Below, piece by piece: positions 1 through 63,622 of a stretch of 63,622 nucleotides of DNA (position 1 is the first letter of the stretch; the number at the start of each line of letters is the position of its first letter). The position numbers were made by a program, and so were the translations under genes. Origin of the DNA: a virus. The stretch spans positions 1 through 63,622 of IMG/VR virus record IMGVR_UViG_3300045747_000073; one strand, given 5' to 3'. The notes under the pieces are model-generated. The model was not told the origin of the DNA. It made no database searches and was given only the letters and a program-made list of their open reading frames with translations.

Positions 1-167
1 TCCCTTGGATAAGACACCAAGACTCAAGAAGGTATTGGGGTGGGCAACCACACTAACCATGCTGGCTAGCCTAGGTAAGGCGGCTCTAAGCTCACAGGTA
101 GAGCTTGCTATGTCTACCCTAGGTACACCGGGTGACTTGGTAAACAAGCAGATTAAGAGCTACACTA
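1..167. repeat. Terminal overlap (copy 1) with window end
   Basis: These 167 bases are identical to 63456-63622 except position 127 (a here, g at 63582). The repeat lies inside a coding gene and keeps its frame. It therefore looks like a circular-assembly overlap from a circularly permuted or terminally redundant genome, not a true short terminal repeat. The unique genome would be 63455 bp. Confidence 0.85.
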
Positions 168-1414
168 GTAACTTTGCCCGAGAGATTCGTAGTGATATGA
201 ATAAGTTTGGGTCATGGTCTACTGCATCACTGCACTTATCAGCACTGAACTCGTTAGAGATACCACGTAATATCCCTTCTGAAGATCTTAAAATGAAGAT
301 TGAGAAGTATGAGAACGAGTTAGCAGCTAGCCCCGATGAGAAAAGATTAGGTGAAATATCTAATGAGCTTGAGTCATTGTACAACAAATATGCTGGACAC
401 AACCTGTTTGATCGTTTAGGTTACAACGATACAGGCTACAACACCCAGACTAAGTTCGAGTATGAAGACTCAAACATGAAGACTGCTATGCATCTGTTCT
501 CGACAGTAATCCTTTTGAGGGCGCAGACAGACTCAACCAGATTGGCTGTGCTAAGTGTTGCTGGTGATACTGTAATGGGTAAGCTGCAGTCTCTGATGAT
601 GGTTCCTAAGGATAAGTGGGAAGGTATGTTCCAGCGTGGTGAACACATCACTAACGAGCAGGCTCAATCACTTAGGGAACTTGAGATGTATGGTATGGAT
701 GTGCCTATGATGATGGCTGCTATGTCTAAAGCAGATGGGGTTAACCTGTTCAATAAGGATGGCTCTATAGCTGATGCTTATAAGCCAATGTCAGAGAACT
801 TGTATACCACCTTAGGTAACCTAGTAGACTCACGGGTGGTCAACCCGCAAGCCCACAACCTGCCTAAGTACTTCAACGATCCTCGTCTACGTGTCATCAC
901 AGCAATGGGGCGGTTCATGGCAACGGCACATGCAGTTGTACTGCCTAGACTCTACCGCCAGTACTTGCTGGACGGTAACGTAGGTATGCGCTATCAAGCA
1001 TTTAGTGTTATTGCTGGTGCGTTGTTGCTAGGTGCTGTAGCAAACATGCTGAAAGACCAACTATCCTACGGGGAAGATAGCCCGTATATTAACGGGAAGA
1101 GAAAGAATATCCAGAGGACAATCAACTCGTCAGGTATTATAGGACAATATGAAAGAATCGTGGATAATGTATTCCCAATCTATCCACAAACTGGTGCTAA
1201 ATTTTCCAATAACCCTGCATTATGGTTAGGCAGTCAAGTTACACAGGCATCCCCTGTGCTCAGCTGGGCTACTAAACCTGTTGCCGGGGCTATAGCCATT
1301 GGAGAGGGTAACACACCGAAGGGGATTAAAAGCCTTGTAAGGGCCTCACCACTTGTAGGCAGCTTCCCACAAGCAGCATCCTACATTTCATCACTATTTA
1401 AGAAGGAAAACTAA
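1..1414 (+). CDS. Giant internal virion (ejection) protein, C-terminal part (gene split by window edge)
   Basis: This is the 3' part of the gene that starts at 60727. Positions 1-167 repeat 63456-63622, and joining the ends gives one open frame of 1381 codons including the stop (60727-63455 plus 1-1414), in phase. The segment is mostly helical and charged. It has a hydrophobic stretch (AFSVIAGALLLGAVANML, coded about 997-1050) that could insert in a membrane. Its position among large proteins after the tail genes fits the ejection proteins that podoviruses inject to form a channel for DNA. An apparent start near position 5 is only the window edge. The gene stops one base before the next start, so the two are probably coupled. 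The exact role is inferred from context. Confidence 0.8.
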   Translation, partial: PLDKTPRLKKVLGWATTLTMLASLGKAALSSQVELAMSTLGTPGDLVNKQIKSYTSNFAREIRSDMNKFGSWSTASLHLSALNSLEIPRNIPSEDLKMKIEKYENELAASPDEKRLGEISNELESLYNKYAGHNLFDRLGYNDTGYNTQTKFEYEDSNMKTAMHLFSTVILLRAQTDSTRLAVLSVAGDTVMGKLQSLMMVPKDKWEGMFQRGEHITNEQAQSLRELEMYGMDVPMMMAAMSKADGVNLFNKDGSIADAYKPMSENLYTTLGNLVDSRVVNPQAHNLPKYFNDPRLRVITAMGRFMATAHAVVLPRLYRQYLLDGNVGMRYQAFSVIAGALLLGAVANMLKDQLSYGEDSPYINGKRKNIQRTINSSGIIGQYERIVDNVFPIYPQTGAKFSNNPALWLGSQVTQASPVLSWATKPVAGAIAIGEGNTPKGIKSLVRASPLVGSFPQAASYISSLFKKEN

Positions 1415-4400
1415 ATGGCAACAATCATTCAGGGAAGACCAGTAACACGGGTTCCATCGGCTTCCACATCAGAGCGAATGCTCGCCTATCTTGGGGTGAA
1501 CCCTAATCTGGTTCCACCGATTGAAGAGGCAGTTGTTCCCGGGGCAGAAGCCTCACAGCAAGCGGTAGATACTATTGTTCCGGAGATGCTAGCGGTACCC
1601 CCGCTAGGGGGTCGGGGGAACTCTGCCGTACAGTTCGCCCCACCACTCGAACCAACATCTACACCGGAAGACTTGGCTATGCTCTCTCAATCGCCGATGG
1701 CGGGTAGAGAACGTTATTCAGTTGAGAACGTGGGTGGTGTTCCCGTTATGGATCCTGCTACTGGTGCTAATAAGGTAACCCCTGTAGGCATGGATCAGTA
1801 CGCCAAAGAGCGTGCTAACCAACTACAGTCACTACCAAACTATTCCCAGATTGATTCAGGCAAGAGCCCAACCGAGTATGCCTCTGAGGTTCTTCAGGAG
1901 CATGCCCGGTCTACTGGGAAGATGACACCTGAACATGCCCGTGAGATCGAGAACTGGGCGGATACTAGTGGTAACATCTTTGGTATCATCCAAGATAGAA
2001 CGATGGCTAACCTGTTTACTCAACCTAAGTTCTTCTCAACCAACCAAGACTATCTTGATGCAGGGCTTAAGGTTCCTGCTGCTACAGAGTTGATTGTTGA
2101 GAACGGATTAGAGGGGCATGAGAAGAATATTGCCACGGCTATCGGTGTGGGTATGAGCATGGGTGTTGGGCAAACACTGATGTATAAAGATGCTGATACT
2201 AAGGATCCTGTTAGTCCAACAGGTCGTACAATGACTGATGCCAGACCACTTGTGGACATCATCAATTCCACTATGGCCTTCGCTCAGAATGCCTTGGATA
2301 ATATGGGCTACAGTGTTCCACCTGAAGTTGTTCGTAAGTTTGCGACTATTCAAGCTCACTCTGAGATTGCTGATGGTAACCTTATCGAGATGAAGGATGA
2401 ACGGGGTCGTTCGGTATTTGGTGCCACACCAGACACTAAGGACTACTCCCGTAAGATGTCTTACTTAGCAGAAGCCTTGAGTGGTGATACCAAGCGTAAG
2501 GGTGTTTCATATGCACCTAATATCTCTGGATCAACCTTTACTGCACCCGGTAGCCAGCTGACTAAGGGGTCCATCACTCCTGATGGAACTAAGGCAACTA
2601 ACGCAGAAGTTGTGAAGGACTTGCTGTCATCCATCCAGTACGTTTACCGCCCTATGGATGTGGCCTACAAAGAGCTAGAGCTTAATATGATCCAAGAAGC
2701 TATGGAGCCTGAGGGTCGTTGGTCTAATAGTGAGTTTGCTAAACGTAACAAGGTGTCTAAAGCTAACTACAATGCGGCTATGGCCGAGTTCAAGCCACCA
2801 GAAGGGTATGACCCAGCAGACCCACAGCAAGTAGAGAAGTTCCAGAAGGACAAGGCAGAACATGCCCGTAGCGTTATCAATGATAAGCTTAAGCTGTTGA
2901 ACTATGATGTCAACACTGCTAAGGGTATCGCCGCCCCATTCTATATCTCCTTGTTGCATGACAACGCTAACCAACGGTTCTACGAGAACACTCGCGGTGC
3001 TGATGCAACTAACTCTAAGACCGGTGTTCGTGAGATGCGTAATCCGTTGAACCAAGACTGGGTTCGTCCTACTAGTTTGTTTGATTCCAAAGAAGTTGAA
3101 CGGATTAAACGGGAAGGCACTGCTGCCCTGTATAAGAACGGTAATGCTAGACAGACTGCCTTTGACAACATGAATATCTCTGATCTGAATGCGGTTGGAA
3201 CAATGATTGCTGCTGTAATTAACTACAATACAGTAGTGAACTCAGACAAGACCGTGCTTAAGCTTCCTGAGAGTGTTCTGTTGGGTATGTATACCCCTGC
3301 TATTGGTGGTGCCTTGGCGCAGTTAGGTGCCCAGTACAAAGCATTCATGGCTAATCCTAAGCAGGGCGATCATACCAATATCAAGCAACACCTAGCGGCC
3401 ATGCCTACTGGTGAAGCACTGGGTAATAAGAACTTGTGGGATAGCTTGGATTCTCTGCTGACCGGGTTCAATGATCCCAACCTCAAGCAGAAGCACGTAC
3501 TAATGTCCTATCTGAACTTTGATGACGGTAATCAGAATGGTATCTTCTTGCAGTCTTTGTTCTATGGTGACTCACCCAATGCTCGTCGTCTGGGTACGTT
3601 CGATCCTACTCTAAACGACATGCGGCAGTTAGCTAGTGGTGTTATTAAGGGTGAGATCAAGAACTTACTAAAGGACAACCCAGAAGCACTCGCTGCTTGG
3701 GGTAACTTCTTTGATGATGTCGGTAAGGATGACAAGTTCGCGGCAGATATGTTCAAGAAGCCTATCATGCGTAACTCGTATGGTATGGATGCTTCCATGT
3801 TTGAGACCCACATCTTTGACTTCTTGGTAGAGAAAGAGGATGCATTTACTAAGCATGTACTAGATACTGGTGTATACAAAGACATGGGTGAGGCTGCAGC
3901 AATGCTCAACAGGGCATTAGAAGCAACACTCCATAAGATTGTTAATCAGCAGTATAGCTCAGTGGTTAAGGCGGCAGGTCGTATGATGGCAGCAGTTGGT
4001 GGATACCCTATTCTTAAAGCACCTGACGGTGACGATATGGTTCTTACACCAGTAAGTCTACAGGGTGTTAACCAACAAGCTAACGACAAGCTTGAGTACC
4101 GCACCCTGCTTAGTGGTGAACGGGTTATGGTTAAGAACAAGGCATACAAGACGGTTGATATTGCTACCGAGGGTGGTGACGTTATTAGCACACCAATAGC
4201 CACTCGCCAAGCCAATCCCGCGTTCCATAAGGGTGTACAGACCTATTACCACGATGGTACTGGCGAGGTATCTACCTTCAAGAACTTCGCAGGCTCAGGT
4301 CTGAAGAACTACATGGCTGTGATGCCTATTCAAGGTGCTGATGGCTCGCTGGTTAAGCTTACGACACTTGCAGTGAACAAGAACAGAACCAATAAGGCTG

Positions 4401-5149
4401 TTCTGCCTGTGTCCTACAACCACGACGCTATTAACTCTACGGGGGCTGGTGCGTTGTACTATCGTAACGCCTACAACAACATTGCCATCCCACAGGCCAT
4501 CCCAGAGATTGCTAAGTTTGGTAAGAGGCTTGAAGCAGCTCTGATGCAAGAGATCCAGAAGACAAAGACTAAAGTATCTGGCATGGGCACTTGGATTGGT
4601 ATCGGTGAAGATGGTGATTACCCGGGCATGGGTGGTTTGTTTGATGAGCTATACGAGAAGATCAGACCAGACGGTTCCTACAAGAACTACTTCTTGCTCC
4701 GGCAAGGGTATGATGTAGATAATAAGTCTGTTCCTTCTGATGTTAAACAAAAGGCATTGTCCTCATGGGATAAGTACTCCGGTAAGATCAAGGACGCAAT
4801 CAACGAGGCTAAGAAGCTGGGTTGGCGTGAGCCCGGGTCTATTGATGAGAACATCCGGGCTGTTGCTGTTGTCAAGCAAGCAGACTATATCAAGATGATT
4901 GATCTGGCGGGTAGACAGCTTAAATTGTTTGGTGACTCCGACAGCAAGCTACACTCTTGGGCCGCTAACTTTGAGAACAAGGTTCTTAAGACGGGTCGTG
5001 ACTTAGCCCTAGCCACTAAGCAGGGCGGTATCGGGCAGATGACTGCTTCGGGTGGCGCTAAGGCAATGTCAGCGGATAAGCTGTATAGCAAACCAATTAC
5101 CGGGTCTCCTGAGCCAAGCACTACTAACCAAGAAGAAACCCCTTTCTAA
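1415..5149 (+). CDS. Candidate virion RNA polymerase (divergent single-subunit RNAP), internal virion protein, 1244 aa
   Basis: This is the last gene of the virion block, starting one base after the 1380-aa ejection protein. Three palm motifs of T7-type RNA polymerases occur in order. Motif A is FDDGNQNGI with D704-G705, G709-I710, S714 and D719, matching T7 D537-G, G542-I, S547 and D552 at the same spacing. Motif B is KKPIMRNSYG, where K781, M785, Y789 and G790 match T7 K631, M635, Y639 and G640. Motif C is NHDA, with H1003-D1004. For the T/DxxGR motif there are two candidates: NANQRFY (517-523) and DERGR (328-332). Spacings of 77 and 215 residues are in the range of T7 and N4. Other ejection proteins surround it and the 729-aa polymerase is separate, so I infer a packaged, injected polymerase as in N4. 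At 1244 aa it is far shorter than N4 vRNAP (about 3500 aa). Without a profile search the call is strong but unproven; otherwise it is an ejection protein. Confidence 0.72.
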   Translation: MATIIQGRPVTRVPSASTSERMLAYLGVNPNLVPPIEEAVVPGAEASQQAVDTIVPEMLAVPPLGGRGNSAVQFAPPLEPTSTPEDLAMLSQSPMAGRERYSVENVGGVPVMDPATGANKVTPVGMDQYAKERANQLQSLPNYSQIDSGKSPTEYASEVLQEHARSTGKMTPEHAREIENWADTSGNIFGIIQDRTMANLFTQPKFFSTNQDYLDAGLKVPAATELIVENGLEGHEKNIATAIGVGMSMGVGQTLMYKDADTKDPVSPTGRTMTDARPLVDIINSTMAFAQNALDNMGYSVPPEVVRKFATIQAHSEIADGNLIEMKDERGRSVFGATPDTKDYSRKMSYLAEALSGDTKRKGVSYAPNISGSTFTAPGSQLTKGSITPDGTKATNAEVVKDLLSSIQYVYRPMDVAYKELELNMIQEAMEPEGRWSNSEFAKRNKVSKANYNAAMAEFKPPEGYDPADPQQVEKFQKDKAEHARSVINDKLKLLNYDVNTAKGIAAPFYISLLHDNANQRFYENTRGADATNSKTGVREMRNPLNQDWVRPTSLFDSKEVERIKREGTAALYKNGNARQTAFDNMNISDLNAVGTMIAAVINYNTVVNSDKTVLKLPESVLLGMYTPAIGGALAQLGAQYKAFMANPKQGDHTNIKQHLAAMPTGEALGNKNLWDSLDSLLTGFNDPNLKQKHVLMSYLNFDDGNQNGIFLQSLFYGDSPNARRLGTFDPTLNDMRQLASGVIKGEIKNLLKDNPEALAAWGNFFDDVGKDDKFAADMFKKPIMRNSYGMDASMFETHIFDFLVEKEDAFTKHVLDTGVYKDMGEAAAMLNRALEATLHKIVNQQYSSVVKAAGRMMAAVGGYPILKAPDGDDMVLTPVSLQGVNQQANDKLEYRTLLSGERVMVKNKAYKTVDIATEGGDVISTPIATRQANPAFHKGVQTYYHDGTGEVSTFKNFAGSGLKNYMAVMPIQGADGSLVKLTTLAVNKNRTNKAVLPVSYNHDAINSTGAGALYYRNAYNNIAIPQAIPEIAKFGKRLEAALMQEIQKTKTKVSGMGTWIGIGEDGDYPGMGGLFDELYEKIRPDGSYKNYFLLRQGYDVDNKSVPSDVKQKALSSWDKYSGKIKDAINEAKKLGWREPGSIDENIRAVAVVKQADYIKMIDLAGRQLKLFGDSDSKLHSWAANFENKVLKTGRDLALATKQGGIGQMTASGGAKAMSADKLYSKPITGSPEPSTTNQEETPF

Positions 5150-5154
5150 ATTAA

Positions 5155-5193
5155 AACCCCACAAGGTATCCTTATAGGACGCCTTGTGGGGTT
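5155..5193. terminator. Bidirectional intrinsic terminator at the convergence of the two gene blocks
   Basis: A perfect 12-bp stem (AACCCCACAAGG at 5155-5166 with CCTTGTGGGGTT at 5182-5193) is followed on the plus strand by ATATTTTTAG. Upstream it has TAAATTAAAA, which gives a U-rich tail on the minus-strand transcript. It sits between the stops of the last plus gene (5149) and the last minus gene (5200), so it can end both giant transcription units. Confidence 0.93.
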
Positions 5194-5199
5194 ATATTT

Positions 5200-5445
5200 T
5201 TAGTTCATTGCTTCTTTGATTCGTGACCGTGCTAACTCAGCTTGGGAGTCTGCTCGTGCCCTTGCTGCTCCCGCATCCATACCTCGACGGATATACTCGT
5301 TGTAGTTCTCTTGCTGCATCTTGCTCACTGCGGCTGCGTTGATCTTAGGGGTGCCAGCTAGCTTAGGGTCTAGCCCTAACTCTTGGCATACCTCTTCGTC
5401 TGTAGTGTCTCCACCACGGAGGGCATCTAGGTTGTAGTGTTTCAT
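5200..5445 (-). CDS. Small conserved-looking phage protein, 81 aa
   Basis: Last gene of the minus-strand block. Its start overlaps the stop of the Dps-like gene by ATGA, which indicates translational coupling. The C-terminal half is helical and rich in Ala, Arg and Glu (AGAARARADSQAELARSRIKEA). No domain is recognised and no function is proposed. Confidence 0.8.
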   Translation of the reverse strand: MKHYNLDALRGGDTTDEEVCQELGLDPKLAGTPKINAAAVSKMQQENYNEYIRRGMDAGAARARADSQAELARSRIKEAMN

Positions 5446-5927
5446 TTAATACTCTTCCCGGCTGATGCCTTTACTTTCCAGTTCAATTTGTTGAGTGCTT
5501 TGCTGTAGTCACCCAGCATAGTAGCTACACCAGCATAACCAGAGTCTTCTGCTAGATCATAGAGTGCTTGTGTTGACTCAATAAGCTCATCAAGCTCTTC
5601 GTTCATCTCAATCATCATTGACTTACTGTCCTTGACGCTGGGTTCAGCCTCATCTACTGAGGATGCGCTAATCAATTGCTCAAGGCTAGTTAGCACAGGC
5701 TTGTCTAGTTGCCTAATGGTTTCACCAAGGGTATCATGGGATTCCCACAAGTACTCATAGATCTCTTGGAAGAGCATGTGGTCTTGTAGAAAAGTTGGAC
5801 CCTGAATATTGAAATGAAAGATGTGTGACTTAAAGTACACAAGAAAGTTATCTGCCCATAGCTTCTGAAGTGGTGCTGCGATAGCACCATTACTACCAGT
5901 ACTCAACGGTGATTTATTTGTTGCCAT
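5442..5927 (-). CDS. Dps-like ferritin-family protein, 161 aa
   Basis: Dps proteins form dodecameric shells that oxidise and store iron and can coat DNA. The sequence keeps the family pattern: HFNIQGPTFLQDH aligns with the Dps HWNVxGPxFxxLH segment, and SHDTLGE keeps the D...E pair of the ferroxidase site. The aspartate usually found four residues after the second His is replaced by Gln with Glu next to it, so iron chemistry may be altered. The length is typical of Dps. I chose ATG at 5927 (MATNKSPLS) because AAGGAA precedes it; the frame stays open to 5972. It overlaps the 37-aa gene upstream by 14 bases. It may protect phage DNA from oxidative damage, which is inference. Confidence 0.8.
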   Translation of the reverse strand: MATNKSPLSTGSNGAIAAPLQKLWADNFLVYFKSHIFHFNIQGPTFLQDHMLFQEIYEYLWESHDTLGETIRQLDKPVLTSLEQLISASSVDEAEPSVKDSKSMMIEMNEELDELIESTQALYDLAEDSGYAGVATMLGDYSKALNKLNWKVKASAGKSIK

Positions 5928-6027
5928 TTGATTGTTCCTTATCTTGTTTCTTCTTACCGAAGATTTGTTCATAGTTATCCCTGTACTTCTCTTGATCTAC
6001 AGGTCGTGGGCATGAGCCTTTACTCAT
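5914..6027 (-). CDS. Small phage protein with KGSxPRP...YxxIFG pattern, 37 aa
   Basis: The frame starts at the second of two adjacent ATGs, five bases after AGGAG, and runs into the Dps-like start. MSKGSCPRPV followed by YRDNYEQIFGKK matches a short motif style seen in many small phage proteins of unknown function (basic KGS-x-x-RP head, Y-x-x-IFG tail). The protein is strongly charged. Confidence 0.7.
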   Translation of the reverse strand: MSKGSCPRPVDQEKYRDNYEQIFGKKKQDKEQSNGNK

Positions 6028-6172
6028 CATTACTCCTTATTGTTCATTGCTGTTTACGCCTCAGCAGTATGTCTAACGTGCATACCGTATATTACAGGAC
6101 GAGATCAGATCACCATCCTTTCCAGTGGGTTAATTAAGAATAACTAACTGAAGGGTATGCCTTTAGAGGCGC

Positions 6173-6193
6173 CCTCCTTTAGGTACCAGCTAA
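6173..6193 (-). promoter_or_regulatory. Candidate phage-RNAP promoter, element E1
   Basis: Read on the minus strand: TTAGCTGGTACCTAAAGGAG, one of eleven copies of a shared element. It points toward the 6027, 5927 and 5445 genes, about 150 bases downstream. The TAA inside it is the stop codon of the 48-aa gene. I propose a duplex promoter of the T7-type polymerase. Confidence 0.6.
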
Positions 6194-6325
6194 TTTTCTT
6201 AGTTGGTACTCATACCACTCCATTAAGTAATTTTGTCTACCATACTTTTCCCGTAGCCTTCGTGATCTAAGATACACATCCCTTGGTATGGGCATATCTA
6301 ATACATAGCCAACACAGGTATTCAT
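6179..6325 (-). CDS. Small protein, 48 aa, ending inside promoter element E1
   Basis: ATG at 6325 is preceded by AAGGAAGTTTGG and overlaps the stop of the 65-aa gene by ATGA. The protein is basic and aromatic (REKYGRQNYLMEWYEY). Its last codons are Leu-Ala-Gly-Thr-stop, read from the promoter-like element itself. No family is recognised. Confidence 0.75.
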   Translation of the reverse strand: MNTCVGYVLDMPIPRDVYLRSRRLREKYGRQNYLMEWYEYQLRKLAGT

Positions 6326-6519
6326 CCAAACTTCCTTTCCAATAATGCTAAGATCTCTTCCAAGTCAATATCAGAGACCTCATCCAAGTCATCTAAATCG
6401 AACGGCTTGTCAGGGTATATCTTAAGCAACTCATCACGAGTTACCCACTGAGTATTACCCGGCCAGTAACCCGCATGGTAGTGCATGTCATCGGGGTATT
6501 CACTTCCTAGATCATGCAT
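6322..6519 (-). CDS. Small acidic protein downstream of ribonucleotide reductase, 65 aa
   Basis: The frame overlaps the 3' end of the reductase gene by 13 bases from ATG 6519. A TTG at 6534 would extend it to 70 aa. The C-terminus is very acidic (DLDDLDEVSDIDLEE). It keeps the compact, coupled operon spacing. Function unknown. Confidence 0.72.
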   Translation of the reverse strand: MHDLGSEYPDDMHYHAGYWPGNTQWVTRDELLKIYPDKPFDLDDLDEVSDIDLEEILALLERKFG

Positions 6520-7417
6520 ACACCACTCACACAAGCTAATTGTTGAACACCCTCAACCTGATCGGAGTATTCCTCGAAGTCATTCCAATCAATCCCGGCA
6601 GGAATCTTAGCAGCCATATCCTTGTACTCCTGTTCAGTGCATTCTTCGTAGGGTGCTTGTTGATATGTGCCACCATCGTCCGGCAGGAACGATACGCCAG
6701 TACACTCATCGAAGTGGTTATAAACCCATGACCCAACCTCCATCCATTCATTCTCCTTTATGGAGATAGTTACTGATGGATTATGGTCAGTGTACCATGT
6801 CTTGTACTTGAGCCATAGTTCTAAGTGTTGAATCGCCGTAAGATCCTTCTTAGTAAACCCGGCGCATTTCTGTGGAAACGAGAAAACCACAGTATCTTGA
6901 GGTTTCATAACGCAGTCTTCATGAGGGAATCCTTGCTCAATAAGGAAGGTAGTCATTGGATCCTTCTTATCCTGTCGAATACGACGAATGTAGAAGGGTG
7001 CATGCCCCGGGTGGATACCACTAGATGTCTGAGTAAGCTGGCTCACCGTGCCCTCAGGTTTGATCGTGGTGATTGCCTTTGACCGTGGGATGCCCAGGGT
7101 ATCAGCCCAGATATTGTTTGTCTCTGTGGCACAATCTGATAGCTTCTTGAGGATGTGCTCAAGAGAGATGATAGACTCACCACGGAGGATTGGGTTGTCA
7201 AGGATACCAGTCATGGATACACCCAACAAACGCTCCTCTTCAGTGTTCTGCTGCCAGATCTTACGCAGATACGGGAAGTCAGTGAGGGTGGCTTGCATGG
7301 TACCCATGATAGTAGCAATGCGTACTTTCTCCAGCAAGGTTTCGATGGTATCTTGTGGGGATACTACTACAGTAGATAGGTTACAAAATTGTTGTGGACG
7401 CAATAAAATCTCTCCAC
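6507..7417 (-). CDS. nrdJ: Class II ribonucleoside-triphosphate reductase, exon 2 (C-terminal)
   Basis: This is the second exon of the reductase; exon 1 is 8294-9263. Joining T at 8294 to GT at 7417 restores NPCGEILL and then QFCNLS, the active-site segment of adenosylcobalamin-dependent RTPR. Spliced, the gene has 627 codons (626 aa plus stop), in phase. The C-terminal end CVSGVCMI (Cys619 and Cys624) matches the shuttle cysteine pair of the class II enzyme. The enzyme makes dNTPs from NTPs for phage DNA synthesis. An internal ATG-like start in this exon has no ribosome binding site and lacks the catalytic cysteine, so independent translation would be inactive. Confidence 0.93.
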
Positions 7418-7513
7418 CTTACTGTTACTTCGGTTGTTGCGTACAACCTACTGACCACTTGCCTGTGGCGGGGTGACTCTTCATTCACCCTCTAGAGTTT
7501 CTTTTGTTATACT

Positions 7514-8140
7514 CTAGATCAGACTATCGCATGTAATATGTTTCCACGTTCTATTGTATCGAATATTGTTTATAACACAGTGTTTAACATCAAAGATATT
7601 GGCAATTTCTTTTGTAGTTTTATCGGTGATTAGCAAGCTTTTAATTTCCTTAACTTGCTTCTCATCCAGAATTGCTCTACCATTCTTTGATCCGGCTTGT
7701 ATACCTCTATAGATATCCGGTCGTTCTGAATGTATCTTCAATGCTCGTTTGCTACGGGCTTCTTTGGTGTCCTTCTTGCTTATGGCAAGTTTGGTTGCCT
7801 CAGAAGTTGCTTTCCTGTGCTTTTCTTTATTCTCGGGTATGTTGTACCAACTAGGTTCAACCCCTAACTCACCACCCATTTGAAGGTTTAACCCAATCAT
7901 TTGTGTGGGTCTATAGTAAGCCTCTGCCAAGAGAGCTTCCTGTAAACTTAGGCTTTGATCCATCATTTCTATTTCGATATCTGACCAAGCGGTTGACTTT
8001 AAGAAACATACCAGAGGTGTCTGGTGTTTGTTCCTTCTGTGCCCACGAATTCGCTCAGATAGGTCTTTAGTTATTCCAACATAGCCCTCTGACATAACGT
8101 CTGTGTGACCTTTATGCCTAATCCAATATACTGTGTACAT
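7514..8140 (-). CDS. Intron-encoded GIY-YIG homing endonuclease, 208 aa
   Basis: The N-terminal GIY-YIG domain shows YTVYWIRH...GYVGITKDLSERIRGH, with the catalytic Arg and downstream Glu (LLAEAYY). The C-terminal part (KQVKEIKSLL...TTKEIANIFDV) looks like a helix-turn-helix for target binding. It lies wholly inside the intron, so it probably spreads the intron into empty reductase genes. ATG 8140 is chosen because GAGAGGGG precedes it; a GTG at 8155 is also in frame. Promoter element E2 lies about 40 bases upstream. The N-terminal domain is similar in pattern to the protein at 56144. Confidence 0.9.
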   Translation of the reverse strand: MYTVYWIRHKGHTDVMSEGYVGITKDLSERIRGHRRNKHQTPLVCFLKSTAWSDIEIEMMDQSLSLQEALLAEAYYRPTQMIGLNLQMGGELGVEPSWYNIPENKEKHRKATSEATKLAISKKDTKEARSKRALKIHSERPDIYRGIQAGSKNGRAILDEKQVKEIKSLLITDKTTKEIANIFDVKHCVINNIRYNRTWKHITCDSLI

Positions 8141-8178
8141 AATTACCCCTCTCACTTAGTCGTTCACGGTGAATAACT

Positions 8179-8200
8179 TTCTCCTATAGGTACCGGCTAG
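8179..8200 (-). promoter_or_regulatory. Candidate phage-RNAP promoter, element E2 (inside the intron)
   Basis: Minus-strand CTAGCCGGTACCTATAGGAG, inside the group I intron upstream of its endonuclease gene. It shares 21 bases with E6 at 26655-26675. Its position suggests that the homing gene is transcribed separately from the reductase message. Confidence 0.6.
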
Positions 8201-8293
8201 CGCCCTGCAAAGAAAACTATCCTTCCGCCCTGTCGCCTACTGCTAGGCTTCCAAGTCAATCAGAGAGGGTTTTAAATCCGCATGTAATTATTT

Positions 8294-9263
8294 ACGGATT
8301 GACCCCATATTCTACGTCAGCACTCCGAAGACCCTTCTTACTAGCCTGCTTCTGTGCTGCTTCACGATTGAAGATACCACGTTCACCGGAGTGGCTATCA
8401 TAGATTGACAACCATTCCTTCATGAACTCACCGATGGAAGGCTTCTCAGTGTATACTGCAGAGTTATTAGCTAGTGCTCGTTCTGGGGTATGCTCCCACC
8501 AGTTACCAGACTTAGCTGTGGAATGGGAGTAGCTATTCAGGTCACCCAAGCTAATGAGTGCGGATCGACGTACACCACCCACCACTACAACCTCACCAAT
8601 CTTGCACATCAGATCATGGCACTCGATAGGTTTCAGCTTACGACCCTGAGCCTGTTTGAACTTCTCTACGGTGTATTCAAACAAAGAGACCAATGGGGCA
8701 GGACCACTAGCACGACCACCGAAGGTCTTGAGTGGTGCTCCGGCGGGACGTACCCGGGAGACATCCCAACTGAGGATATTACCTTTGTACAAGCTATAGA
8801 GCAACGTCTTGTATGCCTCGCACCAACCCTCTTTGCTGTCCTCTACAGGGATCTTGATGAAGGTGCAATCATACAGGCTAGGAACCTCTGGAAGCTTCTC
8901 AGTGTATTGTTTCTCACAAGAGAAGCCTACACCAGTACCATTCAACAGGATATACATGGCTTCATCGAACGATCGTGGGTCATCTACCGTGATATACGAA
9001 CAGTTGTAGCCGGACACCGGTGATCGTTCCAATGCTGGGCCTGCGGTCATGACTGAGCGCATGGATGGCAGTGCCTTTAGACTGACAATGTTCTCATACA
9101 GGGTGCCCCAGATACGAGCATCTTTAGGGATCTTGTTGTCGAGTTTAGTACTGAAGTAATCCACCCAACGGAATGCTGTCTCATCCCAGTCTTCACGACG
9201 GTTCTGATCTGGGAGATAACGGGAGTACCTGGACTTCGAGATTACCTTTTGATACTGATTCAT
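8294..9263 (-). CDS. nrdJ: Class II ribonucleoside-triphosphate reductase, exon 1 (N-terminal)
   Basis: The exon holds residues 1-323 of the adenosylcobalamin-dependent reductase. Recognisable family stretches are RSVMTAGPALER, GYNCSYITVDDPRSFDEAMY, LLNGTGVGFSCE, SWDVSRVRPAGAPLKTFGGRASGP and GERGIFNREAA. The exon ends at GVNP plus the first base of the next codon. Without splicing a TAA follows at once, leaving an enzyme without its catalytic Cys324. Its start overlaps the stop of the GIY-YIG gene at 9260 by ATGA. Confidence 0.93.
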
Positions 9264-9727
9264 TTATTTTTCCTATTCAAAATATTGTTTCCTGCTGAGA
9301 CTAATCGTGCACCCGTAACACTTTTGTTACTGCTATAAATACCTAATATACCCGGTATCTGGTATAGGCGTACACCTGAATTGAGTAATTCCACGGCCCT
9401 GAGTGCGTGCTCTTCCGTGTAATTGTAAGCCTTGAATACGTCTGGGTTACCTTGTTTGTTGAACAGGGGTTTAAATAGCTTTATTGTCGAGCTTTCCTTT
9501 TGTAAGGCGGTCGGCCTATCTAACATTGTTTCTATAATTACGGCTACATCTGCCATAGTATAGCCCATATAATACAGATCGGTTATCCATTTAGTATGAT
9601 CTTCACTTCTGCTAGTGCCAGATGACGTTCCCGTTGCCCATGCACGGGATCCCGTTCCAATTCCTATATACATTATCTCACCAGTTTGTGGATCTATATG
9701 GTTATAGATGTAATACAACTCCTTCAT
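9260..9727 (-). CDS. Free-standing GIY-YIG endonuclease, 155 aa
   Basis: The gene is wedged between the RNA polymerase and reductase genes. Motifs are LYYIYNHIDP, IMYIGIGTGSRAW and a later Glu (KESSTIKLFKPLFN). The C-terminus (EEHALRAVELLNSGVRLYQI) looks like a resolvase-type helix-turn-helix. ATG 9727 follows AAGGAGGCCC; the upstream ATG at 9742 overlaps the polymerase gene and is less likely. It is probably a homing endonuclease that inserted next to the reductase. Confidence 0.88.
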   Translation of the reverse strand: MKELYYIYNHIDPQTGEIMYIGIGTGSRAWATGTSSGTSRSEDHTKWITDLYYMGYTMADVAVIIETMLDRPTALQKESSTIKLFKPLFNKQGNPDVFKAYNYTEEHALRAVELLNSGVRLYQIPGILGIYSSNKSVTGARLVSAGNNILNRKNK

Positions 9728-9735
9728 GGGCCTCC

Positions 9736-11925
9736 TTAACAAAAGAAATACTGACTGTTTTGGACATCGTTTATATCCAGTGATCCGAGAACTGGTTGTG
9801 TTGCTGAGAAGCTAGGTTTATACTCCATCAAGTTATCTTCGAGTAGATCAAAGAAGTTTTCTACATCATACTGAGCTATGAAGGTCATCTTAGTGATGTC
9901 CTGCAATAGATCAACGTCAGACGCATGACAACTAAAGCTATCATGTACCGCAGCGAATGACCCATTGAATGCTACAATGGTGTTGGCCATGTGAGCAGCA
10001 TCATAACTATGTACTACATTCGGGCTGATCCCCGAGGCGAATGATCTCCGGCATGGGATCTTCTCTCCGGTAGTCTTACCGACTACATCTATCTTAACCA
10101 CATGCATGATCCTGCCTGTCTTACTCCCGGGTAAACCCTTAATGGTTCCCCTCTGCTTGTGCTCATGCTGAAGGTTTGCCTTGTATACGACCGGGAAACC
10201 GCTAGGTGTCTTCCAAGACAACTCATTAGAGCCATTAGCGAGTTCATGCTCAGCCATCTTCTGAAGGTACTTAGTAGTCTTCAGTGGTCCTTGGCATACC
10301 TCGTTGATTGAGTCTATGAGCTTACCAGCCAACATCTCGCAGTCATCTTCGCTGATGTTGTACTTGTGGTTGAACCCTAGCATATGCAGATCATCGTACA
10401 TGTTAGAAGCTATCCGCTTCTTACCTGCTGAGTACGCACGAGTCATAGAGCCCCTCTTAGCAATGCCCTTGCGGATATGCTTCATGGGTATACCACGACT
10501 AGCGAACCAGTCAGGGAGTTTACCTACTAGGTTCTTAGCCACGGCTACGTAGAAGTCCTTCTGTACAGCTTCATTCGTGAGTGACACTAACGATCCTGCT
10601 GCTTTGTCCTTGGACATTGCTGCAAGGTGTTGCCAGCCATTGTTCGAACCATCGATACCCACGGGTAGCCCTGAGTAGTAAGGCTTGCCTAATGCTTGTG
10701 CTATGGTGTAGTTAAAGAGTTCTACACAACAAGATAAGAACCCATACGGCTTCTCTGCTTTAGGTGTCAACTGCTCAGCCTTACCCAACTTAGCAATCAT
10801 GCTATAGTTCTCGATAGTCCACTGAAAACGATCCTCCATCGTCATCTTGTCTACTGATATGGTGTCCAGACCTTCTTCTTCCAAGTACTTCCGGTAGTCG
10901 GTTGTCGTCCAGCTAGGGATCTCATTGATATCATATGATTGATTAAATGAGGTTGCAGCCTTGATGCATATCCACCGATAGCCACTCTTAGTAACCTCCT
11001 TTGTATCCTCAAACAAGAAAAGACTTCTCGCAAGGTCTCCCCCTTGATAAGACAAGAATGATTCAGTGTAGTACATACGCCCACGGTAGTCACAAGATAC
11101 CTCCTGATAGAATGTTTTATCCAGCAGCATTACTGCCTTCTTAATTACTTGCTCGTACTCGTACTTCTTGGAGATCAGTCGTTGTACTCGTGTGTCCCTG
11201 TGTCCAAGGAAGGGGGTGCCTTCGTAAGTGTATTCGCCCCTTGGGAGATCGCCAATTGGATACGAGCCGATAACGCCATCTCCATCAACAAGCTCGATAG
11301 TTGATTTTGGGCTTTCTGCAATTGCTGTGGCGAGTACTGCACCATTGATTTTCCATCCTTGCTGGCGTAGAACTTCCAAGGCTTTAACGAATCGCTCATT
11401 CAAACACTCCTTAAATTTATCTTCGTCAGTCCATCCCTTGATGAATGACTGGTGGGTTAGCGGGCTTTTAAGCCCCGATATCCTAGGTAACGGGACAAGG
11501 GATGTGCCAACGAGTACTGGCTTGATACTGTTAATGTCACCCTTGAGTAGCAGCATGTATGGCGCTTTGAAACCATCGTATGCCCTCTCGATATCTATCA
11601 AGTCATCCTGAAGAAAGGTTTCAATCAGGATGTCACCTAACGCAAGTATATCCTTAATATATGGGTCAATAAGCCGCAGCCTACTAGCCAGTTGAGTACC
11701 TATCATGGTGCTCACAAAGGTTAGTTTAACTGCGGCCATATGGGTTGCACTCTTATTACGGATACAGTACCGTGTTAATGAGTCCCATGCTTCCTCTACA
11801 ATTTCCTCCAATTCGAATTCCCATAATGGGTATTGTGCCAGAAGTAAACAACCTTGGTTGTACATTTTTTCTGACTCCGGTATTACCTTATTGACTCGTT
11901 GAGCCAAATAAACCGATGGATCCAT
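9736..11925 (-). CDS. T7-type single-subunit DNA-dependent RNA polymerase, 729 aa
   Basis: All hallmark motifs are present: DYRGR (279-283); motif A DGSNNGWQH with catalytic D425; motif B KRGSMTRAY with K490 and Y498; motif C HDSF with D662. The protein is shorter than T7 RNAP (883 aa), mainly in the N-terminal domain, as in many marine and environmental podophages. It should transcribe middle and late genes from phage promoters; the TTAGCYGGTACCTAATAGG elements are the best candidates. The start ATG at 11925 follows AAGGAATCTA. It lies next to the primase-helicase, within the replication block. Confidence 0.97.
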   Translation of the reverse strand: MDPSVYLAQRVNKVIPESEKMYNQGCLLLAQYPLWEFELEEIVEEAWDSLTRYCIRNKSATHMAAVKLTFVSTMIGTQLASRLRLIDPYIKDILALGDILIETFLQDDLIDIERAYDGFKAPYMLLLKGDINSIKPVLVGTSLVPLPRISGLKSPLTHQSFIKGWTDEDKFKECLNERFVKALEVLRQQGWKINGAVLATAIAESPKSTIELVDGDGVIGSYPIGDLPRGEYTYEGTPFLGHRDTRVQRLISKKYEYEQVIKKAVMLLDKTFYQEVSCDYRGRMYYTESFLSYQGGDLARSLFLFEDTKEVTKSGYRWICIKAATSFNQSYDINEIPSWTTTDYRKYLEEEGLDTISVDKMTMEDRFQWTIENYSMIAKLGKAEQLTPKAEKPYGFLSCCVELFNYTIAQALGKPYYSGLPVGIDGSNNGWQHLAAMSKDKAAGSLVSLTNEAVQKDFYVAVAKNLVGKLPDWFASRGIPMKHIRKGIAKRGSMTRAYSAGKKRIASNMYDDLHMLGFNHKYNISEDDCEMLAGKLIDSINEVCQGPLKTTKYLQKMAEHELANGSNELSWKTPSGFPVVYKANLQHEHKQRGTIKGLPGSKTGRIMHVVKIDVVGKTTGEKIPCRRSFASGISPNVVHSYDAAHMANTIVAFNGSFAAVHDSFSCHASDVDLLQDITKMTFIAQYDVENFFDLLEDNLMEYKPSFSATQPVLGSLDINDVQNSQYFFC

Positions 11926-11934
11926 TAGATTCCT

Positions 11935-13542
11935 TTATGCGAAGTCTACCATTTCCTGTTTGTTCAATCGTCCAGTGCTAGTATTATAGCACACTTGCCC
12001 AGCATCTCCGGTGTCACCTGTGAACCGGGCCTTCAGTACTCGGAACTTGATGGTGTTCCTTTCAACAGCATCAGGCGCGATCATGTTACGGGCAAACGCA
12101 ACGATGTCAAAGCAGATCTGTTTGATACTGCCTGAGCCCTTGATGTCATCAAGTGACGGTAGCCGACCCTCTTCGAATGCCTTCTGGTCGTTCTTACCCT
12201 TACGTAGGTGACTGATAACACCAAGCCAGATATTGTGCTTCTTGACAAGCTTAAGTAAGTCACTCATCATAGCATCAATGGCTTCGTTACCTGTCTTGTC
12301 TCCCTGCCCCTCACTCACTGCAATGGTGATGTGGTCCAAGATGATGTGTTTACACCCCATGAGTGCTAGGTACTCCATCTTATCCACCAGTGACTCATCA
12401 CTCACTGAGCCTTGGTGATCCAGCAGTACGAGTCGTTCATCACCAAAGACAGCTTCGAAGGCTTCCTTCTGCTTATCCTCTGGCTGAGACTGTACAAGCC
12501 TTGTCTCCATCTTCATACCAATGAACTTCTCAGCGGTATCGCCCACTGACTCTTCCAAGGACACCATGCCTACCATGTTCTCGGTCTCTGATAGGATATC
12601 CAGTACAATCTCTTTGATCACAGTACTCTTACCAGACCCCGTGCCTGAGGTGAACAATACGATCTCACCCATACGCATACCGCCCAGCTTACTGTTCAGT
12701 TCATTCAGGCATTCAGGGTAGGGTACTGACACGGTATTCTTACGAGACTGGTACTGATCCCATACCTGCTGACCTCGAACGATACCTGCGGGTGAGAATG
12801 GTTTAGCATCAAAGACTGCAGCCATGATCGCGGATGAACCATGCTTGATGAGTACATCGCATGGATCCTTCTCAGGCAGGTTAGCTAGTCGTGCTTTATC
12901 GTAGCCAATTATCTTGGCAACCTCTGCTGCAGCCTTCTTACCCGGCTCATCCATGTCTAGCATTATGACTACTTCTTCGAACCCCCGTAGCCACTCTCGA
13001 TTATCTAGTATAAGCTTAGTTGCTGATGCGGAAGGTAGAGCGACGACCGGATAGAACTTCTGGTACTTATCATACTGAGCTTGTGCCACCGCGAGTGCAT
13101 CCAGTTCCCCTTCGGTGATAACGATTCTTCGACCTCCTGTGCATGTGGATTGGCCAAATAGTTGTATCCCATTGAAGTCTCCAATGATTTGAAACTTCTT
13201 AGGTAGCTCTCGCTGTTTGTAGGCCACGACCACACCATCCTTAGTGTATGGATAGAAGTGCGAATGGATAGTGCCATCTTCCGAGTAAGATACCTTAACA
13301 CCATAATGCTCAGCCACCACTTTAGTGATGCCTCGTTCTTTAAATCCTCTAGTGTCATATGATTTGATCTCGTCTAGTTTGTGCATTGAATAGTTCTCAG
13401 TCTTAAGTACGATAGCTGCGTTAGGATCGATTAATGATGACCTCTGACAGCTAAAACAGAAGCCCCATGTGTCGCCTTCTTTCCATGAGAAGGCATCATG
13501 GCTTGTACATTTAGGACAAGCAGATTGTAACCATCGTGACAT
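11935..13542 (-). CDS. DNA primase-helicase (T7 gp4-like), 535 aa
   Basis: A bifunctional replication protein. A zinc-binding segment comes first (C9, C12, C29, C32), then a Toprim-type primase domain (TEGELDAL at 143-150, LDMDEP near 195-200), then a RecA/DnaB helicase with Walker A SGTGSGKST (299-307) and a Walker B-like IILDHITI. It unwinds DNA and primes the lagging strand for the family A polymerase. Length is close to T7 gp4 (566 aa). The start has GGAA seven bases upstream and is two bases from the stop of a 48-aa gene. Confidence 0.96.
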   Translation of the reverse strand: MSRWLQSACPKCTSHDAFSWKEGDTWGFCFSCQRSSLIDPNAAIVLKTENYSMHKLDEIKSYDTRGFKERGITKVVAEHYGVKVSYSEDGTIHSHFYPYTKDGVVVAYKQRELPKKFQIIGDFNGIQLFGQSTCTGGRRIVITEGELDALAVAQAQYDKYQKFYPVVALPSASATKLILDNREWLRGFEEVVIMLDMDEPGKKAAAEVAKIIGYDKARLANLPEKDPCDVLIKHGSSAIMAAVFDAKPFSPAGIVRGQQVWDQYQSRKNTVSVPYPECLNELNSKLGGMRMGEIVLFTSGTGSGKSTVIKEIVLDILSETENMVGMVSLEESVGDTAEKFIGMKMETRLVQSQPEDKQKEAFEAVFGDERLVLLDHQGSVSDESLVDKMEYLALMGCKHIILDHITIAVSEGQGDKTGNEAIDAMMSDLLKLVKKHNIWLGVISHLRKGKNDQKAFEEGRLPSLDDIKGSGSIKQICFDIVAFARNMIAPDAVERNTIKFRVLKARFTGDTGDAGQVCYNTSTGRLNKQEMVDFA

Positions 13543-13544
13543 AG

Positions 13545-13691
13545 TTAGTTCCAGTATTGTTTATCTTCAAGCTCTTCTCGACGTTTATAATCCTCTTTCT
13601 TGGTTGCTTTCTTCTTTACAAACTGCTGCTCACGTTCCTCGTGGTGATCCAAGGGGGTTTCTTCCTTGGGTTCTGGTTTTGATTTCTTCAA
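13545..13691 (-). CDS. Small lysine/glutamate-rich protein, 48 aa (TTG start)
   Basis: The frame opens with TTG overlapping the previous stop as TTGA and ends two bases before the helicase start. It encodes a highly charged helix (HEEREQQFVKKKATKKED). The tight fit between two genes and the coupling support it; there is no known family. Confidence 0.62.
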   Translation of the reverse strand: MKKSKPEPKEETPLDHHEEREQQFVKKKATKKEDYKRREELEDKQYWN

Positions 13692-13885
13692 TTCCCATGC
13701 TCCCGAATATAAGTGGCGGCTATTGCTAGCTGCTTGTCAGTAAAACCGATACCGTACAGATAACCCATAAGGAATATCTGGCTTTTACCGGGATCCCCTT
13801 CATGGCGATTTAGATAGCCCATGATATCGTAGAACGTGTGCTCTACGTCTTCCCTCTTATAGAGGTCTTCAACAAGCTTCTTCAT
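13688..13885 (-). CDS. Hypothetical protein, 65 aa
   Basis: Its start overlaps the upstream endonuclease stop by ATGA. The mixed helical sequence (GKSQIFLMGYLYGIGF) shows no recognised domain. It belongs to the coupled replication operon. Confidence 0.78.
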   Translation of the reverse strand: MKKLVEDLYKREDVEHTFYDIMGYLNRHEGDPGKSQIFLMGYLYGIGFTDKQLAIAATYIREHGN

Positions 13886-14310
13886 TCTTTAGGCTCGATA
13901 AATCGTACAGCAGCTACATTAGCATTCCAGAACATACGCTCCCCATTAGGTAAGAGTTGACGTGACAAGGCATCATACTTCCAGATGTACTTCGCTTCTA
14001 GGTAGGATGTCATTGATCGTGACTTGGTCCATGCTAGGATACGGAATACAAAGGAATCAACACCTTCCTTGCGGATGAACTGCTTGAGTTCCTTACAAGA
14101 GCTAGTGTACTTCTCCCAGTCACTCTCACGATAGATCTTCTTCTTACGTTTCTTACCTTCCTCGGTTATGCTTGTGTAAGTAGTAAGCTGCTTTCTTCCC
14201 ACGTATCTCCTCCCGGAGTCGATGTGTGTGATGAGGTAGATGAAAGCAAAATGATCTGGCTCTCGGGGTGTGTCACTGATCCAGTGTCCGTACTTGAAGT
14301 AGTCTTCCAT
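13882..14310 (-). CDS. SegE-type GIY-YIG endonuclease-like protein, 142 aa
   Basis: FAFIYLITHIDSGRRYVGRKQL carries the GIY and Y-x-G parts, followed by basic residues, a Trp-Tyr segment (DWEKYTSSCKELK) and EAKYIW with the likely catalytic Glu. This layout resembles phage SegE-like endonucleases. The first 145 bases overlap the exonuclease gene in another frame, which is unusual in this tightly packed operon. The start ATG 14310 has only a weak AAAGAAAG site upstream. Confidence 0.82.
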   Translation of the reverse strand: MEDYFKYGHWISDTPREPDHFAFIYLITHIDSGRRYVGRKQLTTYTSITEEGKKRKKKIYRESDWEKYTSSCKELKQFIRKEGVDSFVFRILAWTKSRSMTSYLEAKYIWKYDALSRQLLPNGERMFWNANVAAVRFIEPKE

Positions 14311-15023
14311 GTCAATCTTTCTTTAAGTTCTTCGAATGTCATAGGGCGCAGGTCTTCTAACCTGTCACGGATGTAAATACAGTTTACACACCTGACAAAT
14401 TCTTTCTTCCAGTCACCCGGCTGTTTAATAGACCATGTAGCCACTGTAGCGTCCCATAGTTTCTCTACAGGAACTGGGTCTAGGATCTTATTAGCCCCTA
14501 CTGGGCCTACCTTCCAGAGCCCTCGGATGTTGTCAGCCATGTCCCCGGTAAGGAACTGCTTGAACATGAACCGATAGGATTCTTCTGGTGTAGTCTGGTA
14601 TACTTCGTTCTTACGGAAGTTATGATGCCAACCTACTAGACCATTTAGATCTTTGTCGATGTGGCTAATTGTAAAGGTATCACCATTGAGGGCGGCATCC
14701 TTAGCAGTGATCCCACAAAAGTCGTCAGCCTCGCCACCATCACTCTGTACGCAGAAGGTTGCTGCATACGCATAGAGTTCCTTGAGTGTCTCTTTCTGCT
14801 CATCTGATAGGTTATCCTTTCTGTTTGCTTTGTAGTCATCAGTGCATTGATAACGAAAGTTGTCTTTGCCCTTGATGAATACGTATGCGGTATCTGCCTC
14901 GACCGATTGGATTACTGATTCGATCTTACTGACTAGATTCTTCTGATTCTTCTTGTGATCTTTGGATACACAAGATAGTTCGTAGATCATGGAGTCAGCA
15001 TCGATGATTGCTATGTGTGTCAT
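14166..15023 (-). CDS. 5'-3' exonuclease, PIN/FEN-like (T7 gp6 role), 285 aa
   Basis: The N-terminus IAIIDADSMIYE gives the first metal-binding Asp. GGEADDFCG and ISHIDKDLNGL give the acidic cluster, and LTGDMADNIRGLWKVGPVGA is the helix-hairpin-helix DNA-binding segment. Such enzymes remove RNA primers and recycle host DNA. The last 48 residues (Ser/Thr rich) overlap the GIY-YIG gene out of frame and look unlike family sequence, so the native C-terminus may have been replaced. The start overlaps the HNH gene stop by ATGA. Confidence 0.93.
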   Translation of the reverse strand: MTHIAIIDADSMIYELSCVSKDHKKNQKNLVSKIESVIQSVEADTAYVFIKGKDNFRYQCTDDYKANRKDNLSDEQKETLKELYAYAATFCVQSDGGEADDFCGITAKDAALNGDTFTISHIDKDLNGLVGWHHNFRKNEVYQTTPEESYRFMFKQFLTGDMADNIRGLWKVGPVGANKILDPVPVEKLWDATVATWSIKQPGDWKKEFVRCVNCIYIRDRLEDLRPMTFEELKERLTWKTTSSTDTGSVTHPESQIILLSSTSSHTSTPGGDTWEESSLLLTQA

Positions 15024-15391
15024 AGATATTGCCTCAAATAGGTTCCAGCATTCTCAATTATCAGTAGGTTATCATCAAAGCTTCCTATCGCTGTGTTACA
15101 GCGGAAGCATAAGATACCTCTTACTTTTCCTGTGTTATGGCAGTGATCAACCTGCGCTGTCCCGGTTGCGAATGAAATAGGTTTATGACATATACCACAA
15201 CCACCTTTTTGTTCTGCCAGTAGTGCATCTCGTTCGGGGGTTAGGATACCATATGCTCGTTTGTTATGCTTGCATTGTTGGCACAGTTTGTTGTAGATGT
15301 ATCGGCCTAATTCTGGTCTCCAAGCAGGTTTAATTACTTGGTTGGAGCATCCTTCTGTTTTGCAAATAGCATTTGCTTTTGTTTCATTCAT
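15020..15391 (-). CDS. Endonuclease VII-family HNH nuclease, 123 aa
   Basis: Two zinc-type Cys pairs (CKTEGC, CQQC) and CGICHK are followed by VDHCHNTGKVRGILCFRCNTAIG, the signature of the recombination endonuclease VII family. Such enzymes cut branched DNA such as Holliday junctions. Some free-standing copies act as homing nucleases. Its place between the exonuclease and DNA polymerase favours junction resolution during replication and packaging, but this is inference. Confidence 0.92.
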   Translation of the reverse strand: MNETKANAICKTEGCSNQVIKPAWRPELGRYIYNKLCQQCKHNKRAYGILTPERDALLAEQKGGCGICHKPISFATGTAQVDHCHNTGKVRGILCFRCNTAIGSFDDNLLIIENAGTYLRQYL

Positions 15392-15399
15392 AATAGTCC

Positions 15400-17241
15400 T
15401 TAATGCACTGCAAGGTAAGTCTTACCAGACTTAGATTCCCCTGCCATACAAGTTACATTAAACATTTTCGGCCCCTCCGTAAATGCTTCCGCCAATATTT
15501 CTTTAGTTCGTTCAACATCTTCGTCTTTAACAACAAACTCTGCTTCGTCATGGTAGTGCATTATAGGGTAGCTCATGATCCCTTCTTCAGCTAGCTTCCT
15601 GCTAGCCCACACCATAGCTGCCTTGCAAGTGATTGCTTCGGTCGTTTGTAACAGGTAGTTAAGCACTTGATGGGGAGACGCAACAAAGATAATTCTACCG
15701 TCTAACCCTCGGATGTGCGCCTTATCAGATCCAAATGCAGAGCCTGTTCGGGTGTACTCGTCTTCTAGGGTTGTTACTAATCGCTTCATCCCGGGTACCG
15801 AGTTCTGGAACTTTTCTTTCATCTGAGCACCTAGCTTAGCATCAGTCTTCCCAGTCAGAATGTTACCTAGCTTCCCTGCACCAGCACCAAACAAGTAAGC
15901 AAAGAAGAAAGGTTTGCTGGCTTTACGGGATACCCCCAAGGCATCGGCATTTCGTTGATGGATGTCCCCATGTACAACCTCCTTAGTGAACTCGTCGTTC
16001 CCTAGGTAGTGACACAGGGCACGTACTTGGCACCCGGCTGAGTCTGCTCCCACAATGCTTGTTCCCGGCTCACAAGTAAGCAACTCGCGAAGTTCTGCGC
16101 CGTAGGCTGAGTCTTCCCTTGGAATATTGCAGACAATCTCGTGCCTGCATCGAAAGCTCGGAGTCCCAATAGTCCACATACGTCCATGTAGTCGTCCATC
16201 ACTGTTCTTTGCAGCATCAATCCATCCTTCTAGAATGCCCTTGCGAGAGCGTATGGTATAGTATTCACTGATCATCATGGCTTCTGGGCCTAGCTTTTCG
16301 AGTGATGATTCAGTGATCTTAGGTGACTTATTGATCCATTTGTTACCAACCTTCTCCACATTCCACTCATCAGGAACCCACCCAATACTGTATAGGTAGC
16401 TCTTTACGATCTCAATTTGACCGATTTTACCTTGCTCAAAAGATACTCGGCTGTACTCACCTTCAATCGGACGATCGGTTCTTCCACGTTCTTCCTCAAT
16501 CCCGAAGTGCTTGACAGTAGCGAGGGTATAGCAACCGTCTTTTCTCCATGCGGGTTGCTTAGTAACTGTTCCATCGGTTCGGACGCACTGTAACCCGATC
16601 CTTGGTTCCAACACGCGTTCAATAGCTTCCAGTTTATCATCGATCTCTCCTAGTAGTTTGATAGCACCATCCATATCGAACTTCCAGCCTTTGTACTGGA
16701 TGTCTGCTTCGATCTTAGCAAACTCCATTTCCACTTCCAGTCCTTTACTGAATAGTGGGTACTTGGTCATAAGCTTCTGGGCTTGCTGGGTTAGCTCCTT
16801 GTATACCAAGACATTCAACTCAACGTCTCTGATGCAGTACGTAAGCATCTCTTGGGTGTACTGAGTGAAGTCACTGAATTCAAGCTTAGGGAACTTGAAT
16901 TTCTCACCCCACCCAGCTAGACCATGTTTGTGGTCCCTCTTGTACTGCAAGAGCATTGACATGATCCACGTATCAATCACCCTCACGGATGGCGCAGGTG
17001 ACCAACCTAGTACCTTCTTAAGCACCACGTTGTCAAACCCAATACAATTGTGCCCAAAGATAATGTCAGCTTTGTTCAACTCTTGCAAACCCTCGGCCAC
17101 TTTTGGTAGCTTAGGGTCGTGGTCTGAATAGGGTTTCACTTCTCCTGTATCAGGATTAACTAAAACAAGGCACCATATCTTGGTTACCCTGTCTAGTAGC
17201 CCGTCACATTCTACGTCATAACAATATCTTAATTTACTCAT
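15400..17241 (-). CDS. Family A DNA polymerase with 3'-5' exonuclease domain, 613 aa
   Basis: Proofreading motifs are DVECDG (D9, E11), FGHNCIGFD and YCIRDVE. The polymerase part has motif A GADSAG (D400), motif B RKASKPFFFAYLFGAG (R439, K443, F447) and motif C HDE (564-566). F447 is at the position of E. coli F762 and T7 Y526. The position of the usual motif B Tyr (E. coli Y766, T7 Y530) is F451 here, and Ala replaces Gly after F447. ATG 17241 is chosen because GAGGATATTCT precedes it and it overlaps the zincin stop; an in-frame start 15 codons upstream is less likely. Confidence 0.96.
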   Translation of the reverse strand: MSKLRYCYDVECDGLLDRVTKIWCLVLVNPDTGEVKPYSDHDPKLPKVAEGLQELNKADIIFGHNCIGFDNVVLKKVLGWSPAPSVRVIDTWIMSMLLQYKRDHKHGLAGWGEKFKFPKLEFSDFTQYTQEMLTYCIRDVELNVLVYKELTQQAQKLMTKYPLFSKGLEVEMEFAKIEADIQYKGWKFDMDGAIKLLGEIDDKLEAIERVLEPRIGLQCVRTDGTVTKQPAWRKDGCYTLATVKHFGIEEERGRTDRPIEGEYSRVSFEQGKIGQIEIVKSYLYSIGWVPDEWNVEKVGNKWINKSPKITESSLEKLGPEAMMISEYYTIRSRKGILEGWIDAAKNSDGRLHGRMWTIGTPSFRCRHEIVCNIPREDSAYGAELRELLTCEPGTSIVGADSAGCQVRALCHYLGNDEFTKEVVHGDIHQRNADALGVSRKASKPFFFAYLFGAGAGKLGNILTGKTDAKLGAQMKEKFQNSVPGMKRLVTTLEDEYTRTGSAFGSDKAHIRGLDGRIIFVASPHQVLNYLLQTTEAITCKAAMVWASRKLAEEGIMSYPIMHYHDEAEFVVKDEDVERTKEILAEAFTEGPKMFNVTCMAGESKSGKTYLAVH

Positions 17242-17771
17242 AGAATATCCTCGCCGTATTTCTCGGCATATAACCCTGATAGGCACCTAGCCTCAATCTC
17301 TACAGGGTCAAAGTAGTAGCATTCTCGATGATCTTTCTTGTCCCAGTGTGCACCCTGTACCTTAAATCCTTTTCTACCTGTAAGCTTTTGGCATACATGC
17401 ACCATCTCATGACAGAGGATTTCTACGTAGGCATGTTGGGTGTAGACGTTAGGCTCCCAGTTTTCAATCCAAGGATCACGTACTTGAACTAAGATCTTGT
17501 TGAAGTTTCTGGCTCGACCTATCTCGAATTCCCCTTCTATAGGCTCACACCAGATGGTTAAACCACTGGTTGGAGCATCGTCATCCATCTGGATTAGACA
17601 GAATTCGACCATGACCTTCTCTTGGGTGACTTCAAGGTGAAACCTCTCTACGTAGTCGGCAAGGATATTGTGGAATAGGGTTTTGATCTCACGGTGGTTG
17701 TTGGCTAGGGATGTAACGTGGACTTTGACGTTCTTAGGGTAGACTACAGGAGTCCGGACTTTGCTAGCCAT
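17238..17771 (-). CDS. Zincin-like metallopeptidase domain protein, 177 aa
   Basis: ILCHEMVHVCQ carries the HExxH zinc motif, and DPVEIEAR about 37 residues later offers the third ligand Glu. This arrangement is typical of small zinc peptidases. There is no signal peptide, so it should act in the cytoplasm. It is coupled to the DNA polymerase start. Possible roles are processing of a phage or host protein; SprT-like DNA-protein crosslink proteases share the motif but I cannot assign that family. Confidence 0.75.
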   Translation of the reverse strand: MASKVRTPVVYPKNVKVHVTSLANNHREIKTLFHNILADYVERFHLEVTQEKVMVEFCLIQMDDDAPTSGLTIWCEPIEGEFEIGRARNFNKILVQVRDPWIENWEPNVYTQHAYVEILCHEMVHVCQKLTGRKGFKVQGAHWDKKDHRECYYFDPVEIEARCLSGLYAEKYGEDIL

Positions 17772-17923
17772 TCTGGATCTGCCAGTTGGTTATGGTCAAC
17801 AATTTCATTGTATTTCCTTTGTATTTCGGCAAGATCAATTAGGGCTTTAGCGATTGGTTTCTTTTCCCAACCATCAAAGAATAGGGATACAATCAAGGTA
17901 TCCTCTTCGATTTCTAGTTTCAT
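17744..17923 (-). CDS. Small acidic protein, 59 aa
   Basis: ATG 17923 follows AAGGAACCACC, where AAGGAA is the tail of promoter element E3. The start of the next gene lies inside its last codons (28-base overlap). DTLIVSLFFDGW and the Lys-rich middle show no known domain. Confidence 0.7.
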   Translation of the reverse strand: MKLEIEEDTLIVSLFFDGWEKKPIAKALIDLAEIQRKYNEIVDHNQLADPEWLAKSGLL

Positions 17924-17926
17924 GGT

Positions 17927-17947
17927 GGTTCCTTTAGGTACCGGCTA
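17927..17947 (-). promoter_or_regulatory. Candidate phage-RNAP promoter, element E3
   Basis: Minus-strand TAGCCGGTACCTAAAGGAAC. Its first TAG is the stop of the gene at 17945 and its AAGGAA is the ribosome binding site of the next gene. It would drive the zincin, DNA polymerase, exonuclease, helicase and RNA polymerase genes. Confidence 0.6.
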
Positions 17948-18142
17948 CTCGGCGTCTATTACATCAATCTCGTCTTCCGGCATGACGTAGAAGTTGTAGA
18001 TTTCTGCTGCAGCTTCTGCTAAGGCTACTCGCTGCTTCCAGTCATCTTGAAAGTCTCGGCTGAAGATTGGAATGCCTTCAGGTGTCCCAACCATCATCGA
18101 GATGAAGTTAAGCAGTTCTGCTTTGAATTTCTTATTTGCCAT
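17945..18142 (-). CDS. Hypothetical protein, 65 aa
   Basis: The gene is preceded by AGGAGTAACTATTA. It is a helical, acidic small protein ending PEDEIDVIDAE; its stop codon is the first base triplet of element E3. No family recognised. Confidence 0.78.
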   Translation of the reverse strand: MANKKFKAELLNFISMMVGTPEGIPIFSRDFQDDWKQRVALAEAAAEIYNFYVMPEDEIDVIDAE

Positions 18143-18154
18143 TAATAGTTACTC

Positions 18155-18328
18155 CTAATAAATCGTTCGTAATATTGTTCCCAAATCAAAGGTTCTTTGT
18201 TTGTAGCCTTTTGCATACCCCTTGTCTTCAGCCATCACCTCTTTTTGTTGAAGCCATAGGAAGAATTCACCTTGGGTTGGCCGCTTAGTATTACCACATA
18301 ACCGTTTGTACATTTCTGTTTTAGTCAC
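18155..18328 (-). CDS. Small basic protein, 57 aa (GTG start)
   Basis: GTG at 18328 overlaps the ligase stop as GTGA and has GGAGG five bases upstream, a strong ribosome site. The sequence (TKTEMYKRLCG, WLQQKEVMAED) is helical and basic with no known domain. Confidence 0.78.
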   Translation of the reverse strand: MTKTEMYKRLCGNTKRPTQGEFFLWLQQKEVMAEDKGYAKGYKQRTFDLGTILRTIY

Positions 18329-19209
18329 ATATCCTCCGGTGATCTCATACCAAGAAATATCGGATGCCTAGGCTTGTCCTTAACACCGATAACGAATGAT
18401 TTATACTTTACAATTTGTCCTATGAATTCCCCTTTATTGTCCCAGAAGTGTTGTCTTCCTCGGGCATCAAAGCCGCTGCCAATGTTGAACTGAATGTTGG
18501 ATACAAGATCTTGAACAATGAGTGCTCCCATAGTCCCCTTTCCAACCATGCCTGCCTTGTGTATTGATCGGGAGGTTCTTCCAAGTTCGTTGGTGGTGGC
18601 TTCATTGGCATTGTGTTGTTCCTCTTCCATTCCGATGATTACTGCTTCACCATCTTCAAACCGTTTAAGCTTGTAGGTGTTGTTCTCCTTGAGAGTGGTA
18701 CGACCTTGTTTGTAGGGTGCGTCAGGGTTACGGATAATGATACCCTCGTAGCCCTTGTCTAGCTGCTCTTGTTCGTAGTCCAGTACAGCCAAGGAACCCA
18801 AGCACCATGCACCCTGAAGCACCCGGATGTTATCTGGTAATGCCCTTGCTCTGGTCAGCTCTTTGAGTGTTTGTTGACGATCATGGAACCCCTTATCACT
18901 CAGGAAGAAATCAAACACAAAGAAGTAGAAATGCTCGACTTTATCGTGACTCATTACGACAGAATTAGTGTCGCGATATACAGTAGGGCTGATAGCATCA
19001 CCAACAATCAATTCACCGTCATATCCACCCAAGCCAAGCTTAGTGAGTTCCTCTCGGATATGCTTGTTGGGTACATCTTTTAGTGTACGTGTCTTTGGAA
19101 CACCATCGATCACCAGACAACGAATCCCGTCAAGCTTTGGGAAGCACATGACGGGGTATTTGAGTGTGTCTAAGTCGGGTTTATCTCGGCAGAGAAGCAT
19201 TGGTTTCAT
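18325..19209 (-). CDS. ATP-dependent DNA ligase, 294 aa
   Basis: The adenylation motif is FPKLDGIRC (Lys25 is the AMP acceptor). DGELIVGD is motif III, YEGIIIRNPDAPYK is motif IV and YKLKRF is motif V. It seals Okazaki fragments beside the family A polymerase and exonuclease. The length is close to other small phage ligases. The start overlaps the upstream gene stop by ATGA. Confidence 0.95.
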   Translation of the reverse strand: MKPMLLCRDKPDLDTLKYPVMCFPKLDGIRCLVIDGVPKTRTLKDVPNKHIREELTKLGLGGYDGELIVGDAISPTVYRDTNSVVMSHDKVEHFYFFVFDFFLSDKGFHDRQQTLKELTRARALPDNIRVLQGAWCLGSLAVLDYEQEQLDKGYEGIIIRNPDAPYKQGRTTLKENNTYKLKRFEDGEAVIIGMEEEQHNANEATTNELGRTSRSIHKAGMVGKGTMGALIVQDLVSNIQFNIGSGFDARGRQHFWDNKGEFIGQIVKYKSFVIGVKDKPRHPIFLGMRSPEDM

Positions 19210-19418
19210 TCGAATGCCTTCCCGGGTGATGAGAACAGTTCAAATCCTTGGATTGGTGCGTAGTTTTTTCCACTTTCAGCGGTTACCCCGTAGTACAAGA
19301 CAACGTTCTTTGAGATTTCCGCTGACAGGCTAGTAACAATTGCCTTACGTACACCACCATTATACTTATGGTATACGGTATCACCAAGGTTAAAGTCAAA
19401 ATCAAGTTCGTATTTCAT
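19206..19418 (-). CDS. Hypothetical protein, 70 aa
   Basis: ATG 19418 follows AAGGATTAAC; an in-frame start 14 codons upstream lacks a site. The beta-rich sequence (FNLGDTVYHKYNGG) resembles small barrel proteins, but no family is assigned. Confidence 0.76.
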   Translation of the reverse strand: MKYELDFDFNLGDTVYHKYNGGVRKAIVTSLSAEISKNVVLYYGVTAESGKNYAPIQGFELFSSPGKAFE

Positions 19419-19419
19419 G

Positions 19420-19584
19420 TTAATCCTTAAAGTCAATCTCAACGTATTCAATATCAGCATCAGGCAGAGTATCAGTTAGGGAGCTAACTATCTCATCTGC
19501 CCAATTACCCTGTGGTCCTCGGTAGAGACACCTGTTATCATAGAAGATCTCTACCCAGCTATTACCAAATTCTACTCGGATCAT
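19420..19584 (-). CDS. Small acidic protein, 54 aa
   Basis: ATG 19584 is preceded by AAGGAAAGGTGCT and overlaps the DUF3310 stop by ATGA. The C-terminus is acidic (DADIEYVEIDFKD). No recognised domain. Confidence 0.74.
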   Translation of the reverse strand: MIRVEFGNSWVEIFYDNRCLYRGPQGNWADEIVSSLTDTLPDADIEYVEIDFKD

Positions 19585-19991
19585 AGCACCTTTCCTTCTT
19601 GCTTGTACTTCAGTAGAGCATCCAGATACCACTTAGCCTTGCTCAACTCTTGTACCTCTTCGTCCTTAGACCCACAGCGCATCAAGTACTTATAGATCTG
19701 CCCAAACAAGTGTGATTCTACCCCGTCTTTCCCCTTCAGCATATACACCATCATTTCCATGTACTGGAATCCAGGGATGATATCTTTGTAGTGAGGCGGG
19801 TTTACTGCGTCCTTAGGTTTAGTACTAATAGCCCTATCCATTTCTTCACTCATCATAGCCCTTGTAGTTGGATGTTTGTATTCCATTCGTGGGTCAGTTT
19901 TAAAGAACATATTGTTCATCTGTTCGTCATAAAAGTCAGTCATTAGATCCTCCGTTGATTTTTCCCATAGACCCTCTTTGATTTTACTCAT
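19581..19991 (-). CDS. DUF3310 family protein, 136 aa
   Basis: AVNPPHYK, IIPGFQYMEMM, HLFGQIYKYLMRCGSKD and ELSKAKWYLDAL form the usual DUF3310 signature. As I recall, T7 gp1.7, described as a nucleotide kinase, is related to this family, which would fit a role in nucleotide metabolism next to the deoxyribosyltransferase and SSB. That link is from memory and not tested. Confidence 0.85.
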   Translation of the reverse strand: MSKIKEGLWEKSTEDLMTDFYDEQMNNMFFKTDPRMEYKHPTTRAMMSEEMDRAISTKPKDAVNPPHYKDIIPGFQYMEMMVYMLKGKDGVESHLFGQIYKYLMRCGSKDEEVQELSKAKWYLDALLKYKQEGKVL

Positions 19992-20080
19992 ATGTAGATC
20001 TTTCGTTTAGTGAATAATAGCACCCAGATAATACGCAATGACATCACGTAGATAAAGGTTAGGAATATTGCTTTAAACAT
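19988..20080 (-). CDS. Micro membrane protein, 30 aa
   Basis: One predicted transmembrane helix (IFLTFIYVMSLRIIWVLLF) ends in a basic tail (TKRKIYI). AAGGATCACTA precedes the ATG, which overlaps the previous stop as TAATG. Its own stop overlaps the DUF3310 start by ATGA. It is one of three tiny coupled membrane proteins. Confidence 0.72.
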   Translation of the reverse strand: MFKAIFLTFIYVMSLRIIWVLLFTKRKIYI

Positions 20081-20148
20081 TAGTGATCCTTAAAAGAAAC
20101 CCAGTACCATAAACCATAGATAGCAGTGATCATTAGGATTGGGATCAT
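20080..20148 (-). CDS. Micro membrane protein, 22 aa
   Basis: MIPILMITAIYGLWYWV followed by SFKDH is a single hydrophobic helix with a charged end. The start overlaps the stop of the 32-aa frame by ATGA, so translation depends on coupling. It is too short for homology, but the position supports it. Confidence 0.62.
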   Translation of the reverse strand: MIPILMITAIYGLWYWVSFKDH

Positions 20149-20243
20149 GCTGCGGGTGCTCCATCAGGCCAGTTGTCATCATCGTTGTTGAATACTAGGT
20201 AGGCAATTACTAGTACTACAGCTAAGAGAATGTAGTCGATCAT
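20145..20243 (-). CDS. Micro membrane protein, 32 aa
   Basis: The N-terminal helix (YILLAVVLVIAYLVF) is followed by a strongly acidic tail (NNDDDNWPDG). AAAGGAAACAACCTT precedes ATG 20243, which overlaps the previous stop. The topology is probably N-in or N-out single pass; function unknown. Confidence 0.74.
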   Translation of the reverse strand: MIDYILLAVVLVIAYLVFNNDDDNWPDGAPAA

Positions 20244-20458
20244 AAGGTTGTTTCCTTTAGCGAGTATAATTTGTAGTCTGTTTCAGGGTACCTCTCGCGT
20301 AGATTGGCTAGCTCTATTCTCATTTCATCAATCTCTGTTTTGTTATCATACATTACAGAGGGTCTGCCATCCCAAACAATACAGGAGTCATCTCCATTAA
20401 ACACAGCATGCTCTCTATTATCATCCAGCACAAACACTCTTGTGATTATGTATTTCAT
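20240..20458 (-). CDS. Hypothetical protein, 72 aa
   Basis: The gene is coupled on both sides by ATGA overlaps. It is mixed alpha/beta, with VFNGDDSCIVWDGRPSVMYD and a helical C-terminal half. No family recognised. Confidence 0.76.
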   Translation of the reverse strand: MKYIITRVFVLDDNREHAVFNGDDSCIVWDGRPSVMYDNKTEIDEMRIELANLRERYPETDYKLYSLKETTL

Positions 20459-20886
20459 AAAAAGTACTCCATAACAGCGTCTACTGCATCATGCATATCC
20501 GTATGAATCTCAGTAGCATACTGGCTGATGAACGGGTGAACCCACTGCCCGGGAGCAAGATACACAATGATTATTTTGTTCTTGGTATGGGCGTGAGCGC
20601 ACTCAGCCACTGTACCCCATTTTGCCCCGGGAAGTTCGTTGCTTAGGTTTACCAAGAGAACCGACGAGTGATGTATGTCCTGTAGGTCACACTTGAAGAC
20701 ACGAGCGTCTGCATGTGCACATTTCGAATCAATGTAAGATACTCGTCGTGTTGGATCGAGGACATCAATGTTTCTAAGAGCAAGTCGGACTTTCGCTTCA
20801 TCTCGCCATTCATTAGCTTCGAGTTTGGTGAGACCTTCGATAGGGCCACAGAGGTATACATGTTGGCCATGTGGGAAGTGTTTCAT
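20455..20886 (-). CDS. Nucleoside 2-deoxyribosyltransferase-like protein, 143 aa
   Basis: VYLCGPIEGLT is the nucleotide-binding start of this fold. VFKCDLQDIHHSSVLLVNLS and GAKWGTVAECAHAHTKNKIIIV carry the usual Asp, Asn and Glu positions, with the Glu as the likely nucleophile. These enzymes swap bases on deoxyribose and serve nucleotide salvage or removal of modified nucleotides. It lies in the DNA metabolism operon. Catalysis is inferred from the fold pattern. Confidence 0.82.
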   Translation of the reverse strand: MKHFPHGQHVYLCGPIEGLTKLEANEWRDEAKVRLALRNIDVLDPTRRVSYIDSKCAHADARVFKCDLQDIHHSSVLLVNLSNELPGAKWGTVAECAHAHTKNKIIIVYLAPGQWVHPFISQYATEIHTDMHDAVDAVMEYFL

Positions 20887-21041
20887 TTAGTATCATCCAA
20901 GGTCAGCATCACTTCTACTGTCTCATCATCGTTCAGCTTAATAGAGAACTCAGGAGCAAACTGATGGATCCCATTAATCTGATCTGAGAAGTAATGCATG
21001 ATTGCTTCTAGGATTTCTGTTTCTGAGAGGGTAATTTTCAT
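20883..21041 (-). CDS. Small acidic protein, 52 aa
   Basis: AAGGAATTGAC precedes ATG 21041, and the frame overlaps both neighbours by ATGA. LSETEILEAIMHYFSDQI looks helical and the end is acidic (LNDDETVEVMLTLDD). No known domain. Confidence 0.78.
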   Translation of the reverse strand: MKITLSETEILEAIMHYFSDQINGIHQFAPEFSIKLNDDETVEVMLTLDDTK

Positions 21042-21340
21042 GTCAATTCCTTATGTATCTTCAAATCATCAGCAGTGAACCACAACCCACCTTGAGAAGC
21101 AGGTCGTTGGTGACTGGTGTATGAGTGAATTTCAACCACACACCATACCCGATCTCGCTTAGATAGGTGGGGTGCAATGGGTTCAGCACAACAATGCCAA
21201 CCGGGTCGGAAGGCAAATCCTTTAGTTGGGTGTTCTTCTGCATCGTACACTTCTCCTTTGTGTAGTCGTTGCTTACGGTTGATGAACAGTGGGCCGTATG
21301 ACCCGTCTTTTCGTTTACGAAATAGTTTGTAGGCGATCAT
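21038..21340 (-). CDS. Conserved phage protein, 100 aa
   Basis: KLFRKRKDGSYGPLFINR, GFAFRPGWHCCAEPIAPHLS and VWCVVEIHSY form a pattern I have seen in uncharacterised phage proteins (RPGWH and PHLS). His and Cys near the centre could bind metal. The function is unknown. Confidence 0.8.
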   Translation of the reverse strand: MIAYKLFRKRKDGSYGPLFINRKQRLHKGEVYDAEEHPTKGFAFRPGWHCCAEPIAPHLSKRDRVWCVVEIHSYTSHQRPASQGGLWFTADDLKIHKELT

Positions 21341-21468
21341 AGTAGTTGCTCAAGCTTCTGAGTAAGATGAATTAGGATATCCATCCATTCAGATTCATTG
21401 TAATGTTCTTCTGCCCACTCGATCATATCGGTGAGCAGCTCTTTCTCGTCATCTGTTAGTGTGATCAT
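21337..21468 (-). CDS. Small helical protein, 43 aa
   Basis: ATG 21468 overlaps the stop of the DUF932 gene by ATGA. Acidic and amphipathic (TDDEKELLTDMIEWAEEHYNE). No family recognised. Confidence 0.7.
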   Translation of the reverse strand: MITLTDDEKELLTDMIEWAEEHYNESEWMDILIHLTQKLEQLL

Positions 21469-22454
21469 ACACTCACCGGGTCGGTCGTAGACACGACCTC
21501 CTTCAAAGCCTTCTTCCAAGCCTTAGCCTTCAATGCAGCACCCGTACCGAACATAGCTGAATCCATGCGAGTATCATTACTACGTCCACGCAGATGATCC
21601 ACAACGTAGGTGACCCCATTGATAATACCCCACATAGTTTCTTCTGCACCTTTGCCATTCTTGTATCCATCATAAAAGTTCTTGAACATACGCGATTCGT
21701 TAGCATACTTGTTAGCTTCATCAGCATCAAGGATTTTACCAGCAAGGAACTCAGCGTACCAATGCTTTGCTACTTCATCAGTGACTTTCCAGTCGTGCAT
21801 TTCATTAGCCATTCCCGCAAATTCGTCGAATTCGTTTTCGATTAGCCCCAAATCCATTTTGACTTGTTCAGCATTAAAGAAGGTGGAGTGAGGCACCCGG
21901 ATAGCTGCTTCTTTATTGTTCAAACATAGGCTCAGGGTGTTGTTGCATACTACTCGAATAGAGGTGTGCTTAACGGTGGTTGCCATAGAGCCATCAGCAC
22001 TTGTAGCAATTAGTATATAGGATTTAACAACATCTGTATTACCGATTGTTGTCTTAATGCCTGTAGATGCGAGTGCCCAGAATCTAGAGCTTTGTTTGAT
22101 TACCCCTGCGGTGTTAAGAACAAGTTTGTTTTGATTGCAAAGATCAGTAAAGAAGCCCATTACTTCTCGGGGTTGTACTAGGTTGTAGCCTTCGGATACT
22201 GTTGAAATTGGCTTGTGGCTATCCCCACGATATAGTACATGCTTTGTGGGCATGTTGTGGGTTAACCCGTTTTTATCGACAAAGCATACTGGTGATCGTT
22301 CAATATGGAAGTCCATACCTGACGCGGTTAACCAAGTTTCTTCGCTTGAGTTAACAGGTACAACCACTTCTAGCCCATGCCATGACTGGTCAGTTCCTTC
22401 TAGTCGGCCCATTGTGTACGTTCCATCTTTGCGTTGGTCTAATTCGTGTGCCAT
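21465..22454 (-). CDS. DUF932 / phage-plasmid-like protein, 329 aa
   Basis: The N-terminal part (SWHGLEVVVP, HVLYRGDSHKPISTVSEGYNLVQPREV) and the middle (SYILIATSADGSMATTVKHTSIRVVCNNTL) are the typical DUF932 layout, found in many phages and plasmids and often next to SSB or recombination genes. The biochemical role is not established. It starts just after the terminator at 22472-22512, so it needs read-through or another promoter. Confidence 0.88.
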   Translation of the reverse strand: MAHELDQRKDGTYTMGRLEGTDQSWHGLEVVVPVNSSEETWLTASGMDFHIERSPVCFVDKNGLTHNMPTKHVLYRGDSHKPISTVSEGYNLVQPREVMGFFTDLCNQNKLVLNTAGVIKQSSRFWALASTGIKTTIGNTDVVKSYILIATSADGSMATTVKHTSIRVVCNNTLSLCLNNKEAAIRVPHSTFFNAEQVKMDLGLIENEFDEFAGMANEMHDWKVTDEVAKHWYAEFLAGKILDADEANKYANESRMFKNFYDGYKNGKGAEETMWGIINGVTYVVDHLRGRSNDTRMDSAMFGTGAALKAKAWKKALKEVVSTTDPVSV

Positions 22455-22471
22455 AATATCTTTCTGTTAGT

Positions 22472-22512
22472 AAAAAAAAATAGGGAGAAAATACAATTAA
22501 GTATCTTCTCCC
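22472..22512 (-). terminator. Intrinsic terminator after GIY-YIG cassette
   Basis: On the minus strand a 12-bp stem (GGGAGAAGATAC at 22512-22501 with GTATTTTCTCCC at 22494-22483) contains one G-U wobble that only pairs in minus-strand RNA. A run ending in nine T follows. It comes three bases after the GIY-YIG stop. Confidence 0.9.
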
Positions 22513-22515
22513 GGT

Positions 22516-23094
22516 TTATCGTGTGAAAGTGTGGTTTCTATTGTGCTTACGTCGCCCTGACAAGCAGTTGTATATGATCTCAGGGCTAAACCCTAAATCT
22601 CGCATTTCTTTTTGGTTGTGCAAAATTATCTGTTCGCCCGTGTCCCTATTGGTAGCTGTTACAGGCCCTTTGTATGTTGGGTTGTTTTCTCCGGAAGTAT
22701 CTTTCTTTCTCCTAGCTTCAGACATTTTCTGTCTGTGCTCGTCTGAGAACTGCCTTCCTTTCTGGCTTTCAGATATTCTTTTGCATTGCTCTGGTGTCCT
22801 TTTAGACCCAAGGTTCCAGTTGCTGCCTAGTTGCCCGTCACCACCTTCGGTTAGGTTGGCTAACTCGTAGCCTTCTTGCTTAAAGAATGAGATCATTCCC
22901 ATTTCGTACTTTAATGCATCTTCATGTGTCTCAAAGTGTTTTAGGTAGTCACTAACAAACCCGTGCTTGGCTACTATTCTTTTCCAGAACCTGTTTCTGC
23001 CAGAAGACACATTCTTTCGTCCATCTTTTCCTTTACCTATGTAGAAGGGCCGAAGCTCGTCTTTTGTAAAGTGTATGTATACATAGTGTTTCAT
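22516..23094 (-). CDS. GIY-YIG endonuclease with NUMOD3-like repeats, 192 aa
   Basis: HYVYIHFTKDELRPFYIGKGKDGR is the catalytic start, followed by VSSGRNRFWKRIVAKHG and a Glu in EDALKYEMGM. The C-terminal half has NUMOD3-type helices (TPEQCKRISESQKGRQ, SDEHRQKMSEARR) and a NUMOD1-like segment with Asn-Arg repeats (IIYNCLSGRRKHN). It is flanked by promoter E4 and a terminator, so it looks like a self-contained inserted cassette. It resembles the gene at 26038. Confidence 0.92.
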   Translation of the reverse strand: MKHYVYIHFTKDELRPFYIGKGKDGRKNVSSGRNRFWKRIVAKHGFVSDYLKHFETHEDALKYEMGMISFFKQEGYELANLTEGGDGQLGSNWNLGSKRTPEQCKRISESQKGRQFSDEHRQKMSEARRKKDTSGENNPTYKGPVTATNRDTGEQIILHNQKEMRDLGFSPEIIYNCLSGRRKHNRNHTFTR

Positions 23095-23100
23095 TTCGTC

Positions 23101-23126
23101 CCTCCTTTCTATTAGGTACCAGCTAA
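23101..23126 (-). promoter_or_regulatory. Candidate phage-RNAP promoter, element E4
   Basis: Minus-strand TTAGCTGGTACCTAATAGAA, running into AAGGAGGG before the GIY-YIG start at 23094. It begins right after the stop of the gene at 23128. Confidence 0.6.
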
Positions 23127-23127
23127 T

Positions 23128-23364
23128 TTACTCCATATTACAAGGGATATACTTCACAATATGACAGCTATTCCTCACAATAAACGGCTTACCAGTCTTG
23201 TTCAAGGTAAAGCCATCAACCCGATACAGGCCCACTCGGGATACTGCAATGAGATCCTGATTGATCACATTCGTCACCCGGTAGACCCGTGTGCCTGTCG
23301 GTTGGTAGACCTTTGCGAATTGACCGTTTACGAATTGGGTTGTCTTCGGGAATTTCATAATCAT
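23128..23364 (-). CDS. Hypothetical protein, 78 aa
   Basis: The beta-rich sequence (NGQFAKVYQPTGTRVYRVTN) ends immediately before element E4. The first half overlaps another frame (23216-23446) by 149 bases, which is too much for this genome. One of the two starts is wrong, or a frameshift joins them. Confidence 0.68.
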   Translation of the reverse strand: MIMKFPKTTQFVNGQFAKVYQPTGTRVYRVTNVINQDLIAVSRVGLYRVDGFTLNKTGKPFIVRNSCHIVKYIPCNME

Positions 23365-23446
23365 TCATCCATTGGTTATAAGGGTTATCAAAATCAAGTT
23401 CACCTGTGGTGTATCCAACAGGTACAACTACGCTCTCAGGGTTCAT
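23216..23446 (-). CDS. Possible small protein overlapping the next gene, 76 aa
   Basis: ATG 23446 overlaps the stop of the 70-aa gene and reads NPESVVVPVGYTTGELDF, then DYEIPEDNPIRKR. The second half overlaps 23128-23364 and looks random (SGSHCSIPSGPVSG). The first half is plausible as real coding, but the ribosome site is weak. Confidence 0.35.
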   Translation of the reverse strand: MNPESVVVPVGYTTGELDFDNPYNQWMNDYEIPEDNPIRKRSIRKGLPTDRHTGLPGDECDQSGSHCSIPSGPVSG

Positions 23447-23648
23447 CTTGGTACAGTTCCACCTCTGTCCATGCAGCAGGGTGGCAGATTGCTCCAAGGT
23501 GATCACGACAGAGCGAGTACATACCATCTATATGGTTCAAGGTTAAAATGTCACCTAGGCCCACTTTCATGGAGAATGGAGCGCCTTCTGCTTGTGGATC
23601 AATGATGACAAATTTGTCACCACGCTTCAGTTCGTATAGCTTAGTCAT
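23436..23648 (-). CDS. Hypothetical protein, 70 aa
   Basis: ATG 23648 overlaps the preceding gene by 8 bases. A small beta-barrel-like pattern (LKRGDKFVIIDPQ, GDILTLNHIDGMYSL) with two His/Cys positions. No family assigned. Confidence 0.74.
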   Translation of the reverse strand: MTKLYELKRGDKFVIIDPQAEGAPFSMKVGLGDILTLNHIDGMYSLCRDHLGAICHPAAWTEVELYQDEP

Positions 23649-23901
23649 CGTAGTCTGGCACCGGGAAGTTTTCTTCAGCATCCTTCTTCATTTGTTCGTA
23701 GGCACCATCAACAATCTCGTCAATGGCTTGTTCAGACAAGAGGTCAGTGATGTCAACACCATGAACTCTTGCTGACCAAAGGACTAATGACTCAGGATAG
23801 CCGGGGGCTACGTCTGAACCTTGGTCTTCTGGCTCGTACTCAAGCTCACAATCAATCCATCTACCTTTTACGTCATGTTGATATTCGTATAAGCTGTTCA
23901 T
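23641..23901 (-). CDS. Acidic protein, 86 aa
   Basis: ATG 23901 follows GGAGAATGC and overlaps the stop of the 53-aa gene by ATGA, which favours it over a start 26 codons upstream. Very acidic with a C-terminal PDYDD. Unknown function. Confidence 0.74.
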   Translation of the reverse strand: MNSLYEYQHDVKGRWIDCELEYEPEDQGSDVAPGYPESLVLWSARVHGVDITDLLSEQAIDEIVDGAYEQMKKDAEENFPVPDYDD

Positions 23902-24059
23902 GCATTCTCCATTACTAAAATGATCTGCTGGAATGCCTGCATAAGCATCATTTGGTGTTGTGGCTGTAGTTGATGCCATGTTGGTTTGGGTGGTACACCG
24001 GGTCGTGTTTCAACCCATTTCAAACGCATAGCCTCGTACATCTTTTCTACATCAGACAT
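23898..24059 (-). CDS. Small Gln/Met-rich protein, 53 aa
   Basis: AATGGAGGCACAGAA precedes ATG 24059. The C-terminal half is rich in Gln and Met (LQPQHQMMLMQAFQQ). The frame is coupled at its 3' end. No known family. Confidence 0.7.
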   Translation of the reverse strand: MSDVEKMYEAMRLKWVETRPGVPPKPTWHQLQPQHQMMLMQAFQQIILVMENA

Positions 24060-24250
24060 TTCTGTGCCTCCATTGTGATTTCCCTAATGTTGCTACAAAG
24101 GTTCTCGATAGTACCCAAATCGTACTTCTCGTAGTTACGTACTGCTTGGTAGCAGTTCTCTAGTGCCCTCCAAGCCTCATCAGCATGTACTGCCTTAGTA
24201 GCTTCATGGGCTTCTTGCTCCATGTCAAAGGTTAGTGTTAGTTTGCTCAT
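24047..24250 (-). CDS. Small helical protein, 67 aa
   Basis: LTLTFDMEQEAHEATKAVHA and ALENCYQAVRNYEKYD resemble a common uncharacterised phage family of short helical proteins with a C-terminal Lys-Tyr. It is coupled to the 183-aa gene. Confidence 0.76.
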   Translation of the reverse strand: MSKLTLTFDMEQEAHEATKAVHADEAWRALENCYQAVRNYEKYDLGTIENLCSNIREITMEAQKCLM

Positions 24251-24798
24251 TCTAGTGCCTCTTTTATCTGGTTGTAGATTTCAACACTGCTAACTTTGGG
24301 TTTAGAGTGGCCTTTGTTATGGAACCACTCGAACCACTCAAGTGCTGTTTGCAGTGCAGCGTCTTTGCGGTTAATGGCGGCAAGCCCATCATTGGCTACA
24401 GCCGTTATCGTCTTGTTGGACAGAGTGAGTGCAGTTGTCAGCCGTTTAATCTCATCACTTAGAGGCTCTGGCTTGCTGGGCTGTGCGGCTGCTTTCTTTC
24501 CAGCAGCAAAGCCACTCATGTAGGCTATGGTCAGGTCGGGACCACTCTCAGGCTCAGGCACTGGCGGGTGGGTGTAGAGCTTGTCTTTATTTTTCAACGT
24601 GTCAAATCCGTAAGCAGTAGGCGCAATGTCAAACGGGCCATGATCCATGTTTCCAACGTAGGCAATAGCCACAGGCTTACTCGGCTCTGCCATAGCAGCA
24701 GTCAGGGCGGCGATGGCTTTGGTGTGGATTACAGGAGCGTATAAACAATCCCACTCAAGCGCCTCCAGCGCCAGTTTCATTGCGGTGATGTGTGTCAT
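24247..24798 (-). CDS. Conserved phage protein of Burkholderiales style, 183 aa
   Basis: MKLALEALEWDCL...AIAALTAAMAEP and the later LQTALEWFEWF match a protein type frequent in phages of beta-proteobacteria, with a variable central region. A Gly-Lys-Ala segment (SGFAAGKKAAAQP) sits in the middle. The function is unknown; it is useful as a weak host hint. Confidence 0.8.
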   Translation of the reverse strand: MTHITAMKLALEALEWDCLYAPVIHTKAIAALTAAMAEPSKPVAIAYVGNMDHGPFDIAPTAYGFDTLKNKDKLYTHPPVPEPESGPDLTIAYMSGFAAGKKAAAQPSKPEPLSDEIKRLTTALTLSNKTITAVANDGLAAINRKDAALQTALEWFEWFHNKGHSKPKVSSVEIYNQIKEALE

Positions 24799-24878
24799 TT
24801 CAATCTCCTAAGTATCACAGCAATAGGCCATAGTACAATGGTTACTGCTAGGGCATAGAGTAGTTTAATCGGGTTCAT
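24795..24878 (-). CDS. Micro membrane protein, 27 aa
   Basis: A single hydrophobic helix (YALAVTIVLWPIAVIL) flanked by Lys and RRLK. The start lies inside the end of the 46-aa gene and the stop overlaps the next start by ATGA. Confidence 0.65.
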   Translation of the reverse strand: MNPIKLLYALAVTIVLWPIAVILRRLK

Positions 24879-25005
24879 TGGTTAGCTCTCGGTACCTCTT
24901 CCAGATTTCTGCTCGTTCTTCCGCATAGTAGCCATCAGTCAGGTACTCTGGGTTTTCCATGATGTGGATTAGCAACTGTTTTATGTTCATCTGGGATGTT
25001 TTCAT
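24865..25005 (-). CDS. Small charged protein, 46 aa
   Basis: KQLLIHIMENPEYLTDGYY and AEERAEIWKRYREL suggest a helical protein. The ribosome site is weak, and the frame begins just after a hairpin. No family recognised. Confidence 0.6.
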   Translation of the reverse strand: MKTSQMNIKQLLIHIMENPEYLTDGYYAEERAEIWKRYRELTNEPD

Positions 25006-25022
25006 AATATAAAACGGTTTAC

Positions 25023-25056
25023 CCGGAGAATACACAAATTAATGTATATCCTCCGG
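25023..25056 (-). terminator. Hairpin terminator after SSB
   Basis: In minus-strand RNA a 13-bp stem (CCGGAGGATATAC with GTGTATTCTCCGG) includes two G-U wobbles that would be mismatches on the other strand. CCGTTTTAT follows, a weak U-tract, so termination may be partial. Confidence 0.72.
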
Positions 25057-25064
25057 GGTGGTGG

Positions 25065-25577
25065 TTAGAATTGGTCGTCGAATGCTTCTTTAGCATCACC
25101 ATTGGTTTCAACAACATCAAAGTCAACTGACGATGTTGGCTCATACTTAACCAGTTTAGTGATCTGAACAGCGATCAGCATAGTGCTGGTACCTGACTTG
25201 GTTACTTTACCAGTCTTGGGATTTTTAATTTCATACGGTTGCTGAAGAACAAGGATGTTACCAACAGAGCCATTACCAATGACCTTAGGGTCAAGTGGAA
25301 GTTTGTTCTGGTCAACAACACGTACCTTAGCTGCCTCAGAACCATCCTTCTTGAAGGCGTTCTTGCTAAGGTTGATACATACCATTGAGTCATCATCTTT
25401 GCTAGCAGGACGAGTCTTACCGAACTTGGCTAGTTCAGACTCACGAGCCTTAGGCACTGATGCCTGTACTTCGTAAATCTTTTTGTCTCCTGAGTAGTTG
25501 TCGGTAGGTTCAGCAAGCTTGACCCATTTGAGGGTAACGTTGTTGATGATGAGGTTGGTTTTGACGGATTCAGTCAT
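25065..25577 (-). CDS. Single-stranded DNA-binding protein, T7 gp2.5-like, 170 aa
   Basis: A beta-rich OB-fold pattern (KVRVVDQNKLPLDP, GSVGNILVLQQPYEIKN) and an acidic C-terminus ending DDQF with terminal Phe are typical of gp2.5-type SSBs; that tail binds the polymerase and primase-helicase. It coats ssDNA during replication. A plus-strand cassette is inserted upstream between this gene and promoter E6. Confidence 0.88.
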   Translation of the reverse strand: MTESVKTNLIINNVTLKWVKLAEPTDNYSGDKKIYEVQASVPKARESELAKFGKTRPASKDDDSMVCINLSKNAFKKDGSEAAKVRVVDQNKLPLDPKVIGNGSVGNILVLQQPYEIKNPKTGKVTKSGTSTMLIAVQITKLVKYEPTSSVDFDVVETNGDAKEAFDDQF

Positions 25578-25601
25578 TTGTGTCTTTCAGTTGAAGATAC
25601 C

Positions 25602-25626
25602 GATTAGCCGGTACCTAATAGGAAGG
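25602..25626 (+). promoter_or_regulatory. Candidate phage-RNAP promoter, element E5
   Basis: GATTAGCCGGTACCTAATAG then GAAGG, on the plus strand within the minus-strand block. It drives the inverted two-gene cassette at 25662-26664. The upstream bases are nearly the same as in E9. Confidence 0.62.
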
Positions 25627-25661
25627 CTCTAATAGTAGAACCTAATTAATAAGGATAAATT

Positions 25662-26036
25662 ATGTCAGAAGTTAGCAAAGCGGATAAATATCCACAGCTT
25701 ATTCCTTTCAACAGTGAGGCTGCACGGGCTGCACAGCGTAAATCAACAGAACAAAAGTGGTGCCAACGGGCTGTTGCAGAAAACTACAAGCTTAATGCTC
25801 GTACTTTCATCAAGATCATGGCTGATTTGCCTGACCTTGGCCCCTTGGAAATTATGAAATTAGCCATACACGACGCACTAGATAAGAGCGATTTTGAGGC
25901 TGCTGCCAAGTATGCGTCTATGCTTGCCGAATATCAAATGCCCAAACTTGCTCGAATTGAATCTACGGTGACCACTCGCACGTCAGACCTCTCTGATGAG
26001 GAGCTTAAGGCTATCATTGACAAGGAAGGATTATAA
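25662..26036 (+). CDS. Terminase small subunit-like protein, 124 aa
   Basis: The C-terminal half (DALDKSDFEAAAKYASMLAEYQ, then KLARIEST and LSDEELKAII) matches the end of many small terminase subunits. The N-terminus (EAARAAQRKSTEQK) is helical and polar. AAGGATAAATT precedes the ATG. The gene is on the plus strand, 6 kb from the large terminase and within an opposed operon, which is unusual. It would bind the packaging site. An alternative is a small DNA-binding protein of another role. Confidence 0.6.
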   Translation: MSEVSKADKYPQLIPFNSEAARAAQRKSTEQKWCQRAVAENYKLNARTFIKIMADLPDLGPLEIMKLAIHDALDKSDFEAAAKYASMLAEYQMPKLARIESTVTTRTSDLSDEELKAIIDKEGL

Positions 26037-26037
26037 T

Positions 26038-26664
26038 ATGTTTTTCGTATATCTCCATAAGAAAGGAGATACGGGCGAACCTTTCTATGTTGGTAAAGGT
26101 ACAGGTAAGAGGATTTATTTTCACTCTGGCCGAAACCAATGGTGGCATAATATTGTTGCTAAACATGGTATAGCCTACGAGTTCTTAGGTTACTTCGAAC
26201 TTGAGGTGGACGCTTTCGCGTATGAGAAGGACAGGATTGCCTTCTATCGTTCAGAGGGCTACACTTTATGTAACCTTACTGATGGTGGTGAGGGTGCATC
26301 TGGTCGTGTTCTTTCGGAAGAATCTCGTGCCAAGATGATTGCTTCTGCCAAGGCTAAACCAGCACAATCACAAGAGGCTAGAACTAAACGTAGCCAATCT
26401 ATGTCTGGTCGTGTTCGTAGCCCTGAGCACTGTGCTGCTCTTAGTGAAGTTCAGAAAGGTAAACCACATAGCTCTGAGCATACAGCAAAGGTTGCTCTCG
26501 CTCGTCTTGGTATGAAGCTTTCTGATGAAACTAAAGCCCGTATGTCTGCCTCTAGCAAGACCCGTCCTCCTATCTCCGAGGAAACAAGGCAGAGGCTTCG
26601 TGATGTTGCTGTTCTTCGTGAACAAGCTAAGAAGCAGGCACAAGCCTTACTCACTCTCCTATAG
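26038..26664 (+). CDS. GIY-YIG endonuclease with NUMOD3-like repeats, 208 aa
   Basis: FFVYLHKKGDTGEPFYVGKGTGKR is the catalytic start; HSGRNQWWHNIVAKHG is nearly the same as in the gene at 22516. At least four NUMOD3-type helices follow (SEESRAKMIASAK, SPEHCAALSEVQKG, SSEHTAKVALARLG, SDETKARMSASSK). ATG 26038 follows AAGGAAGG. The stop codon lies in the reverse complement of promoter E6. Confidence 0.92.
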   Translation: MFFVYLHKKGDTGEPFYVGKGTGKRIYFHSGRNQWWHNIVAKHGIAYEFLGYFELEVDAFAYEKDRIAFYRSEGYTLCNLTDGGEGASGRVLSEESRAKMIASAKAKPAQSQEARTKRSQSMSGRVRSPEHCAALSEVQKGKPHSSEHTAKVALARLGMKLSDETKARMSASSKTRPPISEETRQRLRDVAVLREQAKKQAQALLTLL

Positions 26665-26675
26665 GTACCGGCTAG
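26655..26675 (-). promoter_or_regulatory. Candidate phage-RNAP promoter, element E6
   Basis: Minus-strand CTAGCCGGTACCTATAGGAG, the same 20 bases as E2. It points left, against the plus-strand cassette and then into the SSB gene. The gene upstream (26683) stops just before it. Confidence 0.6.
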
Positions 26676-26682
26676 GGTTGCC

Positions 26683-26889
26683 TTACCCTGCAACGATCTC
26701 TGGGGTCTTCTCAAACAACCCTTGCAAGATCCCTGCAACAGTCGTATCCCCGTAGGAATAGCTCTTTATGCAATTCGCTACGTGGGTTTCTGTCTCGTAC
26801 TCTTGTGCTTCAGGGTTTGAGTACGATGCCTGAACAGTATACCCATTAGCTACCTTCTGAACTGTTACTAAGCGCAATTCTCTTGGCAT
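26683..26889 (-). CDS. Hypothetical protein, 68 aa
   Basis: AAGGAGTTAGAAA precedes the ATG. The N-terminal beta pattern (LRLVTVQKVANGYTVQASY) is followed by a helix. It overlaps the end of the 153-aa gene by 44 bases. No family recognised. Confidence 0.75.
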   Translation of the reverse strand: MPRELRLVTVQKVANGYTVQASYSNPEAQEYETETHVANCIKSYSYGDTTVAGILQGLFEKTPEIVAG

Positions 26890-27307
26890 TTTCTAACTCC
26901 TTAATTAATGCTAATCTACTCATCTTCTCTTTCCAACCGGGTGCTGGTACGTTCATCCTCCTATGCTTGCTTAAGAATCTATTCTCTACAGGATCCCACG
27001 GGTTAAGCTTACCTTTGTAGTGGATGTAGTGGTAGTTCTTGTCACAGAAATCTTCCCTAGCTACAGTAATCTCCTCCACATCATCAGTGATGTATGGGGT
27101 GGGTTTACCGGGCCTTACTGGGGTTACTATGGCTGTTAGCTTGTTTGTGCCTAGTATTACCGGGTTTCCTTCACTGGGTCTTTGGTAGTAGATGAATGGG
27201 CAGTACTCACGGCCTTGTTCATCGATCCTAGGTGGGGAGTCGATCTGGATTGTCCAGTGGTAGTAGGTGACGATGTGGTATTGCTGATCTTTTTCAATAA
27301 TAGACAT
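26846..27307 (-). CDS. Hypothetical protein, 153 aa
   Basis: Aromatic and proline-rich N-terminus (YHIVTYYHWTIQIDSPPRID), basic C-terminus (RFLSKHRRMNVPAPGWKEKM). A GCAGGT site precedes the ATG. No known domain; it belongs to the early-gene group. Confidence 0.74.
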   Translation of the reverse strand: MSIIEKDQQYHIVTYYHWTIQIDSPPRIDEQGREYCPFIYYQRPSEGNPVILGTNKLTAIVTPVRPGKPTPYITDDVEEITVAREDFCDKNYHYIHYKGKLNPWDPVENRFLSKHRRMNVPAPGWKEKMSRLALIKELENAKRIALSNSSEGS

Positions 27308-27362
27308 ACCTGCTTTCTTGTTGGGGGAAGGTTAGTGTAGCCGTGGGTTAGGTAACAGAAGG

Positions 27363-27620
27363 TCATTTTGAATGTTTTCCTATCAAGTAAATAACTTCGT
27401 TCAGGTTGATCGTACCCATATTACAGGTGAAGTCACCATTGTCTTTAGTGTGATTAACAAAGTAACTCATCAACCCGGGATATCGCCAGTAGTCAGTGGA
27501 ACAGTAGATGACTATGCCTGTGTTGCCTAGGTGGATCTCGTTACGGCCTTCAAAGAGTAAGTCATCCTTTAGTGAGTACTCAATGTTGAGGGAGGCAAGA
27601 GCTGTCAAGAGTTCTTTCAT
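27363..27620 (-). CDS. Hypothetical protein, 85 aa
   Basis: Mixed alpha/beta small protein (LLFEGRNEIHLGNTGIVIY). It starts three bases after the stop of the Rap1a-like gene. No family recognised. Confidence 0.75.
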   Translation of the reverse strand: MKELLTALASLNIEYSLKDDLLFEGRNEIHLGNTGIVIYCSTDYWRYPGLMSYFVNHTKDNGDFTCNMGTINLNEVIYLIGKHSK

Positions 27621-27623
27621 TTG

Positions 27624-27950
27624 TTATACTCCTACACATGGATACATTTTAGTCAAGATGAATGCAACAGAGTCCCTAGCATCTAACTTCAATGCAGATT
27701 CACCGTTAGCGCCCTTAGAGACACTAGTGATGACCTCCCCTATCCTTGTGAATAAAAACTTGCCTGAGACCCCTTCTGGTACACAGATGCGTGTGTCTGA
27801 GGCTACACCTAGGATGAACCCTAGAGCGTATGCTTGGGCGGCATCGTTACCGTTGATACGATCGTTTAAAGTCTTTGTATCGATGAATCCTGCCTGTGCT
27901 GTTAGTGCAACAAAGGACAAGAGTAATGTAGCTATGCTGTATTTTTTCAT
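27624..27950 (-). CDS. Secreted Rap1a/Tai-like protein, 108 aa
   Basis: A clear signal peptide (KKYSIATLLLSFVALTAQA, cleavage near residue 20) precedes a domain with AAQAYALGFILGVASDTRICVPEG and a C-terminal DARDSVAFILTKMYPC. This is the pattern of the Rap1a/Tai family, periplasmic immunity proteins that block type VI secretion amidases, with two conserved cysteines that could form a disulfide. A phage copy could shield the infected cell or modulate lysis; that is inference. It overlaps the upstream gene by ATGA. A B-type mini-hairpin lies in its signal-peptide codons. Confidence 0.75.
   Translation of the reverse strand: MKKYSIATLLLSFVALTAQAGFIDTKTLNDRINGNDAAQAYALGFILGVASDTRICVPEGVSGKFLFTRIGEVITSVSKGANGESALKLDARDSVAFILTKMYPCVGV
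27925..27943. repeat. Mini-hairpin B6 (single)
   Basis: AATGTAGC-TAT-GCTGTATT: an 8-bp stem with two G-T wobbles around the AGC-TAT-GCT core, in the start region of the Rap1a-like gene. It is a weaker, unpaired copy of the B hairpin. Confidence 0.45.
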
Positions 27951-28177
27951 TCTGGATCCTTCACTTCTATTACATCAAATACTGCTATACAACCTTCCAT
28001 AGGTTTAATACCATCGTTGTAGAGTGATTCTCCAATGTTATCAAAGAACCTGCGATTGTGACCAATACCAGTAATATGATCACATACAGCAAGAAGTAAC
28101 GATGCTTCTTCTAGAGTGAGGCTGATGTTGATGGATGTAACTTGAGGAACCATTTTGGTGGTTGTTGTGTAGATCAT
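27947..28177 (-). CDS. Hypothetical protein, 76 aa
   Basis: ATG 28177 overlaps the previous stop by ATGA, with AGGAG nine bases upstream. INISLTLEEASLLLAVCDHI resembles the matching part of the next gene upstream, so the two may be diverged paralogues. Confidence 0.75.
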   Translation of the reverse strand: MIYTTTTKMVPQVTSINISLTLEEASLLLAVCDHITGIGHNRRFFDNIGESLYNDGIKPMEGCIAVFDVIEVKDPE

Positions 28178-28356
28178 TCCGAAATATCTCCTGTTAGTTC
28201 TATCTTGGATACAGGTGCACCTTGTACACATAGCGATGAATACAAGTCACCAGCTAACTTAGCGCTAATACGCGAGCACCAAGCCCGTATCTCTGAGGCT
28301 TCTTCCTCAGTGGGCCTTAGGGTGAAGGTCTTGGTTGTTGTTGGGGTAAGGTTCAT
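28174..28356 (-). CDS. Hypothetical protein, 60 aa
   Basis: Starts one base after the previous stop. KTFTLRPTEEEASEIRAWCSRI shares the Leu...EEAS...Cys pattern with the 76-aa neighbour. No known domain. Confidence 0.7.
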   Translation of the reverse strand: MNLTPTTTKTFTLRPTEEEASEIRAWCSRISAKLAGDLYSSLCVQGAPVSKIELTGDISE

Positions 28357-28357
28357 A

Positions 28358-28672
28358 CTAGCTTGCCATCTCCCTAAGTTCTCTGATTGATAATGTACTA
28401 ACAAATAACAAGAAGAAGATCCTTGTATCTGTCATCTCACCCGGTTTACCAAAGCCATCATTGTAAGCGGCATCGCTGCTGGATAGTTTTCGTGTGATTT
28501 GATAGGCGTTATATGCGCCAAGCTTTTCCGCTGTGTAGCAGATACCATTGGCATAGCTACCGTAGTTGGCCTCTAGTGTTCCTCTTTCGAGGATCTGTCT
28601 ACATGCTGTTCGGTATGCAGTCATGTCGTTGATTGAGAATTTAGGACGTAGTCCAATAGCTATGCTATTCAT
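28358..28672 (-). CDS. Hypothetical protein, 104 aa
   Basis: Helical protein (AYRTACRQILERGTLEANYG) with a hydrophobic segment near the end (RIFFLLFVSTLSI). Its first ten codons contain the doublet hairpin D1. It is coupled to the 21-aa peptide by ATGA. Confidence 0.74.
   Translation of the reverse strand: MNSIAIGLRPKFSINDMTAYRTACRQILERGTLEANYGSYANGICYTAEKLGAYNAYQITRKLSSSDAAYNDGFGKPGEMTDTRIFFLLFVSTLSIRELREMAS
28644..28669. repeat. Doublet mini-hairpin D1
   Basis: Hairpin A GGAC-GTA-GTCC (28644-28654), then hairpin B AATAGC-TAT-GCTATT (28655-28669). Both have three-base loops. It lies just after a start codon on the minus strand, within coding sequence. Confidence 0.75.
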
Positions 28673-28734
28673 GCTTTCACCCTTTTCATGATTAGTGCTA
28701 ATATAACAAAGATTAAGAATAGTATCAGTTCCAT
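28669..28734 (-). CDS. Micro membrane protein, 21 aa
   Basis: A single hydrophobic helix (LILFLIFVILALIM) with a KRVKA tail. GTGGAGTAACCT precedes the ATG and the stop overlaps the next start by ATGA. The size suggests a regulator or helper of a membrane process, but nothing more can be said. Confidence 0.68.
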   Translation of the reverse strand: MELILFLIFVILALIMKRVKA

Positions 28735-28765
28735 AGGTTACTCCACAATTTGTTTCGTAACTGCG

Positions 28766-29071
28766 TTACTCAACTGAATAAAACCAAGTGTTTGCATCAT
28801 TACCACCAGCAGCAACAAAGATTACTGGCTTACCTGACTCGTATGCCTTCTGAAGGTCTTTGGTGAGCTTGATGAGGGCTTTCTCGTTAGTAATACGAGA
28901 ATAGAGGCACTTACGAGTGCGTGAGTCAGAACAATCAACAAAGATTGATGTCGTAGCTTCATCAACACGAGGCACTGAGGTGATCACTACGGGGAGACTT
29001 TTACGGTCTGGTTGAGTGATGTTGTTGGTTACGAAGGAGACAGAAACAGATGTGAATTTAGGAGTAAACAT
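28766..29071 (-). CDS. Hypothetical protein, 101 aa
   Basis: First gene left of the 29.1-29.6 kb gap. Beta-rich start (FTSVSVSFVTNN), then a helical, basic half (KALIKLTKDLQKAYESGK). No domain recognised. Upstream TATATTAT on its strand might be a -10 region, but no good -35 is visible. Confidence 0.72.
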   Translation of the reverse strand: MFTPKFTSVSVSFVTNNITQPDRKSLPVVITSVPRVDEATTSIFVDCSDSRTRKCLYSRITNEKALIKLTKDLQKAYESGKPVIFVAAGGNDANTWFYSVE

Positions 29072-29109
29072 AATATATGAGCTTAAGTTGGTTGTAGTGT
29101 ATAGGGACC

Positions 29110-29130
29110 GTAGTCGGTACCTATTGAGAG
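29110..29130 (+). promoter_or_regulatory. Candidate phage-RNAP promoter, element E7
   Basis: GTAGTCGGTACCTATTGAGA, a more divergent copy, 41 bases upstream of E8 and in the same direction. Its left side (GGACCGTAGTC) resembles the A mini-hairpin. Confidence 0.5.
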
Positions 29131-29150
29131 TAAATTTAACTGTGCTAGCT

Positions 29151-29175
29151 AGTTAGCTGGTACCTAATAGGAAGG
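29151..29175 (+). promoter_or_regulatory. Candidate phage-RNAP promoter, element E8
   Basis: AGTTAGCTGGTACCTAATAG then GAAGG. It points right, but the genes to the right are on the opposite strand until 31620. It may prime replication, produce antisense RNA over the early genes, or both. Confidence 0.6.
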
Positions 29176-29277
29176 TTGATTAGTTACAGTTTAGCGGGGG
29201 ACTGTAACAGCATTTAAATATGCATTAATCGGCCATCTTAGGGGTCTGCCCAGCCCCGCCCCTAGTATGTTAAAGTA

Positions 29278-29302
29278 GAACGTAGTTCGACAGCTATGCT
29301 GT
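29278..29302. repeat. Doublet mini-hairpin D2
   Basis: Hairpin A GAAC-GTA-GTTC (29278-29288), then hairpin B ACAGC-TAT-GCTGT (29290-29302). Intergenic. Confidence 0.78.
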
Positions 29303-29653
29303 AATATTGAAGAGTATATTAGTAAGTACCTCTTAAACGTTAAGTTGTAGTTAGTGAATCCTTAAAGGAAAAGAATAAAGGTTACTTGGTAGTATACTTG
29401 AAAGTATATTATAGGAGAGGAAGGATTTTTTGATATAACACTTCTTGATACACTTTGTAATGCCTCCTCTGTAGTGATCCTATGAGTAGGGAGCAACGGC
29501 ACGTTGTGACCGCTGGTAAGTGGTGTTTGTCAGAATGATGTACAAATTGTTCGAAAGGTGATCCAAAATGAACAATTTGAACGTTTGACACTCATCACAC
29601 ACAAAATCACTCACAAAATCACCATAAAAATTAGCCCCTGCTTGTGTAGTGTA

Positions 29654-30265
29654 CTACCTAGTCCTCCCACAAGCCATATCTAAATACTTAATAGTACCCT
29701 CAGCAAATCTCTCTGCTGCTTCCTTGTTAAGATGTACTCCATCGGTAGTATCTGATAGACCTTTGTATAATATATTCTGTCTCCAATTAGCATCAATGAT
29801 ATCACGGTTAACAGAGGTATATGTGTGGATATATGTATCTAATATTGCTGCATTATCTATTTGTGTCTGATTAAGTATGCTATTAGGCGCGTTAGTTAGT
29901 GGTACTATTCCTGTTACCACAATGGTTGCTCCTTTAATGCTCTCGATAGTGCTCTTGAATAGTGCCTCTACCTCTGGCTCTGGTGTATCACCCACGTCAT
30001 TACCGCCAAGCTCTATTAGTACTACTTGAGTGTGGAACTCTTTTGTTATCTCTCTGAGCTTCATGCCACCAACTGCTAAGTCAGTGATGATGAAGTTAGG
30101 TCGTCTTGCTCTGATGTAGTCTGAGAAGCCTACTAGGGTGTTCTTAGCGATGATACTGTCGCCAGTCATTGTAATGGTGCATGGTGTTACTGTAGTAGGA
30201 GCTATGCTCCCGCCCCCGCCACACCCGGCTAGTGCTACCGCTAGTAGTGTTAGTAGTGCTTTCAT
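29654..30265 (-). CDS. SGNH/GDSL hydrolase lipoprotein, 203 aa
   Basis: The N-terminus has a lipobox (LAGC, Cys15) after a hydrophobic stretch, then a glycine linker. The catalytic blocks are TGDSI (Ser nucleophile), a Gly in block II (AVGGM), GGND in block III and DGVHLN with the Asp-His pair. Such enzymes remove acyl or other ester groups. As an outer- or inner-membrane lipoprotein it could alter surface glycans during infection or exclude other phages; that role is inference. It lies at the early end of the minus block. A B-type mini-hairpin sits in codons 19-23. Confidence 0.85.
   Translation of the reverse strand: MKALLTLLAVALAGCGGGGSIAPTTVTPCTITMTGDSIIAKNTLVGFSDYIRARRPNFIITDLAVGGMKLREITKEFHTQVVLIELGGNDVGDTPEPEVEALFKSTIESIKGATIVVTGIVPLTNAPNSILNQTQIDNAAILDTYIHTYTSVNRDIIDANWRQNILYKGLSDTTDGVHLNKEAAERFAEGTIKYLDMACGRTR
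30198..30210. repeat. Mini-hairpin B5 (single) in lipoprotein gene
   Basis: GGAGC-TAT-GCTCC, a perfect 5-bp stem with the AGC-TAT-GCT core, in frame as Ser-Ile-Ala on the minus strand. Confidence 0.55.
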
Positions 30266-30266
30266 G

Positions 30267-30506
30267 TTAGTTCACCTCTGTGGTCATCACTTCTTCACTG
30301 CTATCGTATATGCCAGTCACCTCGACTATGGCACCCGGCAGGTCAGTGATGAACATGCAGTTGGCTAGTACCTTAGCAGTGGTTGCTGTGAGGTAGTTGT
30401 GTCCACCGATAGTGGTGATAGTGCAACCGAACTCAGCGGCTGCTTCGTGGATCTCTTCGTAGTTGATGTTGAGGCCGTCGATAGTGGTAAGTGCAATGTA
30501 TTTCAT
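30267..30506 (-). CDS. Hypothetical protein, 79 aa
   Basis: AAGGATTTATC precedes the ATG. Alternating helix and strand (EEIHEAAAEFGCTITTIGGH, LANCMFITDL). Early gene of unknown function. It shares the TTATCATG start context with its neighbours. Confidence 0.78.
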   Translation of the reverse strand: MKYIALTTIDGLNINYEEIHEAAAEFGCTITTIGGHNYLTATTAKVLANCMFITDLPGAIVEVTGIYDSSEEVMTTEVN

Positions 30507-30575
30507 GATAAATCCTTGTAGAGTGTATTAGCCAAATGCACTGTACTTACCCGGTGCAGGTCTCTCTGTGCTTAA

Positions 30576-30601
30576 CGGACGTAGTCCGCGAGCTATGCTC
30601 G
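30576..30601. repeat. Doublet mini-hairpin D3
   Basis: Hairpin A CGGAC-GTA-GTCCG (30576-30588) is followed directly by hairpin B CGAGC-TAT-GCTCG (30589-30601). It lies in a 120-bp gap between early genes. Confidence 0.8.
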
Positions 30602-30626
30602 TTGTCCAGAGAATGGACAGAGTAAC

Positions 30627-30755
30627 TTAATACCCGTGGTGACTGATGATCACTTCAAAGTCAGTGTTCGGGAAGAATGCCAGCAGGTATGCTTCGTTCT
30701 CCGACAGTTCAATCATGAAGTGGTGGTCTTGTTTGGTGAAGATGAAGTATGACAT
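30627..30755 (-). CDS. Small protein, 42 aa
   Basis: Starts MSYFIFTKQDHHF and ends NTDFEVIISHHGY. GGGCTTATC precedes the ATG, the same start context as its neighbours. No domain recognised. Confidence 0.7.
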   Translation of the reverse strand: MSYFIFTKQDHHFMIELSENEAYLLAFFPNTDFEVIISHHGY

Positions 30756-30763
30756 GATAAGCC

Positions 30764-30925
30764 CTATTGGTTGAGTGAATGATTGACAATGAACATACTA
30801 ACCACATGGACGATGCCAGTGATTAGAGCGAGTGCCATGATGATACTATTGCTAGTGTCTATGGCATAGAAGATCGCTGATCCCCAGATAGCGTACAGTA
30901 CGATGTCAGCGAGTATGTTGCCCAT
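30764..30925 (-). CDS. Small membrane protein, 53 aa
   Basis: Two hydrophobic helices (ILADIVLYAIWGSAIFYAI and IIMALALITGIVHVVSMFIV) joined by a short polar turn. ATG 30925 follows GAGGTTATC; an upstream in-frame start would run through unrelated T-rich sequence. Confidence 0.78.
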   Translation of the reverse strand: MGNILADIVLYAIWGSAIFYAIDTSNSIIMALALITGIVHVVSMFIVNHSLNQ

Positions 30926-30932
30926 GATAACC

Positions 30933-31286
30933 TCAGAAGGGCAACGACAGGTCAACGTTCTCAGTACGCATAGCAAGGTAGTCGTCAGCAGTGATGACAC
31001 CAACGAACCATTGCTCAGCACTCCAGTCACGACCATTGTAACGAGCAGCAGCAAATGCACACGGTTGGTTGACTACCCCTCGTGCACTGTTTGCAATAGC
31101 ATCTAGAGTGAGACTAGGCATAACCCTCACAGCCATTGCAGTCTTGAGAACACACTGACGGAATGAGCCATCAGCAAGCTTAACAACCACACGATCACTG
31201 AGCACCTTGACTTCTGTTACGATGCCAAGGCTCCAGTTAGCGCCCGACAGGTTGTTGAGAGCGATTGATTTACGAGATGCAGCCAT
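30933..31286 (-). CDS. First early gene, hypothetical protein, 117 aa
   Basis: ATG 31286 follows TGGAGGCTATC, a strong site. A small beta domain (WSLGIVTEVKVLSDRVVVKL) is followed by a helical segment. The open frame continues 58 codons upstream through the T-less tract, giving a hydrophobic Leu/Val/Cys-rich extension that I regard as an artefact of base composition. No known family. Confidence 0.78.
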   Translation of the reverse strand: MAASRKSIALNNLSGANWSLGIVTEVKVLSDRVVVKLADGSFRQCVLKTAMAVRVMPSLTLDAIANSARGVVNQPCAFAAARYNGRDWSAEQWFVGVITADDYLAMRTENVDLSLPF

Positions 31287-31294
31287 GATAGCCT

Positions 31295-31477
31295 CCAAAA
31301 GAAACAGGGCAAGAGCGCCCAACCAACACAACAGAGCAACAACCCACAACGCGAGCACAAGGCAAGCCAAGGACGCACGGGAAGAGCCCACAAAGGAAAC
31401 AAGGGGGTCACACAAAGGAACAAGGCGAACCCACAACACACACAAGAAACCTTTTGACACGCAAAGAGAGACACCGA
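31295..31477. other. Extreme strand-composition tract (almost no T on the plus strand)
   Basis: There are only five T in 183 bases: one at 31408 and four at 31452-31455. The first 113 bases have none. The sequence is A/C/G-rich with short CACAA and CAAGG repeats. It separates the two divergent gene blocks. On the minus strand it would be an RNA leader nearly free of A; on the plus strand, RNA nearly free of U. Confidence 0.9.
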
Positions 31478-31500
31478 TTAGCCGGTACCTAATAGAGATA
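31476..31500 (+). promoter_or_regulatory. Candidate phage-RNAP promoter, element E9 (late block)
   Basis: GATTAGCCGGTACCTAATAG then AGATA, pointing to the large terminase 120 bases downstream. Just after it, TTTAAG/CTTAAA and ACTC-AAAA-GAGT (31502-31531) form a 5' stem-loop that could protect the transcript. Confidence 0.65.
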
Positions 31501-31619
31501 TTTTAAGGGCACTCAAAAGAGTATTCTTAAACTATCATTATTCCAAAAAAATTACTAATAATTTCTAGCCAAGTATACCCATACAGAGTATAGGGATATT
31601 CATTAAGGAACAACAAACA

Positions 31620-33359
31620 ATGGCATTCACCGACGTCATCCGCAAGGGCCACCATGCAACGCAGCCCCTCCCAGAGATCCCAGAGGATCTCCTCCAATAC
31701 ATCCCCCAGTCTGCTGCACAGAAACGTGCGAATGGTCTAAAGCTAGCTGCACTAAGAGAACTCAAGAAAAGGGAGAAGCTAAATGAATACAGGGGGAACT
31801 TCGAAGTATTCTGCAATGAACAGGTTAAAGTACTACCCAAGGATGCCTCTATTGGGTTCATTCCATTACATCTTAATGAAGCCCAACAAATCGTCAACGC
31901 CAAGATTGAAGAGCAGCTTAAGGCAACTGGTAAAGTCAGGGCGATCATCCTTAAGGCTAGGCAGATGGGTCTCTCGACATACACAGCTTCGAGGGTATTC
32001 TGGAAGGCTTATCTTAACCCTTACCATAAGTCGGTTATTCTAGCTCATGATGCAGCTACGGCTGATGCATTGTTCACCATGAGCAAGAACATTATTAGCC
32101 GGATGACTGATGAGTACAGACCAGAGTTTAAAAAGAGTAATGCGAAGGAGATTCAGTTCTTGCATAACGACTCAGGGTATCGGCTATATACCGCTGGATC
32201 AGGTGAAGCGGGACGAGGATCAACCCCTACTGTTTGTCACATGTCTGAGGTAGCCTTTTGGCAGAATGATGAGTCACTACTCGCTGGGCTATTCCAAGGG
32301 ATTTCCCAAGCTGACGGTACTGAAGTGATCCTTGAGAGCACTGCTAACGGTATTGGTAATGCCTTTCATAGGCTCTGGAATGGTGCTGTGGAAGGTACTA
32401 ACGAGTATGTAGCTATCTTTGTTCCTTGGTTCTTGATGTCAGAGTATCGTAGGGAACACCCTAAGGACATGGAGCTATTGCCTGAAGAGGAATCCCTTGT
32501 TCTCAAGTTCTCACTAACCAAGGATCAGTTATACTGGCGTAGGTTGAAGATAGCAGAGTCAGGGGAACTCAAGTTTAAGCAAGAGTATCCATCAACTCCT
32601 GAAGAAGCATTTCTTGTTTCTGGTGCTAATGTATTTAACGTGGAGAAGCTAAATGCCCTCATACCTCAACCAGTACTGGCTAAGCGGGAGTTTGATTTTG
32701 ATTCTTGTATGTTTGATGATGTCAGACATGGTAGTCTGGAGATTTTTAAGTACCCGACTTTTGAAGATGCTTTTGCTGTTGGTGCTGATGTTTCTCTGGG
32801 TGTTGGGAGAGATTTTTCTACGGCTGTAGTAATGAACAAGAGAAAGGAAGTATGTGCAATCTATCACAATAACACTATTGATCCTTCTCAATTTGGAGAT
32901 CTACTGTTCTATCTTGGCAGATATTATAACAATGCACTTCTAGCAGTAGAATCAAACAGCATGGGTATTGCCACCTTGAATAGGCTAGCCCAGATGAACT
33001 ACATCAATATGTACTTCCAAACTAAGATGGCTAATGTCTCTAAGGAGGATGGTACTAGAATGGGTTGGAGAACTACCTCATCCAGTAAGCCAGCTATCAT
33101 CGGGTTCCTTAAGTCTGCCATTGAGCAGGAAGAGATCTGGATCCCTTCTAGGATGATGATTCAGGAACTTATGAATTTTGTTGTTAGTGACACTGGTAAG
33201 ACTGGTGGGTCCACTGGTAACAACGATGACTCTGTAATAGCACTAGCTATTGTCTTGGAAGTAATCCGGACTCATGGAGACAGACTAACAAACAATCGGG
33301 TACCGTTCACTCAACAGAGTAAGACGTACCAATCTCAAGGAGATACAAATTGGCTATAG
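31620..33359 (+). CDS. terL: Terminase large subunit, 579 aa
   Basis: The ATPase part has a Walker A-like KARQMGLST, a Walker B region (TVCHMSEVAF) and a coupling motif near ILESTANG. The nuclease part keeps acidic residues in GADVSLGVGRDFS, LAVESNSMG and GNNDDSVIAL. It cuts and pumps DNA into the prohead through the portal. It is the first gene of the late block; AAGGAACAACAAACA precedes the start. Confidence 0.96.
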   Translation: MAFTDVIRKGHHATQPLPEIPEDLLQYIPQSAAQKRANGLKLAALRELKKREKLNEYRGNFEVFCNEQVKVLPKDASIGFIPLHLNEAQQIVNAKIEEQLKATGKVRAIILKARQMGLSTYTASRVFWKAYLNPYHKSVILAHDAATADALFTMSKNIISRMTDEYRPEFKKSNAKEIQFLHNDSGYRLYTAGSGEAGRGSTPTVCHMSEVAFWQNDESLLAGLFQGISQADGTEVILESTANGIGNAFHRLWNGAVEGTNEYVAIFVPWFLMSEYRREHPKDMELLPEEESLVLKFSLTKDQLYWRRLKIAESGELKFKQEYPSTPEEAFLVSGANVFNVEKLNALIPQPVLAKREFDFDSCMFDDVRHGSLEIFKYPTFEDAFAVGADVSLGVGRDFSTAVVMNKRKEVCAIYHNNTIDPSQFGDLLFYLGRYYNNALLAVESNSMGIATLNRLAQMNYINMYFQTKMANVSKEDGTRMGWRTTSSSKPAIIGFLKSAIEQEEIWIPSRMMIQELMNFVVSDTGKTGGSTGNNDDSVIALAIVLEVIRTHGDRLTNNRVPFTQQSKTYQSQGDTNWL

Positions 33360-33490
33360 ATCTTAAACTAACAGCACAGGAACGAAAGAGTATTCAATCG
33401 TTTATGAAGCCTCAAACACAGGCTAAGCTTGTTAACCCCAAGGAAAAGGTTGGCGATAAAATCCCTAAAGACTTTATGCCTAAACGCTGA
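33350..33490 (+). CDS. Small basic protein, 46 aa (TTG start)
   Basis: TTG at 33350 follows AAGGAGATACAAA inside the terminase end. The protein is Lys-rich (QERKSIQSFMKPQTQAK). A strong ribosome site and a clean fit before the promoter element support it. No known family. Confidence 0.72.
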   Translation: MAIDLKLTAQERKSIQSFMKPQTQAKLVNPKEKVGDKIPKDFMPKR

Positions 33491-33494
33491 AATA

Positions 33495-33552
33495 GTTAGC
33501 CGGTACTGAGGGCTACGCCCGAAGCCAGCGTAGCTGGTACCTAATAGAAGAG
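33495..33552 (+). promoter_or_regulatory. Candidate promoter E10 interrupted by doublet hairpin D4
   Basis: A partial element copy (GTTAGCCGGTACT, 33495-33507) is followed by two hairpins, GGGC-TAC-GCCC (33510-33520) and CCAGC-GTA-GCTGG (33525-33537), then the rest of an element (GTAGCTGGTACCTAATAG). The arrangement looks like a hairpin pair inserted into a promoter with duplication of TAGCYGGTACY. The portal gene follows at 33592. Confidence 0.62.
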
Positions 33553-33591
33553 ACCATTGTTGGTCTTTGATTGTATGAATGAAAGGCAACA

Positions 33592-35823
33592 ATGAGTAAT
33601 ACAGCAAATTATAAAGAAAAGGTTGATGACTCAGAACTAAAACAGATGATCGAACAAGGGGTGATGAACTCCGTTGGTGACTTCTTGAACAGTTCTGACA
33701 TGGCCCGAGAAAGACAGAAAGCCACGCTAGAGTACGGGATGATGCCACAGATGCATCTATCACCCCAAGGTGTATCGCAGATCGTATCCTCAGATACCGT
33801 AGAAGTTATTGAAGGATACGTAGCGATTCTGTCTGAACTCTTGTTTAGTAACAACAAACTTGCTAGGTTTATTCCAGCAGGTACACAACCTACTGACTTC
33901 CATAAGGCAAAAGTAGCAAGTGACCTAGTAAACTACACCATTTTCAAGCAAAATAATGGGTGGGAGTTGCTAAATACATGGGTAAAAGCTGCACTACTTT
34001 GGAAGAATTCAGTAGTTCGGTGGGAATATATCGAGGATTTTGAGTATTCCTTTGAAGAATACGACACAATCTCACAAGAAAACCTAGATTTACTGCTGGC
34101 TGAACCCGACACCGAGATTGTCGGTAAGCTTCAGTACGATCAAGAGTTAAAGTCTAATCCGGAGACGGGTCAGTCTGAGTATGTAATGGTCTATAAGGAC
34201 GTGCGACTAAAAATTAAGCACAACAAGACCCGAATTCAGATCAAGAACGTTCATCCAGAGTCTTTCCGTATCACACGGGATGCTCACGGCTTCAATGATG
34301 CTGCTTTTGTTGGTATCCAGATAGATCTTACAAGGTCAGAGATACGAAAACAATGGCCAGACATTGCAGATACGATTAACTGGGACGAGATCGGTGATGG
34401 TTCCTACGATTGGGCCACTAAATACACCGAGGAACAGTCAGTTCGTAAGCGGTTAGTAGGTGAAGAGTACTGGTTGGGTGGAAACTCGCGTGAGTTGTAC
34501 CCAACTGAGGCAAATAGGCAGGTCACAGTCATTGAATGTTGGCTTAGAGTGGATCGGGATGGTGACGGTATCGCAGAATTGAAACATTTCATCTTAGCGG
34601 GTGGAACAATTCTCTTGGAGGAGGATGCAGATGAGATTCCGTTGGCTTCCCTCTGCCCATTCGACGTACCCCACGAGTTCTTTGGTCTATCTGCTGCTGA
34701 TATGGTGCGTCCTACCACTATGGCTACTACCGCTATCCTGCGCGGTTTTGTTGAGAACGTTTATCTCACAAATTACTCCCCGAAGCTAGCAGATCCTAAC
34801 GTAGTTGACTTCTCTGCCCTGCAGAATATGAAGCCTAAGCAGATTATTGCGACTAATGGTAACCCCAACAGTGCAGTTGCTGCTATGACCCCTGATACCA
34901 TCAGCCAAGGTACAGTTCCTTTGTTGGAAATGCTACAAACTCACAAGGAACAAGCTACCGGGCTGTCTAAAGCTGCACAAGGCTTGAATGACACCCTCTT
35001 TGTCTCAGGCAACTCAGACGAGAAGATGGCCCGTGCACAATCTGCAGCACAAGTGCGTATCCAGCACATGGCTCGTAGGTTTGTTGAGACAGGTATTCAT
35101 CGTTTGTGTAATGGGGTGTATAACCTCATCAAGACTAAGATGAAAGGTTCAGAAGTCAAGTATACCACGCAGAATGATGTGTTCAAAGCTGTGGATCCTG
35201 CTACCTTACCCAACAACCTTGTTATGTACATCGATGCTGACGTAGGTGAGAACGGTAACTCATCGATTGTCAAGAAAATGACTATTGTGGGACAACAACT
35301 AATCCCGGCGCTGCAACAAGCAGGCGCTGGTTCGGCGGTTAACCCAGAGGCTGCAGTACGTATTGCATGTAAGACATTAGAAGCAATGGATCTTGATCCT
35401 CTTGACTTCCTTGTTGACTACACTGCACCAGACTTCAAACAGAAGGCTGAAGAATCTCGTAAAGCAGAAGAACAAGCACAACAGAAGAAACAACAACTGG
35501 AAGAACAACTGAAGCAACTGGATATCGCTCAGAGACAAGCAACCCTTGACCTGACTAACGTACAATCGAAAAACGCGCTTCAGGATAACACAAAGCAACT
35601 AATGGTTGCGCTCGATAAGAGCCAACAAGAGTATCTTAAGCTGTACATCAGTGCAGCTAAGGAAGGTGTTGAACTTCCACTAGTCAAAGGAATTGACGAA
35701 CTACTTAAGATCGCCAATGACTTTATTAAGAGTAACGGGGGAGACAACGCTAACGCCCCTCAGGGCAGTGCGCCCCCACCCACACTACCCGGGCCACCTA
35801 TGGCACCGGATTTACCAATGTAA
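33592..35823 (+). CDS. Portal protein, 743 aa
   Basis: Size, place after the terminase and sequence style (GVSQIVSSDTVEVIEGYVAIL, the crown-like WKNSVVRWEY, and a Gln-rich coiled-coil C-terminus AQQKKQQLEEQLKQL) fit podovirus portal proteins. It forms the 12-fold ring for packaging and ejection. The C-terminus is Pro-rich. Confidence 0.92.
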   Translation: MSNTANYKEKVDDSELKQMIEQGVMNSVGDFLNSSDMARERQKATLEYGMMPQMHLSPQGVSQIVSSDTVEVIEGYVAILSELLFSNNKLARFIPAGTQPTDFHKAKVASDLVNYTIFKQNNGWELLNTWVKAALLWKNSVVRWEYIEDFEYSFEEYDTISQENLDLLLAEPDTEIVGKLQYDQELKSNPETGQSEYVMVYKDVRLKIKHNKTRIQIKNVHPESFRITRDAHGFNDAAFVGIQIDLTRSEIRKQWPDIADTINWDEIGDGSYDWATKYTEEQSVRKRLVGEEYWLGGNSRELYPTEANRQVTVIECWLRVDRDGDGIAELKHFILAGGTILLEEDADEIPLASLCPFDVPHEFFGLSAADMVRPTTMATTAILRGFVENVYLTNYSPKLADPNVVDFSALQNMKPKQIIATNGNPNSAVAAMTPDTISQGTVPLLEMLQTHKEQATGLSKAAQGLNDTLFVSGNSDEKMARAQSAAQVRIQHMARRFVETGIHRLCNGVYNLIKTKMKGSEVKYTTQNDVFKAVDPATLPNNLVMYIDADVGENGNSSIVKKMTIVGQQLIPALQQAGAGSAVNPEAAVRIACKTLEAMDLDPLDFLVDYTAPDFKQKAEESRKAEEQAQQKKQQLEEQLKQLDIAQRQATLDLTNVQSKNALQDNTKQLMVALDKSQQEYLKLYISAAKEGVELPLVKGIDELLKIANDFIKSNGGDNANAPQGSAPPPTLPGPPMAPDLPM

Positions 35824-35835
35824 CTCAGAGAGAAC

Positions 35836-36201
35836 ATGGAAAAATACAGAGAAAACTTTAATGGCCGGGTGAAACCCAAAATGGACTATTCATCCGGCAT
35901 TGGACAAACAAAGATTGAACCCTTCAAAGAGTCACAAATGGCTCTAGCGAAATCTATGTTTGCCAAAGAAGAACGAGAGCAATTCTTTAATGATGCATAC
36001 GGTGAGATCCTTAGCGATCTCTTTGTAGCATGGTTGAAGACCGAGCCACATGCAGTCAAGGAAAGAGACTTCCTATATGCTTCTGCAATGGCTCTAGGCT
36101 CAATTAAATCAAAGATGATTGGCATCGAACAATACGGTACCAACATGCAATTCATCAAACAACAAACCAAATCCCAAGAAGGGGAAGGAAACAATGAGTA
36201 A
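35836..36201 (+). CDS. Head-associated hypothetical protein, 121 aa
   Basis: Charged helical protein between the portal and scaffold (FFNDAYGEILSDLFVAWLKTEPH, then YASAMALGSIKSKMIG). Genes here are often head-assembly helpers. No domain recognised. Confidence 0.78.
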   Translation: MEKYRENFNGRVKPKMDYSSGIGQTKIEPFKESQMALAKSMFAKEEREQFFNDAYGEILSDLFVAWLKTEPHAVKERDFLYASAMALGSIKSKMIGIEQYGTNMQFIKQQTKSQEGEGNNE

Positions 36202-36421
36202 AAATATTCTAGCGAAAGATGTCTTAGTTAAGGCGCGTGATGAGCTGGTCAATGAGATCGCTGCTTGCGGTGCTAACGGTGGGGTGGGTCGCTCTCAGAG
36301 CTATGCCCCTGTTCTGGTAAATATCCAGAATGCTATTGATGTACTCGACGGGCTCGATGTATCTACAGTAGACCGCATGGCCGCAGTTCGCGCAGCTAAG
36401 AAACAACAGACACAAGGATAA
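36194..36421 (+). CDS. Hypothetical protein, 75 aa
   Basis: ATG 36194 follows AAGGAAACA and overlaps the previous gene by 8 bases. A helical sequence with a Gly-rich turn (CGANGGVGRSQSY). Unknown. Confidence 0.76.
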   Translation: MSKNILAKDVLVKARDELVNEIAACGANGGVGRSQSYAPVLVNIQNAIDVLDGLDVSTVDRMAAVRAAKKQQTQG

Positions 36422-36428
36422 TTAAACA

Positions 36429-37565
36429 ATGGCAACTTACACCGACACCCTCTCTACTTCAACACCTGCTTCAGAAATCTCTAGCAGCAGTTTTAATGAC
36501 GGGGAATACAGTGACTCGAACAACGCACCCAGCCTAGATGACATTATGAAGAACTCACCAGTTGCAGAACTGTTGGGTTTGAATAGTGATCTACCAGAAG
36601 AGGACGAGAGTGAGAATGTTCAAGACAAAACTACAGAAGACAGCACCGATGAGGATGTAGCAGAGTCTGAAAAAGAATCAGATGAAGAAGCCGATAAAGA
36701 TAAGGCCGACGAGAAAGAAGCTGGGGATGAAGAATCTACCCCCGAATCCGAACTCCCGGGCGAAGACGATATCGACTGGACATACAAGATTCCGGTCAAG
36801 ATTGACGGGGAACTTAAGTATGTCACCTTGGAAGAGGCCCGTAAGGGATACGCCACGGATCAACATTTGACCTCTAAAGGGCGACAACTCGCAGAAGAAA
36901 AGAAAGCGATTGACACAGAAAGAACAACTAAGCTAAATGAGTTGGTTCAACTTGGCACTGTCCTCCACGAGGATTTGATGGCTGAGGAGACCAAGCTTAC
37001 TGCGGATTACCAACGACTCACTGCTGAAATCGATAAGGCACGAGACGAAGGTGATACATATGCAGCAAGGGAAGCGAAAGACGCTCGTGAAGCCATCCAA
37101 GAGAAATACTGGAAGGTGCGCAACGGACGGGAAGAAAAGACAAAAGCAATTGCTAGTAAGATCCAAGAACAACAAACATTAGTGCAACAAGAGTTACTGA
37201 AACAATATTCAGAAAAGATCACAACGCTGATCCCTGACTATTCGGATAAAGTTGCCAAGAGTGTTCGGGAATTTGCTATCAAGGAGGGCATTCCAGAAGG
37301 ATTGCTTGAACAAATCTATGATCCCCAAGTTGTGAAATTCATTAACGACTATCGCAAACTAAAGACAGCTAAGGATACGGGTGAGGCTAAACGAAAAATT
37401 GTTCAGACAGTGAAATCAATCCCCACAAAGAAGGGAACCCCGATTTCACAACGAGAGCAGGCACAAGATAAGTCATCCCGGGCGAAGGTTCTATCTGGTC
37501 AAGGGTCCAATCAGGATCAGCTTGACTTCCTGAAAAGGATTTCATCTGTGAGTAAGAAACTTTGA
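36429..37565 (+). CDS. Capsid scaffolding protein, 378 aa
   Basis: The first third is strongly acidic and low complexity (for example EADKDKADEKEAGDEE). Next comes a short folded region (YKIPVKIDGELKYVTLEEA), then a long coiled coil and a basic C-terminus. This is the usual build of podovirus scaffolds, and it lies directly before the capsid gene. Confidence 0.88.
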   Translation: MATYTDTLSTSTPASEISSSSFNDGEYSDSNNAPSLDDIMKNSPVAELLGLNSDLPEEDESENVQDKTTEDSTDEDVAESEKESDEEADKDKADEKEAGDEESTPESELPGEDDIDWTYKIPVKIDGELKYVTLEEARKGYATDQHLTSKGRQLAEEKKAIDTERTTKLNELVQLGTVLHEDLMAEETKLTADYQRLTAEIDKARDEGDTYAAREAKDAREAIQEKYWKVRNGREEKTKAIASKIQEQQTLVQQELLKQYSEKITTLIPDYSDKVAKSVREFAIKEGIPEGLLEQIYDPQVVKFINDYRKLKTAKDTGEAKRKIVQTVKSIPTKKGTPISQREQAQDKSSRAKVLSGQGSNQDQLDFLKRISSVSKKL

Positions 37566-37610
37566 ATCGGAGTCTAACGACTCCTCTATCTTACTTTAGG
37601 AGAATTTAAA

Positions 37611-38723
37611 ATGGCAGGTGCAAATTTTGCAACTGGTGGCCCTAAGGCCGCCGCTCGTTCGTCTGGTGCTACTGGTAATGCAGTAAACGCTGGTGAACGC
37701 GAAGATCTGGCTAACTTCATTTCGATGATTAGCCGTGATGAAACCCCCTTCTTGTCGTCTATCGGCAAGACCAAAGCAACCGCAGTCTTCCACGAGTGGC
37801 AGACCGATGAGTTGTCTGTTCCCGTGTCCTCTCCAGTGGCTGAAGGCGTATCGTACGCTACTCAAGCGGCTGCTCAGGCCGCTGAACCCTTCCGTACTCG
37901 TCTGGGTAACTACACCCAGATCAACAGTAAGACCGTTACGGTTACTGGTACTAAACGTGCCGTTGACCAAGCCGGTGTTGCTGATGAGTACGCTTATCAA
38001 CTTAAAAAGCGTGGTACTGAACTCCGCCGTGACGTTGAGTTCGACTTGGTTCAAGGCTGGAAGAACTCTAACGGTTCTGGTACTCGTACCTTCGGTGGTT
38101 ATCAAGCTTGGGTGAACTACACCGCAGCTACCAACACACCGGCTACGGCATTCCATGTGTCTAGCGCAACCTACGTTGCTCCGACCAATCCAGGCGGTGG
38201 TACTTGTGGTACCTTCTCTACTGCTACGTCTGCAGCTACGGTGTCTCTGACTCTGTCGCATGTTGACAATGCTATGCAAGCAGTGTACGAGAATGGTGGC
38301 AAGGCTACTAAGCTGATGCTATCCCCGGCTAACCGTCGTGTGTTCTCTGCTAAGGCCCAGTCCGCTGGCTCTGGTACGAGCAATGCGGGTGACGGTAACG
38401 TTCGTCGTAATGTTGACACTGATGGTAAACTCCGTCAGTCTGTCGAGATCTACATGAGCGACTTTGGTGACATCATGGTTGTTCCTAACTACGTTATGGG
38501 CATCTCTAACTTGGCACCTATCACCAACCTGACCAATGCTGCTAACTTTAGTGCATTCGTGTTCGATCCTATGTGGTTCAGCTATGCTTCCCTGCGTCCT
38601 ATGCAGGAAGTTGATCTGGGCCAGCTGGGTGACTCGATCATCGGTCAGATTGTTGAAGAAGGTACTTTGGAATGCCGCAATCCTAAGGGCGCGGCTATGA
38701 TCTTTGGTCTGTCTGGAGCCTAA
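37611..38723 (+). CDS. Major capsid protein, SU10-like (DUF5309 type), 370 aa
   Basis: MISRDETPFLSSIGKTKA, FHEWQTDEL, LGNYTQINSKTVTVTGTKRAVDQAG and RRDVEFDLV are the conserved stretches of the SU10-type HK97-fold capsid proteins. AGGAGAATTTAAA precedes the start. GC content and codon choice look more regular than in the neighbours, as expected for a highly expressed gene. Confidence 0.93.
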   Translation: MAGANFATGGPKAAARSSGATGNAVNAGEREDLANFISMISRDETPFLSSIGKTKATAVFHEWQTDELSVPVSSPVAEGVSYATQAAAQAAEPFRTRLGNYTQINSKTVTVTGTKRAVDQAGVADEYAYQLKKRGTELRRDVEFDLVQGWKNSNGSGTRTFGGYQAWVNYTAATNTPATAFHVSSATYVAPTNPGGGTCGTFSTATSAATVSLTLSHVDNAMQAVYENGGKATKLMLSPANRRVFSAKAQSAGSGTSNAGDGNVRRNVDTDGKLRQSVEIYMSDFGDIMVVPNYVMGISNLAPITNLTNAANFSAFVFDPMWFSYASLRPMQEVDLGQLGDSIIGQIVEEGTLECRNPKGAAMIFGLSGA

Positions 38724-38783
38724 TCTAGACTAGTATCGGGGTGGGATGACGATCTCACCCCTATATTTTACTTTGAGGAAATA

Positions 38784-39110
38784 ATGGAATACAAATCAAT
38801 TGAAGACGTATCTAATAGCTTTGTCGTCAAAGAGAAGAAAGACGACTTTCTGCTAGAACAGAACGTAACTGCTTACAAAGACTATGCAGAGCATAGCAGG
38901 CAAGCCGATGAGGGATTCACTAAGAATGGACGACACTATCGTTCCTTTGCTATAATCCCGGACATCGTTAGCATCGACATACTTACTAAATACGGCTTAG
39001 ATATTCATTCCCAAGACTTCATGAGTCATCCTGCTAACCTGCGGAAGCTCAAGCAAATCATCATGACTAACTATCCCCTGTTACAAACATCAAATATAAG
39101 GAAAACATAA
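38784..39110 (+). CDS. Virion-region hypothetical protein, 108 aa
   Basis: Follows the capsid gene after a short gap with TTTGAGGAAATA. It ends HPANLRKLKQIIMTNYP. The position suggests a head-completion role; no domain recognised. Confidence 0.76.
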   Translation: MEYKSIEDVSNSFVVKEKKDDFLLEQNVTAYKDYAEHSRQADEGFTKNGRHYRSFAIIPDIVSIDILTKYGLDIHSQDFMSHPANLRKLKQIIMTNYPLLQTSNIRKT

Positions 39111-39419
39111 ATGCAATTCTTAAAGATTACAGCGGCCACTACAGGCATCGCTACATACATCCCAGACAACCAAGTTGTTAACATCACTGTAGCAGCTAAT
39201 ACAGCAGATGCAGGTACCGCTTATCGTGCACCTAATGTGGTACGTGGTTTGATCACTGGGGTTAAATACCTCGACGGTGCAGCGGCTGCAGCAGTCACAG
39301 TAACCGCTGTTGCAGGTATAACTGCCTATGCTGGTACAGCCACGGCTAAATACGAGTACGGTGTCATGACCCATGATGGCGCATTCACTGCAGTACTTTC
39401 TAACGTAACAGGACAATAA
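39111..39419 (+). CDS. Ala/Thr-rich virion protein, 102 aa
   Basis: Starts directly at the previous stop. It is rich in Ala, Thr and Val (AAAAAVTVTAVAGITAYAG), with beta-strand repeats typical of head decoration proteins. Assignment by composition and place only. Confidence 0.72.
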   Translation: MQFLKITAATTGIATYIPDNQVVNITVAANTADAGTAYRAPNVVRGLITGVKYLDGAAAAAVTVTAVAGITAYAGTATAKYEYGVMTHDGAFTAVLSNVTGQ

Positions 39420-39421
39420 TC

Positions 39422-39559
39422 ATGGCTGAACTTACAACACAACCTGCAGAAGTCAAGTTCACCCTTGAGATCACTCGTGCAGCAACAGGTGAAAAAGAGA
39501 TTGTAGAAATGGTGGGTCATATCGTGGCTCAAGATGAACAAACAGAAGGAGATAAATAA
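39422..39559 (+). CDS. Small protein, 45 aa
   Basis: The frame fills the gap between two virion genes; its stop overlaps the next start as TAATG. Sequence pieces are EVKFTLEITRAATGEKEI and a Gln/Glu-rich end. No family. Confidence 0.72.
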   Translation: MAELTTQPAEVKFTLEITRAATGEKEIVEMVGHIVAQDEQTEGDK

Positions 39560-39942
39560 TGGCGGTAACCCACACGACAGCAGCACGTAACGCTGCAACA
39601 GACGCAGTAACAGCACTCATTGGTGCATCTGGTAAGCTTGCCTTTCGTACCACGGGTACAGTAGGTGCTCCGGGTACTGTTGTAGCTACCTTGTCCTTGT
39701 CAGCTACTGCCTTTGGTGCTAGTGCTACGGGCACTGCTACGGCTAATGCGATTACTTCTGACACTGCTGCTGCTGGTGGTACGGTAGCTACGGCTACTCT
39801 ACAGACATCTGCTGGTACTGTAGTGATCCATTGTGCTGTTGCTGCTAGTGCATCAGACATTAACATGACTAATGGTTTGGTTGTGACTGCGGGTGACACC
39901 GTTGCTTGTTCAGCACTGACTTATACCGCACTGAGCGCATAA
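39559..39942 (+). CDS. Ala/Thr-rich virion protein, 127 aa
   Basis: Low-complexity Ala, Thr, Ser and Val sequence in short strands (ATLSLSATAFGASATGTA). AGAAGGAGATAA precedes the start. It probably coats the head or tail; the exact role is unknown. Confidence 0.75.
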   Translation: MAVTHTTAARNAATDAVTALIGASGKLAFRTTGTVGAPGTVVATLSLSATAFGASATGTATANAITSDTAAAGGTVATATLQTSAGTVVIHCAVAASASDINMTNGLVVTAGDTVACSALTYTALSA

Positions 39943-39943
39943 C

Positions 39944-40690
39944 ATGGCAGATAACACCACCCTCCCCGGCACAGGGGACGTAATTAGTACGGATGACGTA
40001 ACGACATTGAATGGTGGTGCGTCCTCTGGTGTTAAGGTTCAACGGGTTAAAGCTGCTTGGGGCGCGGATAATACTTCTAGAGACGTCTCTGGTGGGTTCC
40101 CCCTCCCGGTCACTCTAGATGGCGACGAGAACGTTACCTATGATGGTCGTGCAAGTAGTTTCCGTATGCCCGGTCGTGCAGGTACCGCTGGGCAAAAGAT
40201 CTTTAGTATCTATAATACAACAGGATCAGGTCTGTTGGTTAAGCTTGAAGAGATTCATGTGCACCTGACCGCCACGGTTATTAAGGCCGTGACTGTGCTG
40301 CCTCCGATGGTTCGTCTGTACCGGGTTACTGCCGCGCCTACAAACGGCACAGCGGCTCTCAAGCAGCCCAAGGACTCCTCGAAGACATCCAGCGCCAGCG
40401 TAGCCATTTTGTTTGACGCCTCTGCGGATGGCACGTCATCTGCCACGGCGCTGACCGCGACTCCTGTTGCTGGTGCGTTGACCGCGCAGTTTGCTGCACG
40501 GATGATTACCGCCGCTGGCTTCGACGTGATCAACAAAATCTCGCTGATGGACGGGCCTGATGAGTATGTCATTTTGCGTGAAGGCGAAGGCATCGTCTGC
40601 GTACTCGACTACGTTCTGGCGACGCAAAACCCGGTGACTGACATGTGGATGGTTAGCGTAGACTGGACCGAGTTCACAGCGGTAGCATAG
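39944..40690 (+). CDS. Virion structural protein, 248 aa
   Basis: The N-terminal part (GGASSGVKVQRVKAAWG) resembles a common phage structural protein start. From about 40260 the DNA is clearly more GC-rich (many GCC, CTG and GCG codons) than the 5' half, which suggests a recombinational graft. No enzyme motif. Confidence 0.78.
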   Translation: MADNTTLPGTGDVISTDDVTTLNGGASSGVKVQRVKAAWGADNTSRDVSGGFPLPVTLDGDENVTYDGRASSFRMPGRAGTAGQKIFSIYNTTGSGLLVKLEEIHVHLTATVIKAVTVLPPMVRLYRVTAAPTNGTAALKQPKDSSKTSSASVAILFDASADGTSSATALTATPVAGALTAQFAARMITAAGFDVINKISLMDGPDEYVILREGEGIVCVLDYVLATQNPVTDMWMVSVDWTEFTAVA

Positions 40691-40691
40691 T

Positions 40692-42683
40692 ATGTCACTA
40701 GTCCTACTATTTAAAGCTGCATCCGGTGGGGCAGTAACCCACAGTACTTCAGGAGCACTCACAGGCCCGGGTTCAGCAATAGTAGGATCTTCTGCTCACC
40801 GAGTCAACCATCCAACTACCGGAACACTCACAGGTCAACTAGGCTCAATCACTGGTACAGCAGCAAGGAAGGCTAAGCACCTAGATACTGGTGTTCTCAC
40901 TGGTCAAATAGGCTCTGTAACGGGTTCCTCAAACAGATTCCGCGCTATGGCATCTTCGGGTGCTCTAGCAGGACAGATAGGTTCAGTAGCGGGAACAGCA
41001 GCAAGGTCTTCTGGCACAGTAACCCACAGTACTTCAGGGGCACTCACTGGGCAACTTGGTTCTGTAGCGGGTACCTCTAATCGTTTCAGGTCGATGGCAT
41101 CTACGGGTGCTCTAGCAGGACAGATAGGTTCAGTAGCAGGGACATCTAACCACTTCAGAGCGATGGCATCTACTGGTGCTCTTACTGGCTCTATCGGAGC
41201 AATTGTTGGTTCAGCTTCTAGGTCTACAGGTGCAGTAACCCACGGTACAGCAGGTACTCTAACAGGGCAACTGGGCACAATCGTTGGTTCGTCTAACCGT
41301 TTCAGAGCGATGTCCACAACAGGCGCATTAGGAAACAACCTTACAGTTATTACCTCTAATGCGTCGAACTGGACTAATTTCGCGAGTTCAGGTGTTTTAA
41401 CAGGGGCTATAGGCTCGGTTTCTGGTTCGGCTAACCGCATTGGTGTTGTAATTACCCATGACAACTCAGGTACACTCACCGGACAACTAGGATCAATCGC
41501 GGGTACAGCAGCGCATGTAGCCCTCCACGGGTCCACAGGTGCCCTCTCTGCCACGATTGGTTCAGTCAATGGGGTAGGTAATAGGTTCAGATCGTTTGGT
41601 GCTACTGGGGTACTTTCTGGCACAACCAGCACTATTGCAGGTTCTTCTAGTAGGTCTTCTGCAACAGGTATAACCCACGATACTTCTGGAACACTCCAAG
41701 CAGTCCTAGGTAGTATATCAGGATCATCAAACAGATTCCGTAGCTTCACTGCCACAGGGACATTGGGTGGGTTAACCTCTACCCTCTCCGGCTCATCCAG
41801 CCGTACTGCAGGAATAGTAACCCACGGATCAATTGGTGCCCTGTATGGTAGTGCTGCCCTAGGAACCTTTGGCTTTGCTAGTAGGGAATCAAACTACTTA
41901 TCTACTGGGTCTCTAATAGGTAGTGGAAGCTACACCATTGGTGCCGCTAGCCATATACCCAAGCATAGCACAACCGGAGCACTCATCGGTGATCCTAGTG
42001 TATTACTGGGTGACGCTAGAAGGTTTGTTGTACATGGCTCATCAGGAGCACTTACAGGAAACACAGCTACTATCACAGGTAACTCTTCCAACTGGACTGT
42101 CAGATTAAGTTCTGGTGCTCTTGGTGGTGTATCCTCAGTGGTGTCTGGTGTATCAACTAGGTTCGTAACTCATAGTACCTCTGGTGTTATTGGCGGATTG
42201 ACTGGTGCGGTATCAGGCTCTGCAAGTAGATTCAGAACGTTTAATGCTACAGGTGATCTATCAGGCATAACCTCAATCGTAGGATCAGCAACTAACTATA
42301 CTAACGAGAACACTACTGGAACACTAGTAGGCTCATTAGGTAGCATATCCGGATCAGCTAACCATAGCACTAAGCATGATACCTCTGGTACCTTGCTATG
42401 TACTGGTGCAGCAATATCTGGGACAGGTAATAAGGTCCATACTGTTGTATCTTCGGGTGCATTAGGTGGGCAAGTATCTGTTATTACTGGTAGTGCTGCT
42501 AGGTATCTATTGTCATTGAGTCCCTCGACTAGGGTTACTTATGTTGGCCCAGTAGATAATGTTGGGTATGTTGACAGCATAGTAAACGATTCCTACGTGG
42601 ATCCGGTGAGTAATCAGTCTAGCGTTGACTCAATTCAGAACGTGGCTTATGTGCCATCTAAGATAACTTCAGTAATGGTATAG
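40692..42683 (+). CDS. Repeat-built virion protein, about 25 repeats of 23-26 residues, 663 aa
   Basis: The unit is close to STGALTGQIGSVSGSSNRFR and recurs about 25 times from residue 15 to 610. It probably forms a beta-solenoid or a flexible surface fibre. The repeats are closest between 40930 and 41320, where DNA copies differ at only a few bases. The C-terminus has a second short repeat (VGYVDSIVNDSYVDPV). No catalytic motif. Unequal recombination could change its length. Confidence 0.85.
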   Translation: MSLVLLFKAASGGAVTHSTSGALTGPGSAIVGSSAHRVNHPTTGTLTGQLGSITGTAARKAKHLDTGVLTGQIGSVTGSSNRFRAMASSGALAGQIGSVAGTAARSSGTVTHSTSGALTGQLGSVAGTSNRFRSMASTGALAGQIGSVAGTSNHFRAMASTGALTGSIGAIVGSASRSTGAVTHGTAGTLTGQLGTIVGSSNRFRAMSTTGALGNNLTVITSNASNWTNFASSGVLTGAIGSVSGSANRIGVVITHDNSGTLTGQLGSIAGTAAHVALHGSTGALSATIGSVNGVGNRFRSFGATGVLSGTTSTIAGSSSRSSATGITHDTSGTLQAVLGSISGSSNRFRSFTATGTLGGLTSTLSGSSSRTAGIVTHGSIGALYGSAALGTFGFASRESNYLSTGSLIGSGSYTIGAASHIPKHSTTGALIGDPSVLLGDARRFVVHGSSGALTGNTATITGNSSNWTVRLSSGALGGVSSVVSGVSTRFVTHSTSGVIGGLTGAVSGSASRFRTFNATGDLSGITSIVGSATNYTNENTTGTLVGSLGSISGSANHSTKHDTSGTLLCTGAAISGTGNKVHTVVSSGALGGQVSVITGSAARYLLSLSPSTRVTYVGPVDNVGYVDSIVNDSYVDPVSNQSSVDSIQNVAYVPSKITSVMV

Positions 42684-42690
42684 GAGACAT

Positions 42691-42963
42691 ATGGATACAT
42701 TTGAACAAGCAACAACTGATACACAAGACTATGATATAAACTTTAATCGATATCTTACTGGCCTCAGTGATACTGGGGTTAGTAGTGTCGTAACAGTGGA
42801 CCCGGGGATTACCTTGATATCCAGCGTATTAACCGCTGGGGTGATCAAGCTCTGGGTCACTGGTGGTGTAGACGGGCAAGAGTACCTAATCAGTATTAAG
42901 TTAACCACTACGGGCGGTCGAACAAAGACTAAAGTAGTTCAATTCAAAATAAAGGATAAATAA
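42691..42963 (+). CDS. Small beta-domain virion protein, 90 aa
   Basis: FNRYLTGLSDTG, SSVVTVDPGITL and VTGGVDGQEYLISIKLTTTGG form an Ig-like beta pattern found in small phage structural proteins close to adaptor genes. The role is uncertain. Confidence 0.78.
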   Translation: MDTFEQATTDTQDYDINFNRYLTGLSDTGVSSVVTVDPGITLISSVLTAGVIKLWVTGGVDGQEYLISIKLTTTGGRTKTKVVQFKIKDK

Positions 42964-42965
42964 CC

Positions 42966-43031
42966 ATGGCATGCAAACCCGCTAAGAAAACACCAGCTAA
43001 AAAAGTCCCTGCTAAAAAGAGCAAGTGCTAA
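42966..43031 (+). CDS. Lys-rich micro-protein, 21 aa
   Basis: MACKPAKKTPAKKVPAKKSK plus Cys: three K-x-P-A-K-K units between two cysteines, like a histone H1 tail. It fills the gap between two genes and its stop overlaps the next ribosome site (AAGGAGGT). A possible DNA-binding virion peptide. Confidence 0.65.
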   Translation: MACKPAKKTPAKKVPAKKSKC

Positions 43032-43042
43032 GGAGGTAACTA

Positions 43043-43963
43043 ATGGCAACACCCAAATATAACGCTATAGTAGCGAAGGTACGCGACTGGTCTAATAAGC
43101 CAGAAGCAAACACAATTCCCGATAGTGTTATTGAGAGTTGCCTTAGTTACTCTGCTGATGAATGTTACCGTAGGCTCCGTATCCCCCCGTTGGAGAGCAC
43201 AGTTACTTATACTATTACAGCAGCAGACAACTCTGGTGAAGGTAGTATTGGTATCCCATACGGTAACTCGTTTACAAATATTACTATACCAGAGGACTTA
43301 ACTGCCTTCTGCTATATTCGTACTGTGGCTAACAGTAATGGTAACACCCCGTATGCGTCTATGCCACCCGGTGTTTCTACTGTGTTCCACGAGGTCACAG
43401 ATAAGAGAACATTCTTTGACGTATTCAGCGAGAAATACTCAAGATATAACTGGATGATGATGGATAATAAAATCTTTATCCACCCGCAGATTGCTATTGA
43501 TACAGTCTTGGAGATTAACTATTATCGTAGGTTATCACCATTAGATGCTTTGTATTCTGTTGTCCCTATTAATTATGTTATTGGGTTGGCTGATGCAGAT
43601 CAACCATACCTGATATTAGGCACAAGCACTCCATTATATTTTGCTGGTTCCGGGGTAGCTGAGCAGTGCTTTGCAACGCTCGCTGAGGCAACCGCTTACG
43701 GGTTAACACAACCGATTAATACTGTTACAACTAAAGTATATGACGGTAGGGAAGCCCCTAACTGGCTTAGAGACCAGAATGAACGGTTGCTTGTCTGGGG
43801 TGCCCTGTACAATATAGGTGCATACTTGTTTGATGACAAGATGGAACAACGATACAAACAAAAGTTCGAAGAGAATCTAGCTAGTCTGAACACCGAAGAG
43901 AAGTTCCGTAGGGCCTCTGGTGGTAACGTGCAAATGAACTTCAATGGCGGCGGGATGATTTAA
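43043..43963 (+). CDS. Head-tail adaptor protein (SU10-adaptor-like), 306 aa
   Basis: AKVRDWSNKPEANTIPDSVIESCLSY and RRLRIPPLESTVTYTIT are typical of adaptor proteins that sit under the portal. The C-terminal LLVWGALYNIGAYLFDD and KQKFEENL helices fit. It has a strong AAGGAGGTAACTA site. The call is by pattern and place. Confidence 0.78.
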   Translation: MATPKYNAIVAKVRDWSNKPEANTIPDSVIESCLSYSADECYRRLRIPPLESTVTYTITAADNSGEGSIGIPYGNSFTNITIPEDLTAFCYIRTVANSNGNTPYASMPPGVSTVFHEVTDKRTFFDVFSEKYSRYNWMMMDNKIFIHPQIAIDTVLEINYYRRLSPLDALYSVVPINYVIGLADADQPYLILGTSTPLYFAGSGVAEQCFATLAEATAYGLTQPINTVTTKVYDGREAPNWLRDQNERLLVWGALYNIGAYLFDDKMEQRYKQKFEENLASLNTEEKFRRASGGNVQMNFNGGGMI

Positions 43964-43972
43964 GGAGGTATA

Positions 43973-45226
43973 ATGGGCTACAACGTAACAGAAGGGGCTG
44001 TAGTAGGTGACTCCCCGGGTGGCCAATATACTACAGCAGCGGGTAACAGCGGTTATTCCCAGACAGCAGGGTCAACAGACAGTGGTGCTCCGGGTGGGCA
44101 ATACGATACCTCAGCTACACCTAACACTATTATATACAAAAACATAGCTGTTGAATCCGCTGCTGGTGCCTCGATTGATGCGGCACAGGCGCTGGTCTCT
44201 GCTGAATCTGCCGCAATATCGGCTATAGCAGCAGCTTCCAGTGCTATAACCGCAGAAGATGCAGCAGTATTAGCAGCAAGTAACTCTAGGCTTACTGCTG
44301 GCACAGCTACAGCCGTGGCACCCGGGGGTGCTCCTACCGTTAGTATCACTGGTGCTGCTGGCTCACAGGTGCTTGACCTAGGTGTTGTTACTGGTGCTAT
44401 CGGAGCAACAGGGCCACAGGGTATTCAAGGTATTAAGGGTGACACTGGGACGCAAGGCAACCAAGGTATTCAAGGTGACACTGGGCCACAAGGTACTCAG
44501 GGTATCCAAGGTATTCAGGGAGACACGGGACCACAAGGTATTCAGGGAGACCAAGGTCTCACAGGTGACACAGGTCCCCAAGGCATTCAAGGTATTCAAG
44601 GTTTAACTGGTAACACTGGGCCACAAGGTATTCAAGGAATCCAGGGCAATATTGGCCCAATAGGGGTGAATTGGTTAGGTGCCTGGGATAGTGGTACCGC
44701 ATACATAGCCAATGATGGTGTATCAATAGGGGGCTCTTCCTACATATCCATTCTGGCTAGCACAAACCAAGCCCCACCTAATGTATTATACTGGGATCTT
44801 TTTGCCGCCAAAGGAGCAGATGGTGCAGCCGGTGGAGGTGTTATTAGTGTTACGGGGGCAAGCCCTATTGTTTCTAGTGGTGGGGTTAATCCTGAAATTA
44901 GTATCCCGGTAGCAACCAGCTCCGTAAATGGCTACTTAACATCAGGGGATCATACAACGTTCTCTGCTAAGGTTGATGGTCCGGTTAGCTCTACTAGCAA
45001 CAGTGTTGCTTTGTTCAATGGCACATCCGGTAAGCTAATTAAAGAGGGTGGTACTCTTGGTACTGCAGCCTTTGCAAGTGCTTCCGCTATGGTACCTACT
45101 GGTGGCACCATAAACCAAGTTCTTATTAAGAACAGTGCAACAGACTACGATACCTCGTGGTCAACACCCTCAAGCGGTATTACAACAGGTAAAGCAATTG
45201 CTATGGCAATGATCTTTGGATTCTAA
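43973..45226 (+). CDS. Tail fibre with collagen-like domain, 417 aa
   Basis: About 30 Gly-x-y triplets (GPQGIQGIQGDTGPQGIQG and alike) lie between an Ala-rich coiled region (AVESAAGASIDAAQALVSA) and a C-terminal domain. Collagen-like triple helices are common in phage fibres. The triplet DNA is highly repetitive and could change in length. AAGGAGGT precedes the start. Confidence 0.87.
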   Translation: MGYNVTEGAVVGDSPGGQYTTAAGNSGYSQTAGSTDSGAPGGQYDTSATPNTIIYKNIAVESAAGASIDAAQALVSAESAAISAIAAASSAITAEDAAVLAASNSRLTAGTATAVAPGGAPTVSITGAAGSQVLDLGVVTGAIGATGPQGIQGIKGDTGTQGNQGIQGDTGPQGTQGIQGIQGDTGPQGIQGDQGLTGDTGPQGIQGIQGLTGNTGPQGIQGIQGNIGPIGVNWLGAWDSGTAYIANDGVSIGGSSYISILASTNQAPPNVLYWDLFAAKGADGAAGGGVISVTGASPIVSSGGVNPEISIPVATSSVNGYLTSGDHTTFSAKVDGPVSSTSNSVALFNGTSGKLIKEGGTLGTAAFASASAMVPTGGTINQVLIKNSATDYDTSWSTPSSGITTGKAIAMAMIFGF

Positions 45227-45235
45227 GGAGAAATA

Positions 45236-45631
45236 ATGGCAAACCCAAATATTGTCGCTGTAACAACAATCTACGGCACAACAACTTACTTAACACCAGC
45301 AGTGAATACCGCTGTTGTATTGCTGGCAAATGCTGCCGCAAGTGGCAAGGTGCTGAAGATCAACCAGATTGTTGCGGCTAACGTGGATGGAACCAACGCA
45401 GTCAACACCACGGTGTCCCTGTACACCAATGGTGCGGTGGATCAGGGTTCTGCGCCCAGCGGTGGCACGGTCTACCCCATCGCGTCAACGATCTCAGTCC
45501 CGGCTAATGCCTCGCTGATCGTGGTTGACAAGTCCACTAGCATCTATTTGCAAGAAGGAACTTCAATCAGTGTGACTTCTGGCACGGCTAGCAAAATTAC
45601 ATATAGTATTAGTTACGAGGAGATTAGCTAA
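45236..45631 (+). CDS. Conserved virion protein, 131 aa
   Basis: A beta-sandwich-like sequence (NTTVSLYTNGAVDQGSAP, TISVPANASLIVVDK) seen in many phage tail regions. The middle of the gene (about 45330-45530) is GC-rich compared with its flanks. The role is unknown. Confidence 0.78.
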   Translation: MANPNIVAVTTIYGTTTYLTPAVNTAVVLLANAAASGKVLKINQIVAANVDGTNAVNTTVSLYTNGAVDQGSAPSGGTVYPIASTISVPANASLIVVDKSTSIYLQEGTSISVTSGTASKITYSISYEEIS

Positions 45632-45632
45632 A

Positions 45633-46445
45633 ATGTCTCGACACTATACCGCTAGCGTCTTGTCGGCTAGCTTTGTTCCTTTGGTTGATCCTCCTGTACA
45701 AGCTACGGGTCAGCAAGCCTACACAACTCCGGGGACGTACTCTTGGACTGCGCCTATAGGCGTGACTTCTGTGAGTGTAGTCGCTGTGGGCGGTGGCGGT
45801 GCGCTTGACTCCTCTGGCGCTGCAAATAACGACGGAGGTGCGGGAGGTGGCGGCGGTCTTGGTTACAAGAATAACTATACAGTTGTTCCATTGAGCACAT
45901 ACACAGTTGTTGTAGGTGTTCCCGGTGCTTATGGGGGCGCGGCTGCTTCGGATTCTTATTTTGTAAGCACTGCTGTAGTAAAAGGGGGGGCGGGTGGAAC
46001 GGCAAGGCTTGGCACTGGCGGTGGGCTAGGTGGCACATATGCGGGTGATGGCGGCGGTACTGGGGGTACTGGGGGTAACTACACGCTGCTTACTAACGAC
46101 GGGTCTGGCGGTGGCGCAGGTGGGTATTCAGGGGCAGGCGGGGCTGGTGGTAATGGCTCTGGCGGCGGCGGCGGCGCAGGTACTGGCGGTGGTGGCGGTG
46201 GGGGTGGTGGAGCTGCTGATTATGGGGGTGGCGGCGTCGGATTGCTTGGTCAAGGTACTAGCGGAGCAGCTAGTACCACAAACGGTCAAGGGGGTTCCGG
46301 TGGAGCTAATAGTGGTGCCATAGCTGACGTGGCAGGAGCGTATGGTGGTGGTGGCTCAATAGGTGGTGGCGCTTCTGGGGCAGTCCGCATCATCTGGCCC
46401 GGTACAACTCGCAGCTTCCCCTCAACAAATACAGGTGATCTATGA
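45633..46445 (+). CDS. Glycine-rich tail adhesin-like protein, 270 aa
   Basis: After TPGTYSWTAPIGVTSVSVVA, a typical lead-in, comes a long glycine-rich region (GGAGGYSGAGGAGG). Such polyglycine II-like sandwiches occur in phage tip adhesins and fibres. It probably contacts the host surface. Confidence 0.8.
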   Translation: MSRHYTASVLSASFVPLVDPPVQATGQQAYTTPGTYSWTAPIGVTSVSVVAVGGGGALDSSGAANNDGGAGGGGGLGYKNNYTVVPLSTYTVVVGVPGAYGGAAASDSYFVSTAVVKGGAGGTARLGTGGGLGGTYAGDGGGTGGTGGNYTLLTNDGSGGGAGGYSGAGGAGGNGSGGGGGAGTGGGGGGGGGAADYGGGGVGLLGQGTSGAASTTNGQGGSGGANSGAIADVAGAYGGGGSIGGGASGAVRIIWPGTTRSFPSTNTGDL

Positions 46446-47635
46446 CGCTCTCAGGCATGTGGACACGCTCCCAACACACAAGACAACTTGGTGCATATAA
46501 CTGGCCTCATCCCGGTGGGGCTATGGCTGCACCAACTGTAGTAGCGGGGATTGGTCAGGCAATTGTATCGTTTACGCCTTCTGCAGACCCGTGGGTTAAT
46601 TCCTATATTATTACAAGCTCTGTTGGCGGTATTGCTGCTACAGGGACAACGTCTCCAATAACCATTACTGGACTCTCAGGCGGTGTGCAAACCTTCACTG
46701 TTACCGCAGTTACTGGTTATGGTACAGGCGGGTGGGGTGCGGGGTCTCCAAGCCCTGCATCCAATAGCGTGACTATAAAACAATATGCTGTTTTCACCAC
46801 TGCGGGCATACAAAGCTGGGTCGTACCTGCGGGAGTTACGTCTATTGACGTGGAGTGTATAGGCTCGGGTGGGTATGGATACCCTGCTACTCGTGGTCCG
46901 GGGGGCGGAGGTGGAGCATATGCTAAAACAAATGCGGTTGCTGTAACTCCAGGTGCCACGGTTTACTTATATGTTGGCCCTGAAAATTCAAATAGTGAAT
47001 CCAGCTGGTTTAACAATAATGGTACTACTTCTCCCCCTAATAACACGACTGAGGGCGCAGTGGCCGCGAATGGTGTGAACTCAGCTGGTACTACCCCTGG
47101 GCTAGGTGGCACGGCAGGTGCCTCTCTTGGTAACGTAGTGTATTCGGGTGGTACCGGGGGTGCACGCGGTACTACAGCCTGCTCGGGGGGTGGGGGCGGT
47201 TCCGCTGGTCCCGCTGGTGCTGGTGCTGTAGGTGGTGCCGGATCTGGAACTAGTACTTCTGGGCATGGTGGTGGGGGTGGATCTAATGGTGGTTCAGCTG
47301 GTTCCCCCGGTTCTGTTGGTGACGGTGGCGCAGGCGGTACTGGCCCCACGGGGGTAACCGGGGGTGTTGGTGCTACTAGTGGTAGTCTGAGCACCAATGC
47401 AACTAAAGCATCCGGAAGTGGTGGCGGTGGGGGATATGGTTCAGGCACCTATGTTCAAGGTGGAAAAGGTGCTGTTTATAGTATTTATGGCGATGGATAC
47501 GGCCCGTCTGGTGGGGGTGGGGGTGGCGGCGCGGGTGGCACCAACTCTACGATAAACTATGGCTCTGGTGGCGGTGGTGGCCAGTTCAGCGCAACTAATA
47601 ATGGTAACAGGGGTTTGGTTATTATAACCTATTAA
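46442..47635 (+). CDS. Fibronectin-III plus glycine-rich tail protein, 397 aa
   Basis: The middle (VVAGIGQAIVSFTPSADPW...SNSVTIKQ) is an Fn3-like domain. Next comes AGIQSWVVPAGVTSIDVE, then a glycine-rich C-terminal half. It is a second copy of the adhesin type at 45633 and overlaps it by ATGA. Confidence 0.8.
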   Translation: MTLSGMWTRSQHTRQLGAYNWPHPGGAMAAPTVVAGIGQAIVSFTPSADPWVNSYIITSSVGGIAATGTTSPITITGLSGGVQTFTVTAVTGYGTGGWGAGSPSPASNSVTIKQYAVFTTAGIQSWVVPAGVTSIDVECIGSGGYGYPATRGPGGGGGAYAKTNAVAVTPGATVYLYVGPENSNSESSWFNNNGTTSPPNNTTEGAVAANGVNSAGTTPGLGGTAGASLGNVVYSGGTGGARGTTACSGGGGGSAGPAGAGAVGGAGSGTSTSGHGGGGGSNGGSAGSPGSVGDGGAGGTGPTGVTGGVGATSGSLSTNATKASGSGGGGGYGSGTYVQGGKGAVYSIYGDGYGPSGGGGGGGAGGTNSTINYGSGGGGGQFSATNNGNRGLVIITY

Positions 47636-47644
47636 GGGGGCACT

Positions 47645-47941
47645 ATGCGAAAACAATGGTCAATCATCGGTGTCAAGACCCACACCACACTTGCTGCTCA
47701 GTCAGACGTTATCTGGTCCCTCCTGTGGCGCATCACCCCCTACTCAACTTTCATTGATGAAGAAGGTGTTGAGTGTGAGGCCAACGAGTCTGCGCTTGAT
47801 GCAACAGAGTGGGTTGACATTCCCTACAGCCCAGACTCCCAATTTATACCTCGTAGCGGGGTCACAGAAGACGTGCTCCTTGGGTGGCTCAAGACCACCC
47901 TTGGTCCAGACAAAGTAGCAGAAATTGAGGCAAGCGTATGA
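47645..47941 (+). CDS. Small tail-region protein, 98 aa
   Basis: WSIIGVKTHTTLAAQSDVIW, EWVDIPYSPDSQF and VLLGWLKTTLG. The size and place after an adhesin suggest a fibre chaperone or assembly protein, but the sequence does not prove it. Confidence 0.75.
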   Translation: MRKQWSIIGVKTHTTLAAQSDVIWSLLWRITPYSTFIDEEGVECEANESALDATEWVDIPYSPDSQFIPRSGVTEDVLLGWLKTTLGPDKVAEIEASV

Positions 47942-49890
47942 GCACTTCATGGCCCGGTGGGATCATCAGTAAAACAGCGGTAGTACCAACAGGACCGTTG
48001 GAGACAGGCACTGCCTCAGGCATGTGGACCTTGGATCAAGCTGCTGCGTATACAAAACAGGGGATCTGGCCATTGGCGGGGAATGCGGGGGTCATTGACC
48101 AGCTTTTCTCTGCGTATACCTACACAGGTAATGGTGCAACCCAGACGATTACCAACGGGATTGATCTGGCTGGTAAGGGTGGATTGGTTTGGGCAAAGAA
48201 TCGAACTGACGCCTGGTCAAATATGTTATCTGATACGGTAATGGGGCAGACAAAATACAGATTCTCTGATACTACAGATGCTGACAGGTCTGCTGCTGAT
48301 ATTATGAGTTTTGGGTCTTCTGGATTTACGCTCCCTTGGGCTTATGCTTATCAGAATAATTCACCCTGTGAGTATATATCGTGGTCCTTCGCCCAAGGCA
48401 ACAAGTTTTTCAAGATGGCCCAAGTCACGGTCTCTGGTTCCAACCAGACAGTTGACTTGTCTTCCCTTGGCACGGTGGGTATGGTCACGGTCAAGCGTAC
48501 TGACTCTACTTCTGCTTGGTACACATGGCACAGAAGCCTGACTGCTGGGAACCTTGTCTACCTCAACACCACAGCAGCCCAAGCAGCAAGCGCAGCTATC
48601 TCTGTCTCAGGTACAACCCTAACGCTTGCCCAAGCAACGATTGGGAATGGTACCTATATTGTCTACGCATGGGCGCATGATACAGACACAACTACAGGGA
48701 TGATTCAGTGTGGGACGTTTACAGGTAGCACCACCACTGTAACGCTTGGATGGGAGCCACAATTTCTTTTGTATAAACGGGTAGACGGGGGGTCATTGTG
48801 GCAACTGTTTGATACTGCTCGCGGGTTGGGGGCTGATGCAGCAGGCTCAGCCCCCTCTAAATACTTAGGCCCCTCAACGTCAGCTACTGAGGCCGTTGCT
48901 TACGAACCGGGAGTTACATCTACAGGGTTTACTATTTCATCCATAGGTGTAGCTACATACATCTACATGGCAATCCGTCGCCCCATGAAGGTGCCGACAC
49001 TTGGGACGCAGGTTTACAACGCGATTGCTAGGACAGGTACGGGGGCTGCTGCTAGAGTTACGGGGGTTGGATTTGCGCCAGATTTGGTTATGGGGTTGTC
49101 TAGAGGAACTGGTTATGGTGGCTACTTCTACGATAGGCTTCGTGGTGTGTACAGCGACTTGCGTCCATTTACTACAGATGCTGAGCGTGCTAATAGTTCA
49201 ACAGATACGTTAAGTAGCTTTGATATGCTTGGGTATTCTGTAGGTGCAGATGCAGGGGCCCTTGGAGTAAACGCTAGTGGTGTTACATATGTGGCTGAAT
49301 GCTTCAAACGTGCACCTAAAGTCTTCGATCAGGTTTGTTATACGGGAAGTGGGACCGCTCCAGCAGTTACACACAATCTCGGGGTAGCCCCAGAGCTTGT
49401 TATCGAGAAAAATCGTAGTGGGCTCACTAACTGGTTTGTTAACGTCGGTGGTACCGCCTATCTGGTACTTAATACTACAGCCGCACAAACATCTTTCATA
49501 GCTGCGCTTACTGCTACAACGTTCCAGCCGCTTAGCCAAGTAGGTGGGGCCACATATGTGGCCTACCTATTTGCCACCCTTGCAGGCGTTTCCAAGGTCG
49601 GTAGCTATACAGGCAATGGATCAAGTCTGACGATCAACGCAGGGTTTACCACAGGCGCACGGTTCATCCTAATCAAGCGCACCGACTCAACAGGTGATTG
49701 GTACACATGGGATAGTACTCGCGGTATCGTAGCCGGGAATGACCCACACTTGTCACTCAATACGATTGCGGCTGAAGTAACTACTGATGACTCTATCGAC
49801 CCAGACAATAGTGGGTTCATTGTCAATCAGGTAGCGGCTACTAATATTAATGTGACTTCAGCCACTTACATCTACTTGGCTTTGGCGTAA
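47938..49890 (+). CDS. Large tail protein with repeated beta domains, 650 aa
   Basis: Several repeats of the type YTGNGATQTI...GLVWAKNRTDAW occur near residues 60, 180, 260, 370, 470 and 560, each followed by DTxRG or LNTTAAQ. This is the layout of large receptor-binding or baseplate proteins of phages of Proteobacteria. Confidence 0.8.
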   Translation: MSTSWPGGIISKTAVVPTGPLETGTASGMWTLDQAAAYTKQGIWPLAGNAGVIDQLFSAYTYTGNGATQTITNGIDLAGKGGLVWAKNRTDAWSNMLSDTVMGQTKYRFSDTTDADRSAADIMSFGSSGFTLPWAYAYQNNSPCEYISWSFAQGNKFFKMAQVTVSGSNQTVDLSSLGTVGMVTVKRTDSTSAWYTWHRSLTAGNLVYLNTTAAQAASAAISVSGTTLTLAQATIGNGTYIVYAWAHDTDTTTGMIQCGTFTGSTTTVTLGWEPQFLLYKRVDGGSLWQLFDTARGLGADAAGSAPSKYLGPSTSATEAVAYEPGVTSTGFTISSIGVATYIYMAIRRPMKVPTLGTQVYNAIARTGTGAAARVTGVGFAPDLVMGLSRGTGYGGYFYDRLRGVYSDLRPFTTDAERANSSTDTLSSFDMLGYSVGADAGALGVNASGVTYVAECFKRAPKVFDQVCYTGSGTAPAVTHNLGVAPELVIEKNRSGLTNWFVNVGGTAYLVLNTTAAQTSFIAALTATTFQPLSQVGGATYVAYLFATLAGVSKVGSYTGNGSSLTINAGFTTGARFILIKRTDSTGDWYTWDSTRGIVAGNDPHLSLNTIAAEVTTDDSIDPDNSGFIVNQVAATNINVTSATYIYLALA

Positions 49891-49895
49891 TAAGA

Positions 49896-50420
49896 ATGGG
49901 GGTTCAGATGGACTGGATGTCAACACTAAAATCACTCGCACCAACAGTAGCAAGTGCTTTCCTAGGCCCACTCGGTGGGGTCGCGGTAGCTGCTGTAGGT
50001 AATCTGCTGGGGGTATCAGAGGCTACGCAGGACAAGATTGCTGATGTGATTAAGCTTGGTAATCTGACGCCAGAACAGATTGGTGAAATCAAAAAGCTAG
50101 AGCTTGAGTATCAAGAGAACGAGAAGGAACGGAACTTCAAGTACTCTGAATTAGAGTTCAAGGATACCGCCTCTGCTCGTGAGATGCAGGTTGCTACGAA
50201 ATCAATGACCCCCTCTATCCTTACTTGGATAGTTGTGGGTATTACCTTGGCGTGTGAAGGAATGCTATTGTTTAATCAAGTTCCTTCTGGGGCAGACCCC
50301 ATAATTATTGGTCGTGTATTAGGAACAATGGATTCAGCGCTTATTATGGTGTTAGGTTTCTGGTTTGGGTCTAGTCATGGGAGTCAAAACAAGGATGCTA
50401 TTATCGCATCACAGAAGTGA
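49896..50420 (+). CDS. Holin-like protein (3-TM gene-transfer-agent type), 174 aa
   Basis: LAPTVASAFLGPLGGVAVAAVG is the first hydrophobic segment. A coiled charged middle follows, then two transmembrane helices (ILTWIVVGITLACEGMLLF and SALIMVLGFWFG). This matches three-helix holins. It should open the inner membrane for the endolysin two genes downstream. Confidence 0.82.
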   Translation: MGVQMDWMSTLKSLAPTVASAFLGPLGGVAVAAVGNLLGVSEATQDKIADVIKLGNLTPEQIGEIKKLELEYQENEKERNFKYSELEFKDTASAREMQVATKSMTPSILTWIVVGITLACEGMLLFNQVPSGADPIIIGRVLGTMDSALIMVLGFWFGSSHGSQNKDAIIASQK

Positions 50421-50432
50421 GGATCTTAGAAA

Positions 50433-50786
50433 ATGTCAGAACAGGATGTTATTGAAAGGAGAGCCATTGATGTAGGTATGTTGATTGCTAAGATTGAAAC
50501 CTTGCATGAAGATATTATTAGTATGGACACCAAATTAACCAAGCATATAGAGGACGAGGTAGAGGACATTGCAAAAGCAGTTAAGGATATCTTTGTTCAA
50601 TCTATGCCTAATGAGGATGCAGCATTGCATAAACAAATGCACGAGACAGAGATGCAAATACTTAAAGATCGAAAAGAATTCTGGAAGAAGCTTTTATTTG
50701 AGTTGTCTAAGACAGGCATTGTCGGGGTCTTAGGGTGGATGGGTTATTCGCTATGGGTAGCATTCCTATCCGGTCCCACTAAATGA
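50433..50786 (+). CDS. Lysis-cassette membrane protein, 117 aa
   Basis: A long coiled coil (IETLHEDIISMDTKLTKHIEDE) ends in one transmembrane helix (GIVGVLGWMGYSLWVAFL). It sits between the holin and endolysin. It may be a second holin, an antiholin or a spanin-like part; I cannot choose. Confidence 0.72.
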   Translation: MSEQDVIERRAIDVGMLIAKIETLHEDIISMDTKLTKHIEDEVEDIAKAVKDIFVQSMPNEDAALHKQMHETEMQILKDRKEFWKKLLFELSKTGIVGVLGWMGYSLWVAFLSGPTK

Positions 50787-51208
50787 TTGACCTAATCAAA
50801 CAGTTTGAGGGCTTCAGGAGTAAGCCTTACTTGTGTCCTGCTGGCATACCCACGATTGGCTATGGTTCCACCTACTACCCAGATGGGACCAGGGTGACAC
50901 TTTCTGACCCAGAGATTACCCAGCCCATGGCAGAGCAAATGCTTGTCACTCTGGTCAATTCTGGGTACCTCCCAGGGGTTCTTAAGCTATGCCCAGATCT
51001 TTCTGGTAAAACGCTAGAGGCGATCGTTGACTTCGCCTACAATCTTGGGCTAGGTAACTTAGCTAAGTCCACTCTCAGAACAAAGCTGAATGCTAAGGAC
51101 TGGGAAGGGGCTAAGATAGAGCTACTTAAATGGGTAAACAGCGGTGGGAAACCACTAAAAGGTTTAGTACTTCGTAGGCAGGCCGAGGCTTTGCTAGTCG
51201 GTACCTAA
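50783..51208 (+). CDS. Endolysin, lysozyme (GH24) family, 141 aa
   Basis: FEGFRSKPYLCPAGIPTIGYG has the catalytic Glu and Thr; Cys stands where T4 lysozyme has Asp20, a known variant. No signal peptide is visible, so it depends on the holin. The gene ends inside element E11: its last codons and TAA are read from GGTACCTAA. Confidence 0.92.
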   Translation: MIDLIKQFEGFRSKPYLCPAGIPTIGYGSTYYPDGTRVTLSDPEITQPMAEQMLVTLVNSGYLPGVLKLCPDLSGKTLEAIVDFAYNLGLGNLAKSTLRTKLNAKDWEGAKIELLKWVNSGGKPLKGLVLRRQAEALLVGT

Positions 51209-51216
51209 TAGGGAGG
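51193..51216 (+). promoter_or_regulatory. Candidate phage-RNAP promoter, element E11
   Basis: GCTAGTCGGTACCTAATAGG then GAGG. It overlaps the endolysin stop and supplies the GGGAGG ribosome site of the tail nozzle gene at 51224. Confidence 0.62.
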
Positions 51217-51223
51217 AACGAAG

Positions 51224-52762
51224 ATGAGTGAACAAGTAAAAGGGTTAGGTTCAGGTGGTTGGTGCTATGATACCCCTTCTGTAACCTTACCTATGAATGT
51301 TTTTAGTGATGTACTTAATGTGCGGTTTGATGATGATTCAGTGCAATCTATCACAGGTGAAACCACTCATCGTAACCTACCCATAACCGCAGACTACGGT
51401 GTGCACTGGCGTAGGCCAGACCAAGGGTACAATATCTTTGGGCACGATGGCGTGTTCTATCGGGTGGATGCTGCTGGGAGTCAATCCCTAATGCTTAATA
51501 GTGTTGCAGCACAATATGCTGGCAGTAACTGGCAGGATACTTATTTCAATGGTGGTTATGCTATTGTCATTAATAATGGCAAGTCTACACCATTGTACTG
51601 CTTATATAATGACCCCGTAGCGGGTTCTTCTTTCCAAGAGCTACCTAACTGGAACTATATCAGTGGCCTCACAGTCTATGCCGCTGTTGTTCGGTCTTTG
51701 AACTACTCATTAGTTGCAGCTAACCTAACACTAACACAAGGTGGAACCACCACGTATGCCCCGGGAACTATCAGGGTGTCTGTGCAAGCAGCCACGGGTG
51801 CTATACCAACAGTGTGGTTACCGGGCCTAACCACGGATACCGCAGACGAATTTGAATTAAGTTCCACAAGCCCGGTATTGGATATGATGGAACTTAGGGG
51901 TAATATGTTTGTATATTCGCAAGATAGTATAAGCGTATTAACCATAGGGCAGACAACACGGGTGTCTCCTTACTCTAAGACATACGGTATATTAGGGACA
52001 GACTGCGTATGTGAATTTGATGGTAATCATTTTGTTGTGGACAGGAATGATATCTATGTGCACAACGGCTCTGGCGCTATTAATTCTATTGCTGACTTTA
52101 GGATTAAGAAATATTTCTTTAGTAACCTTAATCAATCACATATTGATAAGGTAAACGTTATTAGAGACATACGCCATAAAGAGATTTGGATATGCTACCC
52201 TAAGGGTACCGCTACGTCCTGCACCGAAGCTCTAATATTTCAATATAAAAACAATACGTGGACTAAACGTGCTTTAGGTAATATAACATATACGTTTACT
52301 GGCCCTGCCAACACTAGTAATTCCTGGCAGTATGGTATTGACGCTGTGTACCTGTGTACTACAGGAACACAAACACTTATGACTAATGATAGTTATCTTA
52401 TGTGGAACGGGTCTACCCTAGCTTCTTATACTTCTTATGCCGAAAAGCTAAAGATGAACACAGGGGATGTTAGCGGGAGTTCTTATATCAATGCTATATA
52501 CCCTGTGTTTGATAGGGTGCCTAGTGGATCCACTATAACTATCCGTGTATCTGGACAGAATGGTTATGTAGATAATGCTGACCTTTCAGTAGATGGTTCT
52601 AATAGAACAACCTTTTTGTTTGATGATTCAGCTCAAAACTCAAAGAGATACAAAGTAGATCCGAGAGCTAATGGCCGTTTATTTAATTACAGGATCTCTG
52701 CTCAAGGAGAGTGGAGGCTAGCCACATTATCAGTGGATGCCCAACAAGCAGATAGGAGATAA
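51224..52762 (+). CDS. Tail nozzle-like protein, 512 aa
   Basis: The sequence has a beta-propeller character (FSDVLNVRFDDDSVQSITGE, FVYSQDSISVLTIG, FVVDRNDIYVHNGSG) seen in podovirus nozzle proteins (T7 gp12 or P22 gp10 role). It follows its own promoter. The role is inferred. Confidence 0.78.
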   Translation: MSEQVKGLGSGGWCYDTPSVTLPMNVFSDVLNVRFDDDSVQSITGETTHRNLPITADYGVHWRRPDQGYNIFGHDGVFYRVDAAGSQSLMLNSVAAQYAGSNWQDTYFNGGYAIVINNGKSTPLYCLYNDPVAGSSFQELPNWNYISGLTVYAAVVRSLNYSLVAANLTLTQGGTTTYAPGTIRVSVQAATGAIPTVWLPGLTTDTADEFELSSTSPVLDMMELRGNMFVYSQDSISVLTIGQTTRVSPYSKTYGILGTDCVCEFDGNHFVVDRNDIYVHNGSGAINSIADFRIKKYFFSNLNQSHIDKVNVIRDIRHKEIWICYPKGTATSCTEALIFQYKNNTWTKRALGNITYTFTGPANTSNSWQYGIDAVYLCTTGTQTLMTNDSYLMWNGSTLASYTSYAEKLKMNTGDVSGSSYINAIYPVFDRVPSGSTITIRVSGQNGYVDNADLSVDGSNRTTFLFDDSAQNSKRYKVDPRANGRLFNYRISAQGEWRLATLSVDAQQADRR

Positions 52763-54595
52763 ATGTATACCCCACCAACAACAGGTAATAATGATTTAGA
52801 CTCGTTTCTTTACCAAGTATATTTAGATGTAACAGGGCAAGTAACAGGGGATAACCTAGTTTCCAACAGTACTGACGGGACTATTAAAGATCCGGCTGGG
52901 GTTATTGTGGGATACCTGTACAGGTATATACATGTTAAATATGCTGACGATAATGTTGGTACGGGGCTATCTAATTCACCTACTGGCAAAGATTACTATG
53001 GTATATACAATAGTGATAGCTCAACTGAGAGTACAACGCCTGCTAGCTATACTTGGTACAAGACCGCCACTAACATGGGCACTACAGACTTTCTTTGGTA
53101 CAAGTCTGTTGGCGGAAGAAAAATAAACCTATTTATAGGAGCCACCCCAGAAGACGCTAATTGGATTAGGGATGATGGTGCTGTAATTGACCTAGATTTA
53201 TTCTACACCACACTCAGATTGGTTGTGGAGAGAAACCTAGATATTGTCCAAGCAACCGATTCGGGGGTTGTGTCTGCGCTACCCGCTGCTACTGTAGCTA
53301 AGGTTTATCGTGGGGATATACAAGTTACAGACAATGTTGTATTCTCAGGTACAGCCACACAAACGGGGCTAACTCTCACTATAAACGCTACAACGGGTGT
53401 TATCACGTTCTCACAGACTAGCTGGCTAAGTGATACAGAAATCTTCACTATCACCGCCACAGTGCTAGGGACAACCTATACTGACACCTACACAATGGCT
53501 AAGGCTAAGAGTGGGACAAACGGAACTAGTGGATCCAACGGTAGCGACGGGGTTAGGGGGACGGTACAGGCACACATAAGCCAAGCGTGGGATTCCTCGG
53601 CCCCTCTAGCCGCATTTAATGCTATCCGCGCAATATGTAACGCTTCTGGGTCGGTACCTAACTACCCAATTAAAGGGGACATAGTATTCTATACGGGAGG
53701 TGCTAAGGAATGTACCTCCGCTAGTTCTAACTATGCGCTAGTTGGTTGGGGTGCGGTTACAGCCTACATCGATGGCAGCTTAGTAGTGTCTGGCTCGCTA
53801 GCTGCAGACAGGATTACTGCAGGAACCATATCTGCTATGGTATCGATTGATTCTGCTGGGGGTATAACCTCAACCGGGGCAATGGCAGCCTATGGTCTTA
53901 ACCCCGCGTCTACTGTTACGGTTATTGGTGGGTTCACCAACCTAGAATCCTCTATCGAGGCTATAGGTAGCTCCGCCGTTTCTAACACGATAAATTATAG
54001 GGCGGGATTACATGCTAAAGCTAGCGCAACCAACTCAACAAATAATATTGGTGTTCTTGGTGAGGCCACTAATGGTTCCATAAACCCCTCTGGTCATGGT
54101 GTAGTCGGATCTGGTACTGCGTCTGGTGGATATTTTGAATGTACTAGCGGTTTAGGTTACGGTCTATACGCTAAGAATGCCAACAACTCTGCACAAGCTT
54201 TTTGGGCAGATGGTGGATCGAAGTTCACTGGGCCTATGGTTGCTCTATCTAGTATCAACGCTGCTGGTGACGTAACTGCCTATGGTAGTTCGGACAGAAG
54301 GCTTAAAAAGAACATCAACAATATAACCGATGCGGTTAACAAGGTAGAAAAGTTAAATGGTGTTATGTTTGATTGGAAGGCTAGTTACATCAAGAAGGCA
54401 GGGGGTGTAGACGGATACTTTGTTCGTGAGCATGATACAGGTGTTATAGCTCAAGAGGTTCTAGTGATAATGCCTGAAGTAGTCGGTGAGAGACCCGATG
54501 GAACCCTGGCAGTTAAGTACGAGAAATTAGTTCCACTGCTTATCGAGTCCATAAAAGAGCTTAATCAGCGAATAAAGATACTGGAGAATAAATGA
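52763..54595 (+). CDS. Tail spike/fibre with S74 intramolecular chaperone, 610 aa
   Basis: The C-terminus GSSDRRLKKNI...VEKLNGVMFDWK...HDTGVIAQEV is the peptidase S74 chaperone domain, with the catalytic Ser and Lys. It folds the trimer and then cuts itself off. The middle region is beta-solenoid-like; the N-terminus binds the tail. It probably recognises the host. Confidence 0.9.
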   Translation: MYTPPTTGNNDLDSFLYQVYLDVTGQVTGDNLVSNSTDGTIKDPAGVIVGYLYRYIHVKYADDNVGTGLSNSPTGKDYYGIYNSDSSTESTTPASYTWYKTATNMGTTDFLWYKSVGGRKINLFIGATPEDANWIRDDGAVIDLDLFYTTLRLVVERNLDIVQATDSGVVSALPAATVAKVYRGDIQVTDNVVFSGTATQTGLTLTINATTGVITFSQTSWLSDTEIFTITATVLGTTYTDTYTMAKAKSGTNGTSGSNGSDGVRGTVQAHISQAWDSSAPLAAFNAIRAICNASGSVPNYPIKGDIVFYTGGAKECTSASSNYALVGWGAVTAYIDGSLVVSGSLAADRITAGTISAMVSIDSAGGITSTGAMAAYGLNPASTVTVIGGFTNLESSIEAIGSSAVSNTINYRAGLHAKASATNSTNNIGVLGEATNGSINPSGHGVVGSGTASGGYFECTSGLGYGLYAKNANNSAQAFWADGGSKFTGPMVALSSINAAGDVTAYGSSDRRLKKNINNITDAVNKVEKLNGVMFDWKASYIKKAGGVDGYFVREHDTGVIAQEVLVIMPEVVGERPDGTLAVKYEKLVPLLIESIKELNQRIKILENK

Positions 54596-55737
54596 CAACA
54601 CCCTCTGGCACTATAACACTGTCTAATGTACAGACTGAGTTCGGGGGGACTAATCCAATTAGCCTATCGGAGTATTACGCTGGGGGCTTATACGTGGCTC
54701 TTGCAGTTACTGGTGTGCCAACATCAGGCACAATTAGTATGAATAATCTTCGTAACAAAACCTATGTGCCCTCGGCTGGTTATTCTGTGGGGCTATCTGC
54801 CACTAGCATAAACGAAGGTTCGTCTGTTACCTGCACCCTTACAACAACGGGGGTGGCAGATGGAACAGTTCTATACTGGACAACAGGCACAGTAACCGGG
54901 ACTATAAATGGTGCTGACTTTTCAGACAGTGCTACTTCAGGAAGCTTCACTATCACTTCTAACTCCGGCTCATTCTCTAGGACACTAACCAATGATGTTA
55001 CAACAGAAGGTACTGAAGCCTTTAACCTACAGATACACACGGGATCAACAGCAGGCCCGGTTGTAGCAACGAGTGGGACTATAACTGTAGCAGATACCTC
55101 AGTTGCACCAACATACTCCGCATCGTGGTCGCCATCATCAATCTCTGAGGGGGAGTCAAGTACCCTAACTCTGAATACAACAGGCGTTACAACAGGTACA
55201 ACAATATGGTGGACTCAGACAGGCACAGCAACTGGTGCGGACATCGTCGGCAGTCCTCCGTCTTCTGGAACCATAACAACCACAGGAAACTCAACAACAG
55301 GGACGTATTGGGCGGTCCTTGACGGAACATCGGAGAGCACCGAGACATGGACTGTTAACTTCCAAGCCACTTCGGGTGGTGCGAACGTGGCGTCGGCAAC
55401 TCTAACTATATCTGATGCTCTTGGCACGGTCACTACGCTTTCGCTTACTAAGACAGGCGGGGCTAGTCTGGGGGTTCCAGTATCCCTGACAGCGCAGATA
55501 ACATCTATAGTTGCCTACCCTGTAAGCAGAGCATTCGATCTGCAATATAGTTTGAACGGGGGTGCATATTCGGCCTTGTCCACACTTACGGTTGCAGCTT
55601 CAGCTACCAGCTCATCAGCTACTACAATCTATAGCACCGCGACAACTACCTCAGGCCCTTATACAATCCTTACCAAGACTGTTTTGGCTGGGCATACTGA
55701 CAAGGTTTCTAACTCACTAACTTCGACATACCTATGA
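54592..55737 (+). CDS. Tail protein with Calx-beta/Ig-like repeats, 381 aa
   Basis: Two repeats of about 100 residues (SATSINEGSSVTCTLTTTGV and SPSSISEGESSTLTLNTTGV) have the INEG...LTTT pattern of Calx-beta-like domains. A short N-terminal anchor comes first. It overlaps both neighbours by four bases. Confidence 0.8.
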   Translation: MTTPSGTITLSNVQTEFGGTNPISLSEYYAGGLYVALAVTGVPTSGTISMNNLRNKTYVPSAGYSVGLSATSINEGSSVTCTLTTTGVADGTVLYWTTGTVTGTINGADFSDSATSGSFTITSNSGSFSRTLTNDVTTEGTEAFNLQIHTGSTAGPVVATSGTITVADTSVAPTYSASWSPSSISEGESSTLTLNTTGVTTGTTIWWTQTGTATGADIVGSPPSSGTITTTGNSTTGTYWAVLDGTSESTETWTVNFQATSGGANVASATLTISDALGTVTTLSLTKTGGASLGVPVSLTAQITSIVAYPVSRAFDLQYSLNGGAYSALSTLTVAASATSSSATTIYSTATTTSGPYTILTKTVLAGHTDKVSNSLTSTYL

Positions 55738-56147
55738 ACATCGAACTACTAACCAGAGAACAAGCGGTAGCCTCATGGCCTACCCTTGAACCAATGTTCC
55801 AACGAGCAATGGACAAGGGGCAGGGGGAGTCTACCCTAACAGATTACCTACAGAAGATCTTAAATTATCAGGCGCAGTGCTGGGCAGTGTACGAGGGTGG
55901 AGTAATTACTGGTGCGGGTCTTACGGAGATCCTAACCTACACACAGCATAAGACCCTGCATATCATCCTGTTTACGGGTTTGGAAACAGCGGTTACTCCT
56001 AGGATAATGGAACTTGTAGATCAGTTCGCCAGAGACCAAGGCTGTTGTGCCCAAGAGAGTTGGGGGCGTAAGGGGTGGGCTAAGATGTTGCCTAAGCAGA
56101 TCCCCGGATTCTTTGAAGCGTATACGGTAATGAGGCGGTCGCTATGA
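55734..56147 (+). CDS. GNAT-like virion assembly protein, 137 aa
   Basis: QCWAVYEGGVITGAGLTEIL and LVDQFARDQGC follow an acetyltransferase-like fold. T7 gp13, which helps ejection-protein assembly, has a similar fold and place, as I recall. The catalytic acetyl-CoA loop is not obvious. Confidence 0.68.
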   Translation: MNIELLTREQAVASWPTLEPMFQRAMDKGQGESTLTDYLQKILNYQAQCWAVYEGGVITGAGLTEILTYTQHKTLHIILFTGLETAVTPRIMELVDQFARDQGCCAQESWGRKGWAKMLPKQIPGFFEAYTVMRRSL

Positions 56148-56728
56148 GTACTACATACAGTATTTACTGGTTGCACCTTGATACCCACACGGACTATAAT
56201 ACACAAGGGTATATAGGGGTTTCTAATAATCCTGAATATCGCTTGAAGCAACACAAGAAGGATAGCAAGAAACTCATTAACCACATACACAAGGCTTTAG
56301 CTTGCTATGGTGGCTCAGTAAAACAGAAGGTATTAGCCAGTGGTCTCGATAAAGAGGCTGCATTTCTAGTTGAGCTTATGCTACGCCCTAAGAAGTGTGT
56401 TGGTTGGAATATAGCAGTAGGCGGCTTCTTTTCCCCTGACAACGTAGGACGTAAGCACTCTGAGGAATCTAGGAGAAACATGGGGCTATCTCATATAGGA
56501 AAAAGCAAGAATGCTGGGCTATCTAACCCCAACTGCACGCTAAAACCAGAAGTAATTATTGCGGTATACAACGATATAGCAGCGGGTATTAAGCAATCCC
56601 ATATAGCCCGTAAACACTCTGTTACTGACTCCTCTGTCTCAGCTATCAAGTTGATGAGAAGGGACTACTATAAACAAGTCATCAACAACTATCTAGGAGA
56701 AACAAATATGAATGAGGTGAAATTATGA
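56144..56728 (+). CDS. GIY-YIG endonuclease, 194 aa
   Basis: YSIYWLHLDTHTDYNTQGYIGVSNNPEYR is the catalytic domain, similar to the intron-encoded protein at 7514. EESRRNMGLSHIGKSK looks NUMOD3-like and the end (KQSHIARKHSVTDSSVSAIK) is a helix-turn-helix. It overlaps both neighbours by ATGA, so it entered the virion operon without breaking coupling. Confidence 0.9.
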   Translation: MSTTYSIYWLHLDTHTDYNTQGYIGVSNNPEYRLKQHKKDSKKLINHIHKALACYGGSVKQKVLASGLDKEAAFLVELMLRPKKCVGWNIAVGGFFSPDNVGRKHSEESRRNMGLSHIGKSKNAGLSNPNCTLKPEVIIAVYNDIAAGIKQSHIARKHSVTDSSVSAIKLMRRDYYKQVINNYLGETNMNEVKL

Positions 56729-57393
56729 GTAGTGGTGGCGGTGGTGGAACAACCACAACAAGCAGCATCCCAGAATGGGCACAACCATACATGAAGAAGG
56801 TTGGTGATACTGTCGAGGGAGCATTTAGTGGTGGTGACTTGGGTAAGGTTGCTGGTGCTACGGATAACCAAAAATCAGCATTCACTACAGGCTCAAAGGT
56901 AATTAGTGACAATGGCTCTAGTGGCTTAGGTTATCTGGATCAACAGCAGGCTCGTCTTAATGGTATGGCAGCATCCCCTTCAGCAGCAACCCTAGCAGCA
57001 CAGAAGAATGCTGTTATGTTGGATGCTCAGAAGAATGTAGCGGGGCTTACAACTGGTTTTGGTGGTAATGGCACCCTAGGCTCAGCCAGACAAGCCGTTA
57101 TGCAAGGCTCTCAGAATGCAGATACAACTGCTAAGCTTGCTACAGTAGATGCTAACTACGAAGACGCCATGTTTAAGAATAGGCTCTCTGCTGAACAAGC
57201 ACTGCAGGGTTCTACAACAACTTCTTCCGGGATTGTCAACCAAGGAGTTAGTGCTATTGCTAACTTGGGTAATCAAGAGCGTACAATCAACCAACAAGAA
57301 GCAGATGCACCTTGGCAAGCTATACAGCGGTATGCCTCAACAATCTATGGTAATCCTACTCGCCAGAGTACTACACCGAATGGGGGTAAATAA
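56725..57393 (+). CDS. Internal virion protein, 222 aa
   Basis: SSGGGGGTTTTSSIPEWAQPYMKKV is a common start for podovirus ejection-region proteins. The rest is Ala/Gln-rich and helical. The place before a row of large virion proteins supports the call. Confidence 0.75.
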   Translation: MSSGGGGGTTTTSSIPEWAQPYMKKVGDTVEGAFSGGDLGKVAGATDNQKSAFTTGSKVISDNGSSGLGYLDQQQARLNGMAASPSAATLAAQKNAVMLDAQKNVAGLTTGFGGNGTLGSARQAVMQGSQNADTTAKLATVDANYEDAMFKNRLSAEQALQGSTTTSSGIVNQGVSAIANLGNQERTINQQEADAPWQAIQRYASTIYGNPTRQSTTPNGGK

Positions 57394-57689
57394 TGGGCGG
57401 TCCCGTCGGAACAGTAACATCAGCTATGGCACAACCACAGCAGCCAGCACCAGTAGATTTTAAAAGCTTAACGAGCGGTAGCAGTGCCAGTGATATCGGT
57501 TCTGCTTATGGCGCTTGGGCTAACGCTAATGGTGGGGATAATCCAATGAATAGGTCTATTGCCGGGAAAAACCTACAAGGTATTGGGGTTGGTGATGAAA
57601 CCATTAATGGTGGACTACAGTCCTACCTTACACCCAAGCCACCCTTAGCCTCCTCAGCGCCTTCTCAGCCCGGTATGGGGGGTAAATAA
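57393..57689 (+). CDS. Small virion-region protein, 98 aa
   Basis: Gly, Ser and Pro-rich, with YGAWANANGGDNPMNRSIAG. It overlaps the previous stop as TAATG. Function unknown. Confidence 0.72.
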   Translation: MGGPVGTVTSAMAQPQQPAPVDFKSLTSGSSASDIGSAYGAWANANGGDNPMNRSIAGKNLQGIGVGDETINGGLQSYLTPKPPLASSAPSQPGMGGK

Positions 57690-57690
57690 T

Positions 57691-58326
57691 ATGGCTAATA
57701 GAGACCCGTGGGACTGGACCCAACAGAGCCCACAAGCTAGCCCACTATCAGGGGCTAATATACAACCCTCACAGGCTACCCCACCACAGATTAATGCTGC
57801 TCCACCCCCGGGTATTGTAGGAACGATTGCTCCATTGGTTGAGGCTAGGGTTATTGGTAAGGGGTTAGATAAGGCTGAGAAGGGTATTGCGTCATTTAAA
57901 TTCGATCCTAACTCCACGACAGGTGGCTTAGGCAAGGCCTCTGGTTTAGTCGGTGGTAACTCAGCAGAGGTTGCTGCAGCTATTCCTGCGACTGATGCTG
58001 TGGTAGTTCCAGTAGCCAACTATGCAGGACCTCTCGCCTCATATGGTGGGCAGACAACAGCTGGCGGTGCTCTCGTTGAGGGTGCTGGTGTTCTTGCTCC
58101 TGAAGCAGCGGCTATGAGTATCGCTCCTGAAGCTATTGCAGCGGGTATTGCTCCTGAAGCGATTATGGGTGCGCAAGCGGCATCCACAGCAGGTCTAGCG
58201 AGTGCAGCACCATTAGCAGCAGGTGGAGCAGCGGCTGAAGCAGGAACTATGGCAGCACTCGCATCTAACCCAGTTGGTTGGGCTATTGCTGCTGGATTAC
58301 TTGCTAAGCAGCTTAAGATATTTTAA
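57691..58326 (+). CDS. Ala/Gly-rich internal virion protein, 211 aa
   Basis: The C-terminal half is an Ala/Gly membrane-active stretch (AGGAAAEAGTMAALASNP, then VGWAIAAGLLA). It is similar in character to ejection proteins that insert in the cell envelope. Confidence 0.76.
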   Translation: MANRDPWDWTQQSPQASPLSGANIQPSQATPPQINAAPPPGIVGTIAPLVEARVIGKGLDKAEKGIASFKFDPNSTTGGLGKASGLVGGNSAEVAAAIPATDAVVVPVANYAGPLASYGGQTTAGGALVEGAGVLAPEAAAMSIAPEAIAAGIAPEAIMGAQAASTAGLASAAPLAAGGAAAEAGTMAALASNPVGWAIAAGLLAKQLKIF

Positions 58327-58337
58327 AAGGAGAACCT

Positions 58338-60719
58338 ATGTTAGCCCCATTGTCAGGCAAGCTTAAAATGAAGATGATGTTGGATCAAGCCAAGTCACAA
58401 GCAGATGAACAGCGTAAGCAAGAAAAGCATGATCTCACACTTGATGCACAAGCAAAGAAGGCTAACTTAGGTTTCCAGTTTGCTACTCGTGATCAGATCA
58501 TTAAAGAGAAGGCTAAGACTAGGGACCTAGGGCTAGCGCCCTCCCCCGTGCCTCCTCTCAACCCTATCCCAGAGATGGAAGAAGAATATGACCAACCTAC
58601 GAACCCTGAAGCTGGGCCTAGTGATGTTGTCCCTGCTATGCTTGCAGAAGGGGAGGCAGTTATTCCCGCTAAGGCTGCACAAGATCCAGAGAACAAAGCA
58701 GTAATTGCCTCTCTTGTTAACGAAGGAAGACAAGGCTTTGCTAAGGGCACAGTAAGTGTTCCTAAGCCCGGTAAGAACCGTACTGGTATCGTTGAGTATG
58801 ATAATTTGTTACCTACTATCCCTATTGTTGGGGTGAGAAGGAAGCTTAAGGGGTATGCTGCTGGATCGGTTGATATTGGGGATGAGCGCGAGAATTACAT
58901 GGCCTTGGCACGTACCCTTGGTCGTGTATCCGCTGATAAAGAACCAGAAAGCTTTGCCATTATAGCCAAAGAGTTACAGGATCAAGCAGGTGTAGTTAAC
59001 AACGGTCGTGTAACACCTGTTGTGGATGTTAACGCCATACCCCGGGCACAAGCGGATTATGACGAAATTGTTAGAGAGATGTCTCGTAACAAAAGCCCAG
59101 ATGCACAAGCGATACTTCAGGGTGAGTTAGACAAAGCTAAGAAAACGCTAGCTATGAAAAGTCCCTTGTATGATGTGCAGGTGGCTTCGCCAGATTCATT
59201 CACGGGTGTAAACCCAGACAGCCCCAACAAGAACTTACGTGCTCAAGGCACTAATGCAATACTACAGCCTAATGGAACAGTAACCACCACTAACACCAGT
59301 ATCAACGGGGCAACAGCCCAAGGTATCCCGCCTATCCAGACATTAGATCAGTTCAACGATTGGAAACGTTCTCGTCATCCGGGCTATGTTGATCCACCAC
59401 AGATTGATGCACTCGCGGGTATGCCTAGGAATGAAGCTGGGTTAGCCGGGGCAGAGCTACAGCCAGTACCCCAGCCAGAGCTAACAGACCCAGTAGCTAT
59501 CAATGCTCACCTTGGCTTTGTTGGTAATGAGTTCAGTGATCGTATTGGTCTGGAAGCAGATACACAAAAGGCTGCGGTAGCTAGTGGTGAGAAGACAACA
59601 GAAGAAGCGACAAGCTTCATGCAAGACTTCTTGTCAGGTATCTTCGGCAAAGACGGTATCATAAACTCCAAGACCCTTAGTAGGTTCGCCTTGCTAGGCG
59701 CTGGTGGTTTGATGACTGGTGGCTCGGTGAATGGTAGCCTTAAGTATGCTGCATTGGATTCGTTGAAGCAGTATGATTCGGGTAACCAAGCCCGTGCTGC
59801 TTCTGCTGCTGAACAGAGTAAGAACACCCGGGAACTAGGTGAGTCACGACAAGCTCAATACAATACAGCCTTGGCTACTACAGAGGTAACCCCCGAAGTC
59901 AAGCGTAAAGCAATTGAGATGGCAGGTGGCGGTACTGTATCGAATTACAACCAAGCTATCCAGTTCCTTGCTGCTAACTCTCAGGCTAAACCCTCTAAGG
60001 AAAACCAGCCTAAGTATGAGATGGGTTACGTTGGTGACACCCTTGTCCCTATCGTTATTCATAATGGAAATCGTTACCAGCAGTCACCAGACGGGAAACT
60101 CTTTACACCTAAACAGCCAGTATTAACTAGTGCTGAGTATGGTGACTTCGACAGGCGCACAGGTGATGACTTCGTTGCTCGTATTACTCCTGAGCTAGAG
60201 CTAGAGACAGGCCCAGACGGTAAGCCGATCGGTACGGCTGCAGCCACTTCAAAGGCTAAACAAATGTCCACTTGGTTCTCGGGTATGCGTAAGGACTTTG
60301 GGGGTGCTCTAGACCACTCAGCACTTGGGGCATTGCAAGCTAACACAGTAACACAACTCAAGGAGTCTGGTAAGCTGAACTCTCGCCTGTCTGAGGCCGG
60401 GTATAAAGCAGCCTTGTATGGTAATGCAGCTATTGCACTCCACCCGAACGATAAGAGCTTGTTTATGACACAGCAAGGTGACAAGACGGTACCACCATCT
60501 GGTGAGTCACTTGTTAAGTTTGGTTCTGCTGTGACTAATTATGCTAAGAAAGAGAACATTCCTTTTGAGAAGGCATCCTCTGATCTTATCAATGCTTGGA
60601 AGCTGCTACAACAACAAGACCCCAAGAAGGCTCAGCGTATGACCACAATGGCTAATGCAGTTAAGGATCAAACAATATCCCCAATGATGTTTTGGGCCGT
60701 GACAGAAGCAAATAAATAG
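58338..60719 (+). CDS. Internal virion protein, 793 aa
   Basis: AGGAGAACCT precedes the start. The region DVVPAMLAEGEAVIPAKAA is a frequent phage motif (VPAMLxxGExVIPA). The rest is helical, with Ala-rich coils (ARAASAAEQSKNTRELGESR). It probably belongs to the ejected channel. No lysozyme motif was found. Confidence 0.78.
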   Translation: MLAPLSGKLKMKMMLDQAKSQADEQRKQEKHDLTLDAQAKKANLGFQFATRDQIIKEKAKTRDLGLAPSPVPPLNPIPEMEEEYDQPTNPEAGPSDVVPAMLAEGEAVIPAKAAQDPENKAVIASLVNEGRQGFAKGTVSVPKPGKNRTGIVEYDNLLPTIPIVGVRRKLKGYAAGSVDIGDERENYMALARTLGRVSADKEPESFAIIAKELQDQAGVVNNGRVTPVVDVNAIPRAQADYDEIVREMSRNKSPDAQAILQGELDKAKKTLAMKSPLYDVQVASPDSFTGVNPDSPNKNLRAQGTNAILQPNGTVTTTNTSINGATAQGIPPIQTLDQFNDWKRSRHPGYVDPPQIDALAGMPRNEAGLAGAELQPVPQPELTDPVAINAHLGFVGNEFSDRIGLEADTQKAAVASGEKTTEEATSFMQDFLSGIFGKDGIINSKTLSRFALLGAGGLMTGGSVNGSLKYAALDSLKQYDSGNQARAASAAEQSKNTRELGESRQAQYNTALATTEVTPEVKRKAIEMAGGGTVSNYNQAIQFLAANSQAKPSKENQPKYEMGYVGDTLVPIVIHNGNRYQQSPDGKLFTPKQPVLTSAEYGDFDRRTGDDFVARITPELELETGPDGKPIGTAAATSKAKQMSTWFSGMRKDFGGALDHSALGALQANTVTQLKESGKLNSRLSEAGYKAALYGNAAIALHPNDKSLFMTQQGDKTVPPSGESLVKFGSAVTNYAKKENIPFEKASSDLINAWKLLQQQDPKKAQRMTTMANAVKDQTISPMMFWAVTEANK

Positions 60720-60726
60720 GAGTACT

Positions 60727-63622
60727 ATGGACGATTACCTGAAACAGGCTAAGGAGCTACGATTAAAAGCGGAAGCTGGCCAAGAACCTTTGCCAGAATT
60801 CTCTGTTGATGGTAAGCCCGTGGCACAACAAAGACAAGTGGATGCTGACACCCTTAATCTTGGTGGTGAAGCATTCCGGTTGAAGGGGTTTAATGCCCCT
60901 GAAATCGCTAAGAATCGGGCGGGGGTCTACACCCCGTCTGATGTTTCTAATGACCCCACTGAGCAGAACATGCGGAAGGTGGCTAGGCTTGGTGGTTACA
61001 CTAACCTTGCCAGAGATGGTAAGGATGCCTATGGCCGTACGGTAGCGGATCTGGGTGGCCTTGGTGATACAATGACTAGCCTAGGCCTCACCGATATTAA
61101 CTCTTTCTCTAATCCTGAAGCCATTCAACAAGGAATGAACTACAGCAATGCCAGTTCCTTGTTCCCAGAAGAAGCTAAGAAGGACCCATTGCTTGCTCTG
61201 TCTATGCAGAACAAGATTGATAGTCCTACTGTTCTGGTTCCTAAAGTTACTGTCCTGAATAAGTCGCAGTATGCAGAGACCAACCGTATGGCGGGGGTTG
61301 CAGCAGCTTCCGAAGCGGCTAAGGAGGTTGATCGTCTTACAAAGATACTCAACACCGAGCAACTACGCCCGGAACTTCGGGAGAAACTAACTAAGCAGCT
61401 AGGCATGGCGCAACAGCAGGTGTTCCTTGCTGCATCCACCCCAGCTATTGCGGGTAATGTATTGATCAATGACCAAGATCGTTACTTAGACAACCAAGCT
61501 AAGTCCCAGTTTTCTACTTCCCTGCACAATGCAGGATTAGAAATGCTCAGGCAGCTTGGGGGTATTGGTGAGATCTCTGGTGATCAACTCAAATGGGATT
61601 GGTTAGCTGATAAGGGCAAGAGCTATGCTCAGACCATTAAGGCCGAGCAGAATGATCTACCTGATACACTAAGCAGCTTTAAGGATATCAAGACAACTGA
61701 TACTTGGTCTACAGTCAAGGACACCACTACATATCTAGGCAATTTAATGGCAGGTACACTCCCATTCGTAGGTATGATGACAGCATCTACCCTAGCTACA
61801 GGGGGTATGAACCTCCCGGGCTTAGCTGCTATGGGTGTTGCTTCTATCCCAAGTGCTCTTATGTATACTGGTGGCTTCTACAATGACCAACCCGAAGGCA
61901 AGAAGAATGCGCCACTAGCTCTGTCTATGGGTGTGGCCTCTGGTGTTTTAGACACGTTTGGTCTTGGTGAGATGGCATTCAAACATGAACTGTTTAGTAT
62001 TGCTGGTAAGAAGGAGTTAGCTCAAGCCATTATCAAGTCTGGTAAGGCGGGTTCATTAGAAGAAGCTGAGAAGCTTATTGAGGATGCCACTAAGAAGCAG
62101 CTTGTTGATCTATCAACCATCGGTTCGGCCTTTGCTAGGTATCAATACCAATCCAAAGAAGCAGCATTACGCGGCTTGGGTTCCCTTGCTAAATCCACCG
62201 CTACCGAGGGTACCACTGAAGCACTCCAACAAACTGCCGAGATGGTGGCTAAGGGTGGTGAGTGGAATATGGATGCTCAATATGAGCGTGACTTCTACCA
62301 GCAGCTTCTTGACGCGGCTGTTGGTGGTGGCGCTATGGGCGGTGCATTCCACTCAGTAGGTGCGGTAAAAGATGCGGCTAGCTGGCATGCACTTGCTAAT
62401 GCGGGTGAAGCCTTCCAAGGCACCATGACAGAGGCACAACGTTTCCAAGCGGATAATCGTGAGAAGCTACTCGATAAATATGAGGGTGTTGCTGACCCAG
62501 AACAGTTTGGTGGTTACACTGATGTGAAACAGATGGCTGGGCAAGTTAGTTCTATGCCTACCAATTCACTTGAGCATGACATCCATAAGATACCTGTGGC
62601 TGATGGTGCATGGAACAGCTTTAAAGCTATTGTAACGGATCCCGCTAAACTACTTAGACAGCTTGTTGATACCGCCATTCCTACTATTACAAATGAAGAT
62701 GGAACGTTCAAGACTAACCTAGCCTACATCAAGGCTATTATGGGTGGATCTGGTATACTCCCGGGTGACAGCGCAGCAGGATATAAGCAGCGGCTCATGG
62801 GTCGTTGGGACTCGTCCACGGCTGAGGAACTGGCTACAAGCCTTAGGACTAGTGTGGCAAGAGCTAATGCTATGGTGCGTGAAGCTTGGCAAACCACTTG
62901 GTCTAAGAACGAGAAGCTTGATCCCACTAGCCCACTACAGCAATGGAAAGATAGGATGGACTCTACGTTAGCTGACATGTATAATGTGGCTTCCGAGGCT
63001 GGTGTGGATACTAGTGAAGTGGCTAGCCCACATGCTATGTTTGAGAGTTCGGCTGTACACCCAGAGACCATCATAGCAAACAAAGAGAAGATCATAAATG
63101 AGTTGGTCAACACTGGTGTTGCAAATCGAGCTATCGCTAAGGGTGCATTGGATAATCTGCTGTCGGGTGACCGTACTAAGGCCGCTAATGCTCGTGCATT
63201 CCTTGCTGAGCATGGTATGTTTACTAACCCCAAGCTTAATAAGTACTTGGAGAGCAACCTGTTCACTAGCATGGAGAACTTGAAGGATCGTCTTAGTTCT
63301 GCAGCAATGCACTCCACTTATTTAGGTCAGGATGGGTCTAACCTTGTTAAGCTCCTTGATCGTGCCCTGGCTAATGGTGAGCTTACGGAAGAAGAATACA
63401 AGCTTACCGCTAAGGAAGTAAAGGACTGGTACGACATAACTACGGGGCAGTATCATCCCTTGGATAAGACACCAAGACTCAAGAAGGTATTGGGGTGGGC
63501 AACCACACTAACCATGCTGGCTAGCCTAGGTAAGGCGGCTCTAAGCTCACAGGTAGAGCTTGCTATGTCTACCCTAGGTACGCCGGGTGACTTGGTAAAC
63601 AAGCAGATTAAGAGCTACACTA
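60727..63622 (+). CDS. Giant internal virion (ejection) protein with N-terminal SNase-like domain (5' part)
   Basis: AGGAGTACT precedes the ATG. Residues 38-110 match the staphylococcal nuclease fold: VDADTLNL (D41), RLKGFNAPE (R51, E59; the usual Asp is Asn56) and DAYGRTVA (R104). Spacings R51-N56-E59-R104 equal those of SNase R35-D40-E43-R87 within one residue. A hydrophobic stretch (NLMAGTLPFVGMMTASTLA, then PSALMYTGG) follows near residue 340, and long helices after it. The gene continues at positions 1-1414 for 1380 aa in all. It probably crosses the envelope with the DNA; the nuclease-like head may bind or cut DNA. Confidence 0.82.
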   Translation, partial: MDDYLKQAKELRLKAEAGQEPLPEFSVDGKPVAQQRQVDADTLNLGGEAFRLKGFNAPEIAKNRAGVYTPSDVSNDPTEQNMRKVARLGGYTNLARDGKDAYGRTVADLGGLGDTMTSLGLTDINSFSNPEAIQQGMNYSNASSLFPEEAKKDPLLALSMQNKIDSPTVLVPKVTVLNKSQYAETNRMAGVAAASEAAKEVDRLTKILNTEQLRPELREKLTKQLGMAQQQVFLAASTPAIAGNVLINDQDRYLDNQAKSQFSTSLHNAGLEMLRQLGGIGEISGDQLKWDWLADKGKSYAQTIKAEQNDLPDTLSSFKDIKTTDTWSTVKDTTTYLGNLMAGTLPFVGMMTASTLATGGMNLPGLAAMGVASIPSALMYTGGFYNDQPEGKKNAPLALSMGVASGVLDTFGLGEMAFKHELFSIAGKKELAQAIIKSGKAGSLEEAEKLIEDATKKQLVDLSTIGSAFARYQYQSKEAALRGLGSLAKSTATEGTTEALQQTAEMVAKGGEWNMDAQYERDFYQQLLDAAVGGGAMGGAFHSVGAVKDAASWHALANAGEAFQGTMTEAQRFQADNREKLLDKYEGVADPEQFGGYTDVKQMAGQVSSMPTNSLEHDIHKIPVADGAWNSFKAIVTDPAKLLRQLVDTAIPTITNEDGTFKTNLAYIKAIMGGSGILPGDSAAGYKQRLMGRWDSSTAEELATSLRTSVARANAMVREAWQTTWSKNEKLDPTSPLQQWKDRMDSTLADMYNVASEAGVDTSEVASPHAMFESSAVHPETIIANKEKIINELVNTGVANRAIAKGALDNLLSGDRTKAANARAFLAEHGMFTNPKLNKYLESNLFTSMENLKDRLSSAAMHSTYLGQDGSNLVKLLDRALANGELTEEEYKLTAKEVKDWYDITTGQYHPLDKTPRLKKVLGWATTLTMLASLGKAALSSQVELAMSTLGTPGDLVNKQIKSYT
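63456..63622. repeat. Terminal overlap (copy 2) with window start
   Basis: Repeats positions 1-167 with one change (g at 63582, a at 127). The change is silent in the reading frame of the ejection protein, as both codons read Thr-(Pro)-Gly context with a third-base difference (aca/acg). Confidence 0.85.

Follow-up and report, generated by a model that had tools for sequence, protein, structure and literature searches.

A putative compact virion-type single-subunit RNA polymerase gene at the end of the structural block of an environmental phage genome

The window, that is, the whole 63,622-nucleotide stretch of viral DNA analyzed here (IMG/VR record IMGVR_UViG_3300045747_000073), carries the same 167-bp repeat at both contig ends; the genome is therefore closed, with a length of about 63,455 bp. 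An open reading frame on the plus strand (positions 1415 to 5149), with the SD-like sequence AAGAAGGAAAAC ahead of its ATG, codes for a protein of 1244 amino acids (aa). It is the final gene of the plus-strand structural block, in agreement with the first-pass annotation, which had called it the last gene of the late virion block. A hairpin that resembles an intrinsic terminator and has a T run comes after it (about 5155 to 5202, plus strand). A block encoding RNR, a T7-type RNA polymerase, and a primase-helicase converges on it. Directly upstream lies a single gene for a 1380-aa ejection-type protein, which spans the contig ends and was therefore read as two plus-strand open reading frames (60727 to 63621 and 2 to 1414; the parts extend over 60727 to 63622 and 1 to 1414, the first 167 bp of the latter repeating the contig end). 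Upstream of this gene, a 793-aa protein (58338 to 60719, plus strand) was identified by synteny as the first of a trio; its counterpart in Roseobacter phage CRP-7, gp35, has a lysozyme-like N terminus. The phage also encodes its own DNA polymerase (15400 to 17286) and a separate 729-aa T7-type RNA polymerase on the minus strand (9736 to 11925; phrog_414, E = 3e-93; DGSNNG, DYRGR, and HDS motifs). The prediction that this is a two-polymerase phage was thus confirmed as to the second polymerase, which is conserved in relatives (15 of 16 records).

The 1244-aa protein contains the three motifs of single-subunit RNA polymerases (ssRNAPs), in order and at the residues previously proposed. Motif A comprises D704, G705, G709, I710, S714, and D719 (codons for the catalytic Asp in D704-GNQNG-I710, 3524 to 3544), motif B comprises K781, M785, Y789, and G790 (O-helix, K781-KPIMRNS-Y789-G790, 3755 to 3784), and motif C is H1003-D1004 (4421 to 4426), all on the plus strand. 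A pre-motif-C element, Q973-x-x-D976 (4331 to 4342, plus strand), corresponds to T7 H784-x-x-D787. In motif A, Gly709 occupies the site of the steric-gate Glu of DNA polymerases. The composite pattern DG-x3-G ... K-x3-M-x3-YG ... HD arose in 2 of 20,000 shuffles of the protein, and among 297 unrelated open reading frames of at least 300 aa a loose form of it matched T7 RNA polymerase and N4 gp50 only. Eight residues (D704, G705, G709, K781, M785, Y789, H1003, and D1004) were invariant in the main clade, which comprises about 40 phage contigs related to this one, so the conservation expected of homologues was observed; because this invariance extends to members with only about 25% identity, it points to selection for catalysis. 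We found no clear counterpart of T7 R627 or of the DxxGR/TxxGR motif in the protein, and no Arg lies at K781-4; the invariant R521, in an A-N-Q-R context, is a candidate counterpart.

Structure prediction gave the same assignment. An AF2 model of aa 165 to 1244, built from 31 family sequences with no templates, reached a pLDDT of 84.3 and a pTM of 0.83. The best 50 Foldseek matches in the PDB were all ssRNAPs (mitochondrial, T7, and N4 virion enzymes; E = 4e-13 to 2.5e-9), including the N4 virion RNA polymerase (vRNAP) structures 9pnq, 2po4, and 3c2p, and the top viral matches were phage DNA-directed RNA polymerases and virion-encapsulated RNA polymerases. The predicted fold is of the right-hand palm-and-fingers type, and the model has the secondary structure anticipated at each motif: a strand (model residues 537 to 541) and then a helix (544 to 553) at motif A, a helix (611 to 624) at the motif B O-helix, and the turn of a beta-hairpin at motif C. 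TM-scores were modest (0.34 to 0.43 by query length) with a large global rmsd, as might be expected of a divergent multidomain model; fine detail can accordingly be drawn from the model only to a limited extent.

Sequence comparison was less informative. Searched as a single sequence, the protein had no match in Pfam, PHROG, or the PDB, and none among 50,697 phage records except CRP-7 at a relaxed threshold; GTDB genome contigs contained no relative, a profile search of the PDB returned chance matches only, and Rfam gave no match. The first-pass annotation had looked to an HMM search against T7 and N4 for confirmation, and this was not obtained: hhalign scores were nonsignificant against T7, N4, DNA polymerase, and portal alike. 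N4 against T7 fails equally, however, so the profile test does not discriminate, and register alone is informative. Without motif information, hhalign placed K781/K631, M785/M635, Y789/Y639, Q973/H784, and D1004/D812 of T7 in register, as well as K781/K670, P783/P672, and Y789/Y678 of N4. Taken together, the model and the alignments indicate that the protein almost certainly adopts the ssRNAP fold of the T7/mitochondrial/N4 superfamily, and its motifs, with Gly at the sugar-gate position, make it very likely that it acts catalytically as an RNA polymerase.

Clues to its deployment come from the upstream protein and from the early region. In hmmscan, the family of the 1380-aa protein matched the virion RNA polymerase family phrog_2206 (4 of 19 members; best E = 1.4e-8), in its N-terminal region, and a virion structural family (2 of 19 members; 7e-13), whereas an hhalign comparison of the upstream protein with the N4 N-terminal domain was not significant. 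As this match lies in the N-terminal part of the N4 virion polymerases, the layout resembles a split N4 enzyme. Gene order is shared by relatives with flanking sequence, in which two large ejection-type proteins are followed by the polymerase gene and the convergent RNR/T7-type RNA polymerase/primase block is also present. Given this order and the upstream protein, together with the N4-like hairpin candidates described below, we consider it probable that the polymerase is packaged and ejected; with its gene lying among those of probably injected proteins, the particle probably brings in an enzyme of the phage's own to start transcription.

The early region contains, as candidate N4-like promoters, four covarying hairpins with 3-nucleotide loops (NN-AGC-ATA-GCT-NN; the outer pairs covary; 0 of 100 shuffles), all on the minus strand. 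Three are double: CGAGC-ATA-GCTCG and then CGGAC-TAC-GTCCG (30576 to 30601), ACAGC-ATA-GCTGT and then GAAC-TAC-GTTC (29278 to 29302), and AATAGC-ATA-GCTATT and then GGAC-TAC-GTCC (28644 to 28669). The fourth copy has the first hairpin only (GGAGC-ATA-GCTCC, 30198 to 30210). The candidate promoter element, with stem and loop, reads CGAGCATAGCTCG. Of the four copies, one overlaps the start of a coding sequence and another falls within a predicted gene. Applied to N4, the same detector picked out hairpins of the form GC-TCC-GC upstream of both gp2 and gp15, in agreement with the published template-strand contacts -8G, -9C, -10G, and -11G (PMC4496689). In 14 relatives, the detector (loops of 3 to 5) returned nothing equivalent to the hairpin of the window; repeat analysis showed a different loop-6 hairpin, TGGA[GC]AGCG[AC]TCTTGCT, in the corresponding place in five relatives. 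From sequence, use of these hairpins as promoters by the virion-type polymerase appears somewhat favored. About ten separate T7-like promoter candidates were found on both strands: TAGCYGGTACCTAATAG at 31479 to 31496 (plus), with further sites at 25605, 29154, 33531, and 51195 (plus) and at 26674, 23125, 17947, 8199, and 6192 (minus).

These observations suggest the following order of events. The 1244-aa DNA-dependent ssRNAP would be carried inside the virion and be ejected along with the 793- and 1380-aa proteins. Like N4 vRNAP, it would then use short extruded DNA hairpins to start transcription of the early genes, which lie on the minus strand below about 31.5 kb. The conventional T7-type polymerase would be expressed as a result and would take over the remaining genes from separate TAGCYGGTACCTA(A/T)AGG promoters. 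We regard this account as a whole as likely. Alternatively, the protein could be a genuine ssRNAP that is not packaged but produced intracellularly, for instance to transcribe late genes, while host RNA polymerase starts early transcription. Packaging is deduced from position, a gene in the late block could serve an intracellular late role, and the T7-like promoter sites do lie on both strands. Against this, the gene is last in the ejection block, as is N4 gp50, beside a protein resembling the N4 vRNAP N-terminal region; the early region, where the N4-like hairpins are located, shows no enrichment of sigma-70 sites (12 versus 17.6 expected); and a polymerase made late would have to be packaged to act on the earliest genes. 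We therefore consider an unpackaged enzyme unlikely.

A second clade bears on whether the fold is still catalytic. It includes the cultured CRP-7, whose gp33 (MK613349, annotated "hypothetical protein") is 22% identical over aa 693 to 1164. This clade keeps D704, Y789, H1003-D1004, and the fold, and carries the substitutions G705 to A, G709 to N, K781 to R, and M785 to V; either the chemistry tolerates these changes or the clade is altered. Such changes in motifs A and B with the fold kept would suit a degenerate polymerase serving as a structural ejection protein, in the role of T7 gp16. This is highly improbable for the window protein, which belongs with the main clade in its invariant catalytic residues, and even the CRP-7 clade retains both aspartates, Tyr789, and His1003. 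A relative of family A DNA polymerases, a reading raised by weak Pfam DNA_pol_A matches (4 of 17 members; best E = 0.0014) and by the pre-motif-C PIQSTDGDLIK and Q707, which resemble DNA polymerase A, is rejected as extremely improbable on fold and steric gate, since none of the 50 listed PDB matches is a DNA polymerase (nor any listed for the CRP-7 clade model, also an ssRNAP), Gly709 replaces the steric-gate Glu, Met785 sits at the T7 M635 place, motif C reads HD[SA] and not HDE, and the phage already has a DNA polymerase.

The observation in the first-pass annotation was therefore correct and its interpretation is largely supported; the relatives, the link to CRP-7, the split layout, and the promoter candidates are new. 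A review of N4 treats its giant virion polymerase as a hallmark that only the N4-like phages possess (PMC7650795). If our reading is true, a podovirus group unrelated to them, of which CRP-7 is a cultured member, has a virion polymerase of one-third the N4 size. Such an enzyme, possibly a compact ssDNA-hairpin-dependent polymerase, would be tractable for studying the ejection of a folded polymerase and the need for the giant N4 domains, would inform the evolution of virion polymerases (split versus fused), and would supply a function for the hypothetical proteins of about 40 phage contigs from the environment. We refer to the system as the putative compact virion-type RNA polymerase of marine phages. 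Whether it forms a separate lineage outside the Schitoviridae, with N4-type N-terminal ejection and polymerase domains as two adjacent genes, a cascade in which a true T7-type enzyme is the other polymerase, and extruded hairpin promoters that diversified between phages while keeping the AGC...GCT stem, we judge to be an even question.

Among known systems, the virion RNA polymerases of jumbo phages, crAss-like phages, and Thermus phage P23-45 (a tape-measure fusion) are virion borne and start early transcription; they are related to multisubunit cellular RNA polymerases or two-barrel enzymes and differ in fold (PMC10770324). T7 RNA polymerase (gp1, Autographiviridae) shares the predicted fold and the T7-like residues of motifs A, B, and C, M635 and HDS among them, but identity is about 10% over the structural alignment, and the gene here lies in the late virion block while the separate T7-type enzyme fills the T7 role. 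CRP-7 has the same order, gp35-gp34-gp33 facing the T7-type polymerase gp30, and differs in motif A (DARQSNAG) and in R for K781 and V for M785. Its portal and RNA polymerase, with those of non-N4 groups, are the nearest relatives of those in the window; CRP-7 has been placed among non-N4-like podoviruses (PMC6918029), and the window lacks the Schitoviridae gene set with its giant vRNAP. N4 gp50 is a chain of about 3500 residues joining N-terminal, polymerase, and C-terminal domains; at 1244 aa, the protein here is about one-third that size, as first noted, with no fused N-terminal domain (a similar region is encoded separately, by the gene upstream) and no 1400-aa C-terminal domain. Its motif C, HD[AS], agrees with that of T7 and not with the FD of N4, and where N4 has the gp15/gp16 heterodimer as its second polymerase, this phage has one T7-type chain. 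The two share the ssRNAP fold (2po4 and 9pnq among the matches), motif A DG..NG and motif B K-x-P-[LI]....YG, the position as final gene of an ejection operon convergent with another block, and the N-terminal region resembled by the 1380-aa protein; at the sequence level, short GC-closed hairpins with 3-nucleotide loops, here candidate promoters, also lie upstream of early genes.

The ORF at 1415-5149 (+) encodes 1,244 amino acids and is followed on its 3′ side by a terminator-like hairpin (~5155-5202). All of the motif residues that the first-pass annotation had named in proposing a virion-packaged single-subunit RNA polymerase were found in this protein at the positions assigned to them. The two contig ends have a 167-bp repeat in common (one mismatch), which indicates a closed genome of ~63,455 bp; the ORFs at 60727-63621 and 2-1414 form a single 1,380-aa gene directly upstream of the polymerase gene.

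No sequence match to the 1,244-aa protein was found in Pfam, PHROG, or PDB, nor in a phage search at 1e-5. At a relaxed threshold, the sole annotated relative was gp33 of Roseobacter phage CRP-7, a "hypothetical protein" with 22% identity over aa 693-1164. Searching IMG/VR with the peptide NAYNNIAIP, common to both proteins, gave 24 loci, and alignment gave 37; further pattern scans returned mostly contigs already found. Across 12 aligned sequences from the main clade (~40 related phage contigs), D704, G705, Q707, G709, K781, M785, Y789, H1003, and D1004 were invariant. With 31 sequences, one truncated before motif C, the motif A and B residues were still invariant and H1003-D1004 was at least 90% conserved. 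The CRP-7 clade retains D704, Q707, Y789, Q973, D976, and H1003-D1004, with motif A reading DARQSNAG, K781 replaced by Arg, and M785 by Val. The composite motif pattern was rare in shuffled sequence, and a loose version matched only T7 RNA polymerase (RNAP) and N4 gp50, the giant virion polymerase of Escherichia phage N4, among 297 unrelated ORFs.

Profile comparison, suggested earlier as a check, gave nonsignificant scores against T7 and N4; since N4 against T7, accepted homologues, scored no better, this test cannot discriminate. Alignments made without motif information were nevertheless in register, both with T7 (K781/K631, M785/M635, Y789/Y639, Q973/H784, and H1003-D1004/H811-D812) and with N4 (K781/K670, P783/P672, and Y789/Y678). 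Structure prediction, another proposed check, favored the polymerase reading: for the AlphaFold2 model of aa 165-1244, built from family sequences only (pLDDT 84.3; pTM 0.83), the best 50 PDB matches were all single-subunit RNA polymerases, N4 virion polymerase structures included. In this model, motif A lies on a strand that leads into a helix, motif B lies at a helix end, and H1003-D1004 sits in a beta-hairpin turn. Its matches in a viral structure library were T7-type and virion-encapsulated polymerases, and a CRP-7 clade model (pLDDT 71) likewise matched single-subunit RNA polymerases. Weak Pfam DNA_pol_A matches in the family are taken to reflect the common superfamily. The DNA polymerase steric gate is Glu710 in Klenow, corresponding to Gly542 in T7; the window protein has Gly709 at this position, which would favor ribonucleotides.

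In relatives with enough flank, a ~650- to 1,060-aa protein, a ~1,250- to 1,475-aa protein, and the polymerase are followed by a convergent block, which in most comprises ribonucleotide reductase (RNR), a T7-type RNAP (~733 aa; 9736-11925 [-] in the window), and primase-helicase. Of 16 records, 15 had a T7-type RNAP; the exception, a contig of 48.7 kb, may be incomplete. The middle protein matched virion RNA polymerase phrog_2206 over the N-terminal region of the latter (2.9e-5 for the window protein; best 1.4e-8 among the 4 of 19 members that matched) and, in two members, a virion structural family (7e-13). The first protein corresponds to CRP-7 gp35, whose N terminus resembles lysozyme with a score above the Pfam cutoff. 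The N-terminal domain of N4 gp50 reportedly binds lipid, and gp50 is the last protein ejected (PMC12633501). Given the conserved gene order, the phrog_2206 match, and these N4 features, the layout resembles an N4 enzyme whose N-terminal and polymerase domains are encoded by separate, adjacent genes.

Several other features of the genome were observed. Residues 39-104 of the 1,380-aa protein (window 60727 onward) carry a family-conserved, staphylococcal nuclease-like pattern, DxDT...R...NAPE...DxYGR, and Pfam SNase matches one family member (E 0.0019); an ejected N-terminal nuclease domain is possible. The RNR gene (6507-9263 [-]) is in two parts, covering phrog_367 positions 31-377 and 394-696 and separated by a homing endonuclease-like gene (7514-8155), an arrangement that suggests a split gene or an intron; in CRP-7, too, the RNR is annotated as two separate pieces, gp44 and gp46. 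Short repeats in a 9-base register within a structural gene (44372-44677) read as collagen-like Gly-x-y.

The early region (minus strand below ~31.5 kb) contains four minus-strand copies of the hairpin NN-AGC-ATA-GCT-NN, with 5- to 6-bp stems, 3-nt loops, and outer pairs (AT, AC, GG, and CG) that all covary. This group is unique in the genome and was obtained in 0 of 100 Markov shuffles; a GRAC-TAC-GTYC hairpin directly follows three of the four copies. Applied to the first 12 kb of N4, the same detector recovered hairpins of the form GC-TCC-GC a short distance upstream of gp2 and gp15; their template-strand sequence is GCGGAGC, in agreement with published contacts at -8 to -12 (PMC4496689). 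Five relatives (G001, G002, G003, G004, and G006) instead carry hairpins of sequence TGGA[GC]AGCG[AC]TCTTGCT; these lie on the early side of the terminase gene, and most are ~20 to 30 nt upstream of a start codon. On the same side, G003 (locus L201) has two 29-nt repeats, AAGTGAGACCACTTGGGGTARGTACCAAG, which can fold as hairpins and lie near a AGCGATCTTGCT hairpin, and another relative, G010 (loci L228-L230), has three copies of the element GGGGCCTTGTARAGTGGTCTGARGGG and a tandem array of CACACCCTATGA.

Sites matching TAGCYGGTACCTA(A/T)AGG numbered ~10, against 0.1 expected, and lie mostly upstream of gene starts on both strands (25605, 29154, 31479, 33531, and 51195 [+]; 26674, 23125, 17947, 8199, and 6192 [-]). 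They resemble T7 promoters and are candidate promoters of the T7-type polymerase; the motif is also frequent in three relatives (G005, G007, and G008). The early region showed no enrichment of sigma-70 sites.

The predicted fold, the conserved active site, the co-occurrence of two polymerases, the conserved gene order, and the statistically unusual hairpins were all computed here. We infer a pathway in which the polymerase would be packaged with the genome, ejected after two partner proteins by analogy with N4, and start transcription at extruded hairpins; this transcription would yield the T7-type polymerase, which would then act on its own promoters. CRP-7 was described as representing a new podovirus group, with ORF30 as its only annotated RNA polymerase (PMC6918029), and a literature search that did not extend to bioRxiv preprints and many subscription papers found no published report of this second polymerase. 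The window polymerase probably represents a new version of the type of virion polymerase known from N4; it does not belong to the Schitoviridae, the family of N4.

Follow-up and report, generated by a model that had tools for sequence, protein, structure and literature searches.

A putative mobile group I intron with an endonuclease gene in the thiyl-radical cysteine codon of a phage class II ribonucleotide reductase

Background

The ribonucleotide reductase (RNR) gene is a widely used marker for marine viruses. It is also the nucleotide-metabolism gene most often split in phages, with two recorded cases of split nrdJ, in P60 and phiYS40 (PMC3653736). Introns and inteins of small-subunit RNR genes cluster at the metal ligands and the tyrosyl radical (PMC8772380), and the split nrdA enzyme of phage Aeh1 works, according to PMC2988022. 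More generally, more than half of the viral group I introns listed in a database from 2025 belong to subgroup IA2 (PMC11835236). Mobile group I introns that interrupt RNR genes close to codons of the active site have been described before.

Several described systems resemble the locus presented here, an interruption of the catalytic cysteine codon of a phage class II RNR gene. The T4 td intron, as described in PMC3073962, likewise combines a phage group I intron with a GIY-YIG gene (I-TevI) whose 3' end codes for part of P7 and whose ribosome-binding site is sequestered. However, I-TevI lies in P6 and the present gene in P8, the gene interrupted here is a class II RNR, and only three bases separate P7 from P3. 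In the same source (PMC3073962, Table 1), the Bacillus thuringiensis nrdF intron also unites an RNR gene with a GIY-YIG reading frame that overlaps the core at P7, but it concerns the small-subunit gene, its frame is in P6a and it has P7.1 elements. In the bnrdE gene of Bacillus phage SPbeta, the catalytic cysteine of RNR (SNL|C) is precisely where a selfish element is inserted; that element is an intein, the intron of the gene lying elsewhere, and SPbeta was therefore rejected as a same-site intron case. Staphylococcus phage Twort nrdE has group I introns in a phage RNR large-subunit gene, but its catalytic NLC motif is uninterrupted, and it too was rejected.

The isolated Roseobacter phage CRP-118 (OR420741) has a related class II RNR whose corresponding codon (AAT CCG T|GC) is interrupted by a member of this intron family. 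Unlike the present intron, this insert is 172 nt long, lacks an endonuclease gene and has another type of 3' end (GTGTGAG). The gene was deposited as two RNR genes, and the words "intron" and "split" have no matches in the available part of the CRP-118 paper (PMC11092137). No report of an intron at this codon in a phage class II RNR was recognised in the open-licence literature. Unexpected here are the exact codon and the fact that two intron families occupy it repeatedly, across RNR types.

Results

An RNR gene interrupted at its catalytic cysteine

The window analysed here spans 63,622 bases and comprises an entire IMG/VR virus record. Its ends carry a near-identical 167-nt direct repeat (1-167 and 63456-63622; 166 of 167 positions identical), so the contig is probably a complete genome. 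Besides RNR, it encodes a single-subunit RNA polymerase, a primase-helicase, a DNA polymerase, a ligase, a terminase, a portal and an SU10-type capsid protein. In the structural gene region, collagen-like GGN triplet repeats were noticed at 44402-44655 (+).

The RNR gene, on the minus strand, is interrupted at the NP|C motif (Table 1). Both parts match PHROG 367, ribonucleotide reductase (E 4e-87 for exon 1 and 6e-76 for exon 2). Exon 1 ends ...GGG GTC AAT CCG T (8294) and exon 2 starts GT GGA GAG ATT (7417). Joined, they form a single 626-aa frame free of stops and frameshifts, with the catalytic motifs present and NPCGEILLRP at residues 322-331; the split of the Cys324 codon proposed in the initial annotation is thus exact to the base. 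The best solved relative of the joined protein is 1L1L, a ribonucleoside triphosphate reductase (E 4.5e-45). Cys324 aligns with 1L1L residue 408, which is taken to be the thiyl-radical cysteine, and NPCGE and the C-terminal C-x4-C, presumably the redox-active pair, are aligned too. Based on PF21995, on the similarity to 1L1L with its insertion domain and on the conserved catalytic cysteines, the enzyme is classified as a monomeric class II (B12) RNR. An intact reductase elsewhere in the genome had been named as one of two findings that would refute the proposal; no second RNR was found in the 63,622-base record, the exon 1 search giving one match and PF02867 the two exon pieces only. Imprecise loss of the intron would destroy the RNR, and it may be lethal if the phage needs its own enzyme.

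Table 1. Features of the interrupted RNR locus (positions in the window)
Feature	Position	Strand	Evidence
RNR exon 1 (residues 1-323 and first base T of the Cys324 codon)	8294..9263	-	PF21995 and PF17975 above cut-off
RNR exon 2 (GT of Cys324, C335, C-terminal C619 and C624)	6507..7417	-	PHROG 367; 1L1L alignment
Group I intron, 876 nt, within the Cys324 codon T|GT	7418..8293	-	R2 model match; codon rebuilt; same-site introns elsewhere
P1 5' strand AATCCGT, last exon bases	8294..8300	-	sequence reading
CAT, P10 guide, pairing with exon 2 GTG (7417-7415)	8282..8284	-	P10 covariation, 27 introns
Internal guide GCGGATT, P1 3' strand; U-G wobble 8294-8281	8275..8281	-	sequence reading
P3 5' strand CCCTCTC	8263..8269	-	covariation
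P4-P5 domain (CTTG/CAGG, GCCTA/TAGGC)	8229..8255	-	covariation
P6 domain (CGG/CCG), long P6a loop	8167..8227	-	covariation
P7 5' strand GACTA	8157..8161	-	covariation
P3 3' strand GAGAGGG, likely also endonuclease Shine-Dalgarno	8147..8153	-	covariation and comparison of homologs
GIY-YIG homing endonuclease ORF, P8 loop, ATG start, 208 aa	7514..8140	-	PF01541 24.6 bits (cut-off 22.6)
J8/7 and P7 3' strand (ATGCGA TAGTC), within the final codons of the endonuclease ORF	7522..7532	-	first model and sequence
P9-type 3' domain, predicted hairpins, ending AGTAACAGTAAG with terminal G	7418..7513	-	fold z-score
Small free-standing GIY-YIG-like ORF, overlapping the exon 1 start	9260..9742	-	PHROG 5356 only (unknown function, E 2e-5); GIY-YIG by eye

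A group I core outside the reach of Rfam

Rfam gave no group I match in the window, and RF00028 gave none against 7300-8500 (1201 bases, E up to 10) or against the CRP-118 intron (E up to 1). For this reason a separate family model was built. At least 120 IMG/VR stretches contain CTGATTGACTTGGAAGCC, a motif that the introns of the window and CRP-118 have in common; among the matches listed, 126 occurrences yielded 90 compact cores, of which 74 were distinct and 48 fell below 90% similarity. The alignment (48 rows) comprises 47 of these 48 diverse cores, L088 being left out for its long loops, together with the window, whose endonuclease region was excised by hand, so that the window's P8 pairs in the alignment are partly the analyst's choice.

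Across the 48 rows, 95.1% of 1483 cells are paired in the P3-P8 fold, which shows 249 two-sided changes, against 74.9 in shuffles (0/500) and 20-55 in slid controls. P4 and four of the five P7 pairs are nearly invariant; since these pairs hardly vary, covariation in P7 concerns a single pair and the support for P4 and P7 is weaker. The core pairs form in 31 of 31 cases in the window and in 29 of 31 in CRP-118. R2, a covariance model of 47 rows that excludes the window, matches the core at 8273-8120 (87.2 bits, E 8.4e-19 over 417 kb). The first model, which includes the window, also detects the J8/7-P7 3' part at 7586-7516 (19.6 bits, E 0.02). Covariation and the R2 match together indicate a P3/P7 pseudoknot core, P3-P8, in the window, and the identity as a group I intron claimed in the initial annotation is borne out on both grounds. 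The search with group I models that had been proposed as a check gave a divided answer, negative for RF00028 and positive for R2. The postulated P1 pairing and U-G at the splice site are likewise in place, as is the G that forms the final base of the intron. The 3' region 7521-7418 has a fold z-score of -4.7, with four hairpins predicted.

RF00028 produced just two matches on six compact family contigs (20.8 and 24.7 bits, below the 50-bit threshold), and these assign the same bases to P3-P7 as the family fold. The gathering score that the family misses is a database threshold and not a defining feature of the ribozyme. Only 4 of 50,697 isolate phage records match the composite core by blastn; as judged from these searches, the family is common in uncultured phages, rare among isolates and below the Rfam threshold. 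Subgroup IA introns are defined by P7.1/P7.2 between P7 and P3. Only three bases (8156-8154) separate the P7 5' strand from the P3 3' strand in the window, and in this respect the intron does not fit subgroup IA.

An endonuclease gene interwoven with the core

The initial annotation does not mention that the intron contains an endonuclease gene, that this gene overlaps the core, or that introns recur at this site. A structure model of the protein (mean pLDDT 73.7, pTM 0.41) has an N-terminal domain predicted with confidence, followed by three C-terminal helices, and residues 198-208 fall below pLDDT 50. Foldseek returned no match at E 0.001 or below for this model; the UvrC GIY-YIG domain was retrieved at E 0.009 and the I-TevI catalytic domain at E 0.07, and weaker matches include helix-turn-helix DNA-binding domains. 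A protein search with the endonuclease alone returned three distant loci only. Among the matches listed, a homologous gene is present in eight same-site introns including the window, the other seven being 46-53% identical. Y20, R30, E73 and N85 are invariant in all eight and the window frame is open; the roles of these residues are presumed from I-TevI. Other same-site introns hold HNH-like ORFs (L270 and L323, motif by eye) or no ORF.

In six of the eight homologs an ATG lies 5-8 nt downstream of the P3 3' strand, with GTG or TTG there in the other two (by eye). It is likely from this comparison that the P3 3' strand serves as the Shine-Dalgarno sequence of the endonuclease; P3 3' strands are purine-rich throughout the family, and the arrangement could be a coincidence. 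The stop codon lies 3-5 nt upstream of the J8/7-P7 strand in six of the eight. In the window and L247 the ORF extends through that strand, where it reads CDS. Such extension into the core is termed "core creep" in PMC3073962, and in the aligned sequences it is visible here between homologs. Pairwise identities of endonuclease and RNR correlate (Spearman 0.49), and the closest relative of the window's endonuclease (L274, 53%) sits in the most distant RNR of the set (33%), a pattern that suggests incongruent histories only in part.

The ORF 9742-9260 next to exon 1 is possibly a free-standing homing endonuclease adjoining the gene that hosts the intron. Elsewhere in the window, homing-endonuclease-like ORFs with NUMOD3 motifs were seen at 23094-22516 (-) and 25996-26664 (+), one of them with a weak GIY-YIG match.

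Recurrence at the same codon

Of 85 close RNR loci, 83 are uninterrupted, the exceptions being the window and CRP-118 (L002), and no intron core was found in the flanks of the 83. The pattern AATCCGT-gap-GCGGATTNAAA, which is P1 written for this codon, occurs in at least 120 stretches of IMG/VR. Among the matches listed, 99 were distinct and 38 had an RNR 5' exon by blastp to 12 seeds. A Pfam check of ten seeds gave the monomeric class II type (PF21995) and PF00317/PF02867 types, with support below cut-off for two (L213 and L282). Among the matches listed, an RNR 3' exon could be identified for 27 of the 38; the remaining 11, several on contigs that end first, were excluded from the 27. In all 27 a terminal G is followed by GT or GC, restoring the cysteine, and then by [GSACV]E[IQ] (among the matches listed). 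P1 is fixed by the search pattern and is therefore not evidence in this survey; the 3' end is. Among the matches listed, these introns range from 167 to 1176 nt.

R2 matches the window, 31 of the 37 other RNR loci (among the matches listed; the model was itself trained on L002 and L121, among others) and one bacterial locus. It has no match in L213, L231, L237, L246, L256 and L312, nor in the SPbeta and Twort controls. The six R2-negative same-site introns look like a second group I family, since four contain sub-threshold RF00028 matches inside the intron (20.5-29.1 bits). On these matches, two intron families occupy the same codon, in distantly related RNRs of at least two Pfam types. Of the 116 matches listed from bacterial genomes, 1 is an RNR intron (L403, a Lachnospiraceae MAG), whose contig is perhaps a prophage. 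In L272, the RNR gene is interrupted a second time, downstream of the intron in the cysteine codon, and another GIY-YIG-like ORF is present.

Guide variation and codon spelling

Among the matches listed, the guide base adjoining the P1 pairing is A with TGT (7) and G with TGC (17), in 24 of 24 introns of the main family, and the P10 base is Watson-Crick in 25 of 27 introns, a value reached by 0 of 100,000 shuffles. This statistic is inflated by the relatedness of the introns; both states span different RNR types.

The AATCCGT spelling yielded 39 RNR introns in 215 distinct matches, among those listed; the 39 include the bacterial L403 and, it is believed, the window itself. Four other Asn-Pro-Cys spellings yielded 2 in 310 (AATCCAT 2/106, AATCCTT 0/104, AACCCTT 0/55 and AACCCGT 0/45, again among the matches listed), and the two AATCCAT cases carry the matching guide GTGGATT. 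The control covers exact guide complements and RNRs resembling the 12 seeds. AATCCGT is the spelling in 4 of the 83 intact relatives. Since 2/310 stands against 39/215 among the matches listed, and against this background of 4/83, the introns are, as far as these comparisons reach, tied to the nucleotide sequence and not to the amino acid. Co-conversion of the flanking exon during homing would explain the AATCCGT bias.

Discussion

The element is very probably a mobile group I intron with a GIY-YIG endonuclease gene in P8, inserted in the codon for the thiyl-radical cysteine of a monomeric class II RNR from a phage, and its splicing is predicted. Guanosine would attack after the U of the P1 U-G pair; the freed AAUCCGU end would then attack after the terminal G with P10 as guide, and exon joining would restore UGU and an active enzyme. 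In unspliced mRNA the junction codon would be UAA, so that translation would stop after NP. Intronless RNR genes would be cut by the endonuclease at the conserved site and would acquire the intron through repair. Moreover, ribozyme folding and endonuclease translation would probably compete, because the putative Shine-Dalgarno sequence is the P3 3' strand, the start lies in P8 and the last codons are the P7 3' strand.

The same arrangement could arise if the insert no longer spliced and RNR were made as two separately translated, assembling polypeptides. Both pieces are indeed open frames, CRP-118 is annotated with two RNR genes, and according to PMC2988022 the Aeh1 split nrdA enzyme is functional. 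However, the cut falls inside the catalytic codon, so that neither piece carries the cysteine, and the ribozyme core is intact and covarying, as are P1, P10 and the terminal G; such a split enzyme is very improbable here. It is equally improbable that the enzyme has been lost, leaving a decayed gene with an intron that is dead. The host may supply its own RNR, but the exons are without stops or frameshifts and keep the catalytic motifs, the core is paired at 31 of 31 tested positions, and the endonuclease has an uninterrupted frame whose key residues are invariant in eight homologs. Although the contig comes from a metagenome virus collection, an assembly or binning artefact uniting unrelated sequence is less credible still and close to negligible, given the precise restoration of the codon, the same-site intron in the isolate CRP-118 and dozens of other contigs.

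Beyond the mobile intron of the window, it seems somewhat probable that group I introns have converged on the thiyl-radical cysteine codon of RNR. On this reading, two or more unrelated core families, some with a GIY-YIG or an HNH endonuclease and some with none, would each have inserted at exactly this point, in uncultured phages whose RNRs are monomeric or of other types. Their RNA guides would follow the third base of the codon, and where a GIY-YIG gene is present, translation and folding would be mutually exclusive, the start signals being bases of core strands. This would be a clean case of selfish introns choosing sites that a gene cannot change: the amino acid of the target codon is fixed, its free third base varies and the intron guide varies with it. 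Since the family splits RNR yet falls below the Rfam threshold, an RNR gene of a phage may be taken for two separate genes. Because CRP-118 is an isolate, splicing and homing are directly testable.

The survey also brought up further arrangements of the family. L089, L101, L106, L112, L120 and L165 hold same-family introns whose P6 regions contain similar-looking sequence, seemingly an ORF of the opposite strand; most of these follow a CA[AG]GA[CT]CC exon end, in another gene. The contigs L131, L161, L176 and L180 carry two or three closely spaced introns of the window's family.

Follow-up and report, generated by a model that had tools for sequence, protein, structure and literature searches.

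In the early region of a freshwater phage genome, we found a unit of 25 to 26 bases that consists of two tiny adjacent hairpins, occurs three times, and keeps its loops invariant while its stems vary in matching pairs. The genome is IMG/VR record IMGVR_UViG_3300045747_000073, positions 1 to 63,622, and this whole stretch of 63,622 nucleotides is referred to here as the window. With about even confidence, we read the sites at 28644, 29278, and 30576 as copies of one dispersed double-hairpin element that has been preserved for its fold and has multiplied within this region. Organelles and bacterial chromosomes are already known to carry very small repeats defined by structure, and an example from so compact a genome as that of a phage would offer a small, tractable system for self-copying and for conservation of the loop rather than the stem.

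Invariant cores and compensated arms

At site 1 (28644-28669; 43.3 bits, E = 1.3e-07), hairpin A, GGAC(GTA)GTCC at 28644-28654, is followed by hairpin B, AATAGC(TAT)GCTATT at 28655-28669; read on the minus strand, the site forms codons 2 to 10 of the open reading frame (ORF) at 28358-28672. Site 2 (29278-29302; 41.7 bits, E = 2.9e-07) is intergenic and has GAAC(GTA)GTTC at 29278-29288, a 1-nt spacer, and ACAGC(TAT)GCTGT at 29290-29302. Site 3 (30576-30601; 41.9 bits, E = 2.7e-07) has CGGAC(GTA)GTCCG at 30576-30588 and CGAGC(TAT)GCTCG at 30589-30601. The three sites have in common the exact core ACGTAGT-N5-AGCTATGCT at constant spacing, and the identity of 16/16 core positions, together with that spacing, establishes at the level of sequence that they share ancestry. 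Their arms differ and still pair: all 27 pair cells are standard, and three pairs are altered on both sides, compared with no double-changed pairs in a control in which the partner was slid by 1 to 3 columns. The three copies have thus been maintained as structure. A covariance model of sites 1 to 3 (R2) recovers exactly three copies in 63.6 kb, at 41.7 to 43.3 bits.

A preliminary description of this DNA had noted the paired hairpins and had raised the question of whether shuffled genomes of the same composition would give as many. They do not. Adjacent C-closed hairpin pairs number four in the window, against a mean of 0.10 per genome and a maximum of two in 200 dinucleotide shuffles, and none of 100 shuffles contained a repeated core, which the real genome has in three copies. 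Triloop hairpins of 5 bp are not in excess overall (67 found, about 62 expected from simple probability), so that nothing is unusual beyond the pairing, the common cores, and the clustering. The word AGCTATGCT occurs seven times, always on the plus strand, with five of the seven within 27930-30599, and the three clear copies lie in one orientation inside 2 kb. Sites 1 to 3 show no sign of a target-site duplication, and no intrinsic terminator (a GC-rich hairpin with a T run after it) was called at these or at the fourth site discussed below. Folding energy alone does not decide between the strands.

Perfect triloop hairpins do stand in adjacent pairs at all four places named in the preliminary description (28644-28669, 29278-29302, 30576-30601, and 33510-33537), which had grouped them as one family, selected or copied as a unit. 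For the first three, the grouping is borne out by the identical 16-nt core, the fixed spacing, and the compensatory arms. It does not extend to site 4 (33510-33537), whose two perfect hairpins, GGGC(TAC)GCCC at 33510-33520 and CCAGC(GTA)GCTGG at 33525-33537, lack the core and hairpin order of the others and score at noise level under the model (9.2 bits, E = 7.4). Its loops are TAC and then GTA, so that either hairpin can be read as type A or type B; in minus-strand RNA a single longer hairpin is favored, and the site overlaps a promoter at 33531-33548.

The single B-type copies reported near 27925 and at 30198 are likewise close to noise. The one at 30198-30210, GGAGC(TAT)GCTCC, within a GDSL lipoprotein gene, is indeed a perfect 5-bp hairpin and is an uncertain member (10.7 bits, E = 3.3). 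The other does not form a comparable stem: its B core, AGCTATGCT at 27930-27938 in a signal-peptide coding stretch, has arms that pair on the plus strand solely through two G-T wobbles, and it too is an uncertain member (model match at 27922-27942; 10.7 bits, E = 3.2). Chance is the best account of the resemblance of site 4 and possibly of these single copies as well. The idea that all coding B copies encode Ser-Ile-Ala was dropped, since it is partly explained by a stop codon in one other frame.

A pseudoknot leader RNA around the third copy

Read on the minus strand, site 3 falls in loop 3 of an H-type pseudoknot leader RNA (30536-30623, minus strand), a conserved setting that the preliminary description had overlooked. 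Its helix P1 (TCCA/TGGA) joins 30617-30614 with 30608-30605, the loop TTCTC (30613-30609) pairs with GAGAG (30566-30562), and GAGAG is followed by ACC and by a hairpin, TGCAC...GTGCA, with a GGGTAAGTA loop. The 3' half scores 23.8 bits (E = 1.4e-05), and the leader ends 29 nt upstream of the start codon of the early gene at 30267-30506. We define the leader RNA by P1, the loop-GAGAG helix, ACC, and a P3 hairpin with a GGUAWGUW-type loop, 5 to 40 nt before a start codon; the window copy has all of these features, and 42 further copies turned up in the loci searched, almost all of them in members of this phage group. The three helices are backed by covariation: 97.3% of cells are paired, compared with 82.4% after shuffling, and eight pairs carry changes in both partners.

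Loop 3 is 37 nt long in the window copy, compared with 1 to 8 nt in the 42 other parsed copies. Longer parses arise only in four loci (L211, L229, L230, and L239), which hold tandem copies that can also be parsed with short loops. Given the short loop elsewhere, the twin hairpin is best seen as an added module. In relatives, the leaders are multicopy and lie directly upstream of a homologue of gene 28766-29071, which in the window is the gene downstream of site 2. A covariance model search of Rfam 15, ribozymes included, gave no match for the window or the leader RNA, and permissive thresholds gave noise only. The leader appears to be undescribed so far; lacking an Rfam match, it precedes early genes in dozens of contigs from phages and is a directly testable candidate for a regulatory, processing, or ribozyme element.

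The twin hairpin itself was absent from the relatives examined, including those with the same two conserved neighbor genes. Conservation of the sequence without the pairing, an outcome raised in the preliminary description, was accordingly not seen, as these relatives lack the sequence altogether, and an empty-site comparison is possible at site 3 only. Coverage by one relative, L172, ends at about window position 26652, and no close relative spans the element region. Homologue searches for the neighboring genes 29657-30265 and 28361-28672 found none, and in Roseobacter phage CRP-7, the nearest isolate, R2 gave nothing significant and the leader model (R1) gave nothing in the parts examined. 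A fixed-gap core pattern returned one chance match without extended arms in viral contigs and mainly a repeated 23S-like word without hairpin pairs in genome contigs. Variable-gap core searches gave, among the matches listed, only coding or chance matches apart from an unrelated phage contig (L298), a single match found after the search was widened. It reads GATGAC(GTA)GTCATC-GT-GTGCAGC(TAT)GCTGCAC, with the same two cores and loops in the same order as in the window and with longer, different arms that add four pairs per hairpin beyond the cores.

Mobile module, fixed operator, or promoter

On the reading that we prefer, of one dispersed element, the copy at site 3 is a module that the pseudoknot leader, part of an early gene's 5' untranslated region, has gained in its loop 3. 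The element may act or spread as a folded strand, most likely as RNA in leftward early transcripts. The stems seem to serve only as supports for the pair of conserved triloops, and a partner with sequence specificity would then read the loops and inner pairs. The copies could have arisen through short-range duplication or insertion wherever a compact insert is tolerated, here a pseudoknot loop, an intergenic gap, and the start of a small ORF, much as has been proposed for the double-hairpin elements of fungal mitochondria. Against this reading count the small number of clear copies, the missing target-site duplications, and the absence of an HUH (Y1) transposase or tyrosine recombinase from the phage genome. 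A wider version of this model, which we regard as rather doubtful, is that unrelated phages (the window and L298) have in common a tiny double-hairpin family with fixed triloops and drifting stems. Such a family would insert into structured RNA loops and, in the form of folded RNA or of single-stranded DNA, spread or act by way of a factor that recognizes nothing but the loops, the host RNA at site 3 being itself an apparently undescribed leader of a large phage group.

Diverged arms with identical cores would be expected of a protein-binding site no less than of a selfish repeat. One possibility, somewhat unlikely in our judgment, is that the hairpins are immobile RNA operators, kept or created in place by selection, whose triloops are recognized in leftward early mRNAs by an RNA-binding protein or nuclease, of phage or host origin, that controls translation or decay of the adjacent early genes. 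The fixed core and core-to-core spacing with compensated stems, the single orientation, and the placement of all copies among leftward early genes agree with this, as do the position of site 1, which begins immediately behind a start codon, and that of site 3, whose 5' leader stops 29 nt short of one. Such operators are harder to reconcile with the lack of the element in every relative examined, even beside the same two conserved neighbor genes, with the distance of about 200 nt between site 2 and the next gene, and with the lack of a candidate protein. Because the three clear copies share one orientation within 2 kb, leader duplication could also explain them without mobility. The twin hairpin would then be a peripheral domain of the leader; site 2 would represent a leader that has decayed, and site 1 only a piece of one. 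We consider this improbable: the leaders are multicopy in relatives and precede the homologue of gene 28766-29071, and a hairpin with a pyrimidine loop, AATAT(ACTCTTCA)ATATT, abuts site 2 by eye where P1 is expected, but that hairpin is weak and was noticed afterwards, R1 detects a leader at neither site 1 nor site 2, and no relative's leader has a long loop 3.

Promoters for N4 virion RNA polymerase have a small stem and a three-base loop, and hairpin promoters of this kind in single-stranded DNA would account for the small stems with 3-nt loops and for the C(GTA)G of type A on the plus strand. The preliminary description had drawn on the stability of C(GNA)G DNA mini-hairpins, a reading that now looks weak: the motif is present only in type A on the plus strand, type B has C(TAT)G, and the minus strand shows C(GNA)G in neither of the two. 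Moreover, the genome encodes a 729-amino-acid single-subunit (T7-type) RNA polymerase (9736-11925, minus strand), which likely reads a separate set of linear phage-type promoters present at 12 sites, against 0.40 expected. Among these are plus-strand promoters at 29111-29128 (three mismatches) and 29154-29171 (exact), which run rightward past sites 2 and 3, and others at 31479-31496, before the terminase gene, and 33531-33548, between terminase and portal. The largest ORF (1244 amino acids) has no Pfam match and no polymerase domain, which argues against a giant virion polymerase such as that of N4. We give hairpin promoters very little credence, and as little to chance, whereby common words happen to form hairpins. 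The ordinary overall number of triloop hairpins and the noise-level scores of site 4 and the single B copies would suit chance, but three 16-nt gapped cores with complementary arms were never reached in shuffles.

Relation to known repeats

Like REP/RAYT palindromes, the element is small and dispersed and contains a GTAG word. The REP tag is positioned at the foot of the stem, whereas in each of the three phage copies GTAG covers the loop and the closing base on its 3' side. One account of REP elements likewise gives the tag a terminal position (PMC3733652). With GTAG in the loop and no Y1 (HUH) transposase (PF01797) in the phage genome, although 5 of 14 control genomes were positive, REP/RAYT repeats were rejected; integron attC sites were also rejected, as no integrase or tyrosine recombinase (PF00589) was found in the phage genome while controls were positive. 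The host might still supply either enzyme. The type II hammerhead ribozyme of the CRP-7 early region is likewise a structured RNA between early genes; unlike it, the window and leader RNA match nothing in Rfam.

Sponge mitochondrial genomes also hold small repeated hairpins, often in tandem. In those elements the stems are conserved and the loops vary (PMC2800124); the phage element is the opposite, with conserved loops and varying stems. Surveys of double-hairpin elements describe tandem hairpins, potentially mobile, that lie between genes or within rRNA genes and are retained after transcription (PMC2800124, PMC10085805). Compared by description, the phage element resembles those of the fungal mitochondria of Allomyces and Schizosaccharomyces, in which two tandem short hairpins form one repeated unit, dispersed in intergenic or structured-RNA positions and tolerated in transcripts. 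It differs in residing in a phage genome, in only three copies of 25 to 26 nt, and, whereas several of the mitochondrial sets are near-identical, in having diverged stems around fixed loops and inner pairs.

Twin mini-hairpins with a common core

Two adjacent mini-hairpins had been described at each of four places (28644, 29278, 30576, and 33510), and all four indeed carry perfect triloop hairpins closed by C-G pairs. Dinucleotide shuffles average 0.10 such C-closed adjacent-pair places, with a maximum of 2 in 200 shuffles, versus the 4 observed; across the 3.1 Mb of DNA examined, which includes loci retrieved for containing the cores, only 14 distinct C-closed adjacent pairs occur. Treating the four sites as one family proved correct in part. 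Sites 28644, 29278, and 30576 have an exact ACGTAGT-N5-AGCTATGCT in common, with constant spacing despite unequal arm lengths, while site 33510 is arranged differently. At the sequence level, this core establishes common ancestry of the three copies. A covariance model built from them found no further copy in the genome, and the single TAT-loop hairpins at 27930 and 30198, which the preliminary description had counted as members, score near noise.

All 27 of 27 pair cells in the three-row alignment are standard, and three pairs are altered on both sides. When partners were slid by 1 to 3 columns in the same alignment, pairing fell to 19 to 41%, with zero double changes. Frozen loops combined with symmetric stem drift would be expected of a folded strand rather than of a double-stranded protein site. 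By inspection, the copy at 28644 forms codons 2 to 10, on the minus strand, of a small open reading frame with a plausible ribosome site; the copy at 29278 is intergenic, and that at 30576 lies in the 5′ leader of the gene at 30267-30506.

An insert in a conserved pseudoknot leader

Comparison of this leader (minus strand, 30536-30623) with those of relatives identified it as a conserved RNA. A hairpin of 4 bp carries a loop of five bases, usually UUCUC, that forms pairs with GAGAG farther downstream; ACC and a hairpin with a GGUAWGUW-type loop come next. Paired cells reach 97.3%, versus 82.4% with shuffled partners, and 8 pairs are double-changed. The flanking helices covary strongly. The 5-bp pseudoknot helix also shows covariation, with two invariant pairs and one double-changed, and rows outside that alignment supply a second double change there (CUCUG with CAGAG). 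The leader model gave 56 matches (E ≤ 0.05) across 74 related or retrieved loci, a non-independent count because some loci were retrieved by a motif-derived pattern and the weakest matches are chance ones. Where copies were checked, 5 to 40 nt separate the leader's end from a start codon downstream. Rfam returned no match to it.

Dozens of related phage contigs (L133, L145, L176, L184, L185, L200, and others) carry the family ahead of small early genes, and tandem copies occur in L211, L229, L230, L239, and L244. In the early region of Roseobacter phage CRP-7 (L256, 570-633) lies a type II hammerhead ribozyme (Rfam RF02276, 50.1 bits), suggesting that early transcripts of this phage group undergo RNA processing.

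Between the first hairpin and GAGAG, the leader here has a 37-nt loop consisting of the twin hairpin, TTAAGCACA, and a few linking bases, whereas the corresponding loop is 1 to 8 nt in the other 42 parsed copies. Four parses at 39 to 41 nt are tandem arrays that a short-loop parse also fits. Judged from these sequences, the twin hairpin is therefore an addition at 30576, the one site that the leader comparison covers.

The phage and occurrences elsewhere

The virus record is ~63.5 kb, and its two ends share a 167-base overlap (99% identity). Among its genes are those for a T7-type single-subunit RNA polymerase (9736-11925), the terminase (31620-33359), and the portal (33592-35823); it also carries 12 copies of a linear promoter, TAGYYGGTACCTAATAGR, versus 0.40 expected. 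The closest isolate is CRP-7 (portal, 50.6%; terminase, 53.5%; RNA polymerase, 31.7%), and many uncultured contigs have the promoter and structural genes in common with the present record. Small genes run leftward (minus strand) from ~31.3 kb and may be termed early by likeness to T7-like phages; terminase and structural genes run rightward. Our impression is of a freshwater origin. Four GIY-YIG or NUMOD3 endonuclease genes (7514-8155, 13882-14310, 22516-23094, and 25996-26664) are likely homing endonucleases. The early region also holds a GDSL-type lipase/acylhydrolase gene with a lipoprotein signal (29654-30265, minus strand), for which the related contigs searched yielded no homologues.

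In L167, L138, L005, L011, L143, L161, L151, and others, the promoter-portal interval holds another conserved stretch that appears to be structured, CCCTTGTGTC...GGTAACTC...GTAGTTAC, with no credible Rfam match for the L167 copy. It is absent here, its place being taken by site 33510. Promoters of L001-type phages sit in an inverted-repeat loop (TTCTATT...AATAGAA; L001, 6772-6819 and 12371; L003, 3763) with the promoter's left half partially duplicated, a layout similar to that at 33510.

The twin hairpin was not found in terminase relatives, promoter-sharing loci, 84 related loci, 20 virus records searched whole, or the retrieved parts of CRP-7. A variable-gap scan turned up a similar arrangement in one contig, L298, from an unrelated phage with a RusA-like resolvase and distant portal and head proteins. 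There, GATGAC(GTA)GTCATC, two bases, and GTGCAGC(TAT)GCTGCAC lie in a non-coding stretch rich in hairpins; the covariance model, trained on the three shorter copies, misses them. By our after-the-fact estimate, chance would extend both hairpins by four pairs past their cores at ~4^-8 per hit, amounting to ~0.002 over ~130 hits. A Clostridia MAG (L032, 873-913 and 7058-7098) twice carries TGTTGC(GAA)GCAACA adjoining ACCACACGC(nnn)GCGTGTGGT, the second loop differing between the copies (CTC versus GAA); this resembles a double-hairpin repeat of a bacterial genome.

Possible roles and known double-hairpin elements

We favor, at roughly even confidence, a dispersed and possibly selfish double-hairpin element at 28644, 29278, and 30576 over working operators kept in place, which we regard as less likely. 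Folding energies are alike on both strands; wobble pairs at 27930 favor the plus strand as the acting one, and the leader context favors the minus strand. A reading as N4-type hairpin promoters fails because the genome has no giant polymerase and possesses a linear promoter set. REP/RAYT and integron readings were rejected as well, their enzymes and sequence tags being absent from this genome, and so were terminators, there being no T run at the hairpins.

The likeness of the dispersed element to mitochondrial double-hairpin elements is limited to behavior. The latter are potentially mobile tandem hairpins situated between genes and within rRNA genes (PMC10085805); those inside fungal genes remain in the transcript, and in sponge elements the stems are more conserved than the loops (PMC2800124).
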